Assembly (NCBI GenBank): GCA_031763025.1
Contig: JASSKH010000010.1
Location: forward strand, 9,255,427-9,319,426
DNA: 64,000 nt
Source of the DNA: Macrocystis pyrifera
Taxonomy: Eukaryota > Sar > Phaeophyceae > Laminariales > Laminariaceae
Direction: 5' to 3'
In this document: positions 1-64,000 of the stretch, one piece after another
Layout of the letters: each line of letters starts with the position of its first letter
How positions within the stretch are numbered: position 1 is the stretch's first letter
Program-made: the position numbers and the translations under genes
The notes under the pieces: model-generated
What the model was told of the DNA's origin: nothing
The model's database searches: none
The model's input: only the letters and a program-made list of their open reading frames with translations

Positions 1-47
1 CTTTCCACACCTCGGTCAGATCATCGATCAATCTATTACTCGTAGTA

Positions 48-161
48 TTACGGGAGAACATATTAAATAGAACCAAATTTTGTCAGTAAAAATAGGGACA
101 ATTTTAGGTTTTTTTGTGTAGCGTACCTGGTATAGGTCCTACTTACTATGGTCCCCCGTAA
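48..161 (+). mobile_element. MITE-A copy 1 (Tc1/mariner-type MITE)
   Basis: MITE-A is a non-coding element of about 106 bp. Its inverted ends read TTACGGGGGACCATAGTAAA for the first 20 bases, and the inverted match continues for about 27. The AT-rich centre contains ACCAAATATTG and GGTTTTTGTG, which give it a direction. It is flanked by TA on both sides, the target duplication of Tc1/mariner elements. It has no coding capacity, so a transposase must come from elsewhere. This copy carries a 9-nt extra block containing TACCTGGTA (124-132), and its right-hand TA is part of a TATTAATA word. Confidence 0.8.
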
Positions 162-174
162 TATTAATAGTAAA

Positions 175-405
175 CCTTCCAGGGTAGACAGATCTGTATG
201 ATCTGTATGTTCTGTATGAACTACCTCATGTTGCCGGGTGGGACCTGTATAATGCAGCACGACCTAGCGCATGTTTCTTGGATTGGATCTGTAGTACACA
301 TGCAGTTCGCTCTCACGACGGTAGGTGACGAACTAGATCATCTACAGATCATCTCGAACAGATCATCTCGAACAGATGATCTAGATCATGATCTGTCCCC
401 AGGGT
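175..405 (-). repeat. dispersed repeat I, copy 1 (GATC-rich)
   Basis: About 220 bp with recurrent GATCTGTA, GATCATCT and AGATCATGATCTGTCC, plus a conserved block around CTCATGTTGCCGGGTGGGAC. Similar blocks occur near 2435-2790, 11745-12000 and 58945-59160; the last two read in the opposite direction. No coding capacity seen. Confidence 0.6.
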
Positions 406-1434
406 AGAAGTTATCACGCACCGCCTACAAGTTCCGAGACCTCGAACCCTCGCGAGCGCCCAATTACAACCAACTCCGATCTCGATCTCCCCGTCGTTCT
501 TATTTTGCGTGTTCCCACTAATTACTGTTATTATTATATCTATGGACTCCCTACTTTCGTAGAGTTCCAAGGGTCCCCACTGATGTCGTAGCTATGACCT
601 GCTACCGAAGGCTGCACCTTTCCTTTCTTAGATTTTAGGGCAAGGAGAGAGCCCTCCACGGTGGGTTAGCAGCTTGGAGAAAAGAGAGAGGTCGAGTGAG
701 ATTCAGACGGGCAAAAACAAGGCCCGTCTCGACTTCAAGGAGGCTCGGGCTACTAAGCCGAGTTCTCCCGGTTTTCGGAAATATTCTCAGATGTGACACC
801 ACTCCTCATGTATCTTCCAGGGGTACATGTGCGATGACCGTGCTGCGAACCTTTCCCAAAACTTGTCCTCCAAATTTCAAATTCTTTAAAAATAAACGAC
901 CGTAGTTAAATTCTCATTTACGTTCGTAAATATATCTTCATACTCCCATTTACGTTCGTAAAGCTATCCTTTTCTTACTCTTATTTCACATTCATATTCT
1001 TGTTTATCATTCATTGTGGTTCCTATTGTCCATCAAGACCTTCATCAGTGCGCAGCCCAAGAGTCCGGATGCGCACCGCCGATCGCCCGAGTCCCAGGCC
1101 ATAATTGTATTCAATGCACACGCACAGTAGGAGCAGCAGAGGATACCCCGACTTACGAGAGGGCACGTCAGCCTTGTCAGTATTGCGGTCCCTCCGCGGG
1201 GACAAAACTACTTAAGCATTTACAGGTTTATCCACAAAAAAGGACTGCAGTTTGCCCTCGGGTCACGATGATACTATCAATACGGTTAAGAGAGGCCAAA
1301 TCGGCTGGACCCGCCTACACAGAGCTGTATATTTCCCGCTGTGGACAACAGAGAGAATACTATCGATCGTCAAGAGAGGTGTTCTCGGCCTGGCCTGTAC
1401 CAAAAAGTCTTCTATTACTATTAATATTAATAGT

Positions 1435-1644
1435 ATTGCAGTGACGTTTTGGGGATAAACAACCTATGAGGGGGGGCCATAGCAAATAGGACCAAATATT
1501 GTGACTAAAAACAGGTAAATATGTACCTGGTAGGTTTTTGTGGGCACCCTAGGTCCTACCTGGTATTTACTATGGTATGGTCCCCCGTAACAGAAATCGG
1601 GTGGTTTTGTCTCCAACTTGGGACTGCAGTCCTGAACGGGTCAA
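1435..1644. mobile_element. MITE-B copy split by a MITE-A
   Basis: The left arm (TGACGTTTTGGGGATAAAC, 1442-1460) and right arm (TTTTGTCTCCAACTTGGGAC then TGCAGTCCTGAACGGGTCAA, ending 1644) form one MITE-B. Its central loop is occupied by MITE-A copy 2. The order of events is clear: B was there first. Confidence 0.65.
1467..1590 (+). mobile_element. MITE-A copy 2, carrying two 7-nt scars
   Basis: Inserted in a MITE-B loop. Compared with its siblings it has two exact 7-nt additions. GTAGGTTTTT has become GTACCTGGTAGGTTTTT (word at 1524-1532), and TCCTATTTAC has become TCCTACCTGGTATTTAC (word at 1557-1565). The left terminus is decayed (TGAGGG instead of TTACGG), and a further TATGG is duplicated near the right end. 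Confidence 0.75.
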
Positions 1645-2078
1645 GTCGGGATATCCACTGCTGTACCGCTATTAGCATTCACACATATTATACGAGTACT
1701 CGTAACATATTTTGTTCGTTTTTTTGTTGGCTCCAATCGCTTCATAACAACAATACTAACATTAACATTCTCATTATTTCGTCATTATTTCGTCAAACCT
1801 GAATCAGCGCCAAGTCGAAGAGCCCACACCCAATCGCCTGAGCCCCGGGCCTTCCCTCCAACGCTCCCAGAACATTTTCCCGGTCCTCGTGGGAAATGTT
1901 AACCTGTCACCGAAAAAAAAACATACGCACACAGCATTACGTAGCCTTTGTCAGACCCCCGCCCACAATTACCCATCATCAACCTTACCAAACATACCTT
2001 GGTGGCAAGGGGGGGGGGAGATGAGCCTGAGAAATATTTGGCGCCGGATGTGAGATACGACCGCTAAGGGCTAATAAG

Positions 2079-2210
2079 GCTCATTCTTATCGGAGAGCTT
2101 TTTGTCCATAATTTCCGAAGTTTGGAAACAATTGGAGATATGCATCAAGATACGGAGGCGTTCTGTCACTGTTCGTGAAATTTTCCAGAAGCAAAAAAAT
2201 CAGGTTTGTC
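2079..2210 (+). repeat. dispersed repeat N, copy 1
   Basis: About 130 bp from GGCTCATTCTTATCGGAGAG to CCAGAAGCAAAAAAATCAGG. It is closely similar to 19131-19262 in the same orientation, with scattered substitutions. Both copies stop at the AAAAAAATCAGG block. Function unknown. Confidence 0.65.
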
Positions 2211-2434
2211 AACCTCCACGTAGTTGGGAAAAAAAATTAGGAAAATCTGGAAGATTGAAAAATTGCGCGAAAACAACATGGGGATTACGGAAAACAAAGC
2301 TCGCTCCGATAAGAATGACCCTAAGATATCAAATGAGAAATTATTTTTTTATTTGAAAAAAATAGATGAATAGCAAACACACTGCCGTGATCGATTTATT
2401 CATACACATCAGACAGATCCTCGATTCATCTGTT

Positions 2435-2790
2435 CGTAGTAGACCTTTCCGGGCAGACATATTCCTGATCTGTATGATCTAGCTCATGTTGCCGCGTGGG
2501 AGACGCACAATCTGCAAGATATGTTGGGACAGGTTTCCTGGGTTGGATCTGTCCTCTGCTGCGCAGATCTTGCAGAACAGCTCATGTCGGCAGGTTAGGA
2601 TCTACACGAAGATATGTCTGTAGATGATCATATCTGTAGATGATATATCTATAGACGATCTACCTGTAGATGATACATATGCAGATGATCTATCTGTAGG
2701 CGATCTATCTGTAGGTGATCTATCCGTGGGTGATCTATCTGTAGATGATCTATCTGCACATAGATACTCGTAGATCGTGTCTGTCCGACG
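2435..2790 (-). repeat. repeat I copy 2 with GATCTATCTGTAG minisatellite
   Basis: The left part repeats the GATCTGTATGATCTAGCTCATGTTGCC block of repeat I in broken form. From about 2625 to 2775 there is a tandem array of a 16-nt unit close to GATGATCTATCTGTAG, roughly nine copies with point changes. Confidence 0.65.
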
Positions 2791-2837
2791 CGTGACCATA
2801 TTTCACTCAGTAAGGACCGTTTTGGGTACTACGGTTA

Positions 2838-2929
2838 TAACCCTACTAGGACTGCAGTACCGCTTTGGGGAAAAACGACTCAAAATTAGAGTGGTGGCTG
2901 TCCCCGAAACAGGGGTGACCGCAGTTTCT
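2838..2929. mobile_element. MITE-B copy (decayed)
   Basis: Two facing arms, AGGACTGCAGTACCGCTTTG and GTCCCCGAAACAGGGGTGAC, followed by CGCAGTTTC. Its right end is interrupted at 2929 by MITE-A copy 3. Confidence 0.55.
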
Positions 2930-2930
2930 A

Positions 2931-3042
2931 TCACGGGGGACCATAGTAGATAGGACCAAATATTGTTCGTAAAAATAGGAAAATATATACCTGGCAGGTT
3001 TTTGTGAATACCGTAGGTCCTATTTACTATCCTCCCCCGTAA
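2931..3042 (+). mobile_element. MITE-A copy 3
   Basis: TCACGG end, TA on both sides. It carries TACCTGGCA (2988-2996), a one-base variant of TACCTGGTA. This is an exact 7-nt insertion at the same TA that is hit in copy 2. Confidence 0.75.
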
Positions 3043-3894
3043 TAGTACTGAGACTACTCGTAGTTCAAAAAGGGTTACTCGTGACCAGCACAAAAAACGG
3101 AAAGTGAGTACAGGTCTTTGTCAAACTCTCACCGCATTACTATAGTAACAATATATTTTAATTATGTCCGACAACGCAAGTACCGCTTGGGTGCTCACAC
3201 CGTAGTTATACCCAAACGGTGCCTTTCATCACCAGACAGAGCAATATCACATGCGAAACAACAAGTACCGGCACCTGGTGGTATCTCGTACCTCGTACCT
3301 GGTACGATATACGGGATTCGGAGTGGAGCAATTATATATCTGGCATCACATATATACGTACGCATGTACGAGTATATAGGTAAATTACTGTATGTTCTAC
3401 TGCTTGTGACTGGTCAGAAAAATATCGTGAACCTTTTTTTCCTGCCCCATGTTGCCCCACAAAGCAGCACCTAGCGCTATAGGGGGCGCTCGGCTGGGCT
3501 TATGTCTCCAAGGAAGGTATCCTATACCGGTAAAAAAGTATTTTTTTTTCATCTAGCCGGTCGATACTCTTCTTCATTATTGCTACGAAACAAGCATAAA
3601 CGACAGCGGCCGAAATAAAGCCGACCGATCGAAGGTTTCGGTCTTTCCGTCGATCACCCCGCAATAAGAGCGCCACGGTATTTCCGGCGGGGACTCAAAA
3701 ACAAAAACGAAACAGTTACGTCGGCATTTTCGACACCAAAACGAAAAATACCGAATCGTGACTCATTTTGGCTACCCTTCGTCTTGAACGACACTCCATG
3801 CAGGAACAGTAGCAGCAGTACTAGAAGCAGAGGTAGCAGCCATAATACACGAAGGTACAAGTGGACCACGGTCGTCCCAGTCCCATGATCACTA

Positions 3895-4003
3895 TTACGG
3901 GGGGCCATAGTAAATAGGACCAAATATTGCTAGTAAAAATATATATATATATATATAGGTTTTTGTGTGTACCGTAGGTCCTATTAACTATGGTCCCCCA
4001 TAA
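3895..4003 (+). mobile_element. MITE-A copy 4
   Basis: Well preserved ends with flanking TA (AC-TA and TA-GT). The centre has expanded into an (AT)n run at 3938-3957. Confidence 0.8.
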
Positions 4004-4129
4004 TAGTAGCAGCGTGAGAGTACAATTGCTGTACTATCCAAGTAGCTATTTACCGCAAAAAGAACGCGAGATGATATGTCACCCGTCTCTAGGAGCACTG
4101 AGGCTCTATCACAGCCCGCAAGTCTCCAG

Positions 4130-4255
4130 CTAGTTGGAGCGGAGGTGGGTAGAGCGGCCCATCGAACTTTTATATCCAGGCTTTGCTTGTTGACGGAACG
4201 CTCGCTCGTAATTCTCCGCTGAAAGTTGATTGGTGATATTCTGCCGCACGCTGTT
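4130..4255 (-). CDS. possible last exon of the bactofilin-RGS gene
   Basis: Open from an AAG acceptor to a TAG stop (42 codons), in the phase that would follow an exon ending after the Gln codon at 6751. The peptide contains VRQNI, then a helix-like ENYERAFRQQAK and YKSSM. This resembles the last helices of RGS domains, where an R..I element is followed by F..A and Y.LM. The usual VNL after the SP.Q motif is not visible, and the splice from exon 4 is unproven. The stretch is not part of a dispersed repeat; the inverted repeat E starts only at 4286. It could instead be chance open sequence. Confidence 0.35.
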   Translation of the reverse strand, partial: NSVRQNITNQLSAENYERAFRQQAKPGYKSSMGRSTHLRSN

Positions 4256-4285
4256 CTTGTCCGATCCGTGTGAAGCAACCAGACC

Positions 4286-4345
4286 TCATGGTATGCGTCG
4301 AGGCCGACTGGAACAGTCTTTTTTCGACACCTCACATAAGAAAAG
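4286..4345. repeat. inverted repeat E, left arm
   Basis: CATGGTATGCGTCGAGGCCG through GGAACAGTC and CGACACCTCACAT matches, in reverse complement, the stretch at about 5450-5515. Both lie in the presumed last intron of the bactofilin-RGS gene. Confidence 0.5.
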
Positions 4346-5954
4346 GCCAGAATGGAAAACAAAACCAGAGCGCTGTAATCACAGGACGATTCAAGGTAAT
4401 ACATATACCAGGTAGACAGGGTGGAGGGTATCTATAAGGGTTTTAGCCAAAATAGGGTATGCCTGGCCAATTTTCGGCCAAAATCAGTTACATGCTAAAA
4501 ACAAGTACAAAACACACCCCTGGAACCCCTCTATTCTGCTATTGGCCAGGCTCACATCGTAACTGATTTTGGCTCGAAAAAGCCAAGGTATACCTGATTT
4601 TTTCTACTCTGTCTAGCTTTCAACTGATTTTGGCCAACTTTGAACCAATCAGAGAGGCCATACGTATACTGCTGTGTTTTCTCTCCGTATGCGTCTGCTC
4701 TCCCTCGGTTGAAATTCTTCTGTATTGACGTATTGACGTATAAACTCTGTACTCGCACGTCGTACGTAAAAGTACGTATCATACATGCATACACGCGTAC
4801 GCTGGTTTCACTTTTTCTCCTTTGGGGTGTGCGATGTGCTTCAGTTAGTTGTTGTGTGTACTCTGTTTGTTGTTTTCCATGTTCACAGCAGTACCATGGC
4901 CACACGGCATTTCTTCTTGCACCACCCCGCGTCGAGGTGGTCTCAGGTTTGGTACGGCAAGATAAATTCGTGCCGAGCAGGCGGTTCCGCGAGGACGGTC
5001 TGGAAGCTTCAAAGCTGTAAATGGGGGGGTGGGGGCACCAGAGTAAATACTCTTGGCGCTCCCGCCGCGGCGAAACAAACAAAGCATATTAATAGTGACT
5101 CTCTGCAGGTCCAAGTGGAACCCGTGGTACCTACAATACACCCTGAAGAAAACAAAACAATTAAGATTTTGGAGGCCATGTGGCACGCTTAATGCTTTTC
5201 GTAGGCGCGTTCTTTTTTCACCGGATTTTCAAGAGACAGAACACCGCTCGTGGCGCGCGTTTTTTACTTGGTTTTAGAATGTACCTGGTTTTGGCTCAAA
5301 CGGATCACACAATCAGGTAAACCTGATTTTGGCATTTGCCCTATATCTATAACCAAGTGGTCCAAATTTTGGAACAAAAATGAAGAAACATAAGTGCATA
5401 CATCTTCCTGCGATCACAGCGCTCCGGATTGATTTCCGTTCCAACATTGTTCCATGTGAGGTGCCAAAAGAAAACTGTTCCGGTAGGTCGCCCTCGGATG
5501 CGTGCATGGTTTTCTGTCCGAATCGTTCCAACAAAGTTCTTATCGGTAGGGGTACGGAATTGGGAAACGACATTCATACTACTGTCGCCTGGCGGCTTGG
5601 AAAGAACATGCGAAAAATCCGAAGATCCCCACTCTAAAAATGCTGGAACCACACGCTAGCCGACTCTATATTGCCCATTTGTATACTTTATCCCATATAT
5701 ATTGGTGGAGGAATGTGGAGAAAGAGACACGAGAAAAAAAGAAAGAAAAATGGGCGGAGAAAATCACAAAACGGACAACGAACAAAAAATACACTTGAAA
5801 CCGCTGTTGTCCGTCCGGCTGCAGGCTACAGTCCGCAAAAGATGCTTAAAGCAAACAAACATTAGTAGACGTATGCATGAGACCGATTCCAACGGAAACA
5901 CAATCTTGCAACACATATGATAGTATTTCAAAGAAACCCACCGTTACCTTTCTG
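4346..5954. other. presumed intron sequence with TGATTTTGGC repeats
   Basis: Lies between the RGS exons. Short copies of TGATTTTGGC and its complement recur (about 4480, 4563, 4624 and 5328). A stretch at 4880-5020 is open in several frames (a peptide beginning MATRHFFLHHP on the plus strand), but no domain is recognised and I do not call a gene. The right arm of repeat E is at 5450-5515. Confidence 0.4.
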
Positions 5955-6605
5955 CACCGCTCGTTATGAGCACGAATCTTCATTCAATATTTCTGACTCG
6001 AAAAAAAAAGGGGGGGGGAAAGAAAAAAAACACAATTACTGGCAGGATCTTGGGTCAACATCGGCCTCAGAAAAACTCAGGCGGATGTTTAGTTCGAAGC
6101 GGCGACACTCCAGGTCCTCGTCAGACATCGATCGACCAAACCAACGACTGCGCGATGAGGTCTGAACGGGGCGCGCTCGTTACGGGGCTCCGATCCAACC
6201 TAGGGTCACGCAGTGTTTACACGACGGCCGGTGGGATGTGGCGGGCGCCAGCCGGGCGTCTCATGGAAAAAAAAGGCCGATGGATGTGCGAAACATTCGA
6301 TTGAAGTTCTCGACCCCTCTCCGACGGCGAAAAATATACCTTTTCTCACGTTTGGGTGAAAGGCGTAGGACGCCGCGGGAAACCTCTCTCCCACCGAGAC
6401 CACGGAACCGCATGATGCATTCGAGGCCGTCATCTACAATCGCTGGCCTTGCTTGCTTGACACGAAGCGGGCTGACCGTCGTGGGTCGGTTCTACGTCGA
6501 GATCAAAGGTCTTGCCGTCGCAAAGTATTATTTTTAGAATCAGCGTGTAGACGGTTGACAAATGCACCGACCGAAGCAAAAAAAGTGGTGACAAAACACA
6601 GCGAC
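5955..6605 (+). repeat. dispersed repeat D, copy 1
   Basis: About 600 bp, matching 59455-60085 in the same orientation. Shared blocks include TTAGTTCGAAGCGGCGA, CTGAACGGGGCGCGCTCGTT, GGCGTAGGACGCCGC and the TTGGCCTTGC / AAGCGGG stretch. Each copy sits inside an intron of one of the two genes. No open frame spans it, and no terminal repeats were found. Confidence 0.7.
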
Positions 6606-6746
6606 GGCGGTACGAGCACACTCTCAAGTTGTTTGTATCACACGAAAACTTTGCAGTTTGGAAACATTGTTTTGGCAAGAGTGTTTCCATCAGCACCGGT
6701 CTCGAGCGCGTACAAAAAAGAAGCCCGGGAAAGAAAAAAAAAAAAC

Positions 6747-6865
6747 CCGCCTGATCAGGAGAGTCCACCGACAAAAAAGCGTCGTAGATGCCACGAGCCT
6801 CCTCCCGCCTCGCGTCTAGCGTTGGATAAGTCGACGCCCGAAACTTCATCGCCCGCTTCCAGAAC
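6747..6865 (-). CDS. bactofilin-RGS gene, exon 4: RGS domain core
   Basis: The acceptor CAG is at 6866-6868. The exon opens with G-TTC-TGG, which completes a Trp codon begun by exon 3 (TG+G) and gives ENLWFWKRAMKF across the junction. It continues through TYPTLDARREEARGIYDAFL and SVDSPDQ. This is the central RGS signature: ENL.FW, then A..IY..FL...SP.Q. RGS domains bind G-alpha subunits and speed GTP hydrolysis. The 3' edge is uncertain. A donor may be GG-GTTTTT (exon end 6747) or a GC-type site after CAG (exon end 6751). A T11 run follows directly. Family assignment is strong; the exact boundary is not. Confidence 0.82.
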
Positions 6866-6957
6866 CTGCGTCACGTTAGCAGGCGTTTTTTTTTGTTGCT
6901 GTTGTCCATCATCCATTATAAACATGAACCTTCAAGGCACACCATGCTACCTTGCTA

Positions 6958-7062
6958 TCACGGGGGACCATAGTAAATAGGACCAAATATTGTTAGTAAA
7001 AATAGGTAAAGATATAGGTTTTAATGTACACCATAGGTCCTGTTAACTATGGACCTCCGTAA
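6958..7062 (+). mobile_element. MITE-A copy 5
   Basis: TCACGG and CCGTAA ends between TA dinucleotides. It lies in the intron between the two RGS exons. Confidence 0.8.
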
Positions 7063-7214
7063 TACTAATTCTGTTTATGAAAATATCCAACACTACCGGT
7101 ACGTAATGAAGATTAATTTGCCCTCAAAGGCGTTCGCGAAGTTCTACAAAACTGGAGGCAGCGCCCTCATTTCGGGGCCAAAATACTTATAATTAGTGTT
7201 GACTCGCTTTCGCA

Positions 7215-7490
7215 GTGATGAGAGGGTCGAGTCAAGTCAAGTCGAGCTGTTCAATAGTCTCAAGTCTCAAAAATAGAGTTTCCTAATGTTTCCTGGAGCG
7301 ACTGAGCCACAATCTATTTCACGTCAACCTAATTCAAGTCAAGACATGCCAACTCAAGCCAAGCCAAGCAAAGTCGAACCAAGTCAAGCCCAGCCAGGCC
7401 AAGCCTAGCTAGGCTCAGACCACTGCAGACCAGCCCAGCCCAACCTACCCCAGCCCAGCCCAACCCGAGCCAAGCCAAGCCATAACATGC
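7215..7490. repeat. degenerate CAAGCC/CAGCCC array
   Basis: Dozens of 5-6-nt words (CAAGT, CAAGC, CCAGCC, CCAAC) without a fixed period. On the coding strand of the host gene this is a G- and T-rich intronic tract next to the exon 3 donor. Confidence 0.55.
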
Positions 7491-7512
7491 TTCGTACCAG
7501 GTACGTCCTTAC

Positions 7513-7622
7513 CAAAGGTTCTCCGCGGCGTATTCCATCTGCAGGTGTTCTTCGAAGATAAGGTCGCCGTCGAAGTGCAGCAGCATCGCCACGGACGAGA
7601 AAGCTCTCGTAAGTGAAGTCGC
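7513..7622 (-). CDS. bactofilin-RGS gene, exon 3: start of RGS domain
   Basis: 110 nt, entering in phase 0 (acceptor TATTAAG) and leaving two bases, TG, before GTAAGG. The peptide contains SSVAMLLHFDGDLIFEEHL and then QMEYAAENL, the first helices of an RGS domain: a short helix, F..HL..E, then ENL. Both the phase and the protein motif join it to exon 4, which supplies FW. The acceptor has a poor pyrimidine tract, so the 5' edge could shift by a few codons. The domain would act in the cytoplasm at G-alpha. Confidence 0.78.
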
Positions 7623-7717
7623 CTTAATACCGATATTTCGAGAGCAACTATGCCATGGCTGGGAAGAGTGTGTGTAGGCGGGAAGGAGGAGGAGGAGGAG
7701 GAGGAGGAGGAGGAGGG

Positions 7718-7762
<45 letters not shown>

Positions 7763-8332
7763 AGGCGTTTGGTATGCACTACGGACGATTTCGTGTCAGT
7801 ACATGTTGGTGGTGGATTGGGGGGGGGGGGGGAGGAGGCGGCGTGTTGGTGTTTGGTATGTGCTGAGGGCGCTTTGGTGTATGTTGTTGGTGTTGGTGCG
7901 GTTGTTGTGTTGTTCTTGGTGCTGATGGTGTGAGTGTCGTTAGCGCTGGAGTGGTTGTTGTTCGTATTGTTGATAGTACGGGGGTCCAAAGTTAATAGGA
8001 CCTATGGTACACACAAAAGCCTATATATTTACCTATTTCTACTAACAATATTTGGTCCTGTTTACCATGGTCCCCCGTAATAGCGGTGGGGCGCACATCA
8101 GCGTGAAGCCTTGTGAACCAGGGCCAGTTCGTGGCTGAATACAGAAGACGAAAAAATCTTTTGCACCTGCTAAAAAAAAAAACACAGAAAAAAGTCGGAG
8201 CGAAGCCAACTCTGCACAACAGTATACCTTGCACATGGCTACATAACGCCACAACCGCCTTGCCCTCCCCCCGCCCTCAAACCCCCTCTCCCCCCCTCAT
8301 CTCGCCTCCTCCCCTTACCCCCCAAAACTCAC
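7623..8332 (-). other. intron with GGA repeat and G41 run
   Basis: Starts with a consensus donor GTGAGT (8327-8332). It contains a GGA repeat followed by 41 G (7721-7761, plus strand), a second G run near 7819, and MITE-A copy 6. The G runs have no coding role. Confidence 0.7.
7976..8080 (-). mobile_element. MITE-A copy 6
   Basis: Reverse orientation. The left end has decayed to GTACGG; the right end CCCCCGTAA is intact and followed by TA. Confidence 0.8.
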
Positions 8333-10085
8333 GTCAGGCTGCGAGCCGCCCGAAACGTCATCCATCCCAAGACTCCGTTGGTCCTTCTCCATCGCCTCCC
8401 GGATCTCACGCGGCAGCGGACACCCTCCCCCCCGGCGCTCCCCAGGCGATTGACCACCAACTTCCTCTCCCTCTCCCTCTCCCTCTGCCGCTTCCGCCTC
8501 TGCTTCCTCCTCCGCCGCCGTGGAAACAGCAGCGGAAGCGGCAGCCGCGGCCTCCGCTGTCGCCGCTGCTGCCGTCGTTGCCGCGGCCCCATCCCCCGTC
8601 CCCATGCTGCGAGACGGCGGGAGGGAAGGCTCTACCCACGCCGACCCAACATCGTTACCGTTTCCGTTACTTCTGACGTTACCGCTGACGTTGCCGCTAC
8701 CGCTGCCGGAACCCGGACCGTTAGCGGCAGTACCGTGACCGGTATTACCGTTCCCGCTGCGGTTACCGTTGACGTAACCGCCACCACTACCGCCACCACT
8801 ACTGCCAACGCTCCCGCTGCGGCGGCGGACAGGTCGCTGCGGTGTCTTCGGCCCCCCCCTGCCCCCCCACCCCCCCCCCCCCCCCCCCCCCCCCCCCCGC
8901 CTCCTCCACCCCTACCCCCACCCCTGCCCCCAACAAAGCCCATCCCGACGCTCCTGCTCCCGCCCTCAGCATGCACGCATGCCGGCGACGGCGGCGGCGG
9001 CAACAGCGTCGCCCCTCCCCCCTTTTGGCCGCCGGAAAAGGGGCACCCGCTACCGGCCGGCGGGGCGGGGCGCGCCGAAAACGATAACGGCGCCGCAGGT
9101 GCCACCGCCGGAGACATCGCCCAAGCGGACCCAGCCGCTACAGCGACCGCGTCCGGCGTTCTAGGGTCCCCCGCGGTTCCCAAGCTAGCGATGCTGATGC
9201 CTCTCAGCCCAGCACCGCCGCCGCCGCCGCCGTCGCCGCTACGGCCAGCGATGCTGCCGAGACCCGCGGCGGTCAACCCACCGGCAGGGGCCGAGCCGTG
9301 GACGCCCGACCCAGCGACAGCCGGGCCTACTGCCGCAGCCCGGCCGACGGGCGCAATCGAGTCGCCGCCGGCGCCGGTGCCGCCAGCCGCGGGAGTGGAG
9401 AAAGATAACGACGAGGACAGCGGTGGCGATACCAACGAGGACGACGACAACAGCGACAACGAAGATACGGACGCTGGCGAAGGTTCTGGCGCGGAGGCGT
9501 TTTCCGCGTGCGCGGGGCCGGGGGTCGGCAGGCGTCCCCCCCCCCCCCGCGCTGCTCGGTCGCTCATACAAGGATAACGGTGCGCGCGAGGAGTCGGGCG
9601 CCGTGGGGTTGGAGGAGCTGCCGTGGCCGAGGCTGTAGCTAAGACCTACGCTGTGGCTGGTGTTGTGGCCGGGACCGGTGCTGGTTATGATGTGGCCTGC
9701 GCTGTGGGTGACGCTGTGACCGACGAGGGGGCCGCTGCTGCTGCCGCTGCTGTAGCTGTTGCTGCCGCTGCTGTGGCAGTGGCTGCTGTTGCTGTTGCTG
9801 TGGCCGTGGCTGTGGCTGTGGCTCCGCCCGCGGTGGGCATCCCCCGCTCCGCTTAGCGCTCCCAAGATCGGCCCGCTAGAGGACGCGCTAATGCTGCCGC
9901 CGTTGCTGTTGCTGCTGTTGTTGCTGTTGTTGTTGTTGCCGTGGTTGTTGGTTTGGTTTATAGACGCTGATATGCCTGCCTGGTAACGCGCGGAGGCAGA
10001 CGACAAGACTGGACCCGCGTTCGCCGAAAGCCGGTTGCGGAAAACAGCTGTCGATGCCGCGGCCAAGTCTTTGCACCACACGTTT
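8333..10085 (-). CDS. bactofilin-RGS gene, exon 2: end of bactofilin helix and low-complexity linker
   Basis: The acceptor is a strong pyrimidine tract ending CTCTGACCAG (10086-10095); the donor is GAC-GTGAGT at 8332. The exon opens with one base that completes a Gly codon from exon 1. The first peptide, NVWCKDLAAASTAVFRNRL, continues the beta-helix pattern. The rest is low complexity: an Asn/Ser/His/Gly tract (SHSHSHGHSNSNSS) to about 9550, Ala/Pro/Ser/Gly to 8900, Asn/Gly/Ser, Ala and Glu runs, and finally REIREAMEKDQRSLGMDD. It is not one open frame. The convincing frame changes at a C13 run (9536-9548) and at a C28 run (8871-8898), and after the second it returns to the frame that ends in phase at the donor. 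Homopolymer length error, or true slippage variation, is the simplest explanation. Likely a flexible linker. Confidence 0.65.
8871..8898. repeat. C28 homopolymer in coding exon
   Basis: Twenty-eight C, preceded by C8 and C7 runs from 8852. It encodes poly-Gly on the minus strand and is the point where the linker frame shifts. Confidence 0.85.
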
Positions 10086-10117
10086 CTGGTCAGAGGAGGG
10101 GGGAGAGGAGATCGGTG

Positions 10118-10390
10118 CATGGCGGGGTGGTGGTGAGCGGGGGGGGGCGTACTCAGTTGTTGCTTGCCTTAGCAATTCACCATTGACCCCGCATCCCTTC
10201 CGAGATATCGCATCGTTCCTACTCCTGATAGAGACACCTCCCAACATTTCGCGCGCGGGGGGCGGGGGGCGGGGGGGGGGGGGGGGGGGGCGTACACATG
10301 TGTTGCTTGCCTTAGTCATCTGACCATTGACCCCACGCATCCCTTTCGAGACGGAGCTTGATCACGCAACATTTAGGGGGGGGGGGCAAC
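10118..10390 (+). repeat. repeat P, two tandem copies with G runs
   Basis: Two copies of a unit of about 160 bp: a G run, then GTTGCTTGCCTTAG, CCATTGACCCC, GCATCCCTT. The G runs are 9-22 long. Related units, always next to G runs, are at 15290-15385 and 58740-58830. Confidence 0.65.
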
Positions 10391-10946
10391 GAATCGTGGA
10401 TGTGCTCGATGTATTTTAGAGAGGGCTGCATGGACCTTGGCCCAGCTGCGACGAAATGGTTGAGCTTTAAAACATTAACCCAAACCCCGAACGCCTCGGA
10501 AAATTCTGGGAAAAGTCTAGGAAGATTGCCAGAACGAAGACGTAATGAGGAGTTACCAGTAGTGCCGACCATCAAGAACGTTTGTCGAAGTTAGGTCAAG
10601 TCGCATTAATGCTATTGCTACCTGGTACTGACGAAAACAACAAAATTGCAATTTGCAAACCCGTTTCTGAGGTCTGGTCTGGCATACCCGGGTGGCACAG
10701 GGGAGGCGCATGTGGGGTCTCCTTGATGCGATGTACATCGGCGGGAACTTTATGCGGGTCTCTTTGATGTCACCTGGTGTTGAATATCGATACCTGGCAC
10801 TGGTTAGGCTTTCTGCCTCGCAGCTCTTGTGGTCGGAAACAAAGTCGACACCTGGCACCCAGGATACTATTGCTTGTCTCACGCAGTCCGTCGCGTATAC
10901 AAACATTGACACCAGATGTAGCACCAAGATGGCACCTCATCTACTA

Positions 10947-11053
10947 TTACGGGGGTCAACATAGGTAATAGGACCTATGGCATACATAAAAACCTATATA
11001 TTTACCTATTTTCAATAACAATATTTGGTCCTATTTACTATGGACCCCCGTAA
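10947..11053 (-). mobile_element. MITE-A copy 7
   Basis: Intact TTACGGGGG and CCCCCGTAA ends. Left flank TA; right flank has become TT. Lies in intron 1 of the bactofilin-RGS gene. Confidence 0.8.
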
Positions 11054-11129
11054 TTGTCTAGACTCCGATTTCGGTTTTCTGTCTCACACTCTGTGACCTT
11101 ACCACAAAACCTGTACCAGGGTTATCTCT

Positions 11130-11425
11130 CCCCGATGAAAAATCAGGATAAGACACTCTGCTGTGTGTATGTGCTCATGCCGTTGGGCAAAAGGAATTGA
11201 CCACGTATCTTGCACCAGGGGGGTATGCATCTCTCTAGGATGAACAAATCAAGACAAGACACTGCTGTGCGGGTTGACGTTTCCGGGTAAACAAGAGCTG
11301 GCCGACCACATAACTTGTGCACGTAAACGTAGTACATGGCACCCCTCTGTCTAGGATGAAGAATCAGCACGGACACTCAAGTTGTGCTGATTGATGCTGG
11401 TATCTGTCAGGTACGAATATAGAAA
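11130..11425. repeat. repeat O, tandem diverged copies
   Basis: Two or three diverged units around CATCTCTCTAGGATGAA, GACAC and GTTGTGCTG. Similar pieces occur at 16040-16110 and 25040-25100. No coding function seen. Confidence 0.45.
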
Positions 11426-11744
11426 CTACCGGTTAGATGTCAGGACGAAATTACTGCCGAGAGTACCTGACGAATCGAGGAGCAAAACGAAATGATGGCG
11501 ACGGAGTGCTAGCAGTGGCGGCGGCAGCTGCGCTCGGTCTGCGAGAAGGTGGAAAAGGCACAGGTACATCATTGTCGCGTACTCTACATGCGCAGTACTG
11601 CACCAGTCAGATCGAAAACAAAATTAAGCGTTACTGGAAGCTCTCGCGGCACACCATCCATTACCACTCTAGACGAAAATGTAAGGACCTCTCGGGGTTA
11701 TAAATATGAAGACCAAACGGTCCGTTTCTCTGACAGATCATGGT

Positions 11745-12000
11745 CTATCTATGTACAACAGATCATCTAGTTCGTCACCTGCCGTTGTGAGTGGTTGTTT
11801 GTGCAGGATCTGCATGTGAAGTACGGATCCAACACAGGAAAATATGTGCTGTAGAGCATACCGATTACACAGGTCCCACCCGGCGGCAACATGAACTAAT
11901 TCAAACAAAATCGAGAACAGATCTGACTTGAAAGATCTACATCAAGTCGGAACAATCTGTACATGATCTGTATATGATCTGTCCAAGCTGTGAAACAGTC
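11745..12000 (+). repeat. repeat I copy 3
   Basis: Matches the reverse complement of 175-405, including TGTGCAGGATCTGCATGTG, the GGTCCCACCCGGCGGCAACA block and the closing ATGATCTGTATATGATCTG. Confidence 0.55.
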
Positions 12001-12184
12001 CTCACGATTGCGAGCTGAGTGGCACACCATACACTCAAGATGGACGAAAATGATAAAGGACCGTTGGGGTACAAACATGAATACCAAACGGTCCTCACAG
12101 TTCCGTTCAAAGTGGTCTATACGTATGCCTTATACTCATAGTACTTGTCATAGATCAGACTGATGAAATACGTGTCCTAACATT

Positions 12185-12555
12185 GGCGTCGTCGGCAGGA
12201 CTCACTCACCCTCCTACGTGGGCGTTCCGTCGGATTCAAGACCAACTGGATCGTACTTTATACTTACTATCAGGGTGAAAAAATACGTGCGTAACACTGG
12301 CGACGTCGTCATACGTATCCTAGCACTGGCGTCGTCGGCAATAATATCCTACAGTCACACTGGCGTCGTGCATACGTATCCCTAACACTGGCGTCGGCGG
12401 CATACGTATCCTAACACTTGTGTCGTCGGCATGCTTATCCTAACACTGGCGTCGTCGGCATACGTATCCCAACTCTGGCATCGTCCGCGTACGTATCCCA
12501 ACAATGGCGTCGTCGGCATGCATATCCGAACACTGGCGTCGTCGACAGGACTCAC
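12185..12555. repeat. minisatellite abutting the bactofilin exon
   Basis: About ten units of roughly 30 bp with the core CACTGGCGTCGTCGGCATAC plus GTATCCTAA. At the far end, 12197-12233 repeats the last bases of exon 1 and its donor almost exactly (CTCACTCACCCTCCTACGTG, then GGCGTTCCGTCGG). An exon end and splice site have therefore been copied and now flank the array on both sides. Confidence 0.75.
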
Positions 12556-12559
12556 TCAC

Positions 12560-12783
12560 CCTTCTACGTGGGCGTTCCGTCGGAGGTCGACGACGGAAGC
12601 GCTAACGTTTCCCACGACAGTTCCCTCCACCACCACGGAGTGGCACCCCTCGATGTCCCCGATCACCACACCGCTCCGGGCCACGATCACGTTCGGGCTC
12701 CCCGCGGGCCTCAGGACTCCCTCGAAGCGCCCCTCCACGCGCAGGAGACCCTGGAACTCGAAACGCCCCTGCGGGTTTTCCAT
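12560..12783 (-). CDS. bactofilin-RGS gene, exon 1: bactofilin domain
   Basis: Bactofilins are beta-helical proteins that polymerise without nucleotide and act as scaffolds, mainly in bacteria. The peptide shows repeating G.v.G..... rungs: LLRVEGRFEGVL, NVIVARSGVVIGDIEG, SVVVEGTVVGNVSA, VVDLRRNAHVEG. It ends in two bases, GG, at a perfect donor (GTGAGTGAG). The next exon supplies the third base and another rung. The start may be the ATG at 12781-12783 (MENPQGRFEF). Alternatively the ATG is upstream and this exon begins at 12768 after an acceptor ACCCGCAG. A candidate short leader exon with a GTGAGTATG donor at 14301-14319 is out of phase on its own. The family match is clear by eye; the join to the RGS exons rests on phase and motif continuity. 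Confidence 0.75.
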
Positions 12784-13254
12784 TCCCAAAAAAAAAAGGG
12801 AACATGAAAGGTTATAGCGAATACAGCGAAAGTGAGTTAGTTACGTACACATCGAAAATGACCCATACATTTTATTAAAAAAAAAAAAAAAAAGGAGTGA
12901 GATATTCGGGGCGAAAAAGACGAAAAAAAAAAAAAAAACACTCATAACCGAAACACAATTCGTAAGACATTTAAAAAGCTAACGCTTTCGGAACTTGAGA
13001 CGGGAAAATTAGACGAAAATTACTGACGGTCTGAAGTTCGAACGAGCTCATAACCGTTGTCATGGAATCCCCGTTTCCTCTCTATCGTTGTTGAGGCGTG
13101 ACTGTTTCTTGGAAGGAAGCTATGGGCCCTGTAGCTCAGAAGCATCTGAGCGGAGCAAGGGCAGGCTGACACAATACCAACACACAGGTGTGAGTGATCA
13201 AGAGGAATCAGAGACAACCCGCACAGCACCGTGCAACCCGGGTGACAAAATAAA
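12784..13254. other. A-rich spacer
   Basis: A15 and A17 tracts near 12877 and 12925. The piece CGGAACTTGAGACGGGAAAA resembles repeat L at 24365. A TGTAGCTCAG at 13131 looks like a tRNA A box, but no matching B box or acceptor stem follows. Confidence 0.5.
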
Positions 13255-13470
13255 AATGCCCCGCGACGAATTTCGGAGCCGATTTTTCCCATGACATGCC
13301 TCAAGTGGGGCGCACCCAACGAAATGAAAATGGTGGCTTTGGAATGGTCTTGTCGAGATATTTCCATAGACGCGTCTTTCGGCGTTTGTTTGCACTATCC
13401 CCATTGTCGAGAAAACAAGCTTCGAATTTTGTCCGAGGGTGTGTGTTATCATATCACCCGTGTGATACCG
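13255..13470 (+). repeat. repeat F copy 1
   Basis: GAATTTCGGAGCCGATTTTT, CATAGACGCGTCTTTCGGCG and CATTGTCGAGAAAACAAGCT recur near 28640-28890 and 29880-30070, with a partial copy at 20690-20800. Each is near a TATCACCCGTGTGATA-type word. Open frames across it differ between copies, so it is not called coding. Confidence 0.6.
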
Positions 13471-13690
13471 TAGTCATATCTTACCACCCGTGTGATACGG
13501 TAATGTTATGTTATCACCCGTGTGATACGGTAGTGTTATGTTATCACCCGTGTGATACAGCAGCGTTATGTTACCACCCGTGTGATACGGTAGTGTGTTG
13601 TTTTATTACCCATGTGATACGGCAGTGTTATGTTATCACCCGTGTGATACGGTAATGTTATGTTATCACCCGTGTGATACAATAGTCGGG
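13433..13690 (+). repeat. tandem array of TATCACCCGTGTGATAC
   Basis: Eight units of about 30 bp. Each holds the near-palindrome ATCACCCGTGTGAT followed by ACGGTAGTGTTATGTT. Single units or relatives occur at 20455, 20780, 28625 and 29050. Confidence 0.8.
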
Positions 13691-13983
13691 CCCGTCCCAT
13701 CCTGAACAATCGTATTCTGTCACCAAGCTAAGCCTTCGTACCTATACCCGTACACCGTCCTATTAATACTACTGCTGTACTGCTGTACACCCACCCACCC
13801 ACCGTCGTCAGTCATCGAACAGCAAACCACAACAGAAAGGAACAATAAACACATCACAATGCGCACAAAAGCAACACATAAAACCACAAAAAAAAACTGT
13901 ACCTGGTACGTACATCAACACCAACATCAAAGCAAGCAGCAACAACACCAACAACACAACGACAGCAACAACAGCAGCAACTA

Positions 13984-14092
13984 TTACGGGGGGTCCCATA
14001 GTGAATAGGGCCTATGGTATACATAAAAACCTAAATATTTTAACCTATTTTTACCAACAATATTTGGTCCAATTTACTATGGTCCCCCGTAA
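13984..14092 (-). mobile_element. MITE-A copy 8
   Basis: Intact ends, left flank AC-TA. The right-hand TA opens a TATTAATA word (14093-14100), as in copies 1 and 21. Confidence 0.8.
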
Positions 14093-14530
14093 TATTAATA
14101 CACCGACCACCACCACCACCAACAGCAACCACAACAAAAAATACAACATGTACAACATGTACGACAAACAGCAACAACACCAGCACCACGACCTACCCCA
14201 CCACTACCAACAACACAACAGAAACAACATCAGCAACAAAAACAACAGACAGCGTGGCGGCGGCAGCAGTGGCGATCAACCGAAAGGCGGACATACTCAC
14301 GCACACTGCCGGGGTTCATCCGGCCGCCGTCTCAACAACGTCGGAAGAAATAGTTGCCAATAATTTTCCGCACCCCGCTACAACTACCAGGTATTAACTA
14401 TCAACACCAGGCATTAACCACCAGGTACTATTGATATAAAAAGCCCTTTTCCTACAGCAAAAAAAAGGCCCACACTAACTCCAAGTAGTACCTATGTCCT
14501 CCCCAACGTAGGTACAGGGTGTAGTTTTAA

Positions 14531-14629
14531 TTAACCCTTTCAAGTATGACGTCCCGTTTTGGGGACAAACCGCTTAGAACTTGAATGGTTCGTCCTCAAA
14601 GGGGACTGCAGTTTTGCCCTGGAAGGGTC
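14531..14629. mobile_element. MITE-B copy (piggyBac-type MITE)
   Basis: MITE-B is a hairpin element of about 95 bp. It begins TTAA-CCCTTT, and its long inverted arms read AGGACTGCAGTCCCGTTTTG then GGGACAAAC. TTAA target sites and CCC-type ends are the mark of piggyBac elements. No coding region; mobilised in trans if at all. In this copy TTAACCCTTT (14531-14540) is intact; the right end is GAAGGGTCC. A half element follows at 14637-14697. Confidence 0.65.
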
Positions 14630-14937
14630 CACTATTATAACCCCTTTAGAACGGCACACATTTTTCGGGGTCAAATCACCTGGAATTAGTTCGATCAGGC
14701 TGTTGTTTTCGTAGTCGTGCGCACACGGCCCACCTGTACCGCAAGGACGAGCTCGGGTTGCCCCACTTACCACTTGGAATTAGACTAGCGGAATAAGAGT
14801 AACATTAGTGGAGTGGTACATATGGCAAGGCGGCCTGGCCTTTTTATGCCTGTAGTAGGCCGTGCGCGTTCGAGTTAAGCAAAAGAAACAAAACGTAGAA
14901 AATAAAAAAAGAACCCTTCCGCGGCGTTAAAAACAAA

Positions 14938-15085
14938 CATGAGCAACACCACCGGAAGCAAACGCTGCACCACGGCGGCATCGGCTAACCCGACACGGCT
15001 CGCGGCGAAACAAGTCCCACGCGTTACTCGAAGCGCAAGCTCGTCCGCTTCGGTAGACGCTGGACTCGTGAAAATCGGTTCTTGA
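14938..15085 (+). CDS. weak short ORF or exon, unknown
   Basis: ATG in a good context (AAACATGAGC), open for 49 codons to a TGA at 15083-15085. The peptide is Ser/Ala/Thr-rich (MSNTTGSKRCTTAASANPTR). The minus strand of the same stretch is also open with plausible codons (ADELALRVTRG), so strand and reality are uncertain. No domain recognised. Confidence 0.2.
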
Positions 15086-15289
15086 CAGGTCTCGTAAAAA
15101 TATATATATATATATTTCCCGAGCCTTCTCGGAGTGGCAAAAGCATTCATACTACTAGTAGTAGGGTGGTGAATCGCACCCGATTCAACCAAACGATAAC
15201 GATTCAATCGACGTCGGAATCGCAAAATGGAGACTCCTCTCTACCCGAATATTCCCAACGTGCTCTAACAGCTATATATTGGACCCCTC

Positions 15290-15480
15290 ACCAGGCGGGG
15301 AGGGGTGGGGTGTCGTATTAATTTGTTGCTTACCTTTGTCATTTGACCATGGACCACACATCCCTTTCGAGACGGAGCAAGGGGGGAGGGGGTTCGATAT
15401 CATGCATGGCCGTAGTCGTATGACCATAGACCCTCGCACCCCTACAATGCCGGGACGGCGCACGGGGGGGGGGGGGGGTG
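15290..15480 (+). repeat. repeat P unit plus CATGCATGGCCGTAGTCGTA unit
   Basis: First a P unit (TTGTTGCTTACCTTTGTCAT, then CATCCCTTTCGAGACGGAGC) and a G6 run. Then CATGCATGGCCGTAGTCGTA, GACCATAGACCCTCGCACCC and a G14 run. The second unit is also the end of repeat C copies. Confidence 0.6.
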
Positions 15481-15846
15481 ATAGGGGCTCGCTTCGCCCG
15501 TTCGATTTCACTCCAAACAAACTCAAAGCAAGCCGATTAATCGAGAAAAAGACGATGAACCGGCCTCTCGCCGAAATACAGACTTAAACATCAATCACAT
15601 TTTTTTCTCCCCAACGCCATTTTTCTCCAGCGAAAGGATCAACAAGCACAACTCCCTTCCACACGTGAAATGACAACAAGCTACCAGGTATTGATTTGGG
15701 TGGTCGTGTACGAAGTATAATTCTGCAACCAAGTAAACTCGAAAGGAAGTCCCTGACTTTGGGGCGCCGAATGAACCAGCTAAAAGTGAAATAATGCTGA
15801 TGGTGGACATTCTTCATCGTCTCCTGCTAAAAGGAACAACATAACA

Positions 15847-15951
15847 TTACGGGGGTCTATAGTTAACAGGACCTATGACATACATAAAAACCTATATATT
15901 TGGGTATTTTTACTAACAATATTTGGTCCTGTTTACTATGATCCCCCGTAA
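15847..15951 (-). mobile_element. MITE-A copy 9
   Basis: Well preserved. Left flank CA instead of TA; right flank TA. Confidence 0.8.
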
Positions 15952-16332
15952 TAGCATCACCGCAGCACAGCATTCTCAAGCCTATATTTTCCCCCCAAGT
16001 TGAGGTGAATTATCTCTGCCGCGCAGATTTGTGTGACTCCAGAGGTGGCATCTCTCTAGGCCAACAAACAGCACAGGCACTGGGCGTGCTTGTGCTGGAC
16101 GCAGGAGCAGCAGCATCAACACCACGATCGATGGAAATGGCAGGCATAAACAACACTCACCAGGGGTGTATGTATGGCAGCAGTAACCATTCATCGGTCT
16201 CCCACCAAAAATCATCCACGCATGAGATCTCGTAGGATTCGAGCTGAACAGTTGATAATTAATTGGCCCCAGGTACGCCGTAAAGAGCGTAGACTTGCAC
16301 AGGGTGCAGCGCACGTTTTCTCTACAACCGTA

Positions 16333-16430
16333 TTAACCGTTTCAGTACTACAGTCCCGTTTTGGGGGACAAACTACTTGGAGATAGACTGGATTGTCCCC
16401 AAATTGGGACTGCAGTACTAAAGGGATCAA
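16333..16430. mobile_element. MITE-B copy
   Basis: TTAACCGTTT start, TACAGTCCCGTTTTGGGGGA arm, and GGGACTGCAGTACTAAAGGG arm ending TCAA. Confidence 0.7.
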
Positions 16431-16439
16431 GGGTGTTAA

Positions 16440-16565
16440 AACCAAGCCTTCATATTTTCGGAAGGCTCTCAAATCAGATATTTCCTTAAGACACCTTGTT
16501 CGGTTTTGGCAAACCCTCCCGTTCTGAAAACAATCGAGCGCCCAACAAACAACCATACCGTTGCG
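16440..16565 (+). repeat. repeat M copy 1 (short)
   Basis: TATTTTCGGAAGGCTCTCAA, TTTCCTTAAGACACCTTGTT, CGGTTTTGGCAAACCCTCC and AATCGAGCGCC are shared with 29115-29340 and 45425-45650. Confidence 0.6.
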
Positions 16566-16632
16566 CGACCTCAACGCCGTTTACGGTACCTGGTAGGGCT
16601 GTGAAAGCTATCTGACAGTAAGTGGTCGACTA

Positions 16633-16737
16633 TTACGGGGGACCATAGTAAATAGGACCTACGGTACACACTAAAACCTATATATTTACCTATTTTTACA
16701 AACAATATTTGGTCCTATTAACTGTGGCCCCCCGTAA
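16633..16737 (-). mobile_element. MITE-A copy 10
   Basis: Intact ends, AC-TA left and TA-GT right flank. Confidence 0.8.
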
Positions 16738-16844
16738 TAGTCAGGAGTTGACTTACAGCATCACATATTCAGTCGGTAACGCAGGGGATTGATTGCGGAA
16801 AATCGCGTATTTGTATCCTGCGGGCGCGTATGTGTCTCGAGATG

Positions 16845-16929
16845 CCTTTTAGAACCACAGTCCCGTTTTGAGGACAATCGACTCAGATTTTTCAAGTAGG
16901 TTGTCCCCAAAACGAGACTGCAGTCCTAC
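16845..16929. mobile_element. MITE-B copy
   Basis: Arms CCACAGTCCCGTTTTGAGGA and CCCCAAAACGAGACTGCAGT; terminal CCCTTT parts lost. Confidence 0.6.
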
Positions 16930-17084
16930 ATACTTCGAAGTAAAAAGGTTGAAGATTGGTTTGGTTAGTGGAGTTTTTAGAAAAAACGAAATAAAAAAAT
17001 AACCTTATCATCTCAGAACCACAGGAAGGTCTAAACCCCCAATACACAATGTTGGGTCGGGCCTTGAAATCCTTCATCAGCCTG

Positions 17085-17160
17085 AAAGTACCGTTGATCA
17101 GCCCGAAAGGACCGTTGGTCAGCTCGGAAGGACCGCTGACCAGCCTGATAGGACCTATTC
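17085..17160 (+). repeat. 24-bp minisatellite
   Basis: Three to four copies of CAGCCCGAAAGGACCGTTGG with variants. Confidence 0.6.
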
Positions 17161-18828
17161 CCGAACGGCCATCACCCTCGGAGTGTTTTTTGTGTTGACG
17201 AATTGGCCCAGTTTCGACTACAAATGTTGATAGCCCTAACCCTCAGCCTACGCCGATCAGACGCATTCAGCCATTGGTTACGTAGAATTGGTCTCTTTGA
17301 CTCGAGCACAGTAGTAGTGAGTGCCATCCGTTCTCTTGAAAGAAATTGGTAGCTCTAGCATACTTCAAGCGTTTGATTGGAGATGCTACAGCAGGTCTAT
17401 TGTAGTAGTCTACACAGCCCTCCGTCACCGAGCGGCATCAAACTATCCATTTCTGCAGACTATTAATAGTGTTGAAATGTCATATCGAATTTGTCGACAT
17501 ATGGACACTTCCGATGTATCGCGTCGAACGCGTCTCGGCCCTCCATCCCCTGCATTCCCTTTTGCTTTTAATGCAGATACTGAACGAAAGCTTCCATTCA
17601 CAGTATGCACAAAGTCTCGGTATCGTATCCATTCGTTTTTTTATTCATCGGTACTCTATCGTTTTGAAACAGGTAACGATATCCGATATCTAACACTACC
17701 GCCGACAATGGCGCCTCCAGCCGACCAAAGACACGGGAGAAAGCACTTCCGGCATCCATCACTCGAACACGTGGGAGCCATACAACCCGCTTTATATTGA
17801 TCACACAATCGTTCCATTGATCATCTCTCAATATCATCATCGTGATCATCGTCGCTACCATTGTCACTGTAACTGTCATAAAAAATCACTATCATCATGC
17901 ATCATCAACATCATCACCACTGTCGTTATCATCATCACGTCTCCAATTTCCGTACTTAACCACAAACAGAAATAGGGGTGGTTTGCTAAAAATGCTACAA
18001 TGGAAGAAATACCGCTGTTTGCCAGGATATTCCATGTACCAGGTATGTATGACTCAGGCATGTACGTACGATAACAATTTCGGACAGAAAAGAAAATTAA
18101 CAGTAAAATCAACACTGGTAGGACTGCTGTGGATTATTACAGTAATATTAATGGTGGGACTGGCTGTGGCGAGGGGGACTCAGCAGTAGCCAGCACATAT
18201 CACATATTACACCACGTCATATTTCGTGATACCGTACACATATTGTGCATTTTCCCGTCCGGCATGATACAACGAATATCATCTGATAACGCATTACCTT
18301 AGTCTCTTTTTCATCGCTCTGATGAGCCACAACCAACTATCCCAGATCCCCTTCTTGAAGGCTCCAGATCAACCTGTACATATGCATGCGCGCCTGCTCG
18401 GCTAATCTCGACGCTCTACGAGGCCTACGAACAGGACAACCTCGTGGACATGTACCGAACAACCTTCGGGCTAAGGACAGAACAACCTCGAGGACATGGA
18501 CCGAACAACCTTCTGGAGTAGCATCTACACTGCTCTCTGTAGCATGTACCTGGTATTCACCGGTACCTTTGAACTCGAAAAAAAAACACCGTTTGGACCA
18601 TAATATCAACCAAAACATATCCATTATTCCCGGTCAAAGTGATACTCGTTTATTGAAAATGTGTTATTGATAACTACCGTAGACGTATTACAAACAGTGG
18701 TTTTACAAGCAAAGGCGAGAATATGATGTACGCTGCAGCAAACAATCCGGACACATGGACCACTTTCGACTTGGCTGAAGGGGGCAGGCTGCAGAGGGGG
18801 TAAACCGCCGTCTTTCTTTTTTTCTTTT
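17161..18828. other. no recognised feature
   Basis: A 159-codon open stretch (plus strand, 17321-17800) has no recognisable domain, splice context or coding-like composition and is treated as chance. A CAT/ATC-rich tract lies at 17820-17940. Confidence 0.45.
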
Positions 18829-18927
18829 CTAACCCTTTGTAGGACTGCAAACCCGTTTTCGGGACAAACCAGTCAAATTCCAACTAGTTTGTCGCCAAAA
18901 CGGGACTGCAGTCCTACAAAAGGTTAA
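18829..18927. mobile_element. MITE-B copy
   Basis: CTAACCCTTTGTAGGACTGC at the left and CTACAAAAGGTTAA at the right; the best preserved terminal inverted ends, including TTAA. Confidence 0.75.
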
Positions 18928-19130
18928 ACAACTCAGGCGGGGTAAGATCGATTTTTTTTTTGTAATTCCTCAAAAGCCATATTTGCAAGCTTGGTGAGAT
19001 AATTCGATCGCGCGTGCTATCGAGACACATCTACACGACCAATCGCAAGCAACCTCGGCCCTTCTAGAGAGCCTGAGCGCGCGTGTTTCCGTGTATTGTA
19101 CATATACACTGCGGTAGAATCTACCAGTTA

Positions 19131-19262
19131 GGCTCATTCTTACCGGAGAGCTTTTTTTCTAGAATTTCCAAAGTTTGGAAATAATTGGAGATAGGTATCA
19201 AGATACGGAGGCCTTCTGTCACAATTCGTGAACTTCTCCAGAAGCAAAAAAATCAGGAAAGT
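19131..19262 (+). repeat. dispersed repeat N, copy 2
   Basis: Partner of 2079-2210, from GGCTCATTCTTACCGGAGAG to the AAAAAAATCAGG block. Confidence 0.65.
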
Positions 19263-19837
19263 CTAGTCCCAGAGAGGACAAATGCTACAAACCTCAAAAA
19301 AATCAGGAAGTCATGAAAAGGACAGTCGATCGACCAGAGAGTAGCAGCACAAGACCAGTAGAAGTTCAGTAGATTCGAAACAATAAGTCGCTAAAAGTAA
19401 GGACTGTTTATCTTGAATAATAGTATCCGGCTGGTATAAAAGATGTCATTGCATTTAGGTACAGACCGGCACGTAGACTCCTCCAGACCAACTAGGTTAT
19501 TACTAGGTCCGGGTTAGGACTACAGCAGTAAGTGGTCCAGAAGTTTACAGCAGTAGGTTTTACGTTGAAGTCGCCACACATCACATCTCGCATGTATCAC
19601 CTCTCTGATATTTGCCGAGGACAGCCCGAGGGCGGGCCGCCTGCAGTGACCTGGCAAGCACCGAACGTTGTTGCCACACCGGTCTGAACAACAAAAAAAA
19701 AAAAATGAAACCGTCAAACTGCTGAACGTGTTGTATTGTGCGCAAAGCTTTCCTCCAACACCTGCCTGGTAAAAACACCGCATTAATACACCATTGCTTT
19801 AGGTGAATATACACGATATCAACTTGAGCTATTACTA

Positions 19838-19953
19838 TTAACCCTTTAGAACCGCAGTCCCGTTTTGGGACCAATCTACTCAAATTTCTAAGCAGTTTGT
19901 CCCCAACTCAAATTCTAAGGAGTTTGTCCTCAAAACGGGACGGCAGCAGTCCA
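19838..19953. mobile_element. MITE-B copy with doubled centre
   Basis: TTAACCCTTTAGAACCGCAG start. The loop AAATTCTAAG-AGTTTGTCC is present twice in tandem; the right terminus is missing. Confidence 0.65.
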
Positions 19954-20203
19954 GCGCCGACTTACACACAGCCGGCTGATAGCTCGGCGGTTATCCTGTG
20001 TTGTATATAACGAGCCAATAGTTGCGCGACACCCCTCGAGCAAGTCATACCACAAGTATAGCGAGAAATTCTTGATTCGGTTCGAATGTTTTTCCGGTTG
20101 AAACATGAAGGTCCAGGCTGAACAGCCAGACGGGTCCCAGATTGTGCTTTTGTTTGATACATCAGCGACATAGTATTAATAGAACCATCTGGCACCAGAT
20201 CAT

Positions 20204-20425
20204 GCATACTGTATATCTGATATACACCATGATCACTTCTGAGGTATATACCTGGTAATATAAGTTAAACCCCTTTTAGGACTGCAGCCCCGTTTCGGGG
20301 ACAAACCAGTCAAATTCCAAGTAGTTTGTCCCTTAAACGGGACTGCAGTCCGAAAAGGGTTTAACTTATATTACCAGGTATATACCTCAGAAGTGGTCAT
20401 GGTGTATATCAGATATATAGTATGC
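20204..20425. repeat. 222-bp near-perfect palindrome
   Basis: A MITE-B (20265-20364, TTAA at both ends) lies at the centre. The inverted match continues about 60 bp outward on each side with only two or three mismatches. The outer arms include GATATACACCATGATCACTT and TGAGGTATATACCTGGTAAT. A normal MITE insertion does not make its flanks inverted copies of each other. Confidence 0.85.
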
Positions 20426-20689
20426 AATAGTCACCGCTGACCGTTGCCGTTATCACCCGTGTGGTAAGTAAGCTAATACAATCCCTTGGAAGAACTTTCA
20501 ACCCGGTTTTCTCGACATATATAGGCAAACGAGAGAGGATGCAAAGGCCGAGGCGTCGCGTTTTCGGGAAGGCCTCGAAGAAGCAAGATGACGCCCCCAG
20601 CCCTGGCATGACCTTTCATGGCCGACGTTCTCTCGCACGATACGTGGGGGCACACAACAACCAAATCGTGACATCAATATCGCTGAGGG

Positions 20690-20800
20690 CTTCCCAAAGA
20701 CGGCGTCGCTCGGGATTTTGCAATCTCTCTGTTGCCGAGGAAAACAGGTTGTAGAGTACTCCGAGGGGGTGTGATATCATATCACCCGTGGGATACGGTA
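20690..20800 (+). repeat. repeat F copy 2 (partial)
   Basis: CTCTGTTGCCGAGGAAAACA to CATATCACCCGTGGGATACG matches the right half of 13255-13470. Confidence 0.5.
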
Positions 20801-21382
20801 GGCTCAGAAGTGGCCGTGGTGTGTGTGTCGCATCTGCTGAATAATAAAAGCACAACACCCAGGCCAGAGGCATCATACCTGGTAACGAGTACCTTGTACC
20901 TCGTACGCCCTAAACCCCACAAAGAAAACCTGCACCCACACCACAATGAATCATGTTTGTGTTTGCTTTTATCAATAGTTTTGAGGGACATGCTGGATGG
21001 AATTATTGAGCTGGATAATGTTCGCAGTCAGTTGTATCAACCTGGACCGGCAAATACAAATATGTCAGAGGTATACATCCATTCTCGGAGTGTGATACGT
21101 ATGTGAAACCAAAATCGGGGATGGTATTCCCGGCCTGAGTGGCATAGCGGCAAAAAAAAGGTTTTACCTAACTATTTGTGGACGGTGAGAGCAAGATTCC
21201 ACAAAATAAACATTACGACAACAGCAGCAGTAGTACCTACAGAACTACGCTATAAACCAACGTGCCTGCAACTTGTCGGTGAAGGGAGAAAGAAGACCGA
21301 GAGGGTACGACCCCATCATTCGTACCCAACTTGAATACTACAATGATACAGCACTACTGCTGCTGCTGCTGTACATCTTCAG

Positions 21383-21575
21383 GGATCCCGGGATAGCGAA
21401 CAAAGCAACGATACCTTTGGTGTTATCAAGCGTGTACCTGGTAGGAGTATATAGTACTGGTATATAGTATAGTATAGTATAGTATATAGCGTTGGCGACA
21501 GCGGTACACACAGTATGGGTAGGGGTAAGGATGGTGTTGCGCCCCGTGCCGTGCATAGGAGGAGTCCTTGCATTG
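21383..21575 (+). repeat. repeat K, plus copy
   Basis: About 190 bp, nearly identical to the reverse complement of 52584-52773. Includes ATAGTATAGTATAGTATA and GTAAGGATGGTGTTGCGCCC. The shared region contains a TACCTGGTA word in this copy (CACCTGGTA in the other). Confidence 0.75.
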
Positions 21576-21720
21576 TAGGGACTTGGACACCAATCAATTG
21601 GTGTCATCATTTAATTAACAATAGTGAAGCAGGCAGTGGCCGTTGCTGTAGTCGTCAGTTATAGTAGATAGTATTCAATGTCCCCTCTCAAGTCCGAGCT
21701 TTCGGCAACTCCTTCCTACA

Positions 21721-22260
<540 letters not shown>

Positions 22261-22283
22261 TAGCAATAGTACAAGTATTGATA

Positions 22284-22388
22284 TTACGGGGGTCCATAGT
22301 TAACGGGACCAAATTTTGTCGGTAAAAATAGGTAAATATATATGTTTTTATGTATACCATAGGTCCTATTAACTATGGGCCCCCGTAA
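22284..22388 (+). mobile_element. MITE-A copy 11
   Basis: Immediately beyond the TAG array. TTACGGGGGTCCATAGTTAA left end; right flank CA. Confidence 0.8.
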
Positions 22389-22389
22389 C

Positions 22390-23513
22390 AGTACAAGCCG
22401 GAGTAGTAGTAAGTTTTGGCGGGCGTTGTGAAATGAAAGACGTGGTGAAGCAGGGGAAAGGGAACAGGGGGGGGGGGAACTCCCACTGCCTCTTATGCCC
22501 TCGTGCATTTAGTCGAATAGTCTGCGAAGAGATCACAACCGAGTTTGCAAAGCGCGCCTTGGACTCAGGTACATGTATGATACAAACAGCAAGCAGTAGT
22601 AGCATCAAGAGCAATACACACAGCAGTCAGTATGTAGAGTAGTGCCTCGTAGATGAAATATAATAGTACATAGCAGGTAGTGACAGCAGTGTTTGGAGCA
22701 GCAGTGTTGTCTTGTACATACATATATGCTTGACATTAGGGCTGTATGGCAGGTTCAAATGGCACGGCACAAGGCAGGTAGATATTAATACCATGCGCCA
22801 AGTACCCGCACGTGGTGGGCGGGTCAGCGCATCTAAGGACACGGAACGAAGGACGGACACAAGGACCACGGACACGCCAAGGCACCGAAAAACAGTAGAA
22901 ACGAATATAAAAAAAATGTATTTTTACGTTCATGTATTCTAGCCTGCAGCAGCATAAACAAAATACATGATCTGGTCATTTCCCTACTTCCTCATGGTAT
23001 TATACATGGTACAGCAGTTTTCATGATCCGATGGTTTGGTTCCGTCTCAGCAGCTATATTCTAAAGTTTCACATTTTCTCTCCGAAGTTGGAACAAACTT
23101 TCAAGCTCAAAAAAAAACTTTGGGACTTTCTGGCACCGCACGGAGAGAGAACAGAGACGAGGGAAGAGAGATGGAGGAACCGCTGCCGCACGTTGGCGAA
23201 CGCAGAAAACAGCAGTTACTTTGAAAAAAAAAAACCGAGAGAAAAGATACGATCACTCTGGCCGTAAATATAATCACCGTTTGACACTAACATCAAAGTC
23301 CAAGAGGGGAATGATGTTATAGTTACGTGAGTGTGGATTAATTAGTTTCCGCCTCCGTGAGAGACAGATATAGCATATTAAAGGTATCCACGATGTGATA
23401 GAGAGTCGGATGAGAGTTTCGATATATATCCGAGGGGGGAGAAACACCACAAAACGAGAACACCCCGCTCGAAAACCATCGTCGTCATACAATATCCTAC
23501 CACAAGATGCTGA
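22390..23513. other. no recognised gene
   Basis: A short open stretch, VCEEITTEFAKRALDS (22525-22569), ends at a GGTACAT donor-like site and might be a small exon. The rest shows nothing recognisable. Confidence 0.35.
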
Positions 23514-23609
23514 CTTTTTAGAACCGCAGTTCCGCTTCGAGGACAGTATACTTGGAATTTGACTGGTTTCTGCCCAAAACGGGACAGACTGCGGTTCTAA
23601 AGAGGTTAA
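23514..23609. mobile_element. MITE-B copy
   Basis: TTTTTAGAACCGCAGTTCCG and GACTGCGGTTCTAAAGAGG-TTAA ends. Confidence 0.65.
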
Positions 23610-23849
23610 GGCGAACAAACTATCATCATTGCAAAAAAAATTTCGAGACGATATCAAGCAAAGATGCCAGGAGACGCGCTAAGCCTGGGGAAACGTGCGC
23701 TGTCAAGGGCCGAGTGTTCCACACTAAAACCCACTAGTTTGGTGCGAGTCAAGGCATGTCAAGGCCAAATTGCTTCCTCTGTCGAGGGGTGAAAGTGCCG
23801 TCTCCTGCCATCTCTTTTGATACCCCTGTATCAAACATTTAAATATGTC

Positions 23850-24046
23850 TTCAGGACTGCAGTCTCTTTTGGGGAACAAACCAGCCAATTTCCAAGTATT
23901 ACGGGGGGCCATAGAAAATGGGACCAAATATTGTCATCAAAAATAGGGAATATATATAGGTTTTTGTGTGCACCACAGGTCCTATTTACTAGGGTCCCCC
24001 GTAATAGTTTGTCTCCATACCGGGACTGCAGCACTAAAAGGGTCAA
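23850..24046. mobile_element. MITE-B copy split by a MITE-A
   Basis: Left arm CAGGACTGCAGTCTCTTTTG to CCAATTTCCAAG; right arm GTTTGTCTCCATACCGGGAC to AAAAGGGTCAA. MITE-A copy 12 sits in the loop. Removing it and one TA restores the loop sequence seen in intact siblings (CCAAGTAGTTTGTC). Confidence 0.75.
23899..24004 (+). mobile_element. MITE-A copy 12, nested in MITE-B
   Basis: This copy fixes the target duplication. The B loop reads CCAAG-TA-GTTTGTC in siblings and CCAAG-TA-(element)-TA-GTTTGTC here. Confidence 0.85.
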
Positions 24047-25264
24047 GTACTGTTTCAATAGGAATATTAACCCTTTCTTGCGGTTCACGGAGAGAAAAGA
24101 GGTAAAAAAAAAAAAAACGCACAAAAAAAAAAACGATTGCAGGCAGGATCGGCCACTGCTGGCTTCGGGTGGTGATACAGCAGTAGTCTGCAGGAGACAT
24201 CGGGTGTCCGAACTGCAACACGCAAGAAGACGTACCAGGTACAGCAATACAAACAATATGACGACATGGGGGCATCACCATCCATCCTACCTGTCCTACT
24301 GGATGGGCCAGTGCGGACTGGGTATGCCGAATGTGCACGGGCATAAATAACAAAATTAAACCTGACTTGCGGCTTGAGACGGGAAAGTTGACGATAAAAG
24401 GTGACAACTACAGAAACGACCACCTCTTCACTAGGGAACGATAGAAACTGCCGTCCGATTTGCGACACGAGGAGTCGAACGGCACGGCCCCAACATGATC
24501 CCACCCGACACTTTTTTGCTCCGTACACATCACATTTTTTTAGGGTCACATGTAGCACACACTACTGCTGCTGTATGCAGTAACTGCTGCTGCGTGCGCA
24601 CTCCTACAGCAGTACTCGACGGCGGTAAATCAGCGATACATATAAACTTGTCGCCATCTCTGGGTCCCAAGATCATGACTGACTCCCGTAGCAGCCTCCT
24701 TCTCGGGGACAAACTACTTCGAATAAGTGTGGGACCACTTTTTCAGCAGATAAAAAGGGGTCACCAACACTAACAAAAAAAGGGTTGAAAAAAGTGGCAT
24801 ACAAGAACAAATTCGGCCTCGGGGAAAAGCAGCCGAGGCTACTCAGGGTAGTAGGGAGGGATGGGCGGGTCCGATGTCGCAGCGGAAACAGATGCGCGAC
24901 ACGCACGTACGCAGCAGCATGCTGTTGTTCCTTCCCATTAATACCGCAGCAGTAGTGGTACCTTCGCCCTTCTTCGTATTAATATTATATATAATAATAG
25001 TATATTTGTCGTAGTTTAGTGACCACAGAGAGAGCTTGCACCTGGTATCTCTCTACGTAGGATTGATGAATCGGCACGGACACTGGTTGTGCTGGATGTC
25101 GACTGGTAGAAATACGAAATAACGGTTCAATGTGAAGACACAAACACACACCACACCAGGAAAGATTGTTCTTTTATGAATATCAGAGATACACCCCATC
25201 CACTGCAGTTCCCTCTCGCCATTTCCCCTGAAAAAGTCATGGAAATTACGGAAGGAAGTATACA

Positions 25265-25500
25265 CATGAAACAGGAAAGGGACGGCAAACACTACCACAG
25301 GCAAGATAAGCGCCCTAATACCTCCTGTTCGGGGCAGTGCTTACTATAAAGGGACTGCAACCCTTGAGCCAATCCGAGGTCCCGGCTTATCGGCCAGTGA
25401 ACCCCGCATTGTGCTTTTACGAGACATCCGAACCACTGAGCCAACAGCAGTCAGCTTACTATTAATAGCAGCCTGACTGTTTGCTCAGTGCAGTGGATAG
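25265..25500 (-). repeat. repeat G copy 1 (tRNA-derived, SINE-like)
   Basis: On the minus strand TGGCTCAGTGGTTCGGATGT resembles a tRNA A box, and GGGGTTCACTGGCC a decayed B box. The conserved GATAAGCGCCCTAATACC block matches 51895-52140. An inverted partner of the tRNA head (GTTTGCTCAGTGCAGTGGAT) follows. Confidence 0.55.
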
Positions 25501-25630
25501 AATATGTATACCACGAACTAATGTTAGAACAACACTTAAACACCAAAAAAAACGGCGAAGGGTAGAAAGAACGGTTCAATGCGAAGAACGCACACACAGC
25601 AGTAGCAGACAGGCTGTAGGCAACGAGCTA

Positions 25631-25736
25631 TTACGGAGGACCTATAGTAAATGGGACCAAATTTTGTTAGTAAAAATAGGGAAATATATAGGTTTTTGTG
25701 TGCACCGTAGGTCCTATTAACTATGGTCCTCCGTAA
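25631..25736 (+). mobile_element. MITE-A copy 13
   Basis: TTACGGAGGACC and GGTCCTCCGTAA ends between TA and TA. Confidence 0.85.
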
Positions 25737-26291
25737 TAATGTGAGAACAACAAGCACCAACCACGGCAGCAGCAGCAGCAGGAGCAGCAGCAGGAGGAGG
25801 AGTACCGGTACGTAGGTACGTAGGGTGCGGTATCACCAGCGTCACCGCGAACGGATCTCAACATGAGTTCGGCATGTAGATACAGAGATGAACGCAGATA
25901 TCGCAGGCGATATTTATAGACACAAGCCGGGATCTACCGGTCTACAGATGTATTCATGTACACCAGCTGTACATCATACAAAACAGCAGTGCTGCGATAT
26001 GAGGCGTACGTACACAATTTACATTTTCAGGCCTTTTGCACCAGCACACACACCAAAAACTCCACTCAACCGCCGACTATTTCAATAAAAAAACGAGGAT
26101 ACTGCTGTGTACCAGGTATACAGCAGTTCAAAATTCCAAGGGGGGGGTCAATCGTAAAGACGCTGGGACACAGGCCCGTTCGGCGAAGCAACGACCTCAC
26201 ACACGACACGTGACCCCTCCGGAGCTCTGCCGTCTGCCGTCTCAGGTCTAAAGGTCGAGCTGTAGAGGGCAGGGCGGGGCGACCGGGGCGT

Positions 26292-26395
26292 CCGTTACAA
26301 AATGCAGCACCATGGTTGGTTCCGAAACTGGAAGCCGCAGAGCGTGCGCGACAACAGGGCCCAAGAGCTTTCGAGCTTTCCGGGGAAAACACCTT
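26292..26395 (+). other. weak exon-like stretch
   Basis: Open in two plus-strand frames, one reading WLVPKLEAAERARQQGPR, the other GWFRNWKPQSVRDNRAQE. No splice sites of quality and no domain recognised. Confidence 0.15.
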
Positions 26396-26951
26396 GTATG
26401 TACAGCAGCGGATGTCGTACGTGATACCTTGTACTTACGACATACAGCAGCTGCAGCAGTACCAAGGGATGGTGTGTGGTGTGATGAAAAAAATACTCAA
26501 ATCTGCGGGCTCCTACGCACTACGATGACAGCAGTAAACATAGTTTTTTTTTAGGGTCATAGCCAGGCTATGAGCACTGCTGTTATATACTGCTGTTATT
26601 GCCACAGCCCATACATTGGCTCAAAATAAACGTCAATACTGCTGCTGTAGTATGGAGCTACTGTAGAGATAGAGGCATGCATGCTGTATGCACGACGCCC
26701 GGTACGCGCAATGGAGGCAGGGAAGGGACAACCGCGCTATCAAAATAACAACGGCAACCCCTCCCCCAATCTCCTCCCCTCCCCACCACTAACACCACTA
26801 CTAATAGTATCGCCAGTACCATTAGTGCCTCGACCGGCATGAGGTAGCAGGCATCGGCTTTCGCTTGACAGGTACCCGAGGACATACACTACAGCACCGC
26901 TTTGTCCGGAAATCTACCTGCAGTACGCACCATTATTAATAGTGAGTATTA

Positions 26952-27061
26952 TTACGGTGGACCATAGTTACTATTATAGGACCTATGGTACACATAAAAA
27001 CCTATGTATTTACCTATTTTTACTAAAAATATTTGGTCCTACTCACTATGGACCCCCGTAA
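26952..27061 (-). mobile_element. MITE-A copy 14
   Basis: Has a 5-nt addition, CCATAGTTACTATTATAGG where siblings have CCATAGTTAATAGG. A TATTAATA word lies about 10 bp to its left. Confidence 0.75.
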
Positions 27062-27391
27062 TAGTAGACATCATTATGGTCCCTTTATACAGCAGTGGTA
27101 CATATTGATCTGATTTTTTTGCGGGGCCATCGACAGGTCATGAACAGGCCATCGGTCGTCGGTGCTGCTGGACTGTGGCAGGATCAAGTTTGTGGCGAGA
27201 GAGCCGGCGTGCGCGAGGGGTGGTGTGGCAACAAGAAAAAAAAAAAGGACACATAGAAGGCCTTTTCACCTCTTGACACTCCATCACCCTGAGAGGAACG
27301 AATGGTCCAATAAAAACTGCGCCTACCTAATTTGGACAAAACCCAAAACTCTCGGAATCGGTGTGCGATCGTTTTTTCGGCAGGGAAACGG

Positions 27392-27476
27392 TTATCCCTT
27401 TAGGACTGCTGTCCCGTTCTTTTGTTTGGGGACAAACCACTTGGAATTAGAGCAGTCTGTCCTCAAAACGGGACTT
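27392..27476. mobile_element. MITE-B copy
   Basis: TTATCCCTTTAGGACTGCTG left end; right arm TGTCCTCAAAACGGGACT, terminus lost. Confidence 0.6.
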
Positions 27477-27596
27477 GTCTACTTGGCTTGATTGTCTCGT
27501 GTATGAAGACAATGTGAGAATGGGCGCGAAAAATGGGCAATCTTCGTTTTATAACTGCACACTCTCCACCAAACGCACGTCTGGGAGGGCAACTAC

Positions 27597-27706
27597 TATG
27601 GGGGGCCATAGTAACCAGGACCCCTCATATCCACAAAAACTTATATACTCCGGTAGTTTTACTGATAATATTTTCGTCCTGGTTCTTATGCTCTTCCACC
27701 ATAGGC
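27597..27706 (-). mobile_element. MITE-A copy 15 (decayed)
   Basis: TGGGGGGCCATAGTAACCAG start; centre CACAAAAACTTATATACTCC; right end almost unrecognisable. Confidence 0.45.
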
Positions 27707-27709
27707 TGA

Positions 27710-28639
27710 TTAGAGTTGGAGACATCATGGACATAATTCGCGCCATATGTAAGAGTAAAAAACCTTGATACATACATGGTACAGGTCAACAATTGCAGTA
27801 AAGAGAGGAAATAAGCAAACAAAGTACCCCCCGAGGCCTCCAATGCTCGGTCGTGGCCATCCGTCCTGTGGCGTCCACCGTCGATCACGCAAGCAAATAG
27901 ACGACTCAGCGAACCCCGTCAGAATCTAGCGCGGTGAATACAACTACAGCAGGATACTACTGTAGTAAACTAGACATGTCTGCCATTGGTACTGGTGCCG
28001 GGCACGTTGCTAAAAATGTTACAAGTTCGTACACCGCTATTAATATTACGATATACTGGTACCTGGTCATACTACTGCTTGCCCCTGCTGTGCGTTCCCG
28101 GGCACTTATGTACTGCCGATGACCAGGTAGATAACACTACTGCTTGCTGCCGCCGTATATAACTACCAGATAATGATATATAATATAGGTACCGCCGTTG
28201 AAGTACCCTGGCTCTTTTGTGGCTTGCGACATGGCAGTCCTTCTCCTTTCAAAATAACTTCTGACGGGTTTTTACGAGGTACAAGGAGGGGGGTGGGGGG
28301 TGGGGGGAGGGGGCGAAGAGCGTGCGTGCGCGTGGCCTCTGGAGTGCCATCGCCAACCACCAGCCGGCAACGAAATACCGACAAACACCGTCGCAGCCGT
28401 AACTATTAATACCAATCGACAGAATAAACATCTAGTACTATATACCAGGTATGTACGACACCCACGCAGCCTTTAGCGGCGAAAAGGGACAAAACAGACG
28501 ACGACGACACAAGCCTCAACCACACGCACAGGTAGCAACCCCCCCAACGCTGCTGGGTCAGGCGGTGATGCACGAAGTAGTGCTTGTAACCGGAACTCGA
28601 ATTGCAAGGAGTATACCTGTCTTGTAACACGGGTGATAG
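27710..28639. other. no recognised feature
   Basis: Only short CAGCAG/CTGCTG words and TACCTGGTA-type words (28059, 28443). A G-rich patch lies at 28288-28312. Confidence 0.4.
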
Positions 28640-28890
28640 GAATACTACACCCCGGGTGATGGGGTAACACAACCCCGTTTGATAATATTATCACACCCCT
28701 TGGGGCCAATTTCCGAGCCGGTTTCCTACATACCACAGGAGGCATACGGCATATAGAATATGGCGGCTTTGGAAATACAATATCGTGGGGGACCTTTCCC
28801 ATGAGACGCACCGCTCGGGGCGTATGCACTCTTTACCGTTGCCAAGAAAAAAACAGCTTGGAGATTCGCTCGAGGGGGTCCGAACGCTAA
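28640..28890 (+). repeat. repeat F copy 3
   Basis: CCAATTTCCGAGCCGGTTTC, GGCGGCTTTGGAAATACAAT and the CGCTCGGGGCGTATGC block. It is preceded by CACGGGTGATAGG and CCCGGGTGATGGGG words. Confidence 0.5.
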
Positions 28891-29114
28891 CTTGCGCGGT
28901 ACATACCGGTATACGGCAATTTCATGCTCGCAACATGATACATACCACATCAGTAAAGCCGTACGCAACATGCCGAAGCCATTCCCGTTCCATATAACTC
29001 GTGGGTGTAAATGAGGCCTCCTGCCACGGCAACAGCGGGGGGTTCACCCAGGGTGATCAGGGCGGTTCACCCAGGGTGATCACTCCCGTGCTGACCTGGT
29101 CAGCCCGGCAAAAG

Positions 29115-29340
29115 AGCAGGCACAGAATTGTCACCGAAAAGAGTGCGGAGCTCGCACAGGGGCGCCATCGTTTCTCAAGCGCTCGTTTCCTCGACGACGG
29201 TAAGGGCGCCAAGGTCGAACACTATATTTTCGGAAGGTTCCCTTCCAGATCTTTCCGAAAACGCCTCTCCTGTTCGATATTGGCAAACCTTCCCCCCCCC
29301 CTCTGGAAAAATCGAGCGCCGAAAAAACGGTGATGCACAC
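29115..29340 (+). repeat. repeat M copy 2
   Basis: About 220 bp. TATTTTCGGAAGGTTCCCTT, GATATTGGCAAACCTTCC and AAATCGAGCGCCGAAAA match the other M copies. Confidence 0.6.
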
Positions 29341-29879
29341 CCCTCCTGTGCGCACTCAAAGCTCTTCACTCTCTACGGTACCCTTAGTGCTGCTGCAGTG
29401 GTGCTGTTTGGCAACTGGACCGCGAGGAGCGAGCAACATGAATACGACTCGTACTGCAGAACGCTCGCCCGCTATAGACGATTGATTATATACGCCACGA
29501 CTCTCAGTACTTTGGTCGATGCAGATGTCCGAGCCCCAAAGCGGCGAAGGTGGCCATCATTTGTCAATAGTTAATATACCCCGTGCAGGTGTATACAGTA
29601 AACGCGATACCTGGTATTAATATTAATAGTACACTCGGGAGTGCATCATCAGTCATCATATATTTATTTTTTTACCAGGTATAAATTTTCCGTTTTCCCG
29701 CCACCTCCCTGTGAGACTTGCGACTCTCCCTCACAAAGAAACAGAAAGCATTTGGACAAAATAGCCAAAACATGAATGCGAGGTACAGCAAGCATTATTG
29801 CTATAGCAACTTCGCACTATGAATCGTATACCAAGGCATCGTCCGTATACTCCTATCACGCGGGTGTCCACATAGCACA

Positions 29880-30070
29880 TCGCCTTGGACGAATTTCCAA
29901 GCCGAGTTTCTTCAAGGCAAGAGGGGGGTACACGACGAAAACGGAGGGAGTCGAATGACTTCGACGCGGTCTTTCCATAGACGCATCGCTCGGCGTTCGC
30001 TTCTTTCCCATTGTCGGGAAATTCATCTTCGAAACTTGCCCAAGGGAATGTGCTATTATCTTGCGTGTTA
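29880..30070 (+). repeat. repeat F copy 4
   Basis: GACGAATTTCCAAGCCGAGT, CATAGACGCATCGCTCGGCG and CCCATTGTCGGGAAATTCAT. Confidence 0.6.
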
Positions 30071-31189
30071 CAGGCCAAATCAGCAGTCTACATGATCCAA
30101 GTATCACACCAAGCTCGCAAGTATGGCGTTCGAGGAAAAACTTCCGATCTTCGCAACTGACGTGCTTTCTTTTTCCAGAATCTACCCGGGATCGCCAGAT
30201 GTTAGATATCAGAAACTTTTCAAGCAACCAGAAGCACAGCAAACACCTAGCAGCAGAATGCACGTACCTCTGGAACTACTGCTACTACTGCTGCTGCTAT
30301 TAATGTAGTGTAGCACTGATGGTACACACACCCTGAGGTCGGCAGGTGCGCTTTAGCCTTCATCGTTAAAACATGAACGCTTCCCTACGTAAGAATACAT
30401 GTACGTACAGGTATGTTGTCGTAGCGCTGGGTGCCCGACTGAAACGGCAGGCGGCATGTTGACGGCGACAGCAGGAGTTGTATCCCTTGACGGACTACTA
30501 CTAGTAGTACATATTCATAATACTGTACTCCATAGAGATCGAGAAAGCGACGAAGGACATGGCGCTTAGACTGCCGCAGCAGTACCCGATACACTAGGCA
30601 GTCCGAGCTGCTGGGGGGGGTGGGGGAGGGTGTTGCTGATGTTTCTGCAGGCTGTTTCGCCCCAAACTAAAACATCAAACCGTTCGATAAATATATACGT
30701 AAGTCAACGGCACCTATTAATAGTGGCACACCCAGTCGGTGTTTGCGCCCACTCTTCTTACCATAAAGAGGTCGATTCGTACTGCTGTCCCTTTGACACC
30801 AACTACAGGAGGGGGTGGGGTACTAATTATCATGCATGGCCGTAGTCGTATGAACAGGAGGGGTGGGAGTGATATCGCAACAACTATGATAGACCTTGTA
30901 CAGGTCTACCACGTGCTAGTGGTACAATAGTACTACTGTGTTATACTACTAATATACCTGCAAAGTGTGTGTCGTATCGTGCCCGAGTGAAGAGCGAGAC
31001 ACACGCGCATCCTGATCCAATAATTAATAATGGACCACCCCACGATAAGCAAAACTTTTTTATGTCACAGTATATGGAAAAGTCGTGTTGAGCGCTCAAG
31101 CGTTTGAGGTGCCTGTATCAAGACTGAGAACGGTGCCTCGTCTCGAAAGGGCTGCGTGGTCAATGGCCGAATCACCAAGGCTAGCAACA

Positions 31190-31459
31190 AATGAATACTT
31201 CACCCCCCCCGACTTTGGAATTGGCCACACCAAAAAAAAACCCCGTCAATGTGATCTATATGCAAGAAAGTTCGCCTCACAAGCGGTTCTTAGTAGGATG
31301 CAGCTCACTCACTCTTCATGCGACTCGCCGAACACCCCGAGGCGCTTCTCGCTTGGTGCAAGCAATGTCTGCCTGGTCGGTAAGAACCCGACGCGCTCCG
31401 TCCCGGCATTGTAGGGTTGCGAGGGTATATTGTCATACGACTACGGCCATGCATGACAT
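31190..31459 (+). repeat. repeat C copy 1
   Basis: CCTCACAAGCGGTTCTTAGT, CATGCGACTCGCCGAACACC, GGTGCAAGCAATGTCTGCCT and CATACGACTACGGCCATGCA are shared with 55325-55630 (same strand) and 62672-62985 (opposite strand). Length 190-300 bp; no coding region. Confidence 0.75.
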
Positions 31460-31558
31460 GAACCCACATCCCTCCCCCGACCCCAGCCCTCACACTGGTG
31501 TTAATATTCTTCAGCAACATTCGTACTCGGGTCAAAAGCGAGGCCGTCAATATTTGTA

Positions 31559-31733
31559 TTACAGAGGACCATAGTAAACGGGACCAATTTGTGTTAGTAA
31601 AAATATGGAAATATACAGGTTTTTGTGTGTACCGTAGGTGCTATTTCGTCTCCCCGAATTCGGAAAAAATAACTGTTTCACATGAGAGATTCCTCGTTCC
31701 CCAAAAATAAAAAAATACTATGGTCCTCCGTAA
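31559..31733 (+). mobile_element. MITE-A copy 16 with a 70-bp insert
   Basis: Ends TTACAGAGGACC and GGTCCTCCGTAA. Between CTATTT and ACTATGG there are about 70 extra bases (31647-31716) of unknown origin, without an obvious target duplication. Confidence 0.75.
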
Positions 31734-31739
31734 TAGTAT

Positions 31740-32264
31740 TGCTGCCTGTACCCGCTGGGTCATACAAAGGACTATGTTTTAATGTAGTGTTATAGCTGTC
31801 ACGTATCTACTGTTACCGTTACAACCGCACGAGTAGATTCATGAGATAGATGTATCAGATGCTGCTGCTGTTGTTGTTGTTGTTGCTGTTGTGTTGTGGC
31901 TGTTGTAGTCGTGGTTGTCGCCGTTGCTCTTGTCCTCGTCGTCGTTGCCGTTGCTAATGTAACATTATAGCAGCAGTAGCACTAGTGTTGCTGTTATCGT
32001 TGCTGTCTTAGCTGTTAATATCACCCATTAGCCAACAACCCTCTATTAATAGGACCCCCCCGTGAAGAGCGACCAAGAAAACCAGAAACTTACGAGCAGT
32101 ACTCCAATCGGTCGTCTACCAACATGTAGTAAGACCGTGCAGCAGTACGAGTATACCGACCCGTAGCATACATCACCACGCGCGTGCCGTACAGCTCAAT
32201 ACACATATATAATCCATCCTGCAGTTCGGGCACACCCCCTATACTCCAGCACAGGCCACGACTA
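31740..32264. other. no gene; GTTGTTGCTGTT-rich tract
   Basis: 31860-31960 is a TGCTGT/TGTTGT low-complexity stretch. Nothing else recognised. Confidence 0.4.
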
Positions 32265-32369
32265 TTACGGGGGGCCATAGTAAACAGGACCAAATATTGA
32301 TAGTAAAAATATGGAAATATATGGGTGTTTGTGTGCACCGTAGGTCCTATTGACTACGGTCCCCCCTAA
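32265..32369 (+). mobile_element. MITE-A copy 17
   Basis: Intact left end, right end CCCCCCTAA, TA on both sides. Confidence 0.8.
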
Positions 32370-32576
32370 TAGATTAAAAGGCGGCTTCGCGTGGCCGACG
32401 CCGTAGTCGCCCTCTGTTATTTGCTCCACGGAGTCCCAAAAGGGCGGGGCTGTGAGTCAATCGCATGAAAGTCACCCACCAGCCAGGTATTCGTTGGCTA
32501 CGTACCTGGTACATGGTATGGTAGGTACCAGGTATTAATTTTTAGGGCGGTGCCAACCATCCGGCAACTGCAGGGG

Positions 32577-33110
32577 AACGTAGACTAAAAATGTTATCGT
32601 ACGAAACAAACCCTGCCCCAATTTAAGGCTTAGGAAATCGATTTCAACCGCATTCTCCCTCTCTGCAAACCTGACTCATCTCTTCTTGCGAGAAAGACAG
32701 GAACCCCGATGAGACTCTTAAGAATCAAAGTTTTACCTCCGACTTTTCGGTACCGGCCTCAGTATGCAATGATCGCATCGCATTGCTCTCATCGTCGTTC
32801 CTTCCTGGGTGTTTTCTAAGTGAGTGAGTTGTACTGGTTTTGAACATGATATATTCCCCTTTTTTTCCTTTTTTTTTCGGGGGATGAAGGCGAGAATCGA
32901 ACCACGGACCTTGCTCCACACCATCTCACGCCCTGCCTGCGACGCCATTGAAGAATAATGTAGACTAAAACTGTTGCGTAACAAACGCTACCCGAATTCA
33001 AGGTTTATAAACTCGATTTCCACCACACAACGTATTTATTCGGGTTTTCTTGTACAAGGAAGGCTTCTTTGCTACTTTGTGCAGGGTGGGCATATCCCAA
33101 TGAGACCACT
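32577..33110 (+). repeat. diverged tandem duplication of about 378 bp
   Basis: GTAGACTAAAAATGTTATCG to AAATCGATTTCAACCGC (32581-32660) recurs in changed form at 32959-33030, followed by similar TTCTTG...GAAGG / GATGAGACTC stretches. Between them, 32880-32945 holds a tRNA-like piece on the minus strand with GTGGTTCGATTCTCGCC (B box). Confidence 0.45.
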
Positions 33111-33142
33111 CGCCCATAGAGGGGGAGAGAGAGCTGACAGAT

Positions 33143-33231
33143 CTACTGCAATTCAGGGCGCATCAAAACCCATCGCCATCGACGGTTCTGGTGCCGATGG
33201 CAGCGCCGAAGGCCGTTGGCGTAAATTTTCA
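33143..33231 (+). CDS. weak candidate exon, unknown
   Basis: Bounded by an acceptor GAGCTGACAG and a donor GTAAAT. Open frame STAIQGASKPIAIDGSGADG then SAEGRW. No neighbouring exon identified and no domain recognised. Confidence 0.2.
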
Positions 33232-33330
33232 TCATCTTTGTGTTTTGCACGAAAATTGAAACCAATTACGAAGCGCCGGCGGACTATTTAATAGTCAAAG
33301 CTAAAGTCAGCCAGTTGGCTGGCCCTACAA

Positions 33331-33521
33331 GCCTTCAAGACTGCAGTTTCATTTTGAGGACAAACCAGTCGAATGCTGTTACGGGAGACCATAGTAAATA
33401 GGACCAAATATTGTTTGTAAAAATGCGCGAAGGTGTAGGTTTTTGTGGTAACCGTAGGTCCTATTTACTATGGCCCCCTGTAGTGAGTACTTTGTCCCCA
33501 AGACGGGACTGCAGTCCTACT
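33331..33521. mobile_element. MITE-B copy split by a MITE-A
   Basis: Left arm AGACTGCAGTTTCATTTTGA then GGACAAACCAGTCGAATG; right arm TTTGTCCCCAAGACGGGACT then GCAGTCCTA. Confidence 0.7.
33379..33483 (+). mobile_element. MITE-A copy 18, nested in MITE-B
   Basis: Left flank TG, right end CTGTAG with flank TG, so both target dinucleotides have mutated (TA to TG). Confidence 0.75.
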
Positions 33522-33524
33522 TTT

Positions 33525-35304
33525 TTTTTTTATAAATTTTGAAATACGTCAGCTGTGAGTTCGACTGATTAAATAGTGTAGAAAAGGGTCAACCGACCAG
33601 AAAAACGCCCCGTGCGAACTTTTCGAGCGACCATTCATAAGAAGAGAGCGCATCGGTACGAATATCACTGCTTGCTGTGCTGCCTGCGCCCGTGTCTTCT
33701 GCATAGATCCTTACATTGCAGTTCGAAGCGCACATCCCCTACCCCAGCCAGCACCCCGGTCTAGTGTGATATCAAGCTCCGTGCGGTCGACGCCGTACGT
33801 ACATGTTCGTCTCTGAAGTCCCAGGAGGGTTATTGGCAACGTCATTAATATTACTATTAATAGTAGTGCGTAAAGAAGTAAACGGTAGTCTGGCGAGAGG
33901 TGTATTGGGGATGACACCTACGCTCCATTATATGTCGAGAATTCTGTGTTTTACTGCCGCTAATGTGTCCCAAGTATGGTACTAAATGCTGCTGCTGCGT
34001 GTAATATATATGGTTGTTGGGTGTTGGGTGTTGACACGGGAGGGGAGGGGCGAGCCCCCTCTCGTTTAGTTGTGTTGGGTAGCCTCTGGGTTCCAGGTTA
34101 CAGCCTGGTGTATATGATATCGTACGTGCCAGGTACACCTGGTTTGTGGATGATATAATATTTTAACAAATACATGCTATTATTAATAATAGGTTATGGT
34201 ATACACCAGTGGTACTGCTGTCTGCCATGGACAGGACGGGGAGCTCCCTCGAAATAGAGAACCGACGGGGCTTCTTGGGGGCTGCTGCTGCTGCTGCACT
34301 GCTCTCTCTGCTGTTGCTGCTTGTTTGACTGTTGATGTTTGTTGTGCAGGGTGTTTATTTAAGGTGGTTTCTTGAGCTGTGAGGTGAGGCAATCACAGCA
34401 GTTCTGCGGACCGGAAACGGATTGTTTTTTCATAGGGCGTGCGGAAATATTTGCTTTTTTTTCAAACAAAACTAAACAAAAAAGGAACAAAAACAATATA
34501 CATTGAAAAACTGCCCCTGTGGCCTAATAAATAATATATACATATTAATAGTACAAGTCAGTGGTGCCCAGGCATGCAGGGGGCACGCACATCAAGTCAT
34601 CAAAATCGGCAGCAGAAGCAGAGTTGCATCCAAAATTTCGTTTCAGAATGTTTCGGACATGTTTCACCATTTTCATTTGAACTTTAACGTATAATACGAA
34701 CTTTAAAAAAGACAGATCTCTGTGCTGCCACATGTCCACAGAGAGAGATACAGCAGGGGATACCCGAGTCGCACGTAGACAACCACTCTTTTTGCATGCA
34801 TGATAAAACAGCAGTACGAACGCACTCTGGTACCCAGCGAAAGACCTTCCGTTTTGACTTGTCGTTTCTTCACATGGATGAAACCAAAAAAAAAAAAAAT
34901 GTTGACTCTAATTTTTAAATCGAAAACAGACTATCACCGGAAATGTAAGAATCGTTTACATATTCATACTGAATGTCGAACGGTCCTTACATTTCCGTCC
35001 ACAGCAGGTTTGTAAACTAGACGCAAGGTGGTTGTGGTTTGGTGTTCTTGTATTCGGTGTTTTTGTGTTGTTGTGTGTTGAGTATAATGATGAGAGATAT
35101 CAGCAGCGCCATCGAATGAAAAAAAAATACGACGGAAGCCGAGTGAGGGCGCCGGCTATCGTACAAGCCCGCGACCGACACCAACCACGCCTAGGCAACA
35201 GCTTTCTCCTCCTCTGAGAGCGCGCAAGCAATCTGCTCGACGTATCGGACGCGTCTGCAACAAGCTGCCTGGCGGTGTGAAGCTGTGACCATCATCTCAC
35301 TCAC
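33525..35304. other. no recognised feature
   Basis: Short AT-rich and CTG-rich patches; TATTAATA words at 33853 and 34541. If the exon at 35305 is real, its gene would continue here, but I could not find a next exon. Confidence 0.35.
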
Positions 35305-35448
35305 CTGAAAAACGCTGCCATAGCCGATGATGTGATCCGGATTCTTCGAGCGCACGAGCCTTGGCATAAAAGGTTTCTTCGGCTTGAACGCCGTTGGCGG
35401 AGAGCCCATGCTCTGCCAGGGCTTCGAAACCTCCGAGGTGGGGATCAT
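35305..35448 (-). CDS. candidate first exon, unknown protein
   Basis: An ATG opens 48 codons that end in phase 0 at TTTTCAG-GTGAGTGAG, a consensus donor. The peptide (MIPTSEVSKPWQSMGSPPTA, later PFMPRLVRSKNPDHIIGYG) looks like an ordered, conserved N-terminus rather than chance sequence. Without splicing the frame runs on to a stop near 35191 (85 codons), which is an alternative. I do not recognise the family. Confidence 0.4.
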
Positions 35449-36724
35449 CGCTCCTTTTTAAGCACCAATCCGTTCAAGCCTGGACGCATGCAAGCGCCAG
35501 AAGCAGCTCCCTCCCTCCCTTTCTCCCTGTCTGCTGCGCGGTACGAGAGACCAGGACCGACAAAAATCCGGATGATGTTGATGATGAGGGGCGTACCTCA
35601 CGGGCTAAGAGGACACAATTAGTTGTCCGCCACAAAGAAGACCTGCGGTACGCGGGATCCCTGCGGCTATTACCAGCTCTAGCTAGACTGAGGTGGCGCC
35701 GGGCCCGCCCTGGGAGACCTTGCTACAAGCACGAGTTAAGCTGAGAAGGCTGCGCGCAGAAGGAGGTGGAGATGGGTGCCGATGTCGTTGACATAAAAAC
35801 AAATTTGGCTTCTTGTTTTTTTTTTCACCCTCGGGTGAAAAAAGAGGAAAACGCGAACAGCGAAAAAGTTTATATTTTGACGGTTTCACCCCCTTGCAAG
35901 GGCGTTCCTTACTTCGCGATACGGCGGTTTCACTTATTTACGGTTTCACATCGTCACAACCGACCACTCACTACCGATCAACCGATCACGTTTGATACAC
36001 TTCTGCTTCTCGACACAACTAGCTCACTGCACAGCGACAACACCGAAACACACATACATCAGACATGATTTTCGTCGCGTCGTATTATGTATCCAGTACC
36101 CAGTTGTAATGCAGGGCCCTCCTGGGCAAGCGCACTGCTGTGTATGTGGTGTTGTTATGAGATCATCAGTCACTAGTGACAGTTCCTTTCGTGGACTCGG
36201 TTGATCATCAGCGCTTTCAACGAAAACATTCGAATGCATTCGAATGCATTTCGTCGGCACACATGACATACATAGCCCGCAGACACTACATTAAGAAGAC
36301 TCTACACAGAAACTTAACAGCATCCCATCTCGTATCTATATCACACCAGCAACCGACTTTTAAAAGATTAACGACGATGAAGTATTTTCTGTGTGGGCTC
36401 GTCACGCCAACAACACGACGACGGTGCGTCACATTCGACATACGAGTATGCATATGTTCGGACGGCAACGCTGAGCAATAATGGGGGACGGGGGGGGCGT
36501 TGTTTCATGGACGGTAACGGTATCTAGACACAGCACGTACGTGTAACGGCGCACGGCGGTATATATATATGACAATGTGTGTCTGTGGAGTCTGGACGGG
36601 CGGCAATAATCGGAGAAGACACCCTACGAGTATTACGAGGAGAGTATTGAACAATATGATATAATGCCAGTACCAATTTTTTGTACGATAATTGGGGTGG
36701 CAGTGTGTGGTGTATATACACTAT
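35449..36724. other. no recognised feature
   Basis: Several overlapping open frames at 35330-35750 run over the candidate exon and are treated as shadows. No repeats of note. Confidence 0.35.
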
Positions 36725-36785
36725 TATAAGGCTTATATTGGGTGGGCAACTGGTGAACCTTTTACCAATACGAGTAGCCCAACGG
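36725..36785 (+). repeat. host repeat of the TRIM, left part
   Basis: TATAAGGCTTATATTGGGTG ... TAGCCCAACGG. It continues after the TRIM as ACTAAGACCTTAACA. An uninterrupted relative lies at 37930-38012. Confidence 0.6.
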
Positions 36786-37064
36786 TGTTAAGATATGGTC
36801 TTGTATGAGATTGAAAGCCCGGTAACTACCTGGGTTTAGTCACGGGGAACGTATTTGTAGTACTTGGAAGGCGTACCTTAGATGGAAAACCAGGGGGTTT
36901 TCCAGAGGAGCACGAGCTTGGTCTCAGTCTCCGCGTGCACGAAAGGAATAAAATTGCTCTTCTTCTATAGCTAAGCAAACAACACATGTGAGTACAATGT
37001 TTACCGACTTAAAAGGCAGACCTGTCCAGGGATACAAAGTGTCCCGTAACCCGGGATCTTAACA
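36786..37064. repeat. TRIM left LTR
   Basis: 279 bp, TGTTAAGATATGG to GGGATCTTAACA. Confidence 0.8.
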
Positions 37065-37429
37065 AGTGGCGTTGGGACGCGCTTCCAGAGTGGTGGACTG
37101 GGTATAGGTGGTTCTTGTCGCCCTCCTTGTTATTTTTCTTTTTGTTCCCGTACGCACTTTTCGCTTTTCCGTGCATCTTCCTCGCCCCCCCCCCCCGTGC
37201 GGGCGGTATGGCGATGACTTTCATCGACGATTTCTTCCTGCCCCTTAAGGCTAGGTCTTCCCTTTATTTATTTTTTTTACGTACTTTGCCGGCTTCGTTG
37301 CCTCGCCGTTCAGAGGTGTGGGAGTGGGTTTTGAGGAGCCGCATCTTCGACTCATGTTCTAGTTCGTGGAATCGGGGTTTCCACGAATTTCCCATAATTC
37401 TGCATATACGGCTCATCAGAGTGGGCTAG

Positions 37430-37708
37430 TGTTAAGATATGGTCTTGTATGAGATTGAAAGCCCGGTAACTACCTGGGTTTAGTCACGGGGAACGTATTT
37501 GTAGTACTTGGAAGGCGTATCTTAGATGGAAAACCAGGGGGTTTTCCAGAGGAGCACGAGCTTGGTCTCAGTCTCCGCGTGCACGAAAGGAATAAAACTG
37601 TTCTTCTTCTATAGCTAAGCAAACAACACATGTGAGTACAATGCTTACCGACTTAAAAGGCAGACCTGTCCAGGGATACAAAGTGTCCCGTAACCCGGGA
37701 TCTTAACA
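37430..37708. repeat. TRIM right LTR
   Basis: 279 bp; differs from the left LTR at about four positions (for example GTACCTTAG against GTATCTTAG). Confidence 0.8.
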
Positions 37709-37734
37709 ACGGACTAAGACCTTAACACATGGCA

Positions 37735-37795
37735 TCATCGGCCGGACACATGGATCGTTGGTCGTGAGTTCGAATCTCTCACGTCCACCATGAAG
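37735..37795 (+). other. tRNA-like 3' half
   Basis: GTGAGTTCGAATCTCTCAC forms a T arm with an intact B box and is followed by GTCCACC. No matching 5' half; probably the remnant of a tRNA-derived SINE. Confidence 0.4.
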
Positions 37796-37929
37796 AAATC
37801 TCTTTTTAAAGAAAAGTGCATTTCCTCATGTCAAGAATCTGAAAAATATTTGTGGATCCCTAGAAATTGGAACCGCGTGTCGGTGTCACGCGTCGACCCG
37901 TATATCCGGTTCGTTCCAGGGGGGGGGGA

Positions 37930-38012
37930 TGGTTATAAGGCTTAGATTGAGTAGGCGATTAGTTGACCTTTCACCAATAGCCCAACGGACTACCGGTAAG
38001 ACCTTAACATAT
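37930..38012 (+). repeat. empty-site paralogue of the TRIM target
   Basis: TATAAGGCTTAGATTGAGTA ... AATAGCCCAACGGACTACCG GTAAGACCTTAACA. It lines up with the sequence on both sides of the TRIM, apart from a small ACTACCGGT/ACTA difference. Confidence 0.7.
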
Positions 38013-38895
38013 CGTAGTGGAAGAAGAGCGAAAAAACGTTTGTTTGAGTTTTGTGGACAGGAAGCGTAACGGCACGCAACGGTGCACGGGGGACACACCG
38101 GGCGGTAGATTGAGAAAAGACGGCGAAACGTTTTAGTTCTGGAGGTATATATCTGCTACTATTATATGGATATGGTATACAAGTGCTTCGCATCGCGGTC
38201 GGTTCCGCCCGCTACGCTCGCTCGCGAGGAAGAATATTGGAACGGAACATACGGTCCATACAATTACGTGCTAACAGGCGATTTACTACTGCCAAGAGCT
38301 CCATGCTCCAACCAGGAAAATAACCCGAACGCCGCATGCCGTACGTACATGCATACCCCACGTACTCGTAGGGTACATACTTCCTTCTTTTGATATGCTA
38401 CAACTAGTATGTACGAAAAAGAGAAAGCACAGCACGGCAGAACAGCACCGCAAAAACAAAGAATTTCAGAAAGAAATTAAATCCCTGTCCCCTTTCATGT
38501 AGTTATTTTCTATCTGGTTGGAACACCTTTGCAACGGTCGGAAAGAAAAGAATCGACCAACAGAGCTTCTCTCTCAACCTCGTACGCCGCCCGCCCCTCT
38601 CGCGACCATCTCGCCACCGATTCGGTCCGGGTAAATCTGTCCTCCCTCTGCCACAGTGAGACCCGTCGCCCACCTCGTGTGAAACCCGATGCTCACCGCG
38701 GCCCTCGTTCGCCAGCTCGGCGATGTTGGTGCTAAGACTGCGTAGCTCTCTCTGTGAACTTCAGCTTGGTCGCAAAAATAGACCGCTTGAATTATATTTT
38801 TGCATTCCAAAACGACCCTTATGGCAAGTGTGGTCTGTTTTGCTACGTCTTCGGTACTTAAAGGCCTATTGAAAAGCATCGTCCCCTTGACTCAG

Positions 38896-39030
38896 AGGAC
38901 GAGCGGCTGACTACCGCGAAGGACGCAGGACTGGCGGCCGAGGAACGGGACAGTGCCCAAGCCCCCCCCCCCCCTCCCGACTACCTGGAGCTTAGACCTC
39001 CCTCTCGCGTTTAAAATATACCTGGTAGCC
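38896..39030 (+). CDS. weak candidate terminal exon, unknown
   Basis: After a fair acceptor (CCCCTTGACTCAG) a frame reads DERLTTAKDAGLAAEERDSA then QAPPPP. A C13 run follows, beyond which another frame gives DYLELRPPSRV and a stop. It looks coding-like, but depends on the homopolymer length and has no partner exon. Confidence 0.25.
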
Positions 39031-40799
39031 GGTTCCACACGAGGAGGCCAGACAGAGCCCATTCATGCTTCCCTCGCGTCTCGATGGACACGCGACACCT
39101 AGCCACGAAAACGGCGACCGCGCTCCGTCGAACCCCCCCCTCTACCCGCCAGCACCCGCTGACACCCGCGATGGCGCCGGGTCCGCCCGCGGTGCCGTGC
39201 TCTGAGTGCACGAATCCACACGAACCAAAAAAAAGAAGAAAGTAAAAAAACTGAAAGTGCCATTTGTTTTATAGACAACAAAGAACCGCTGGAAGGTCCG
39301 GCAAGTAGTAGAAGGAGGCGGTGTCCAAGTGGGAGCTCTGAGAGGCCAGGGATGTACTTAACCAAGCACGCTCAGAGATAAATATATCTGTAAATAGGTT
39401 TATTCCTTGAAATCCCTGTAAACGCCGGTAAATATATCTGATATTATATAACTGGTAGGTACGTATTGGGGTCGTATGTCGTATTACCTGGGAGGCGTAA
39501 CGGTATACAAGTAGCGGCACACGGTGGCACAGCGATACACACATATAGCGGTATAAGAACGGTACGTAAATAAGCCTATTATCTAGGCGACTGGACGGTA
39601 TAACCGATGGATACCTAAGACGCCATTACTACTATATTTTAAAGGAGACCGCGGTCTTTTTGGGCGCGTTTGCTATGTTGCTACCATTACTGCAGCAATG
39701 TACATAAACACTACTTGTCCCCGAAACGAGAGGACAACTCTGAAGGGGATAAGGCCTCTTTTGACCTAAATAATGCTATCTGGTAGGTTTTTAGTTTTTA
39801 GCGTGTGAGGGTGATCTGTCAATCAAGGAGTCGGACCGAGCGGTCCCCTACGTATGGTATGCACACTTAGCGTATACGATGTGCCTGCTGGCACTATTAT
39901 TATTTTTTAAGGGGGCGGTAATTGTTTTGTTTTGAACCTTGCATTATATTATTGCATCTATCGTTGCAACGAAACGGCACACGGTGGTATACAGATAATA
40001 TGGTACGATTGGAACAAGCGTGACACCTCGTCAGATGGAATGGTTGGTGTCTGGACGGTATAGACGAAGACGACGGCGGGTATACATAGTTTGTTATGTA
40101 CGGTATATGTAGGTGATAGTTGAATAAGCATGATGCTGGCACTCCGCGGCAGCGATGTGTATACGTTTACGGCCGCGTCAAAAAAAAAAAACAAGCACCG
40201 GTCACGGATGTACGGCCGGCTTAAAGCACACTACAAGTTAAATCCCACCGGTGAATACGTAGCTAATAGTATAAAGTTACAGCGAGAGTCCGCTACGGCG
40301 ATTTTCACGAAAACCACCGTCCGTTACTCCCCTAAAATGCCGTCGATAGACATTAGACATGATTTCTCGGCAGTTCGTTTCTTACGTGTTATGTCTGATA
40401 TCTCGACCTGGACAGCAATCAAAGACGAGTGCGATGGACAGCAATCAAAGACGGCGACAACGACGACGGACTCGTTTTGTTTTTCGTACGGTCACGGCGA
40501 CGGCACGCCGAGGAGAGTAGCACGTATCACAGGAACATATATGGCGGCAACCACGGTCAGTGATACTATCACGGCAATACATACGGTAATAATACCACGT
40601 TGGGATCAGATCGTCTGATGGGGTCTGATGGCTACCGGATATGTGTGCATGCCTGAGCCAGCTATGTTTTATGATATTATACAAGCAGGCGTTACCGTTT
40701 GTTTCCACGTGACGTTGATGCGCGAGTATCATATCATATCTAACGGATGAGACTCGGGGGGTGTCTTTGGGGTTTTAGGAGGTTTTTTGTGCACCAATT
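39031..40799. other. no recognised gene
   Basis: A MITE-B fragment at 39705-39752. The 162-codon open frame at 40130-40618 (plus) shows no domain or coding-like composition and is not called. Confidence 0.4.
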
Positions 40800-40905
40800 G
40801 GTTTGGGATGTCGTTTTTCAACGAGTCTTCGTTTTTTTTTTTTTTCCTTTTTTTCGCGACGGACACGCCTTAAGACACATTGCCGGATGATGTAAGGCGT
40901 CGTAA
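40800..40905 (+). repeat. repeat J copy 1
   Basis: GGGATGTCGTTTTTCAACGA, GTCTTCGTTTTTTTTTTT and TAAGACACATTGCCGGATGA match 42640-42745. Confidence 0.6.
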
Positions 40906-41639
40906 TCATTTATATTGTATCATATGTACGAGTATACGGTATACCAGACGGTCGGGTAGAATATCGCAGTCGCGTGGAGACTGGCTCTTTCCTTTGGGTT
41001 GTTTTCCGTTTGTTTGCAATATATGATACTCTCCTTGAATCTTGGTGGCATAACGTGACCGCGAACAATCCTCGTAACTATCACGTACGGGTAAAAGCAA
41101 TGCACAGCTCTGAAGCGGCCCTGATTTATGACGCGAAGATCGCAATAGCGACAACTATCACATATGCATAAATACCAGGTAACTTGGTGCTAAAGTTACT
41201 ATTATTGGTATAACTGCAACCAAGCGCATCGTGACTTTGAGGAGACACAACAGCCAGTCTGCTAAACAACGCACACCGAAAAACAGAAGGAGTTGGAAGG
41301 TAAACAGGCAAAACCTACGGTAGGGCGGAGTTCCTAAATATCACCATGTCAGGTACAGCAGTATTACGGGGAGGGTTCAACGGTCGTTGTAGTATACCAG
41401 GTATTGCTCCATGATGTAAAACCGAAATAGCGAAATTTCCCTTGAAGAATCGTCCTGTGGACCCACTGGTAGCATGCAGGGGGGGCTCACCGACATATAT
41501 ATGTATATATATGTATATATATATACATCATTCACGAGGAACGCATGTAAAACAACGCGGCCAAAGTACCGCGCAGCTTGCAAAGGTGGGTTCCGGCGAT
41601 TCATTTGTCGGCCGGACTCAGGACTGTGACGTGCTTGCA

Positions 41640-41762
41640 AATAATTTAGTCAAAAGCACAGAGGAAGGAGAGGCTCCAACGTGACGTCCAACGTATTAAA
41701 AATTTAGTAAAAAACACAGTAGAAGGAGATGCCTTAACGTGACGTCCTACGTATTGTACGCA
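41640..41762 (+). repeat. 60-bp tandem duplication
   Basis: AATTTAGT-AAA-CACAG-GAAGGAGA-GC-AACGTGACGTCC-ACGTATT appears twice in a row. Confidence 0.65.
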
Positions 41763-42116
41763 TGGTGGGCATAAGTAGTACCAGGTGAAGTCACGGCTGC
41801 GTGGATTGGTTTTCCTTGGTTTTCTTCGTCCAGGGGATGTTTTGCGAGAGATATTTTGCTCACCATCACCTTCCAGTTGAGCAAATCAGTCAACACTGGC
41901 TTGGGGTCACGACACCATCTTGTTCTTCTCCTCTATTGAAGCTTCTGGCACAAGTCACCTAGCGGTGACTACGTGTTTGCCTCGAACATCGACTGTGTAT
42001 TGACCGGCCATACGCAATCGAGTCTCGACGTACATACCAACTACGCCCTGGTACACACGACACACGTCAATCGCCATACCTGATACGATCAACGTTGAAG
42101 CTTCTGTAGTCCAAAA

Positions 42117-42212
42117 GACTACTGTAGTACAGTAGTCTACTCTAGTCCACTGGGTTTCCTTTTTACTATAGTAGTCTACTCTAGAGAGTCCACTGGGTTT
42201 CCTTTTTTTTGG
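42117..42212 (+). repeat. tandem duplication with GTAGTCTACTCTAG palindromes
   Basis: AGTAGTCTACTCTAG ... AGTCCACTGGGTTTCC appears twice. The first copy is preceded by the near-perfect palindrome AGACTACTGTAGTACAGTAG-TCT. Confidence 0.6.
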
Positions 42213-42639
42213 TCTTCTTTATTCGGGGAGTATAAACGAATGAGCGACGTTGAAGCTTATCCTAAGCAATGTCAGACGGCAGAAGCAACAACAGAAGAGC
42301 ATTACAACCATGTTGACTATACCCATGGTTTTATTTTTTGCTGAGGGATTTTAGCCGGATGTTAGTGAGAGATCGACGTTTTCGTTCACGGCGGACACTA
42401 TTGGAAGACAAATTAACACAATAAAATAATTAGCTTTCACGGTGCTGAGGGCTCGCCAGTTAAAAACACCCAATCAGAGGTGGAATCATTGTCATCGCAC
42501 CAACCTTGGCACCACTCAGTCAGCGCAGACTGAGTCGAGTAGTACGTTATCCCTTCTGATCAATAACCTTGACCATAGATAGGCTAGAATATACCTAGAG
42601 GGGTTTAATGTAGCTCTCGCCGCTGGACACGATCTCACG

Positions 42640-42745
42640 TCTGTGTGGTATGTCGTTTTTTCGACGGGTCTTCGTTTTCGGTTTATTTTTTGTTTTTTTT
42701 GTGCAATTGACACACCCTAAGACACATCGTCGGATGACATAACAC
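42640..42745 (+). repeat. repeat J copy 2
   Basis: TATGTCGTTTTTTCGACGGG, GTCTTCGTTTT and AAGACACATCGTCGGATGAC. Confidence 0.6.
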
Positions 42746-44114
42746 GCATAGCAAAAACAATAGCCGTAAGTTATCAGCGTCCCCAAAACTGCGAGCCTGA
42801 GGTCCTTGTGATGTACAGCAGTAGGTTAGTTAATATTCTTGGGGCCATACACTATAGTACTATTGAAAGCTGTATTCACGGGCAGGATGTCGAACGCAGC
42901 AGAGTCTTGTGGGCGGCACCTGCCGGCGTTTCCGCGACGACGAAAAATATACTGAAACGCCCCCGCCCGCCTCACATAGACACATCCTTCAGGCGAAAAG
43001 GCGAAGCCATGCTAGATTTACCCCTCCGTGTGAGCGAATTCTGCGATTCGCACAAGACGTAATTATTGCTGTGTCCATCGTGTTTAACTACCGGTATATT
43101 TTCTTTTAGAGCTGCACCCACGTTCCTGGGACGAACTACTTGTTAGAAGTGTGGAGGAAGTTTTTTTAATGGGGTCGGATCTGGAGGTTTTCAAGCCCTC
43201 ACGAGTCTGGTCGGGTCAAGTCACCCTTACCCGACCCGACCCGGTCTAGCCCGCGAGGTTTGACCTGAACCGTGATCAGCCCCGGTTTCATTTTTGAGTT
43301 TTGAGAGGGTTAAGGTCACTCCCTCAGCATCGAAGCCTTCTTTCACATCCACGAAACCGACCTGTGTGCTCATAGGCGAGGCACACCACCAGCATCGACC
43401 CACATTCTGCAAACAACAGCCCGGCCTGTATGCCTGCAGATGAGGTTTTCTACGATAAACCGCCATCATCAATCTAAATCTGCTGCCAGTCCAGCCTCTT
43501 ATGCTCGTTTATAGATGAGGCGAACCGTTTTTAACCAGTATAACCCCGCCACGAGACTCATCTGTGCGAGACAGGTGGGGTGTATTATCAAAATCATCAT
43601 CACCGCCATCATCATCAATCTAACTCCACCCGCCAATCAAACTCACAGCAGTAGGTATGTACTGTGGGCGAGGCATACCGTCATCCTCAACTTAATAACT
43701 CCACCACCAGCCCGACGACCTACATTAAGCCCGCGCACTGTCATCAACCTGATTCCGCCGCCAGTCCAACATATAGTATGTTCATAGGTGCGGTCTACCA
43801 CCATGATGAGCCTCTACCCATCACCGTTATTTTCTGACTCGATGCTCCTGTACCGTCTACCCTCAAATCCCAAGCCGCGTCCAGGCTCCACCCCCACGCC
43901 ATCGTGGACACGATTTTTGTCAATGCTCACTACGTACCTGATACGTACATGAGTTGTTTTGTTCACTCCGTTACATATTCATGGATGGGGCACCACCAAC
44001 CTAACCTAAACGTATGTCGATAGGCGAGGCACACGGTCATCAACCCAACCCCCTAGCACCATAAGGCACACCTTCGTCAGCTTAATACCTCCACCAGCTG
44101 CCCAATCTGCACTA

Positions 44115-44220
44115 TTACGGGGGACCATAGTAAATAGGACAATGTATTCTTAGTAAAAACAGGGGAATGTAAAGGCTTTTGTGCGTAACCTTAGGTCCTA
44201 TTTACCATGGTCTCCCGTAA
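44115..44220 (+). mobile_element. MITE-A copy 19
   Basis: AC-TA left, TA-CT right flank; the centre has AATGTATTCTTAG instead of AAATATTGTTAG. Confidence 0.8.
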
Positions 44221-44474
44221 TACTGTTAGTGGAACACGCCACCACCATTAACATAGCCGCCCCGCGATACCAGGTATTAAATTAGGAGATACCGATAGGC
44301 GAGAAGCAATGCAACCAACCTAAGTACACCACCATTCCGATCCATACTATCACGGCAAGAGGTGGAATATCATAATGCTATGTGCACGGGCCTCTCCGCC
44401 ACCGCAAGAGCCGTGGGCCATCGTATGGCGGCAGCGTTACTTATACGATTTTTAGCCCTGGGTGTTACACCTGA

Positions 44475-44560
44475 GGTCCAGTGTTGACAGAGTGCCCCGG
44501 ATTGTGCTTTTCGCTAGGCATGCACCGTATCCACTGAGCTATCAGTCAGCGCTGACTCAC
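44475..44560 (-). repeat. repeat G fragment
   Basis: CCCCGGATTGTGCTTTTCGC ... CCACTGAGCTATCAGTCAGC resembles the tRNA-like head at 52015-52090. Confidence 0.45.
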
Positions 44561-45258
44561 AGGCAAGTGATTATAGTGCATATCTGACGGACTATGTTCG
44601 GAACACCGTCATCAACTCAACTCGGAATCATCAGCCGGGCCTATGTGCAATGTAAATGTTCACAGACGTGGCAACTCATCACCTAACTCAGCTCCGCCAT
44701 TCGTAACTTTCGACAGGTTGATACGTAGGCGAGGCATATCGCCCTAATCTAAACCTAACCCCACCACCAGCCTGGCCTATATCATGGGCATAAATTAGGC
44801 ATATCGGCCGTTAACTTAACTCAACCACCAGCCCAAATTAATACCCTTTTGAAATAGGCGGGGGAACGCAATCATCATCAGCATGACCCCGCCACCAACT
44901 TAACTTATAGCAAGGCGGGGCGTACACCGCCACCAACGTAAAACACCCCACCAGCAGTCCGATCCATGACAATCTGTTCGAACCATTTTCACGGTTTCAT
45001 GATTCCTTTTTGGCGGGGCTCCAAGTCATCGTCAACCTATCAAAAACTCCACAACCAATCAAAGAAACACACCAGGTACCAGGTACGATACAGGGTACAT
45101 ATAGTATGCGACAGCAGTCAAGAATATCTTTTTCCGGCTAAGGTTCGCGGTTTATTCTGATGTCCACGTTGAGCACGCAGGCTCTCAAATTCTATTATAC
45201 AGGGTTTGGAGCGGCGTCCTCGCTGAGCACAAAATGCCTGGCTATCAGTTCCTAACAA

Positions 45259-45364
45259 ATACGGGAGACCATAGTAAATAGGACCTGCAGTACGTACAAA
45301 ATCTTATACATTTACCTATTTTTACTAAAGATATTTGGTCCTGTTTACTATGGTCCCCCGTATA
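45259..45364 (-). mobile_element. MITE-A copy 20
   Basis: Left end ATACGGGAGACC; right end CCCCCGTATAATA carries an extra TA. Confidence 0.75.
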
Positions 45365-45424
45365 ATACCAAATTCTCAACACATGTCGCGTACTGTACCG
45401 TTGAGATTTTAGGTCAGTTTTCAG

Positions 45425-45650
45425 TACCGAAATAAGTGCGTTGAATTCGCACAGGATTGCGACCATTTGTTAACGCTCTTTTTTTTCTCGACAGCGGTAA
45501 CGAGGGTGCCACGAAAACTCGAACGGTGTGTATTTGTTTTCGGAAGAAGGCTCTCGACCAGGTCTTTCCTTAAGACACTTCGTTCGGTTTGTATGGGCAC
45601 CCTTTCTTCCAGTTCAGGAAAAATCGAGGGCTGAAAACGATCGCACCCAT
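45425..45650 (+). repeat. repeat M copy 3
   Basis: GTTTTCGGAAGAAGGCTCTC, TCTTTCCTTAAGACACTTCG and GGAAAAATCGAGGGCTGAAA. Confidence 0.6.
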
Positions 45651-45776
45651 GTGCATATATACGTGGAAGCCCATGCCGCAAAAGTATCGGAGGGCAAACA
45701 CAATAATAATTGTAACCATAATAACAATGACAACAAAAACAATATGAACAATACATAATACAATATGCACAAGGTT

Positions 45777-46008
45777 TATGGCCTCTGCCAGATGATATCA
45801 GCAAGAGGGCTTCCAGCGAGGGACTCCACCAGTCTCGCTGGCCTCGCACTCAGTAAGTCTTGTTCTTAGAGCTTGTATTATCACGGAGTGATCCTCATCG
45901 GACCACGAGCCAGGTGGCTAGGGGACATCACACAGGATCCCCGGCCACTGCTCCACTCACACATGCGATTACACTGAAACCTCCACGGCTTGGTATCTTT
46001 TGGCTACA
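45777..46008 (-). repeat. 3' LTR
   Basis: 231-232 bp, identical by eye to 51304-51535. Read on the element's strand it runs TGTAGCCAAAAG to GAGGCCATA. Confidence 0.9.
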
Positions 46009-46020
46009 GCACCCCCAAAG
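46009..46020 (-). other. polypurine tract of the retrotransposon
   Basis: CTTTGGGGGTGC on the element's strand, directly next to the 3' LTR, where plus-strand DNA synthesis would be primed. Confidence 0.55.
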
Positions 46021-46086
46021 CGAGTTCACTCGACACGAACGAGCTTGACAAAACCAAAAAACCAAGACGAAATCGCATGCGGCAAA

Positions 46087-49000
46087 TCACAAATCAATGC
46101 TGAACTCTGAAGCAATTTTAATCTTGAGCGCACGGGTCATCCGTAATTTGCGCAATTCCTTCACGACGAATTCAGGCGCAGCAGAATAAATCGACCGCAA
46201 AGACTCCCACGTGCGCTCCTCTGCTTCGAAACCATCCCAATCGACCAAGACAATCACCTCGTTGGCATCATCTTCGGCCACATGCACCAAAGCATTCATG
46301 CGGCATTCACCCTGCGCAAAGGAATGTTGGAAAACATCCTTCAGATCAGCGGTGACGTTCAACGTCGCATCCGCATAAAATCGTAAACGAGCCACGTGAG
46401 CTTGATGCACCTTCCCAGAAACGATGTTCTGAACTGAGTACACATGATCATGATCAGCTGCTACCACACGCCACGGACCAGTCCATGTGGACAACAATTT
46501 CGGTGTGACACCCTGCCGACGAACACGAGCATACAACACGAAATCACCAACCGCAAATTTTGGCAACACCACCTGGCCCTGAGCCTGTTTACGTTTGTTG
46601 TCGCGAGACACGGCAACAGCTGCGCGAATATCGGCGCAAAATCTCTCCTGCTCTGCAACGACTTCACGGACGTTCGCACGCAACAAGTCAGCATTCATCA
46701 CGTCAACATTCCACCTGCCATCAGACTCAGAAACGAGCGCCGAGAAATCGGTACGCGGAGCACGCCCAAACATCACGCTGTACGGAGTGCTTCGGTAACG
46801 TTCACGAAACGAAGTGTTCAAGGCCCACTGAGCGGCCGGCAAAACATCAACCCACTCCGAAACCTGACGACGTTGTTCTGACAGAATGGAACGCAGAGCA
46901 CGTACCACCTCTTTTACCATGCGTTCACACGTACCGTTCGACCACGGCGTGTAAGCGACAGCAAAACGATGTTCGATGTGCAACGCGTCGCTCAACAAAG
47001 CAAGCACCCTGTTCTTGAAATGCGTGGCGGTATCACTCACCCACACACGCGGCACCCCCAAAGTCTTACACCAGGCTAGCAAATGCTTCGCTGTGACCTC
47101 GGCTGTACAAGCCTCGGCCGGTTCCAACGCCACGTAGTTGGACAAATCATCCATGATGACCAAAACATATCGGAAACCATCCTCATCAGGCAGGCCATCG
47201 CTACCTTCGGGCCCGCTGTGGCCAACATACAAAAAATCAAAGTGCACCACTTCTCCCGGAGCGGTACCATGCACCGTGTCTCCGTAGGGACGAGGAATGA
47301 GTGCACCTGCACGCGTGTCTACACAGTGCAAACACTGGCGAACGAATTCGCGAACCTGAGAATCCATGTGAGGCCAAACACAATATTCCTTCAGGCGAAA
47401 CAAAGTCGGCGCCACACCACGGTGACCAGCCGAGCGCATGTGCGCGCACACCATCAAACGAGTTTGAAGAGCAAGATCATCCGGCGGAATCCACAAGACG
47501 TCACGCACCCCAACACGCACACGAAACAAACCATCATCGGCCAAGGTAGCTTGACCGAAGGTTGTCGAAAATTCATGAACACCAACGCCGATACGAGCGA
47601 CAGACCTTTGTTGCGAGGCACGAATCACATCCAATGCGGGAAGCGAATCGTCAGCATTACATGGGCTGTGCACGGCAACCGAACGAACAGGCACCGTAGG
47701 AACTTTGACCCAACGAGACAACAGATCCCCCCAACAGTTTCGATCGCCAGGGATGTGTTCGATTGCATAGCGGTATTGTCCTAAAACACCCTTCCAATTC
47801 TCTAGGCGTTGTGCCATGGTCTTTGTGACCGTCGTGACACACTTCTCCGGATTGAAAATGTACTGCAAGTTTCGATGATCAGTAAAGATATGAACACCAC
47901 CCCAAAGCAGGTATTCGAGCCTCCGGAACGTATTAACGATCGCAAAACCTTCTTTGTCGACAGTCGCCCAGCGCAACTGCGAACCTGTGAACGAACCACT
48001 CAGAAATCCGAGAGGCTCGTGAGACATGCTTTCCAACGCCAATCCACTGCGAAATTCGTGTTCAGGCACTTGGGTGAGAAAACTACCCCAATGGAAATCA
48101 GAAGCGTCAGGAAACATCAAAACAACGCACCCGGGACGAGGATGATGAAGCGGCACTGCTTGCGCCACCAAACCCCGTGCGGCATTCCACGCCCGCACCC
48201 GATCCTCCGTCCACGCGGTATCCTTGATGACACGATTGCGCGCCACTCGCTTAGTCCGACGTGTAGCCCCAACAAGGAGCTCCTCCAAAAAATCACGTAA
48301 CGGTGCTACCGTTTCCGCTAAACGTGGTAACGATGTACGCAACCAGTTGACAGCCTGCAAGAATTGCATTAGTTCTCCAGCGTTTTCGGGACGACGCATT
48401 TCACTTAAACCTTGCACTCGAGCGGGGTCATGGGACACGACACCATTGGAATACACCTTACCACACCAGACCAGTTCACGAGAGAAGAAGGTACACTTGT
48501 GGGCGGCGACAAACAGTCCAACATTCTCCAGGCGTTCAAGAATGTCATCAAGCAGCTGCAGAAGAGCTTCTTCGGTGTCTGCGAAAAAGAAAACGTCATC
48601 GACCCAAACTTTGCAATCCAAACCACGCAACACTTCAGTCATGACACCTTGGAAATAAGAAGTCGCATTCAAAACACCTTGGGGAACACGGGTAGGCGTG
48701 AACAAACCGTCGCTTGTCGCCATGGTGAAGACGTCTTGCGCCTCCGGAGCCAAAGGCATCTGCCAGTACCCTTGAAGTAGGTCCAGCTTGCCGAAGAAAC
48801 GCGCCCCCAGCAGATCTCCCATGTCTTCATGGTTGGGCATGACGCCCGGGGACTTCTCCACCCGTGCGTTCACCGCCGAGTAGTCGCTCACCAAACGGAA
48901 AGAGTCCTTCTTGGGCACCGCCATCGCCGGACTCGCCCACACCGCCTGGATGTTGTGGTAGACAAAGCCAAAAAACACCAAAGCAGCAATGCACTTCGAG

Positions 49001-51096
49001 AGCCAGTCCCTTTTCGTCGGTTCGTACCGACGTGGCGTTGCCTTGACAGGCTTCGCCTGTTGCTTCAGCTGCACTCGCATCGGCTCCACTTGCGCTGGCG
49101 GATCACCACACAGCGCACGGCGAAAAGCACCCACGCGACGAGCCAAAATTTCGCGCAAACGGGTTGCTCCGCCGACGCTTAATCCACTCTGCTCTGCCTG
49201 CTGCACGCTGTCCTCCAACGCCCGTTCTCGGGCCGTCCGCTCCTCCTCCGGATCCATGAACATGTCTGGCCCCCGGTCGACCAAATGTTCCACCGCCTTG
49301 TCCTCCGGAGCATCCACCGTAGCCTCGGTCTGAAAAGCACGCACGGAAACCGTCACTCTGCGCGCCGCAAGGTAACTCGGAGTCTCCACACCGGTCGATA
49401 CCGGCACTGCGCGAGGGCGAAGCTTCTCCAGAGCTTCACGGTAGACGTCGATGCCAAGAGCTTTCATGGTAGCCATGCCAAACAGAACGACGTTATCTGT
49501 ACCAGGCATGACCGCGAAAGTGATGGGCTCCAATTTCACCGCTCCCCACGGCGTCCGTACACTCACGGCAATCGGCACCGTTTTGTGCGTGACCATCACT
49601 GAAACCCCCGTAGCGGTTTTCGCCTGCTGCGGGCCATTTTCGAACGGAATTTGCAGATCGGCGCCGCCGAAATGCGAAGACAGCTGCTGAAGTAAGCCGA
49701 CACCGATGGACGTGAGCGCCGACCCCGAATCAAGGATCACACGCGCCATCAGCGAACCAACCGACCCTGGCAAAGAGAGATCAGCGCGTAAACACTCAGC
49801 GCTGCGATCGACAGGCACTTCACCTGCCGTTGAACTCTGGTCGGTACCAAGAGTCACCTGACGCCATGGCTGCCCTCCTACAGCCGGCGCCGAAGAAATA
49901 GAATCGGCGGTCCACCCCGACCAAGACGTCGAATATACAGACGGTTCCGGCGCTACCGCCCCTGCAGCAGCACCAGACACTGACTCCGCCCGCTCGGTGG
50001 ATGGCGAAGTTCTCGCTCCAGCAGCACCCACCGATGTTCCAGCTCCTCCAACGTATACAGCTCGGCCGGCAACAGACGACCCAGATCCCGACCCAGCGGC
50101 TCCTGCCGCTGGCGCACCAGAAGTTGAAGAAGCAACAGCAGAAGTTCCACCGCCCGCTGTCAATTGATTGCCACCACGGCCACCGCGCCCGCGTCCATGG
50201 TTGAATCTGCCCCGGCCGCCATTGCGGCCCCCGCGATACCCTGACGACCCGCGCCCACCACTGCTGGGAGCTGTGCCGCCACCGCGAGCTTTTGGGCAAT
50301 CAGAAACATAATGGTTGGGATCACCACACTCGAAACAGACGCGAACAAACGACTTTTTCGCGGACTGCTGCTGTTTCGGTTTCTGCTGCTGTTGGCGTCG
50401 CGGTTCAGCTGCCCCTGCAGCATCTTTCCGACCATACGCCTCGATGAATTTCCACTGTTCTGCAGCAGAAAAAATTTGGTCCATGACCAATGCCGGGTCC
50501 TTCTTCCACCCTGCAGCGTACGTTAGCTGACCTTTTACGTACTTTTTGAACTCGGACGGCCATAAGCCATCCACCAACGCCATGCTCACAAATTCCGCCG
50601 GTCCGGGCAACCACGAACGGTCCTGCGCGCGGTACATGGCATGCACCGCGTGATTCTCCGCAAAATACTTTTCCATAGCGGAGTTTACCATCATCGCGCG
50701 GTCTTTGACGGATGTTTCACCGCCCTGCTTTTTATCGCTCCTCATTGAGAGAACGCGACGCAAGTCCGCTGCCGCCCGCGAGGTGTCAAATCTGTTGCTG
50801 GTGGTTGTGTAACCAGCGTGCTGCCTAACAGCGTCCAACAACTCCGAGGCGGTCATCGTAGTCTGATGCTTGTAAAATCCCTCAAAACACCGATGAATGT
50901 AATTGGGGATAAGCTGGCCCATGCTCACTTTGGAGTGCTGAACCACCCCCTGAGCGTTGGCGAGCTGCAGCCGTTCCTCATAATCGAGGTACGCTGCGTA
51001 AAAAACACGAGAGGCCTGCTCGGTCCACACCTCTCCGTATTTCGGTGGAGTCAGAGACTCCCCTACCACCAGCGGCGTGCTTGCCGTGTGCGCCAT
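46087..51096 (-). CDS. gag-pol polyprotein
   Basis: 1669 codons. Residues 1-250 are gag-like. A CCHC zinc knuckle (C254, C257, H262, C267) is followed by a Gly/Arg-rich and Ala/Ser-rich stretch (270-380). An aspartic protease motif LDSGSALTS is at 455-463. Reverse transcriptase spans about 670-900, with KLDLLQGYW (770-778) and catalytic WVDD (831-834). RNase H has FPDASD (995-1000) and FTDHRN (1071-1076). Integrase has H1219, H1225, C1255 and C1258 as zinc ligands, and D1287, D1355 and E1391 as the DDE triad, with NGTCER around the Glu. A chromodomain-like end (VLVDWDGFEAEERTWESL, 1616-1633) closes the protein. All catalytic motifs I could check are present. The ATG is the first in the frame, about 207 nt inside the 5' LTR. 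Confidence 0.95.
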   Translation of the reverse strand: MAHTASTPLVVGESLTPPKYGEVWTEQASRVFYAAYLDYEERLQLANAQGVVQHSKVSMGQLIPNYIHRCFEGFYKHQTTMTASELLDAVRQHAGYTTTSNRFDTSRAAADLRRVLSMRSDKKQGGETSVKDRAMMVNSAMEKYFAENHAVHAMYRAQDRSWLPGPAEFVSMALVDGLWPSEFKKYVKGQLTYAAGWKKDPALVMDQIFSAAEQWKFIEAYGRKDAAGAAEPRRQQQQKPKQQQSAKKSFVRVCFECGDPNHYVSDCPKARGGGTAPSSGGRGSSGYRGGRNGGRGRFNHGRGRGGRGGNQLTAGGGTSAVASSTSGAPAAGAAGSGSGSSVAGRAVYVGGAGTSVGAAGARTSPSTERAESVSGAAAGAVAPEPSVYSTSWSGWTADSISSAPAVGGQPWRQVTLGTDQSSTAGEVPVDRSAECLRADLSLPGSVGSLMARVILDSGSALTSIGVGLLQQLSSHFGGADLQIPFENGPQQAKTATGVSVMVTHKTVPIAVSVRTPWGAVKLEPITFAVMPGTDNVVLFGMATMKALGIDVYREALEKLRPRAVPVSTGVETPSYLAARRVTVSVRAFQTEATVDAPEDKAVEHLVDRGPDMFMDPEEERTARERALEDSVQQAEQSGLSVGGATRLREILARRVGAFRRALCGDPPAQVEPMRVQLKQQAKPVKATPRRYEPTKRDWLSKCIAALVFFGFVYHNIQAVWASPAMAVPKKDSFRLVSDYSAVNARVEKSPGVMPNHEDMGDLLGARFFGKLDLLQGYWQMPLAPEAQDVFTMATSDGLFTPTRVPQGVLNATSYFQGVMTEVLRGLDCKVWVDDVFFFADTEEALLQLLDDILERLENVGLFVAAHKCTFFSRELVWCGKVYSNGVVSHDPARVQGLSEMRRPENAGELMQFLQAVNWLRTSLPRLAETVAPLRDFLEELLVGATRRTKRVARNRVIKDTAWTEDRVRAWNAARGLVAQAVPLHHPRPGCVVLMFPDASDFHWGSFLTQVPEHEFRSGLALESMSHEPLGFLSGSFTGSQLRWATVDKEGFAIVNTFRRLEYLLWGGVHIFTDHRNLQYIFNPEKCVTTVTKTMAQRLENWKGVLGQYRYAIEHIPGDRNCWGDLLSRWVKVPTVPVRSVAVHSPCNADDSLPALDVIRASQQRSVARIGVGVHEFSTTFGQATLADDGLFRVRVGVRDVLWIPPDDLALQTRLMVCAHMRSAGHRGVAPTLFRLKEYCVWPHMDSQVREFVRQCLHCVDTRAGALIPRPYGDTVHGTAPGEVVHFDFLYVGHSGPEGSDGLPDEDGFRYVLVIMDDLSNYVALEPAEACTAEVTAKHLLAWCKTLGVPRVWVSDTATHFKNRVLALLSDALHIEHRFAVAYTPWSNGTCERMVKEVVRALRSILSEQRRQVSEWVDVLPAAQWALNTSFRERYRSTPYSVMFGRAPRTDFSALVSESDGRWNVDVMNADLLRANVREVVAEQERFCADIRAAVAVSRDNKRKQAQGQVVLPKFAVGDFVLYARVRRQGVTPKLLSTWTGPWRVVAADHDHVYSVQNIVSGKVHQAHVARLRFYADATLNVTADLKDVFQHSFAQGECRMNALVHVAEDDANEVIVLVDWDGFEAEERTWESLRSIYSAAPEFVVKELRKLRMTRALKIKIASEFSIDL

Positions 51097-51303
51097 AATC
51101 CACAGCAGTCCACCTGGACTCTACTGTAATAACGGAGAAACTGCCGCCTGACCTGTGCGTCCTCCAGCTCCCGGAGCGTCCTCCCCTGCTGTGCGCTTCA
51201 AGCCGTTTCGATCCGTCCAACGGGCCAACTGCCTTCCCAGCTGTGACCCAATACTCCGCAGCCGAAAACTCCTCCAACAGAAGTTCCGCGAATATCTAGA
51301 TAT
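51097..51303 (-). other. retrotransposon leader; PBS not identified
   Basis: Next to the 5' LTR there is a perfect 14-bp palindrome, AATATCTAGATATT (51291-51304), where a primer binding site would be expected. The first TGG is about 27 nt further in (TGGAGGAGTTTTCGG). No clear match to a tRNA 3' end or to the LTR start (self-priming) is visible. Confidence 0.5.
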
Positions 51304-51535
51304 TATGGCCTCTGCCAGATGATATCAGCAAGAGGGCTTCCAGCGAGGGACTCCACCAGTCTCGCTGGCCTCGCACTCAGTAAGTCTTGTTCTTAGAGCT
51401 TGTATTATCACGGAGTGATCCTCATCGGACCACGAGCCAGGTGGCTAGGGGACATCACACAGGATCCCCGGCCACTGCTCCACTCACACATGCGATTACA
51501 CTGAAACCTCCACGGCTTGGTATCTTTTGGCTACA
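51304..51535 (-). repeat. 5' LTR
   Basis: The promoter copy for the element on the minus strand. Same length and sequence, by eye, as the 3' LTR. Confidence 0.9.
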
Positions 51536-51652
51536 GGTTGCTGTTATGACGTGATATACCACGCTCTTATTGACCGGGTGATGTGTAGTAGCAGGACGAC
51601 AATAATAGGTATACAGTAGCAGCAGTAGCAGAGAAATATAATATTATTAATA

Positions 51653-51756
51653 TTGCGGGGGTCCATAGTTAATAGGACCTATGATACACATAAAAACCTA
51701 TATATTTACCTATTTTTACTAAAAAAATTGGTCCCGTTAACTATGGACCCCCGTAA
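51653..51756 (-). mobile_element. MITE-A copy 21
   Basis: Left end TTGCGG. The left flank is a complete TATTAATA word whose last TA is the target site. A short deletion in the centre (ACTAAAAAAATTGG). Confidence 0.8.
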
Positions 51757-51894
51757 TAGTAGTATTAACAGTAGTACTACTGACGGGCCTCCTCGTACTG
51801 CGTCTCTCTCCGTTACTACAACAGCAGTGTCCTCGGTACCTGGTCTCCTCGTCACATGGTCTCCTCGTGACGGGCCAAATTACGGAATGAACTA

Positions 51895-52140
51895 TACACG
51901 TGAAAGGCACGGCAAACATTACCAGGCAAGATAAGCGCCCTAATACCTTCTGTTCGGGGCAGTGCTTGCTATGAAGGGATTGCAACCCTTGAGGTAATCC
52001 GAGATCCCGGCTTATCGGCCAGTGAACCCCGGATTGTGCTTTTACTATTAATAGAGATTCACTCTAACCACTGAGCCAACAGCAGTCAGCTTATCAGCAG
52101 CCTGAGTGTTTGCTCAGTGGTTAGGGGGAATCTCTATTAT
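51895..52140 (-). repeat. repeat G copy 2 with head-to-head tRNA-like ends
   Basis: Matches 25265-25500. CTCTAACCACTGAGCC (52068-52083) is mirrored by GCTCAGTGGTTAGGGGGAAT (52112-52131), so two tRNA-like heads face each other and could form a hairpin. Confidence 0.6.
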
Positions 52141-52494
52141 TCCTAACTCCTAACCTCGTAGTGGCTTGCTTGGCCCGTCGCTCCAAGTTCGAAGGTTCGA
52201 ACCGTGGTGAAGGTTTGAACCGTGGTTAATGCATTTGGGATATTTCCACGTCGGCACGTGGCGTGCACCACTCCGAGCACCAAAAGCGAGAACGCATCGT
52301 CAACGCTACTGGTAAATTGGTAACATGATGATGCCTATATTGTGTAATTTTGCTATCCGGCAGTGCCCGACGCAATCGTTCGGCCCCTCGCATGCTCTTG
52401 GTGCGTAGGCAAGTAGCAAAAAGACGAAAGCCCTATGAAAAGCGAACAAGGGAGCTACAGTATTTTTTGCGTGAAAACCTCTTGGGGTCTTCAC

Positions 52495-52585
52495 AGAGGG
52501 GAAAAACTGACGATAAAAGGTGAAGATTACAACGGCGACGGCCACTGCGTCAATAGGGAATGATACGAGCTGCTGCCCGAGTTAC
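52495..52585 (+). repeat. repeat L copy 2
   Basis: AACTGACGATAAAAGGTGAA ... AATAGGGAATGATACGAGCT resembles 24365-24470. Confidence 0.45.
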
Positions 52586-52773
52586 ATTGCAAGGACTCCT
52601 CCTATGCACGGCACGGGGCGCAACACCATCCTTACCCCTACCCATACTGTGTGTACCGCTGTCGCCAACGCTATATACTATACTATACTATATACCAGTA
52701 CTATATACTCCTACCAGGTGCACGCTTGATAACACCCAAGGTATCGTTGCTTTGTTCGCTATTCCGGGATCTG
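52584..52773 (-). repeat. repeat K, minus copy
   Basis: Reverse complement of 21383-21575 with very few changes, about 31 kb away. Confidence 0.75.
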
Positions 52774-52971
52774 GAAGGGGTGAACTTAGCGTACCGCTAC
52801 TCGCATTGCCTTGTACTCGCCATTTGATAATGTGTAGCATACCTGGTACATTCCAACACCGTTCACTCAGGAAAGGAAAAAAAAACGCAGGTAGCCCTCC
52901 TTTAAGGGACCTCGCGAAAAGATAAAACGGTACAAAAGGGACCTCTCCGCCCCGACGCACTAGCGTGTCAC

Positions 52972-53073
52972 TTATCCCTTTTAGAGCAAAAATGCTGTCC
53001 CGTTTTGAGGACAATCCAGTCAAATTCTAAGTAATTTGTCCTCAAAGTGGGACTGCGGTACCCAAAGGGTTGA
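52972..53073. mobile_element. MITE-B copy
   Basis: TTATCCCTTTTAGAGC left and CCCAAAGGGTTGA right ends; arms GCTGTCCCGTTTTGAGGACA and TTGTCCTCAAAGTGGGACTG. Confidence 0.7.
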
Positions 53074-53734
53074 AAGGGACTATTTAATACCTGGTACTGC
53101 ACTACTGTACAGCGTTTCGCTTGTCATCCGACAAACACATGTGCAATATACAGCGCATGGTTCAGCCCGATACTTCGTGAATCGGGCACTCTACTATCTT
53201 ACGTGGAGAGTATCCCTGCCATCACTCTCACCGTTTTTTTGCACGGTTTCCTTACTTCGAAGCCCCATTTACCCCCTTTTTTCCCAACCACAGTAAGTAG
53301 TACCTTGCCACTTCCAAGCGCCAGGGCGAAGTCCTCCCCCCTAGCCACTCTATCATGCCAGAACCCAAGAAGTATTGAACGACAGCCCGCCGTCCGTCAA
53401 AGGGCTGGCGGGTCGATTGTGACTTATAGCTGCTGCGTGCGTACTTCAAAGCGCAGCAGGGCCGTTGTGCGCTGGGTAAACACACGCATGGGATGCCACG
53501 GAACCATCAATCGGCATTTTACGTACAAGACTCACTTCCCTGCTTTCCTCTATATTTATCACAACGACGGTCATCGTATAGAGTATAGTGCACAACGCAC
53601 GATTAGTTTTATCCTCAGGACTTCTTTCTTTGACGAGGTTTCCCCTTTCCTTTTGGCGAGGGTAACCTCTTTTTCTTTCCGCTTTTTTTTGTGTTGTGTC
53701 CTCTCATTCCACCTCAGATCGTCACTCAAAATAT

Positions 53735-53761
53735 CCCCCCCCCCCCCCCCCCCCCCCCCCC
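53735..53761. repeat. C27 homopolymer
   Basis: Twenty-seven C, followed by further C-rich sequence. It creates a long but meaningless proline-rich frame. Confidence 0.85.
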
Positions 53762-53789
53762 ACCCTCCCCCCCGCCTTCTGCACGCCTC

Positions 53790-54110
53790 CTCAGCCAAAA
53801 CGTTGTCATGGTGCAGGGCATCAGCGCGGTGGCACCCATGTGGTTTAGTTCAGGTTTAGATGCTCAGTGAGGTCACGAAGCCACTAACACGCGAAGCTTT
53901 CACCAACTGATCGCCACCCGCAAAAACCTTTCTCCCCCATCACCATCGGTACGCCCCCACAACACCAAGAAGGCATTCGAGTTGCCCTTTGTCATGACGC
54001 AGGACATCGGCGCGGTGGCTAGGTGCGTTCAGGCTAGGTGCTCAACGAGGTCGCAAAAACAGCTGAAAATAGTGTACCGCGAAGCGGCTTGCCCTCTGCT
54101 CTGATGTCGC
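53790..54110 (+). repeat. diverged tandem duplication, exon-like core
   Basis: GTCATGGTGCAGGGCATCAG and GTCATGACGCAGGACATCGG lie about 180 bp apart. Each is followed by GCGGTGGC, then TTCAGG-T-AG-TGCTCA-GAGGTC. The second copy is open as AFELPFVMTQDIGAVAR before a GTGCGT donor-like site. It may be a duplicated exon; no domain recognised. Confidence 0.4.
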
Positions 54111-54562
54111 CGTTGTTGAGTGTACGATAAACGAACCGTCTGTATCTATATTATTCTCTTCTCAATAGATCTACGATAATACCGGTATATGATAATAACA
54201 TCACTAGGAGATTCAATCAAAGTACGCGTAGTAGATCGTGTACGTAATAGGGTACAGGTATATGGGGTACTGGTACATGATCGTATCACAGGATCATGTA
54301 GAACACGTAATGCACAACTTAAGTTGATTGGACGGTCGCAGCAGGTGATCGCACCAGAGAAGTGATCCCCACAAGCTCACTCTCCACCACCACCGCTCTC
54401 TCGAGCACGGCCACGTAAGCGCTCTATATTTCCAACCACCCTTCTCTCTTCTGTTCTATTGAACAACACAATTGTATCTCACGATCACTAGCAGAGATGC
54501 CATCCTCCGTCTGCGAGGCTCTCCACGAGACATAATCATTAATGTCAGCCACGTTCTTACAG

Positions 54563-54705
54563 GTGACAACCCTCATTCTCATTGCCGTTGCTTGTTTTCG
54601 ACTTCGTCGGCCAAGTGTCCCGTGCCGAGACACGCCACCCCACAGGGCTGGATGCCTTTCTCCAACGCCTACCTGCTCAAGCGCGAGGGCAAACACGGCA
54701 CATTA
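54563..54705 (+). CDS. weak candidate exon, unknown
   Basis: After an acceptor CGTTCTTACAG a frame reads SAKCPVPRHATPQGWMPFSN then AYLLKREGKHGTL, ending near a GTACGAG donor-like site. It has good protein-like composition. The minus strand is also open over part of this stretch. Family not recognised. Confidence 0.3.
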
Positions 54706-54729
54706 CTGCTGTACGAGTATAATTATAAG

Positions 54730-54838
54730 ATTTCACGAGCCGGGTCGGGTCGAGTCGAGTCAGGATAATTATAAGATTTCACGAGTCGGGTCGGGTCGGG
54801 TCGGGTCACCTGACTCGACTCGACCCGGACCCGGCCTG
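54730..54838 (+). repeat. CGGGTCGGGTCG repeat with tandem TATAAGATTTCACGAG
   Basis: Two copies of ATAATTATAAGATTTCACGA followed by (GGGTC)n, then the complementary GACTCGACTCGACCCGG, so part of it can fold back. A similar pentamer tract is at 43200-43270. Confidence 0.6.
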
Positions 54839-55002
54839 TGAGAAGTGCCCCGAACGGTGAAAAAACCATGATGGATACTTCGAGCATACAGCAGTATAGG
54901 GAAACAGGGAGTATGGCGTGACCTTGTGGTATGGCGTTCCAGCGTTCCGGCGTTCGGAGAAGGGTCAGGGTTACCATGTTAAGAAAATAGCCGTTGTTAT
55001 TA

Positions 55003-55113
55003 TTACGGGGGACCATAGTTAATAGGACCTACGGTACACACGAACACCCACATATTTCCATATTTTTAGTACAGTAACAAAATTTGGTCCTATTTACTAT
55101 GTGCCCCCCCGTA
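55003..55113 (-). mobile_element. MITE-A copy 22
   Basis: Near its right half, siblings have TTTTTACTAACAA; this copy has TTTTTAGTACAGTAACAA, an added TACAGTA word (55070-55076). Confidence 0.75.
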
Positions 55114-55324
55114 TAGTGTTTTCGCCATCCGACAATGTGCAGGCATGAGCTCCATCAACGTCGATATTTCACCAACATTCCAGAGCTGTTCTTGTTCTCG
55201 CAGTACGACAAAATTGGTGGATATACTTGGCGAGGCGTGCTGCGCCGCGTGACAAGTCTCTGTGGCGGAATTTCTACGTACACTATAATCCAGTAATGGA
55301 CGGTGGCCCCTTGGGAATTGCTAT

Positions 55325-55630
55325 GGGCCACTCACGAGGCAGTTAGTATTACATAGTACCAACATTGCTGGTGTCTCTGGAAGTGGTCACACCAGAAAAT
55401 AAATCAGTTCATTGACACTGTTATCCACCGCAAGCCACCTCACAAGCGGTTCTTAGTATAATAGGATGCACCTTACCCTTCATGCGACTCGCCGAACACC
55501 TCACGGCGCTTCGAGCTTGATGCAAGCAATGATGTCTGCCTGGTCGGTAAAAACCCGACGTGCTCCGCGTACTAGGATTGTAGGGACGCGAGGTTCTATG
55601 TATTGTCATACAACTACGACCATGCATTAT
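55325..55630 (+). repeat. repeat C copy 2
   Basis: The longest copy. GCAGTTAGTATTACATAGTA ... GTGTCTCTGGAAGTGGTCAC matches the start of the copy at 62672-62985; the rest matches both others. Confidence 0.75.
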
Positions 55631-55710
55631 TGCCGGCGTCCCCGGTGGCTTGGTAGGTGGTCCGCGAGCCTATCAATTTCGTGAGTTCGAGTCTCACCGA
55701 GTGCATGCTC
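55631..55710 (+). pseudogene. tRNA-like sequence
   Basis: A box-like TGGCTTGGTAGG and T arm GTGAGTTCGAGTCTCAC with the usual spacing. The acceptor stem does not pair beyond TGC/GCA. Probably a tRNA pseudogene or SINE head, directly after repeat C copy 2. Confidence 0.45.
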
Positions 55711-56861
55711 GTAGGGACTTTTTCTTGCATAAAATTAAATAGCGGAAAGCGCGAGAGCGTGAGTTAGCTGTACATTCGATGAAAGTCGACGAGCAGTGGG
55801 AATGCTGAACCCTATGCGCGATAAAAACTAAAAAGGCACGTACCGGGGGGGGAGAAGGGGCGACACCTGTGACCACGGCTTGTCCAGAAGATCTTCGAGG
55901 GTAAAACCTCCTACGAGTGGGCTGGAAAGTAAAAGTGATCATGAAAAATAAATAAATAAAAAAAAAAATATCGAGAACCCCCCCCCCCCCCACCGGGCTC
56001 CCCCGTCGTCAAAATAGCATAGCGTTGAGAGGAGTTGCTTTGCACGTCATGGCTCCGACTATTATACTGTGTTGTTGTACAGTATACTACAGCAGTAGTG
56101 ACACACACTTCTTTGAGTTTGGATGACTCCCTGCGCTTCCTGGCGGTTCTTATCCACCGAGTCCTTGAGAGATCATTCTTGACATGCACACGGGATTTGT
56201 CAGCTGCGAGCGGGGCGCGGATTGGGGGGCGAGCTACGAGAGCATTACACCCGCATGACTGGGGGTACCTGGTACCGGTCGTATACCTGGTATTAGCATA
56301 ACCGATAACCGACAACAGTCCCCAGCGGATCCAAGAAAAACGAAAAAAACTGAAACTGTAACCGTCACTTACAACAACAGCCTTCCGGTTTATCGAACTC
56401 CGCCGGCGATTTTTGAATTTCTGATTTCATCAAGGTTGAGAGACTTGCCTCTCACCACAAGAAGAGTTTGCAGCTCAACTCTTCGCCGACAAGGACCCAG
56501 CCAGGCCTGACGCGCACCGCCTCCTGACCCGCTATCTACCGGACGGGCAACGGTGTCGCTTCCGTCGTCTCTGTGGCGTGATCGATTTGTCTGTTGTCGT
56601 GGCGTGCCCGACCAATTTCAAATTCGACAAACGGCAAACGCACACAAAAAACAGCTCAGAAAAGAGGCGACGAGGCATACCTGTACCAAGGCGACGTCCT
56701 CCAGCGAGGACATAGCTCGCTGCCCCCGGCGGTGACAGCATCATACAGAAGCTGCACGGCGGTAGAGCTTGCGCAGAGCTGTAGCAAGCCCGCCATCTTC
56801 TGTCGGCAGTTCTCGCTGCACCTCTCTCTCTTGCCGTGCCTGCCTGGCTTGAGAGGTGAGT
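55711..56861. other. upstream region of the kinase gene
   Basis: Contains two TACCTGGTA words (56264, 56284) and GC-moderate sequence that probably includes the kinase promoter and 5' UTR. No TATA box or initiator can be assigned with confidence. The long minus-strand open frame here overlaps kinase exon 1 antisense and is a shadow. Confidence 0.4.
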
Positions 56862-57014
56862 ATGGAGCAGTTCGACATCTTGCAGACCCTTGGAAGGGGC
56901 AGCTTTGGAGTGGTTCGAAAGGTCAGACGAAAGGCTGACGGCAAGGCGCTGGTCGTGAAGGAGATGGATTACGGCGCTGCTGACGAGAAGCAGAAGGAGC
57001 AGATCGTGGCTGAG
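56862..57014 (+). CDS. NEK2-like protein kinase, exon 1
   Basis: Codes for residues 1-51 of a NIMA-related Ser/Thr kinase. The ATG starts MEQFDILQTLGRGSFGVVRK, with the glycine loop GRGSFG at 11-16, the ATP-binding Lys at 33 (ALVVKEM) and the alpha-C Glu at 51. Position 51 is directly followed in exon 2 by VNILREL, as in animal NEK2 (SEVNLLREL). NEK kinases act at centrosomes, spindle poles and basal bodies. The donor is GAG-GTATGG, phase 0. An upstream GTGAGT at 56856 is in frame but is not an ATG. Confidence 0.92.
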
Positions 57015-58739
57015 GTATGGGCGAGACACCAGGGGGAGGGAACCAACGCACTGAGCTATGATATGCGTTGGGCTTCGGTCGGTGCCGTTGTCGTCGTTGT
57101 CGTTGGCGTTGTCGTCGTCGTTTTGTCTTGTACCACTTTGGACGTAAATATAGTACCCGTTTTGTATTTTATATTCATATATAAGGGTGATTATATTTAA
57201 GTCCGTTTTGGTAAAGATGACGCCGTTGGTACTACTGCTGTACCAGGTACCATTTTGGTACATCAGTATGAATCTGGTTGGGGTACGTACTCTGTACGCA
57301 ACGTATATATATAGCGACGACGGACACGTACGTATACGCTGCTGTAACACGTCAAGCAGCAGGTGATCATGTCACGCGTTCATGCATAACTGAAGCAAGA
57401 ACGAACCTTGAACCTTTCTTTCGGGACCAACGGGATGGCGAAAGCAAGCCATATACAGCAGCAGTAATGCCCCCGCTGCAGGATAGTGCCGGTATGTGTC
57501 ATCGTGCAATACCGGCACTAGATTTATACCTGGTACCTGGTACTACTGCGTACGTAGCAGCGACCGGCAATACTCCGCACACTGCCTCACTGGTCGCGAT
57601 AATCCCATACGCGTCGAGTCAAGTGTCGAGCGATTTCACGCGCAGCCGGCAGTACTCAACCGGCACTATGGAGGGACTCACTGCTCCTGTAGCCCTATAC
57701 TGCCCGTGGTCGAAGGCAGAGCTTGACCTCTCGAGAGCTCGTTCGCTATGATAACGATTGCGATAACACCGCACAGGCAGGCGGCGGATCTGTTTGTTGG
57801 TAACAAAGGCTACGCGCACTCACTCGTACGTTGGTTTGCCTGTCTCGTATCGTCATATCGAAAGCGTGGATCTTGGGGCTTATTACTGTTCTGTACATGC
57901 ATAGCGTACGTATCCGGTACTCGTACCAGTACAGAGAAGTACTTGAAGTAGCACTTGTGTACTTGTCGCTCGTTTATACTACGCTGTCTGTACCCTGTAC
58001 CTGCCTCGTTTTGTAAGCTGCTTTTAGAGCTTCATCCACAGATCGACAGGTACGTACGTATCATGGTATATGATATGTGCGCAGGTGTGCACAGCACAGC
58101 AGCGAGATCATGATCATCATCTCGTACGAACCAAACACCGCCGCGTGGACTTTACTGACTGCTGTGCTCTCACGTGACACTTCCAGTATTATGCGATATG
58201 ATCCAAGACCTGACCACTGACCAGGCATTTATTCATACGAGCATATGCACGGCATGCACTGCTGTGCATGAACAGGACACGTCGCGCTGACGTGCAATCG
58301 CCAGCTGTCGGGCGATTCATGACTTTTATCATGACTATGATAGGAGCTGTAGCGACTATTGAATATACGGCGATAGCGGCAGCGTAGCACATGAAAAGAA
58401 TACGAAGATAAAGGATTTCCGGACAGCAGTATGACCCGAATCAGAAAATACCTCCCATGAATATGATACGTACCCATACCCTTGTACTTCGAAGTACCCA
58501 CGGGTAGGTGTATATATTTGTACTCGGCACCCTGTACCCGGTACCACCGTGCGGAAGATAGCAAAATAGCAACATCCCACATTAAGACCATAATGATAAC
58601 CTGCTGTATACTTCGAAGCATCTGTGCATTTTTTTGCATTCGCACCCGGTGTACATCGTACCAGGTATCACACTGTCCCGGATAGCACGCCCCCTATAGG
58701 ATGAATTTCGGAGCTAATTTCTTAAATTGTTCGGCAACG

Positions 58740-58830
58740 GAGGGGGGGTACTCATTTGTTGCTTTCCTTACTTGTAGTCATTTGACCATTGACCACGCAT
58801 CCCTTTCGAGATGGATTTGTCGACAACGGG
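58740..58830 (+). repeat. repeat P unit with G runs
   Basis: G7 run, ATTTGTTGCTTTCCTTACTT, GACCATTGACCACGCATCCC, TTTCGAGATGG, then a G8 run. Confidence 0.6.
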
Positions 58831-58944
58831 GGGGGTGCAAGCACCGAGCGATTCGTCTATGTCTGTATATGGAAAAGGTAAAGGTTTCACGCCTCGCACA
58901 TATCATTGATCTACGTACGTACAGCAGCAGCAGATCAGTTATTA

Positions 58945-59160
58945 AATAGTTCTATGTACGAATAGATCCCTTATTTACTCGCCTGCCTTTGTGAGAGATT
59001 TGCGCAGGATCTGCCCAGTACAGATACAACCCAGGAAGGATGTGCTGCTGTACGTCGTCCAGATCGTTACGGGTTCCACCCGGCAACATGAAGCTAGATA
59101 ATACAGACCATCTGCCTTGAAAGGTCTAGATCATGATCTATCTGTAGATGATTTGTCCGA
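58945..59160 (+). repeat. repeat I copy 4
   Basis: TTTGCGCAGGATCTGCCCAG, CACCCGGCAACATGAAGCTA and AGATCATGATCTATCTGTAG. Confidence 0.55.
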
Positions 59161-59454
59161 GGGCTTCGACAAGATATTCACTATGCAAATGTTTTCGTGT
59201 GCGTGCCGCCCTTGTTTTTTGAAGAATCGGCTCGGAAAACCCCCCCCAAGGGATGTATCATTGTACCACACGGGTGTTATAAAGTCACCGGTACTGTTCA
59301 TACTGATGTGTGCTGTGGGTACGTGCACGGGTGACGCCCCCGGTGGTCTACCAATAGATTGCAAGTTCGTTAAACGGAGGCCTATGACGGTGGGACCGCA
59401 AACGTTGCTGGAAAAAAATGAACTTCAAAGATACCCGCCTGAATTTTTCAGGTA

Positions 59455-60085
59455 CAGCTTTTGCTATGAGCACGGCTTCTTCAAACGGAAAGTTGCGCAC
59501 TTTTTGGAAAACCCCGAAACAACATTTTTTTGGGGCCGATGTTGTGCCAAGATCGGGTCCAGAAAAACCCAGGCGGATGCTTAGTTCGAAGCGGCGAGAT
59601 TTTGAGTCCTCGGCAGATATCGATCGACAAAACAAACGACTGCGTCATGAACTCTGAACGGGGTGCGCTCGTTAGGGGCTCCGACCCACCCTAGGGTCAC
59701 GTGTTGACACAATACGTCGCCAGTGATACGTGGCGGGCGCTGGGCAGGCGTATGACAAATAAACAAATGACCCCTGGTGTGTAGAAAACAGATGACAAAG
59801 TTTCTCGATTCGTCTCGAAGGGCCAAAACTAGTATTTTTTTCAGGTTTGAGAGAAGAGCGTAGGACGCCGCCGGCAAGTTCTCGCTCCTAAACCGTGGAT
59901 CCATCTAGCATTTTCGAGGCTATCATCTACACTCGTTGGCCTTGCCCGACACCAAGCGGGTTGGCCGTGGACTGCGTCTAAGTCAAAATCTAAGGTATCG
60001 TCGCACGGGCCGATTTTTATGAGCGTGTTGACAATTTACAAGGAGAAGAAACAAATTTCGCCGCCTGAAACCGTGTGACAAAATA
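59455..60085 (+). repeat. dispersed repeat D, copy 2
   Basis: Partner of 5955-6605: TATGAGCACGGCTTCTTC, GCTTAGTTCGAAGCGGCGAG, GAACGGGGTGCGCTCGTTAG, GCGTAGGACGCCGCCGGCAA. Confidence 0.7.
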
Positions 60086-60270
60086 TAAGAAAAATCATCA
60101 TCAAACATTTTTTTCCCTTTTTTTTTCCCACTGCGGCGGTGGGAGAACATCTTCAGCTGTATGCAGTTGCGCGTTCGACCTTGATCGCCATCTACGACCT
60201 TCGCTTGCCGCAGCCCAACGAGAAGACATTGGTTTAACCTCGTATTCTACTCGTTGTTTCGTGTTGGAAG

Positions 60271-60416
60271 GTGAACATCTTGCGCGAGCTGCGGCACCCG
60301 TTCATCGTCCGCTACTACGACCGCATCGTCGACCGGCGGAAGACGCGGCTGCACATCCTCATGGAGTACTGCACCACCGACTTGGCCAGGCTCATCCGCG
60401 CCAGGAGGCTGAGGGG
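60271..60416 (+). CDS. NEK2-like protein kinase, exon 2
   Basis: 146 nt, residues 52-99 plus two bases. Contains VNILRELRHPFIVRYYDRIV and the hinge ILMEYC followed by TTDLARLI. The hinge is one residue shorter than the usual EYC-GGDL. Gatekeeper Met, as in NEK2. Acceptor TTGGAAG, donor GGG-GTGAGC, leaving phase 2. Confidence 0.92.
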
Positions 60417-61920
60417 GTGAGCATAGCTGTTGGCGGACCATGGCTGGCAGTCTATGATGAGCGAACTTGTACGGCAATAGATAATATTTTTGTTCCCCTC
60501 TGTAAGGGATACAACTCTGGGCGTAAACATAGTGAACGTTTAGACATCAATATGGATACGGAACGGTCCTTCTATTTCCGCCCGGGGTCGTGTATATGTT
60601 TGTCCTGCACGATGCCATAGATAAAACCCGAACGTCGTACGCTCGATCGAAGTATCACTATTTACGGTATCACACACAGATTGAAAATATGAGCTTCTTC
60701 GACGAAATCCTCGATCACGGCTCATGTTTTTTTTTTCTTCTTCATTTTACCCTTTTATGAATAGTAGCGCGGTCCGGGTTTGGAACAAATTACTTACCGT
60801 TTGTGTGTATACGTACGGTATCTTTCATCCCGTCCTTGCATTTCGGGACATACGGAGTAGTGGTATAGGACACAGCAGTTTGGGCCACAAGCGCGCCAGT
60901 GATACATCAAAAACGAAGAACACCGCAGAGAGAGGAAGACATTTCGTGCCCGAAAAAAACAAATATATATATATATATATATCAGGCATATGTGTAATTT
61001 TAACTTGATTTTAGTACAGAACGCATTGTTACAGAGTCTGTTGACGATTTGCCCTATAGCAACTTTCTGTAGTACTTGGCTGATAGGCAGGCAATAATTA
61101 TTAGTCGGCGACTTGTATTTAGTCAGCCAGCTATTGGTAACTCACAGCCGTACTTGGTACTTGAGAGGGGAGCAGTAACGTGACGATTTCAGCACCGGCA
61201 AAACCAAGCAGCCTATCACAGCAGGGCAACGTGATGCTATGCTCGAAACGCTAGCAGCATGATGACATAGCAGCAGTAGTGGTCTGGTCCTTCTATAGTG
61301 TCGGTTGGCCGCTATCTATAGTGCCTGTGGAATCACTTGTCTATATGGGATTCACAAGTTTGATAGTGTGCGGAGTATTTAGTGCCGGTTGCCCGCTATA
61401 TATAGTGCCTGTTGAATCGCTTGGCACTTGGAACATATGGGATTAACCAGTGTGGCAGTTAGTGTGCGGAACAATTAGTGCCGGTTGGTTGCCGCTATAA
61501 TAGTGCCGGTATTGTTGACTGACTGGCGCATATCATAAAGGCACTATAGAGGAACCACTTCTGTATACCTGGTACGTTTGTATTGCTGCACGGTCGTTCG
61601 TCCTACCATGCGTACACGAACGATGCTACTGCTGTACCGCATTCTCGTCTGTTGAGTTTGCTCCACCTGTGTCCCCGAAGAGAGCAGTGCCGGTCCTCGG
61701 CCTTGTGTGTGGGATATATTCTACTTTTGTCGAAGACTTGACTAAAATACTCTTGTACATCTTTGCGTCCCTCCCTGTCTCTTTTTCTCTCCCATCCCCC
61801 TCCCTCCCTCCCTCCCTCCCTCCCTCCATCCGCCCCCTCCCCTCCCTCTCTCATTTACGTTTTCATTTCGACCACTTTTTGCCCCGTCATCTTGTTATGC
61901 TGTGTGTGTCTGTCCCGCAG
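60417..61920 (+). other. kinase intron 2 (1504 bp)
   Basis: Holds an (AT)n tract at 60962-60982, a three-unit tandem repeat of about 95 bp around TAGTGCCGGTTGGCCGCTAT (61295-61520), and a CCCT-rich tract before the CCCGCAG acceptor. Confidence 0.8.
61295..61520 (+). repeat. three-unit tandem repeat
   Basis: Units of about 95 bp: GTGCCGGTTG-CCGCTATATA then TAGTGCCTGTTGAATC and ATATGGGATT-ACAAGT. Confidence 0.6.
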
Positions 61921-62085
61921 CGAATATTTGGACGAAGCATTCCTATGGAACCTCTTGTGCCAGGTCGTAGTCGCCCTAGAGTTCTGCCATGGAAGGATGG
62001 GGAGGGGGGGGGGGCGAGGCGGCCGATTATTCACCGCGACCTGAAGCCCGACAATGTCTTTCTCACCAGCGATAACGTTGTCAAG
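61921..62085 (+). CDS. NEK2-like protein kinase, exon 3, frame broken at G11
   Basis: Starts EYLDEAFLWNLLCQVVVALE then FCHGRM. After a run of 11 G (62004-62014) the convincing reading is one frame over: RRPIIHRDLKPDNVFLTSDN then VVK, which holds the catalytic loop HRDLKPDN. As written, the first frame stops soon after the run (at 62043). A run of 12 (or 9) G would join them, so a homopolymer miscount is the likely cause; a damaged allele is possible. Donor AAG-GTGCGT, phase 0. Confidence 0.85.
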
Positions 62086-62101
62086 GTGCGTACCTAGCTG
62101 A

Positions 62102-62102
<1 letters not shown>

Positions 62103-62142
<40 letters not shown>
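62103..62142 (+). repeat. G40 homopolymer near splice donor
   Basis: Directly followed by TTGTGTGATGATGTCATGCT and the GTAGTCGTATGACCATAGGC unit, the same pairing of a G run with this unit as at 15398-15480 and 62610-62740. Confidence 0.85.
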
Positions 62143-62144
<2 letters not shown>

Positions 62145-62457
62145 GTGTGATGATGTCATGCTTTTCTGTAGTCGTATGACCATAGGCCCTCGCACCCCTT
62201 CAATGCCGGGATGAACACGTCGAGTTTTCGGGGGGGGGGGAGGGGGTGGAAGAGGGGGGAAGGGTGGAGGGGAGGTAGTCGCAGGGGGGGGCCTGAGGAG
62301 GTGCTCGAACAAGGCGGCAAAAGCTCCTCGAAATCTGGTGGAGAAGACGTCGTCGGGAAATGGGGGGGAGAGCGCTTTCTCTGTGAGCACGACGGTGGGG
62401 GTTTCGCATGCTGTCGCAGGAGGCCAACTTATTTGAGAACGTCAAGGCCCCTTTTCG

Positions 62458-62543
62458 GCCTTATCACTTTCAGGAATGCAGTCAAATTAGTTAGAGTTAG
62501 AATGCTTTGTCCCTAAAACGGAAGTGCAGTCCTAAAATGGTTG
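62458..62543. mobile_element. MITE-B remnant
   Basis: GGAATGCAGTC at the left, TTTGTCCCTAAAACGGAAGT and GCAGTCCTAAAATGGTT at the right. Confidence 0.5.
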
Positions 62544-62611
62544 ACAGACGGGTTTTAGTTTCGGGGGGCGACCAGTCGGGGGGTGTAATTGGGGTCTCCA
62601 AGTGTCTTTGG

Positions 62612-62647
<36 letters not shown>

Positions 62648-62671
62648 GTACTCGATAGGAGAGATGTACTC

Positions 62672-62985
62672 GATCTCATGCATGGCCGTAGTCGTATGAC
62701 CGTAGACCCTCGCATCCCTACAATGCCGGGACGGAGCATGTCGTTTTTTTCACCGACCAGGCAGACATTGCTTGCACCAAGCGCGAAGCGCCGTGAGGTG
62801 TCCGGCGAGTCGCATGAAGGGTGAGCTGCATCCTACTAAGAACCGCTTGTGAGGCGGACTTGCACATGGATGACAGCCTCAATGAGTTAGTTTAATTTCC
62901 GGTGTGGCCACTTCCAGAGACAGCAATGGGAGTACTATGTAACTGCCTCTTGGGTGCCTTACCTTGAACACTACGTGATACGATC
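62672..62985 (-). repeat. repeat C copy 3
   Basis: Reverse orientation, from CATGCATGGCCGTAGTCGTA to GCAATGGGAGTACTATGTAA. A G37 run precedes it. Confidence 0.75.
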
Positions 62986-63793
62986 AATTCCCTTGTGCAG
63001 AGTAAACGGTCTTTACTTGGAACAAATGATCTCACTCGACAACCAGCTGTGGGCGACCGCCAAAAACAAAAAAAAAAAAAAAACGGTACCCTGGATGTCT
63101 AGCTCACGTAGTGAGCGGCATGTTTTACAGTGTCGTTGCCAACCGACGCCAACCCAACCTATATATAATAGGGGGCGGGGGGGAGTTGGGGGGGAAATTG
63201 GGGTGGGGGGGATCGGGGAGGGGGGTTGAAGGACAGGAGTAAGAGCGGGAGGGTTAGTTGATTCGCTGGCCAGCGCATGCTTGTTTCCGCGCCTTTCGTG
63301 TCTTGTCGGTGTTGCGCCTGTGGTTCTGGTGGTGTTGGTGTTGTTGTTGTTTGGTGTTGGCTTGGTGTTGTCGTGGTGCTGGTGGTGGGGGGATTGCTAG
63401 CGATATGGTCGGCCTTGTCGTTGTTTTGACCGTTGGTATTGCCGTTGTGGGTGGTGTTGGTGTTGATGAAAAGCATCGGTGTTGCTCTGTGTTTTCTCAA
63501 CTTTCTCTGATTACCTACTGCTGAGTTTCGGGGGGGGAAAAAAAATGGAACTCGAAGCAGCTGAATTGCATTTGTTTTTCCCCGTTTAAATACCTGCTGC
63601 TGTCGAATTCACAGCTGCTGAATTGCGTTTGTTTTTTCCCCGTTTAAATACCTGCTGCCGTGCTCGGTGCTCAACCGAGCCTTTCTCAAACCCAGACTGT
63701 TTGCCTATGTTCGCTGCTTTGTTTCCCGTTCGTTCGTCCATGCCCACCCTCCGCGGCCAAATCCTGTCCTGCTATTAAACTAATAAATAACAG

Positions 63794-63960
63794 TTGGGAG
63801 ACTTCGGCCTTGCCAAGGAGCTGAGCGGAGCGCAGCTAGCGGAGACCAGCGTGGGCACACCTTATTACATGTCGCCGGAGCTGATCAACGAACAGCGCTA
63901 CGACGAGCGGACCGATGTCTGGTCGCTGGGCTGCTTGATGTACGAGGCGGCTGCCCTCTC
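63794..63960 (+). CDS. NEK2-like protein kinase, exon 4 (gene continues past the window)
   Basis: 167 nt. LGDFGLAKELSGAQLAETSV then GTPYYMSPELINEQRYDERT and DVWSLGCLMYEAAAL. It carries the DFG metal-binding motif, the activation segment with GTPYYMSPE and the helix-F motif DVWSLGC. Ends in phase 2 at CTC-TC-GTGAGT. The rest of the kinase lobe and the NEK tail (often coiled coil) lie beyond 64000. Confidence 0.92.
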
Positions 63961-64000
63961 GTGAGTTACTTAATTCATGGGTTGAGGAGGGGGAGGAGGG

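What the first reader, a model, noticed from the sequence alone, without database searches (positions are those of the whole stretch)
4130..12783. A bactofilin-RGS fusion protein encoded by split exons
Exon 12560-12783 has clear bactofilin rungs and leaves two bases at GTGAGT. The exon starting at 10085 supplies the third base and another rung. The far end of that exon is in phase 0 with the exon at 7622, which begins an RGS domain completed at 6865 (ENL, then W by splice, FW, then A..IY..FL..DSP.Q). Bactofilins are mainly bacterial scaffolds, and RGS domains are eukaryotic G-protein regulators. I know of no described protein combining them. If real, it would place G-protein switching on a self-assembling filament.
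Basis: partly seen in the sequence, partly recalled or inferred. Interest (0 to 1): 0.87.

Follow-up and report, generated by a model that had tools for sequence, protein, structure and literature searches.

The report
Brown-algal bactofilin-RGS fusion gene
A brown alga carries what looks like one gene that joins a bacterial-type filament-forming domain to a regulator of G-protein signalling, and the same gene in a second species also carries a haem-binding globin domain, which suggests a gas-sensing signalling switch tethered to a self-assembling scaffold.

Summary
The window is from a brown alga. A gene on the minus strand has a bactofilin domain (Pfam E 4e-18) followed by an RGS domain (E 1e-9). 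The decisive evidence is P0013 (EukProt g6999.t1, 1027 aa). It carries bactofilin, RGS and a third domain, a globin, in one chain, and matches the window collinearly over six exons.

Exon 4 starts at 7658, not 7622. The RGS domain continues in an unseen exon at 1903-1799. Exon 10085-8333 is not open as assembled: six in-frame stops, perhaps G-run length errors or an unseen intron.

The globin exons would lie left of base 1; I could not reach them, so the globin is shown only in P0013.

Most likely mechanism (inferred): the bactofilin domain polymerises and concentrates a G-alpha-inactivating RGS domain on a filament, and haem-ligand state of the adjoining globin tunes it. My paper searches found no description of this architecture. 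Bactofilins in stramenopiles are already known. Transcripts are needed to exclude two adjacent genes.

The parts
35305..35448 (-). Exon 1: start codon and conserved N-terminal peptide MIPTSEVSKPWQSMGSPPTAFKPKKPFMPRLVRSKNPDHIIGYGSVFQ; ends phase 0 at CAG|GTGAGT
   Evidence: tblastn of the Scytosiphon protein P0001, E 5e-17; P0013, E 8e-15; sequence; donor; SPPTAFKPKKPFMPRL identical in the window, P0001, P0007 and P0013
12560..12768 (-). Exon 2: core of the bactofilin domain; acceptor CCCGCAG, donor AGAAGG|GTGAGT, leaves two bases
   Evidence: Pfam Bactofilin; 76% identity to P0013 over 71 residues
8333..10085 (-).
   Evidence: Both ends match P0013 (res. 115-132 at 10084-10031; res. 454-481 at 8434-8351). 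Not open throughout: six in-frame stops, so length errors or an internal intron must be assumed
9536..9548 (-). Run of 13 G inside exon 3; the natural-looking frame changes here
8870..8898 (-). Run of 29 G inside exon 3; the frame returns here
7513..7658 (-). Exon 4: first half of the RGS domain (PWHSC...EYAAENL plus TG); acceptor CTTCCCAG, donor GTAAGG
   Evidence: P0013 match 7679-7512, E 9e-16; phases
6751..6865 (-). Exon 5: RGS domain (WFWKRAMKF...FLSVDSPDQ); acceptor GACGCAG; donor reads CAG|GCGGGT, a GC-AG intron if the P0013 junction holds
   Evidence: P0013 match E 1e-10; splice sites
1799..1903 (-).
   Evidence: 86% identity to P0013 over 37 residues, E 4e-12; sequence
12196..12233 (-). 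Second copy of the end of exon 2 with its splice donor, 350 bases downstream of the first

Best explanation
One brown-algal gene, at least 33.6 kb long (35448 down to 1799 in the window, and continuing beyond it), encodes a protein with an N-terminal bactofilin domain, a long low-complexity linker, an RGS domain and, in the orthologue P0013 and probably here too, a globin domain directly after the RGS domain. Shown: bactofilin and RGS exons in the window in one order and on one strand, and all three domains in one predicted protein of a second species. Inferred: the bactofilin domain polymerises into filaments; the linker holds the RGS domain off the filament; the RGS domain speeds GTP hydrolysis on G-alpha subunits; O2 or NO binding at the haem changes RGS activity through a near-linkerless RGS-globin junction. 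The filament would set where G-protein signals are switched off, and the gas would set when. My estimates: about 0.85 that it is one fused gene, 0.8 that the RGS part is GAP-competent, 0.75 that the globin is present in the window's species, 0.4 for haem control of RGS activity.
Against: P0013's name (g6999.t1) looks like an ab initio gene prediction (recalled naming style), so its chain may not be transcript-proven. Exon 3 has six stops in the needed frame as assembled. The middle of the linker is not conserved beyond composition: in the preferred frame the best ungapped score was reached by 27 of 100 shuffles and the gapped one by 33 of 500; the other two frames did no better. The 12 relatives show no RGS domain, but that search was limited to chains of up to about 213 aa; one of them, Hapterophycus P0007 (114 aa, 8.4-kb contig), ends where exon 2 ends and is not marked partial. 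The search for longer chains found a single fused protein, and the RGS-region search found none, P0013 lying outside its length range. No globin match in the window. The AF2 model is poor over the RGS domain (block pLDDT 35-59), and its globin part was matched best by helical bundles.
Confidence: 0.7

Rival explanations
1. Two neighbouring genes, a bactofilin and an RGS(-globin) protein, lie head to tail in brown algae and were merged by the gene predictor in P0013 as by the reader here.
For: Exon 3 as assembled carries six in-frame stops between its two ends; without any correction the bactofilin frame would end at 9241, and an in-frame ATG at 8605 could open an RGS gene. P0013 looks like a predicted protein. 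Hapterophycus P0007 is a bactofilin-only chain not marked partial, though it stops at the end of exon 2.
Against: The end of exon 3 just upstream of the RGS exons is conserved (12 of 22 identical), including residues before the shared Met of that block. The two ends of exon 3 are in one phase. The Scytosiphon protein is marked partial rather than stopped. Two species share order and strand.
Confidence: 0.14
2. The fused gene is real in brown algae but is a decaying copy in this genome: the stops in exon 3 are true mutations.
For: Six in-frame stops in exon 3, two long G runs at the frame changes.
Against: The N-terminal and RGS blocks are open and 78% and 72% identical to P0013 with fitting splice phases; 424 single-intron solutions also keep an open frame, so the stops need not be in the mRNA.
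Confidence: 0.08
3. Bactofilin and RGS are fused, but the bactofilin domain no longer forms filaments and acts as a small dimerisation or lipid-binding module.
For: No call tested or showed a filament in an alga; in the model the bactofilin core is followed by a long low-confidence tail.
Against: The interface Phe is kept and the modelled fold matches the filament subunit closely.
Confidence: 0.25

Closest known systems
Bactofilins of bacteria (Caulobacter BacA, 2n3d; Thermus bactofilin, 6rib)
   Same: Beta-helix core by model of P0013, interface Phe
   Different: Intron-split gene; N-terminal peptide is a different, longer basic-aromatic one; joined to RGS and, in P0013, globin
Stramenopile bactofilins (Deng et al. 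2019, known to me only through one sentence in PMC9448923)
   Same: Bactofilins in the same eukaryotic supergroup
   Different: The sentence mentions no fused partner; the original paper was not read
RGS proteins such as RGS14, RGS16, RGS18
   Same: RGS core with both aligned Asn
   Different: None of the 25 solved sequences listed is named as joined to a bactofilin or globin
Haemoglobin-like protein fused to Roadblock/LC7 (3wfw)
   Same: Closest solved globin to that of P0013, E 7e-19; also a globin fused to a domain family tied to GTPase regulation (tie recalled)
   Different: Another partner domain, no bactofilin
GRK of Ectocarpus (PMC3307776, passages)
   Same: Brown-algal protein with an RGS fold in a multidomain chain
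   Different: A kinase inserted into RGS; no bactofilin or globin mentioned in the passages

Membership tests
Bactofilin (PF04519) | Score above Pfam gathering cut-off | tested here: met
   65.9 bits against 27.9 on the window exons
Bactofilin (PF04519) | Beta-helix fold | tested here: met
Bactofilin (PF04519) | Polymer-interface Phe near the C-terminal end of the core | tested here: met
   AVF of the window aligns with the BacA and Thermus Phe; F in 8 and L in 2 of 10 spanning loci, of 21
Bactofilin (PF04519) | Forms filaments | not testable with these tools
   needs protein
Bactofilin (PF04519) | N-terminal membrane-targeting peptide like MFSKQAKS | tested here: inconclusive
   Conserved SPPTAFKPKKPFMPRL has Phe and Lys but is not the bacterial motif
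RGS (PF00615) | Score above Pfam gathering cut-off | tested here: met
   38.9 bits against 23.9 on the window exons; in P0013 47.6
RGS (PF00615) | G-alpha contact residues | tested here: met
   Two Asn aligned with RGS14/RGS16; their role is recalled. The C-terminal contacts lie outside the window and were not tested
RGS (PF00615) | GAP activity on G-alpha | not testable with these tools
   needs an assay
Globin (PF00042) | Globin domain encoded by this gene in the window's species | tested here: inconclusive
   No match in the window, which ends about 1.8 kb past exon 6; present in P0013, 42.1 bits against 22
Globin (PF00042) | Proximal His and haem pocket | tested here: met
   In P0013 only: His of RH aligned with 3wfw and 3s1i; role recalled

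The most novel reading that the evidence does not exclude
Brown algae evolved a haem-gated G-protein regulator built on a bacterial cytoskeletal filament: bactofilin-RGS-globin in one chain, in which oxygen or nitric oxide at the globin switches RGS activity through a near-continuous helix at the RGS-globin junction, and filament assembly sets where in the cell G-alpha is turned off.
Probability: 0.35. Interest if true: 0.92.

Novelty: new variant of a known kind. Interest (0 to 1): 0.78.

Why it matters
If true, a bacterial filament protein has been captured into a eukaryotic signalling chain in a lineage that evolved multicellularity on its own. It gives a testable route by which gas level and position could be read into G-protein signalling in brown algae; Ectocarpus has six G-alpha paralogues, and the only brown-algal RGS-fold protein I met in the passages read is a receptor kinase. 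It would also add a eukaryotic role for bactofilins and, with the orthologue, a globin joined directly to an RGS domain.

Tried and rejected
Rejected: ATG 12783 as the start (P0001 places an upstream exon). Rejected: acceptor 7622 for exon 4 (the P0013 match runs past it to an AG at 7660-7659). A Pfam scan of the three minus-strand frames of 1-7622 found no RGS end, but it did not find even the known RGS exons, so it tests nothing.

Led nowhere: viral-contig scans with the bactofilin and with the RGS piece found no relative. The RGS-region protein search had 97 candidates, none at E up to 1; by the tool's length rule it stopped at about 975 aa, below P0013's 1027. A bacterial donor: 21 bacterial loci of mixed phyla, 27-40% identity, none close. 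Linker frame test not significant. Foldseek gave no match at E up to 0.001; bactofilins were the top three, and globins appeared only as weak rows. In the 50 rows shown by VIA-align neither a globin nor an RGS chain is listed, which tests little.

Papers (open-licence library, full-text word search): bactofilin with eukaryot and RGS domain (247 papers with at least two terms, 20 listed, none of those with all three); bactofilin with brown alga (1, unrelated by its title); with stramenopile (1, PMC9448923); with globin (1, unrelated by its title); with Ectocarpus (0); with horizontal gene transfer, eukaryote, algae (2,299 with at least three terms, 20 listed); RGS domain with globin domain and alga (0); globin with RGS domain and stramenopile (0); globin domain with Ectocarpus (2).

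Not reached: a search of the window's own genome. The genome search gave no answer at any try, so neither the globin exons nor the G-alpha genes of this species could be looked for. I then fetched 145 stretches of the contigs of G000, nearly all 200 bases long, every one of C1 to C94 at one or more places and C100 once, to find the window's contig. Exact 200-base matches to the window fell only in its retrotransposon: C2, C23, C32, C43 and C59, with a partial match in C16. C2, C16, C23, C32 and C43 were excluded by further stretches and C59 by its length. Single 30-base matches in C37, C83 and C84 were not followed. The contig was not found; a window split over two pieces could have been missed.
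Full report
What organism this is. The joined bactofilin exons of the window find brown-algal proteins as nearest named relatives: Scytosiphon promiscuus (P0001, 67% identity, E 8e-41) and Hapterophycus canaliculatus (P0007, 79%). Twelve proteins passed E 0.001 among 86 candidates, 11 of them at 66-95% identity and one, P0012, at 37%. A 131-aa fragment, P0002, is 95% identical over 61% of the query, so a near relative has been sequenced. The window is full of MITE-like palindromes, simple repeats and long homopolymers.

The bactofilin part. Exon 2 alone passes Pfam's cut-off (48.3 bits against 27.9); the first codons of exon 3 lift it to 59.8. The chain of P0001 crosses the same place (GNVWCKDLAAA). 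tblastn puts them at 35436-35305 in the window (E 5e-17), with an ATG at 35448 and a GTGAGT donor. Intron 1 is therefore 22.5 kb. Five ORFs inside that intron, of the ten ORFs scanned, gave no Pfam domain. With exon 1 the bactofilin score is 65.9 bits.

The RGS part. With exon 4 starting at 7658 and exon 6 added, the Pfam score is 38.9 bits, and the best solved match improves from 1.7e-5 to 5.8e-7.

One gene or two. The decisive search used the joined window protein (770 aa), scored on residues 1-140 but, by the tool's length rule, open to chains of about 423 to 1347 aa. One protein passed among 1232 candidates: P0013, EukProt g6999.t1, 1027 aa, 76% identity over 95% of the region, with Pfam domains bactofilin, RGS and globin. 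My own scan confirms all three. tblastn of P0013 on the window gives matches in strict order on the minus strand: residues 2-44 at 35439-35305, 44-114 at 12771-12559, 115-132 at 10084-10031, 454-481 at 8434-8351, 495-550 at 7679-7512, 551-588 at 6864-6751, 588-624 at 1906-1796. Identity is 94 of 121 in the N-terminal block, 88 of 122 in the RGS block, and 12 of 22 in the GCPLP block that ends exon 3. So order and linkage are conserved between two species, and in one of them both domains are annotated as one chain. What remains open is whether that annotation is transcript-backed. Against it: none of the 12 relatives shows RGS, but chains above about 213 aa were outside that search; P0001 is marked partial, P0007 is not and stops at the end of exon 2 on an 8.4-kb contig.

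The flaw in exon 3. In the frame needed at both ends the assembled exon has six stops. Two G runs, of 13 and 29, sit where the better-looking frame changes. The middle frame is not supported by conservation: the best ungapped match was reached by 27 of 100 local shuffles and the gapped one by 33 of 500. An internal intron would also do: 424 donor-acceptor pairs, from 32 donors and 41 acceptors, keep the frame open. I cannot choose between length errors, an intron and true stops; the first two seem likelier because the blocks outside the linker are intact.

The third domain. In P0013 the RGS domain (536-637) is followed at once by a globin (664-764). Its best solved relative is a haemoglobin-like protein fused to Roadblock/LC7 (3wfw, E 7e-19); 32 solved sequences passed E 0.001. 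The aligned Tyr (FY), Gln (QG) and His (RH) are those of a haem pocket; that reading is recalled knowledge. NCBIfam's nearest model is the flavohaemoprotein (67.9 bits, far below its 432 cut-off; only its globin part is matched). In the model the last RGS helices run on into the first globin helix with hardly any linker (H608-629, H634-654), but confidence there is low (pLDDT 37-55). In the window the match stops at exon 6 (1799) and nothing of the globin is found. Whether this species has it is likely but unproven.

Mechanism. Bactofilin cores polymerise without nucleotides; in BacA the F130R variant is polymerisation-deficient, spreads through the cytoplasm and binds membrane only marginally (PMC12448750, passages). 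The equivalent Phe is present here and in 8 of the 10 bacterial loci whose match reaches it, of 21 examined. RGS domains speed GTP hydrolysis on G-alpha (established knowledge); the two Asn in AEN and VN align with RGS14 and RGS16, and Ectocarpus has six G-alpha paralogues (PMC3879662, passages). The N-terminal peptide SPPTAFKPKKPFMPRL is identical in the window, P0001, P0007 and P0013; it is basic and aromatic as is BacA's membrane peptide, but is not the same motif. Put together: a filament that holds an RGS domain, perhaps near a membrane, with a haem globin next to it as the likely sensor. The first half rests on domain homology; gas control is inference.

Origin and novelty. Bacterial loci matched at 27-40% and came from many phyla, so no donor is visible. 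Bactofilins in stramenopiles have been mentioned in print (PMC9448923, one passage, citing Deng et al. 2019, not read). I found no paper on a bactofilin joined to RGS or globin (listings of an open-licence library only, and only the first 20 rows). A globin from Ectocarpus is mentioned as a BLAST hit in PMC3631397 (passage), without architecture.

Limits. No transcript was available, the own-genome search did not complete (last try), and only one fused orthologue was found, from a EukProt species that the record does not name.

Noticed in passing
window 46087-51120 (-): Long open frame of a Ty3/Gypsy-type retrotransposon (reverse transcriptase, RNase H, integrase, zinc knuckle). Exact 200-base copies of its body or flank lie in other contigs of the same genome, so it may be recently active.
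   Followed up: partly
window 56853-57200 and 61519-62097 (+): Protein kinase-like exons (Pkinase E 6e-7 and 0.002, both below Pfam's cut-off as single pieces), to the eye like a NIMA-related kinase, on the strand opposite to the bactofilin gene.
   Followed up: no
window-wide, e.g. 3899-3999, 6962-7058, 7980-8076: Palindromic MITE-like element with ends GGGGGACCATAGTWAAYAGGACC, 36 matches with up to 3 mismatches against none in 100 shuffles, many as facing pairs about 73-81 bases apart between starts; several lie in introns of the gene.
   Followed up: partly
window 12196-12233 (-): The end of exon 2 with its splice donor is duplicated 350 bases downstream, near a 29-base tandem repeat; a possible second donor.
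   Followed up: partly
window 21732-22247: Long AGT trinucleotide array, 173 copies, inside intron 1.
   Followed up: no
window 6751/6750 (-): The exon 5-6 intron appears to use a GC donor (CAG|GCGGGT) if the P0013 junction is right.
   Followed up: partly
P0013 residues 536-764: A globin directly behind an RGS domain in one chain: a possible haem-sensing RGS regulator, of interest apart from the bactofilin.
   Followed up: partly
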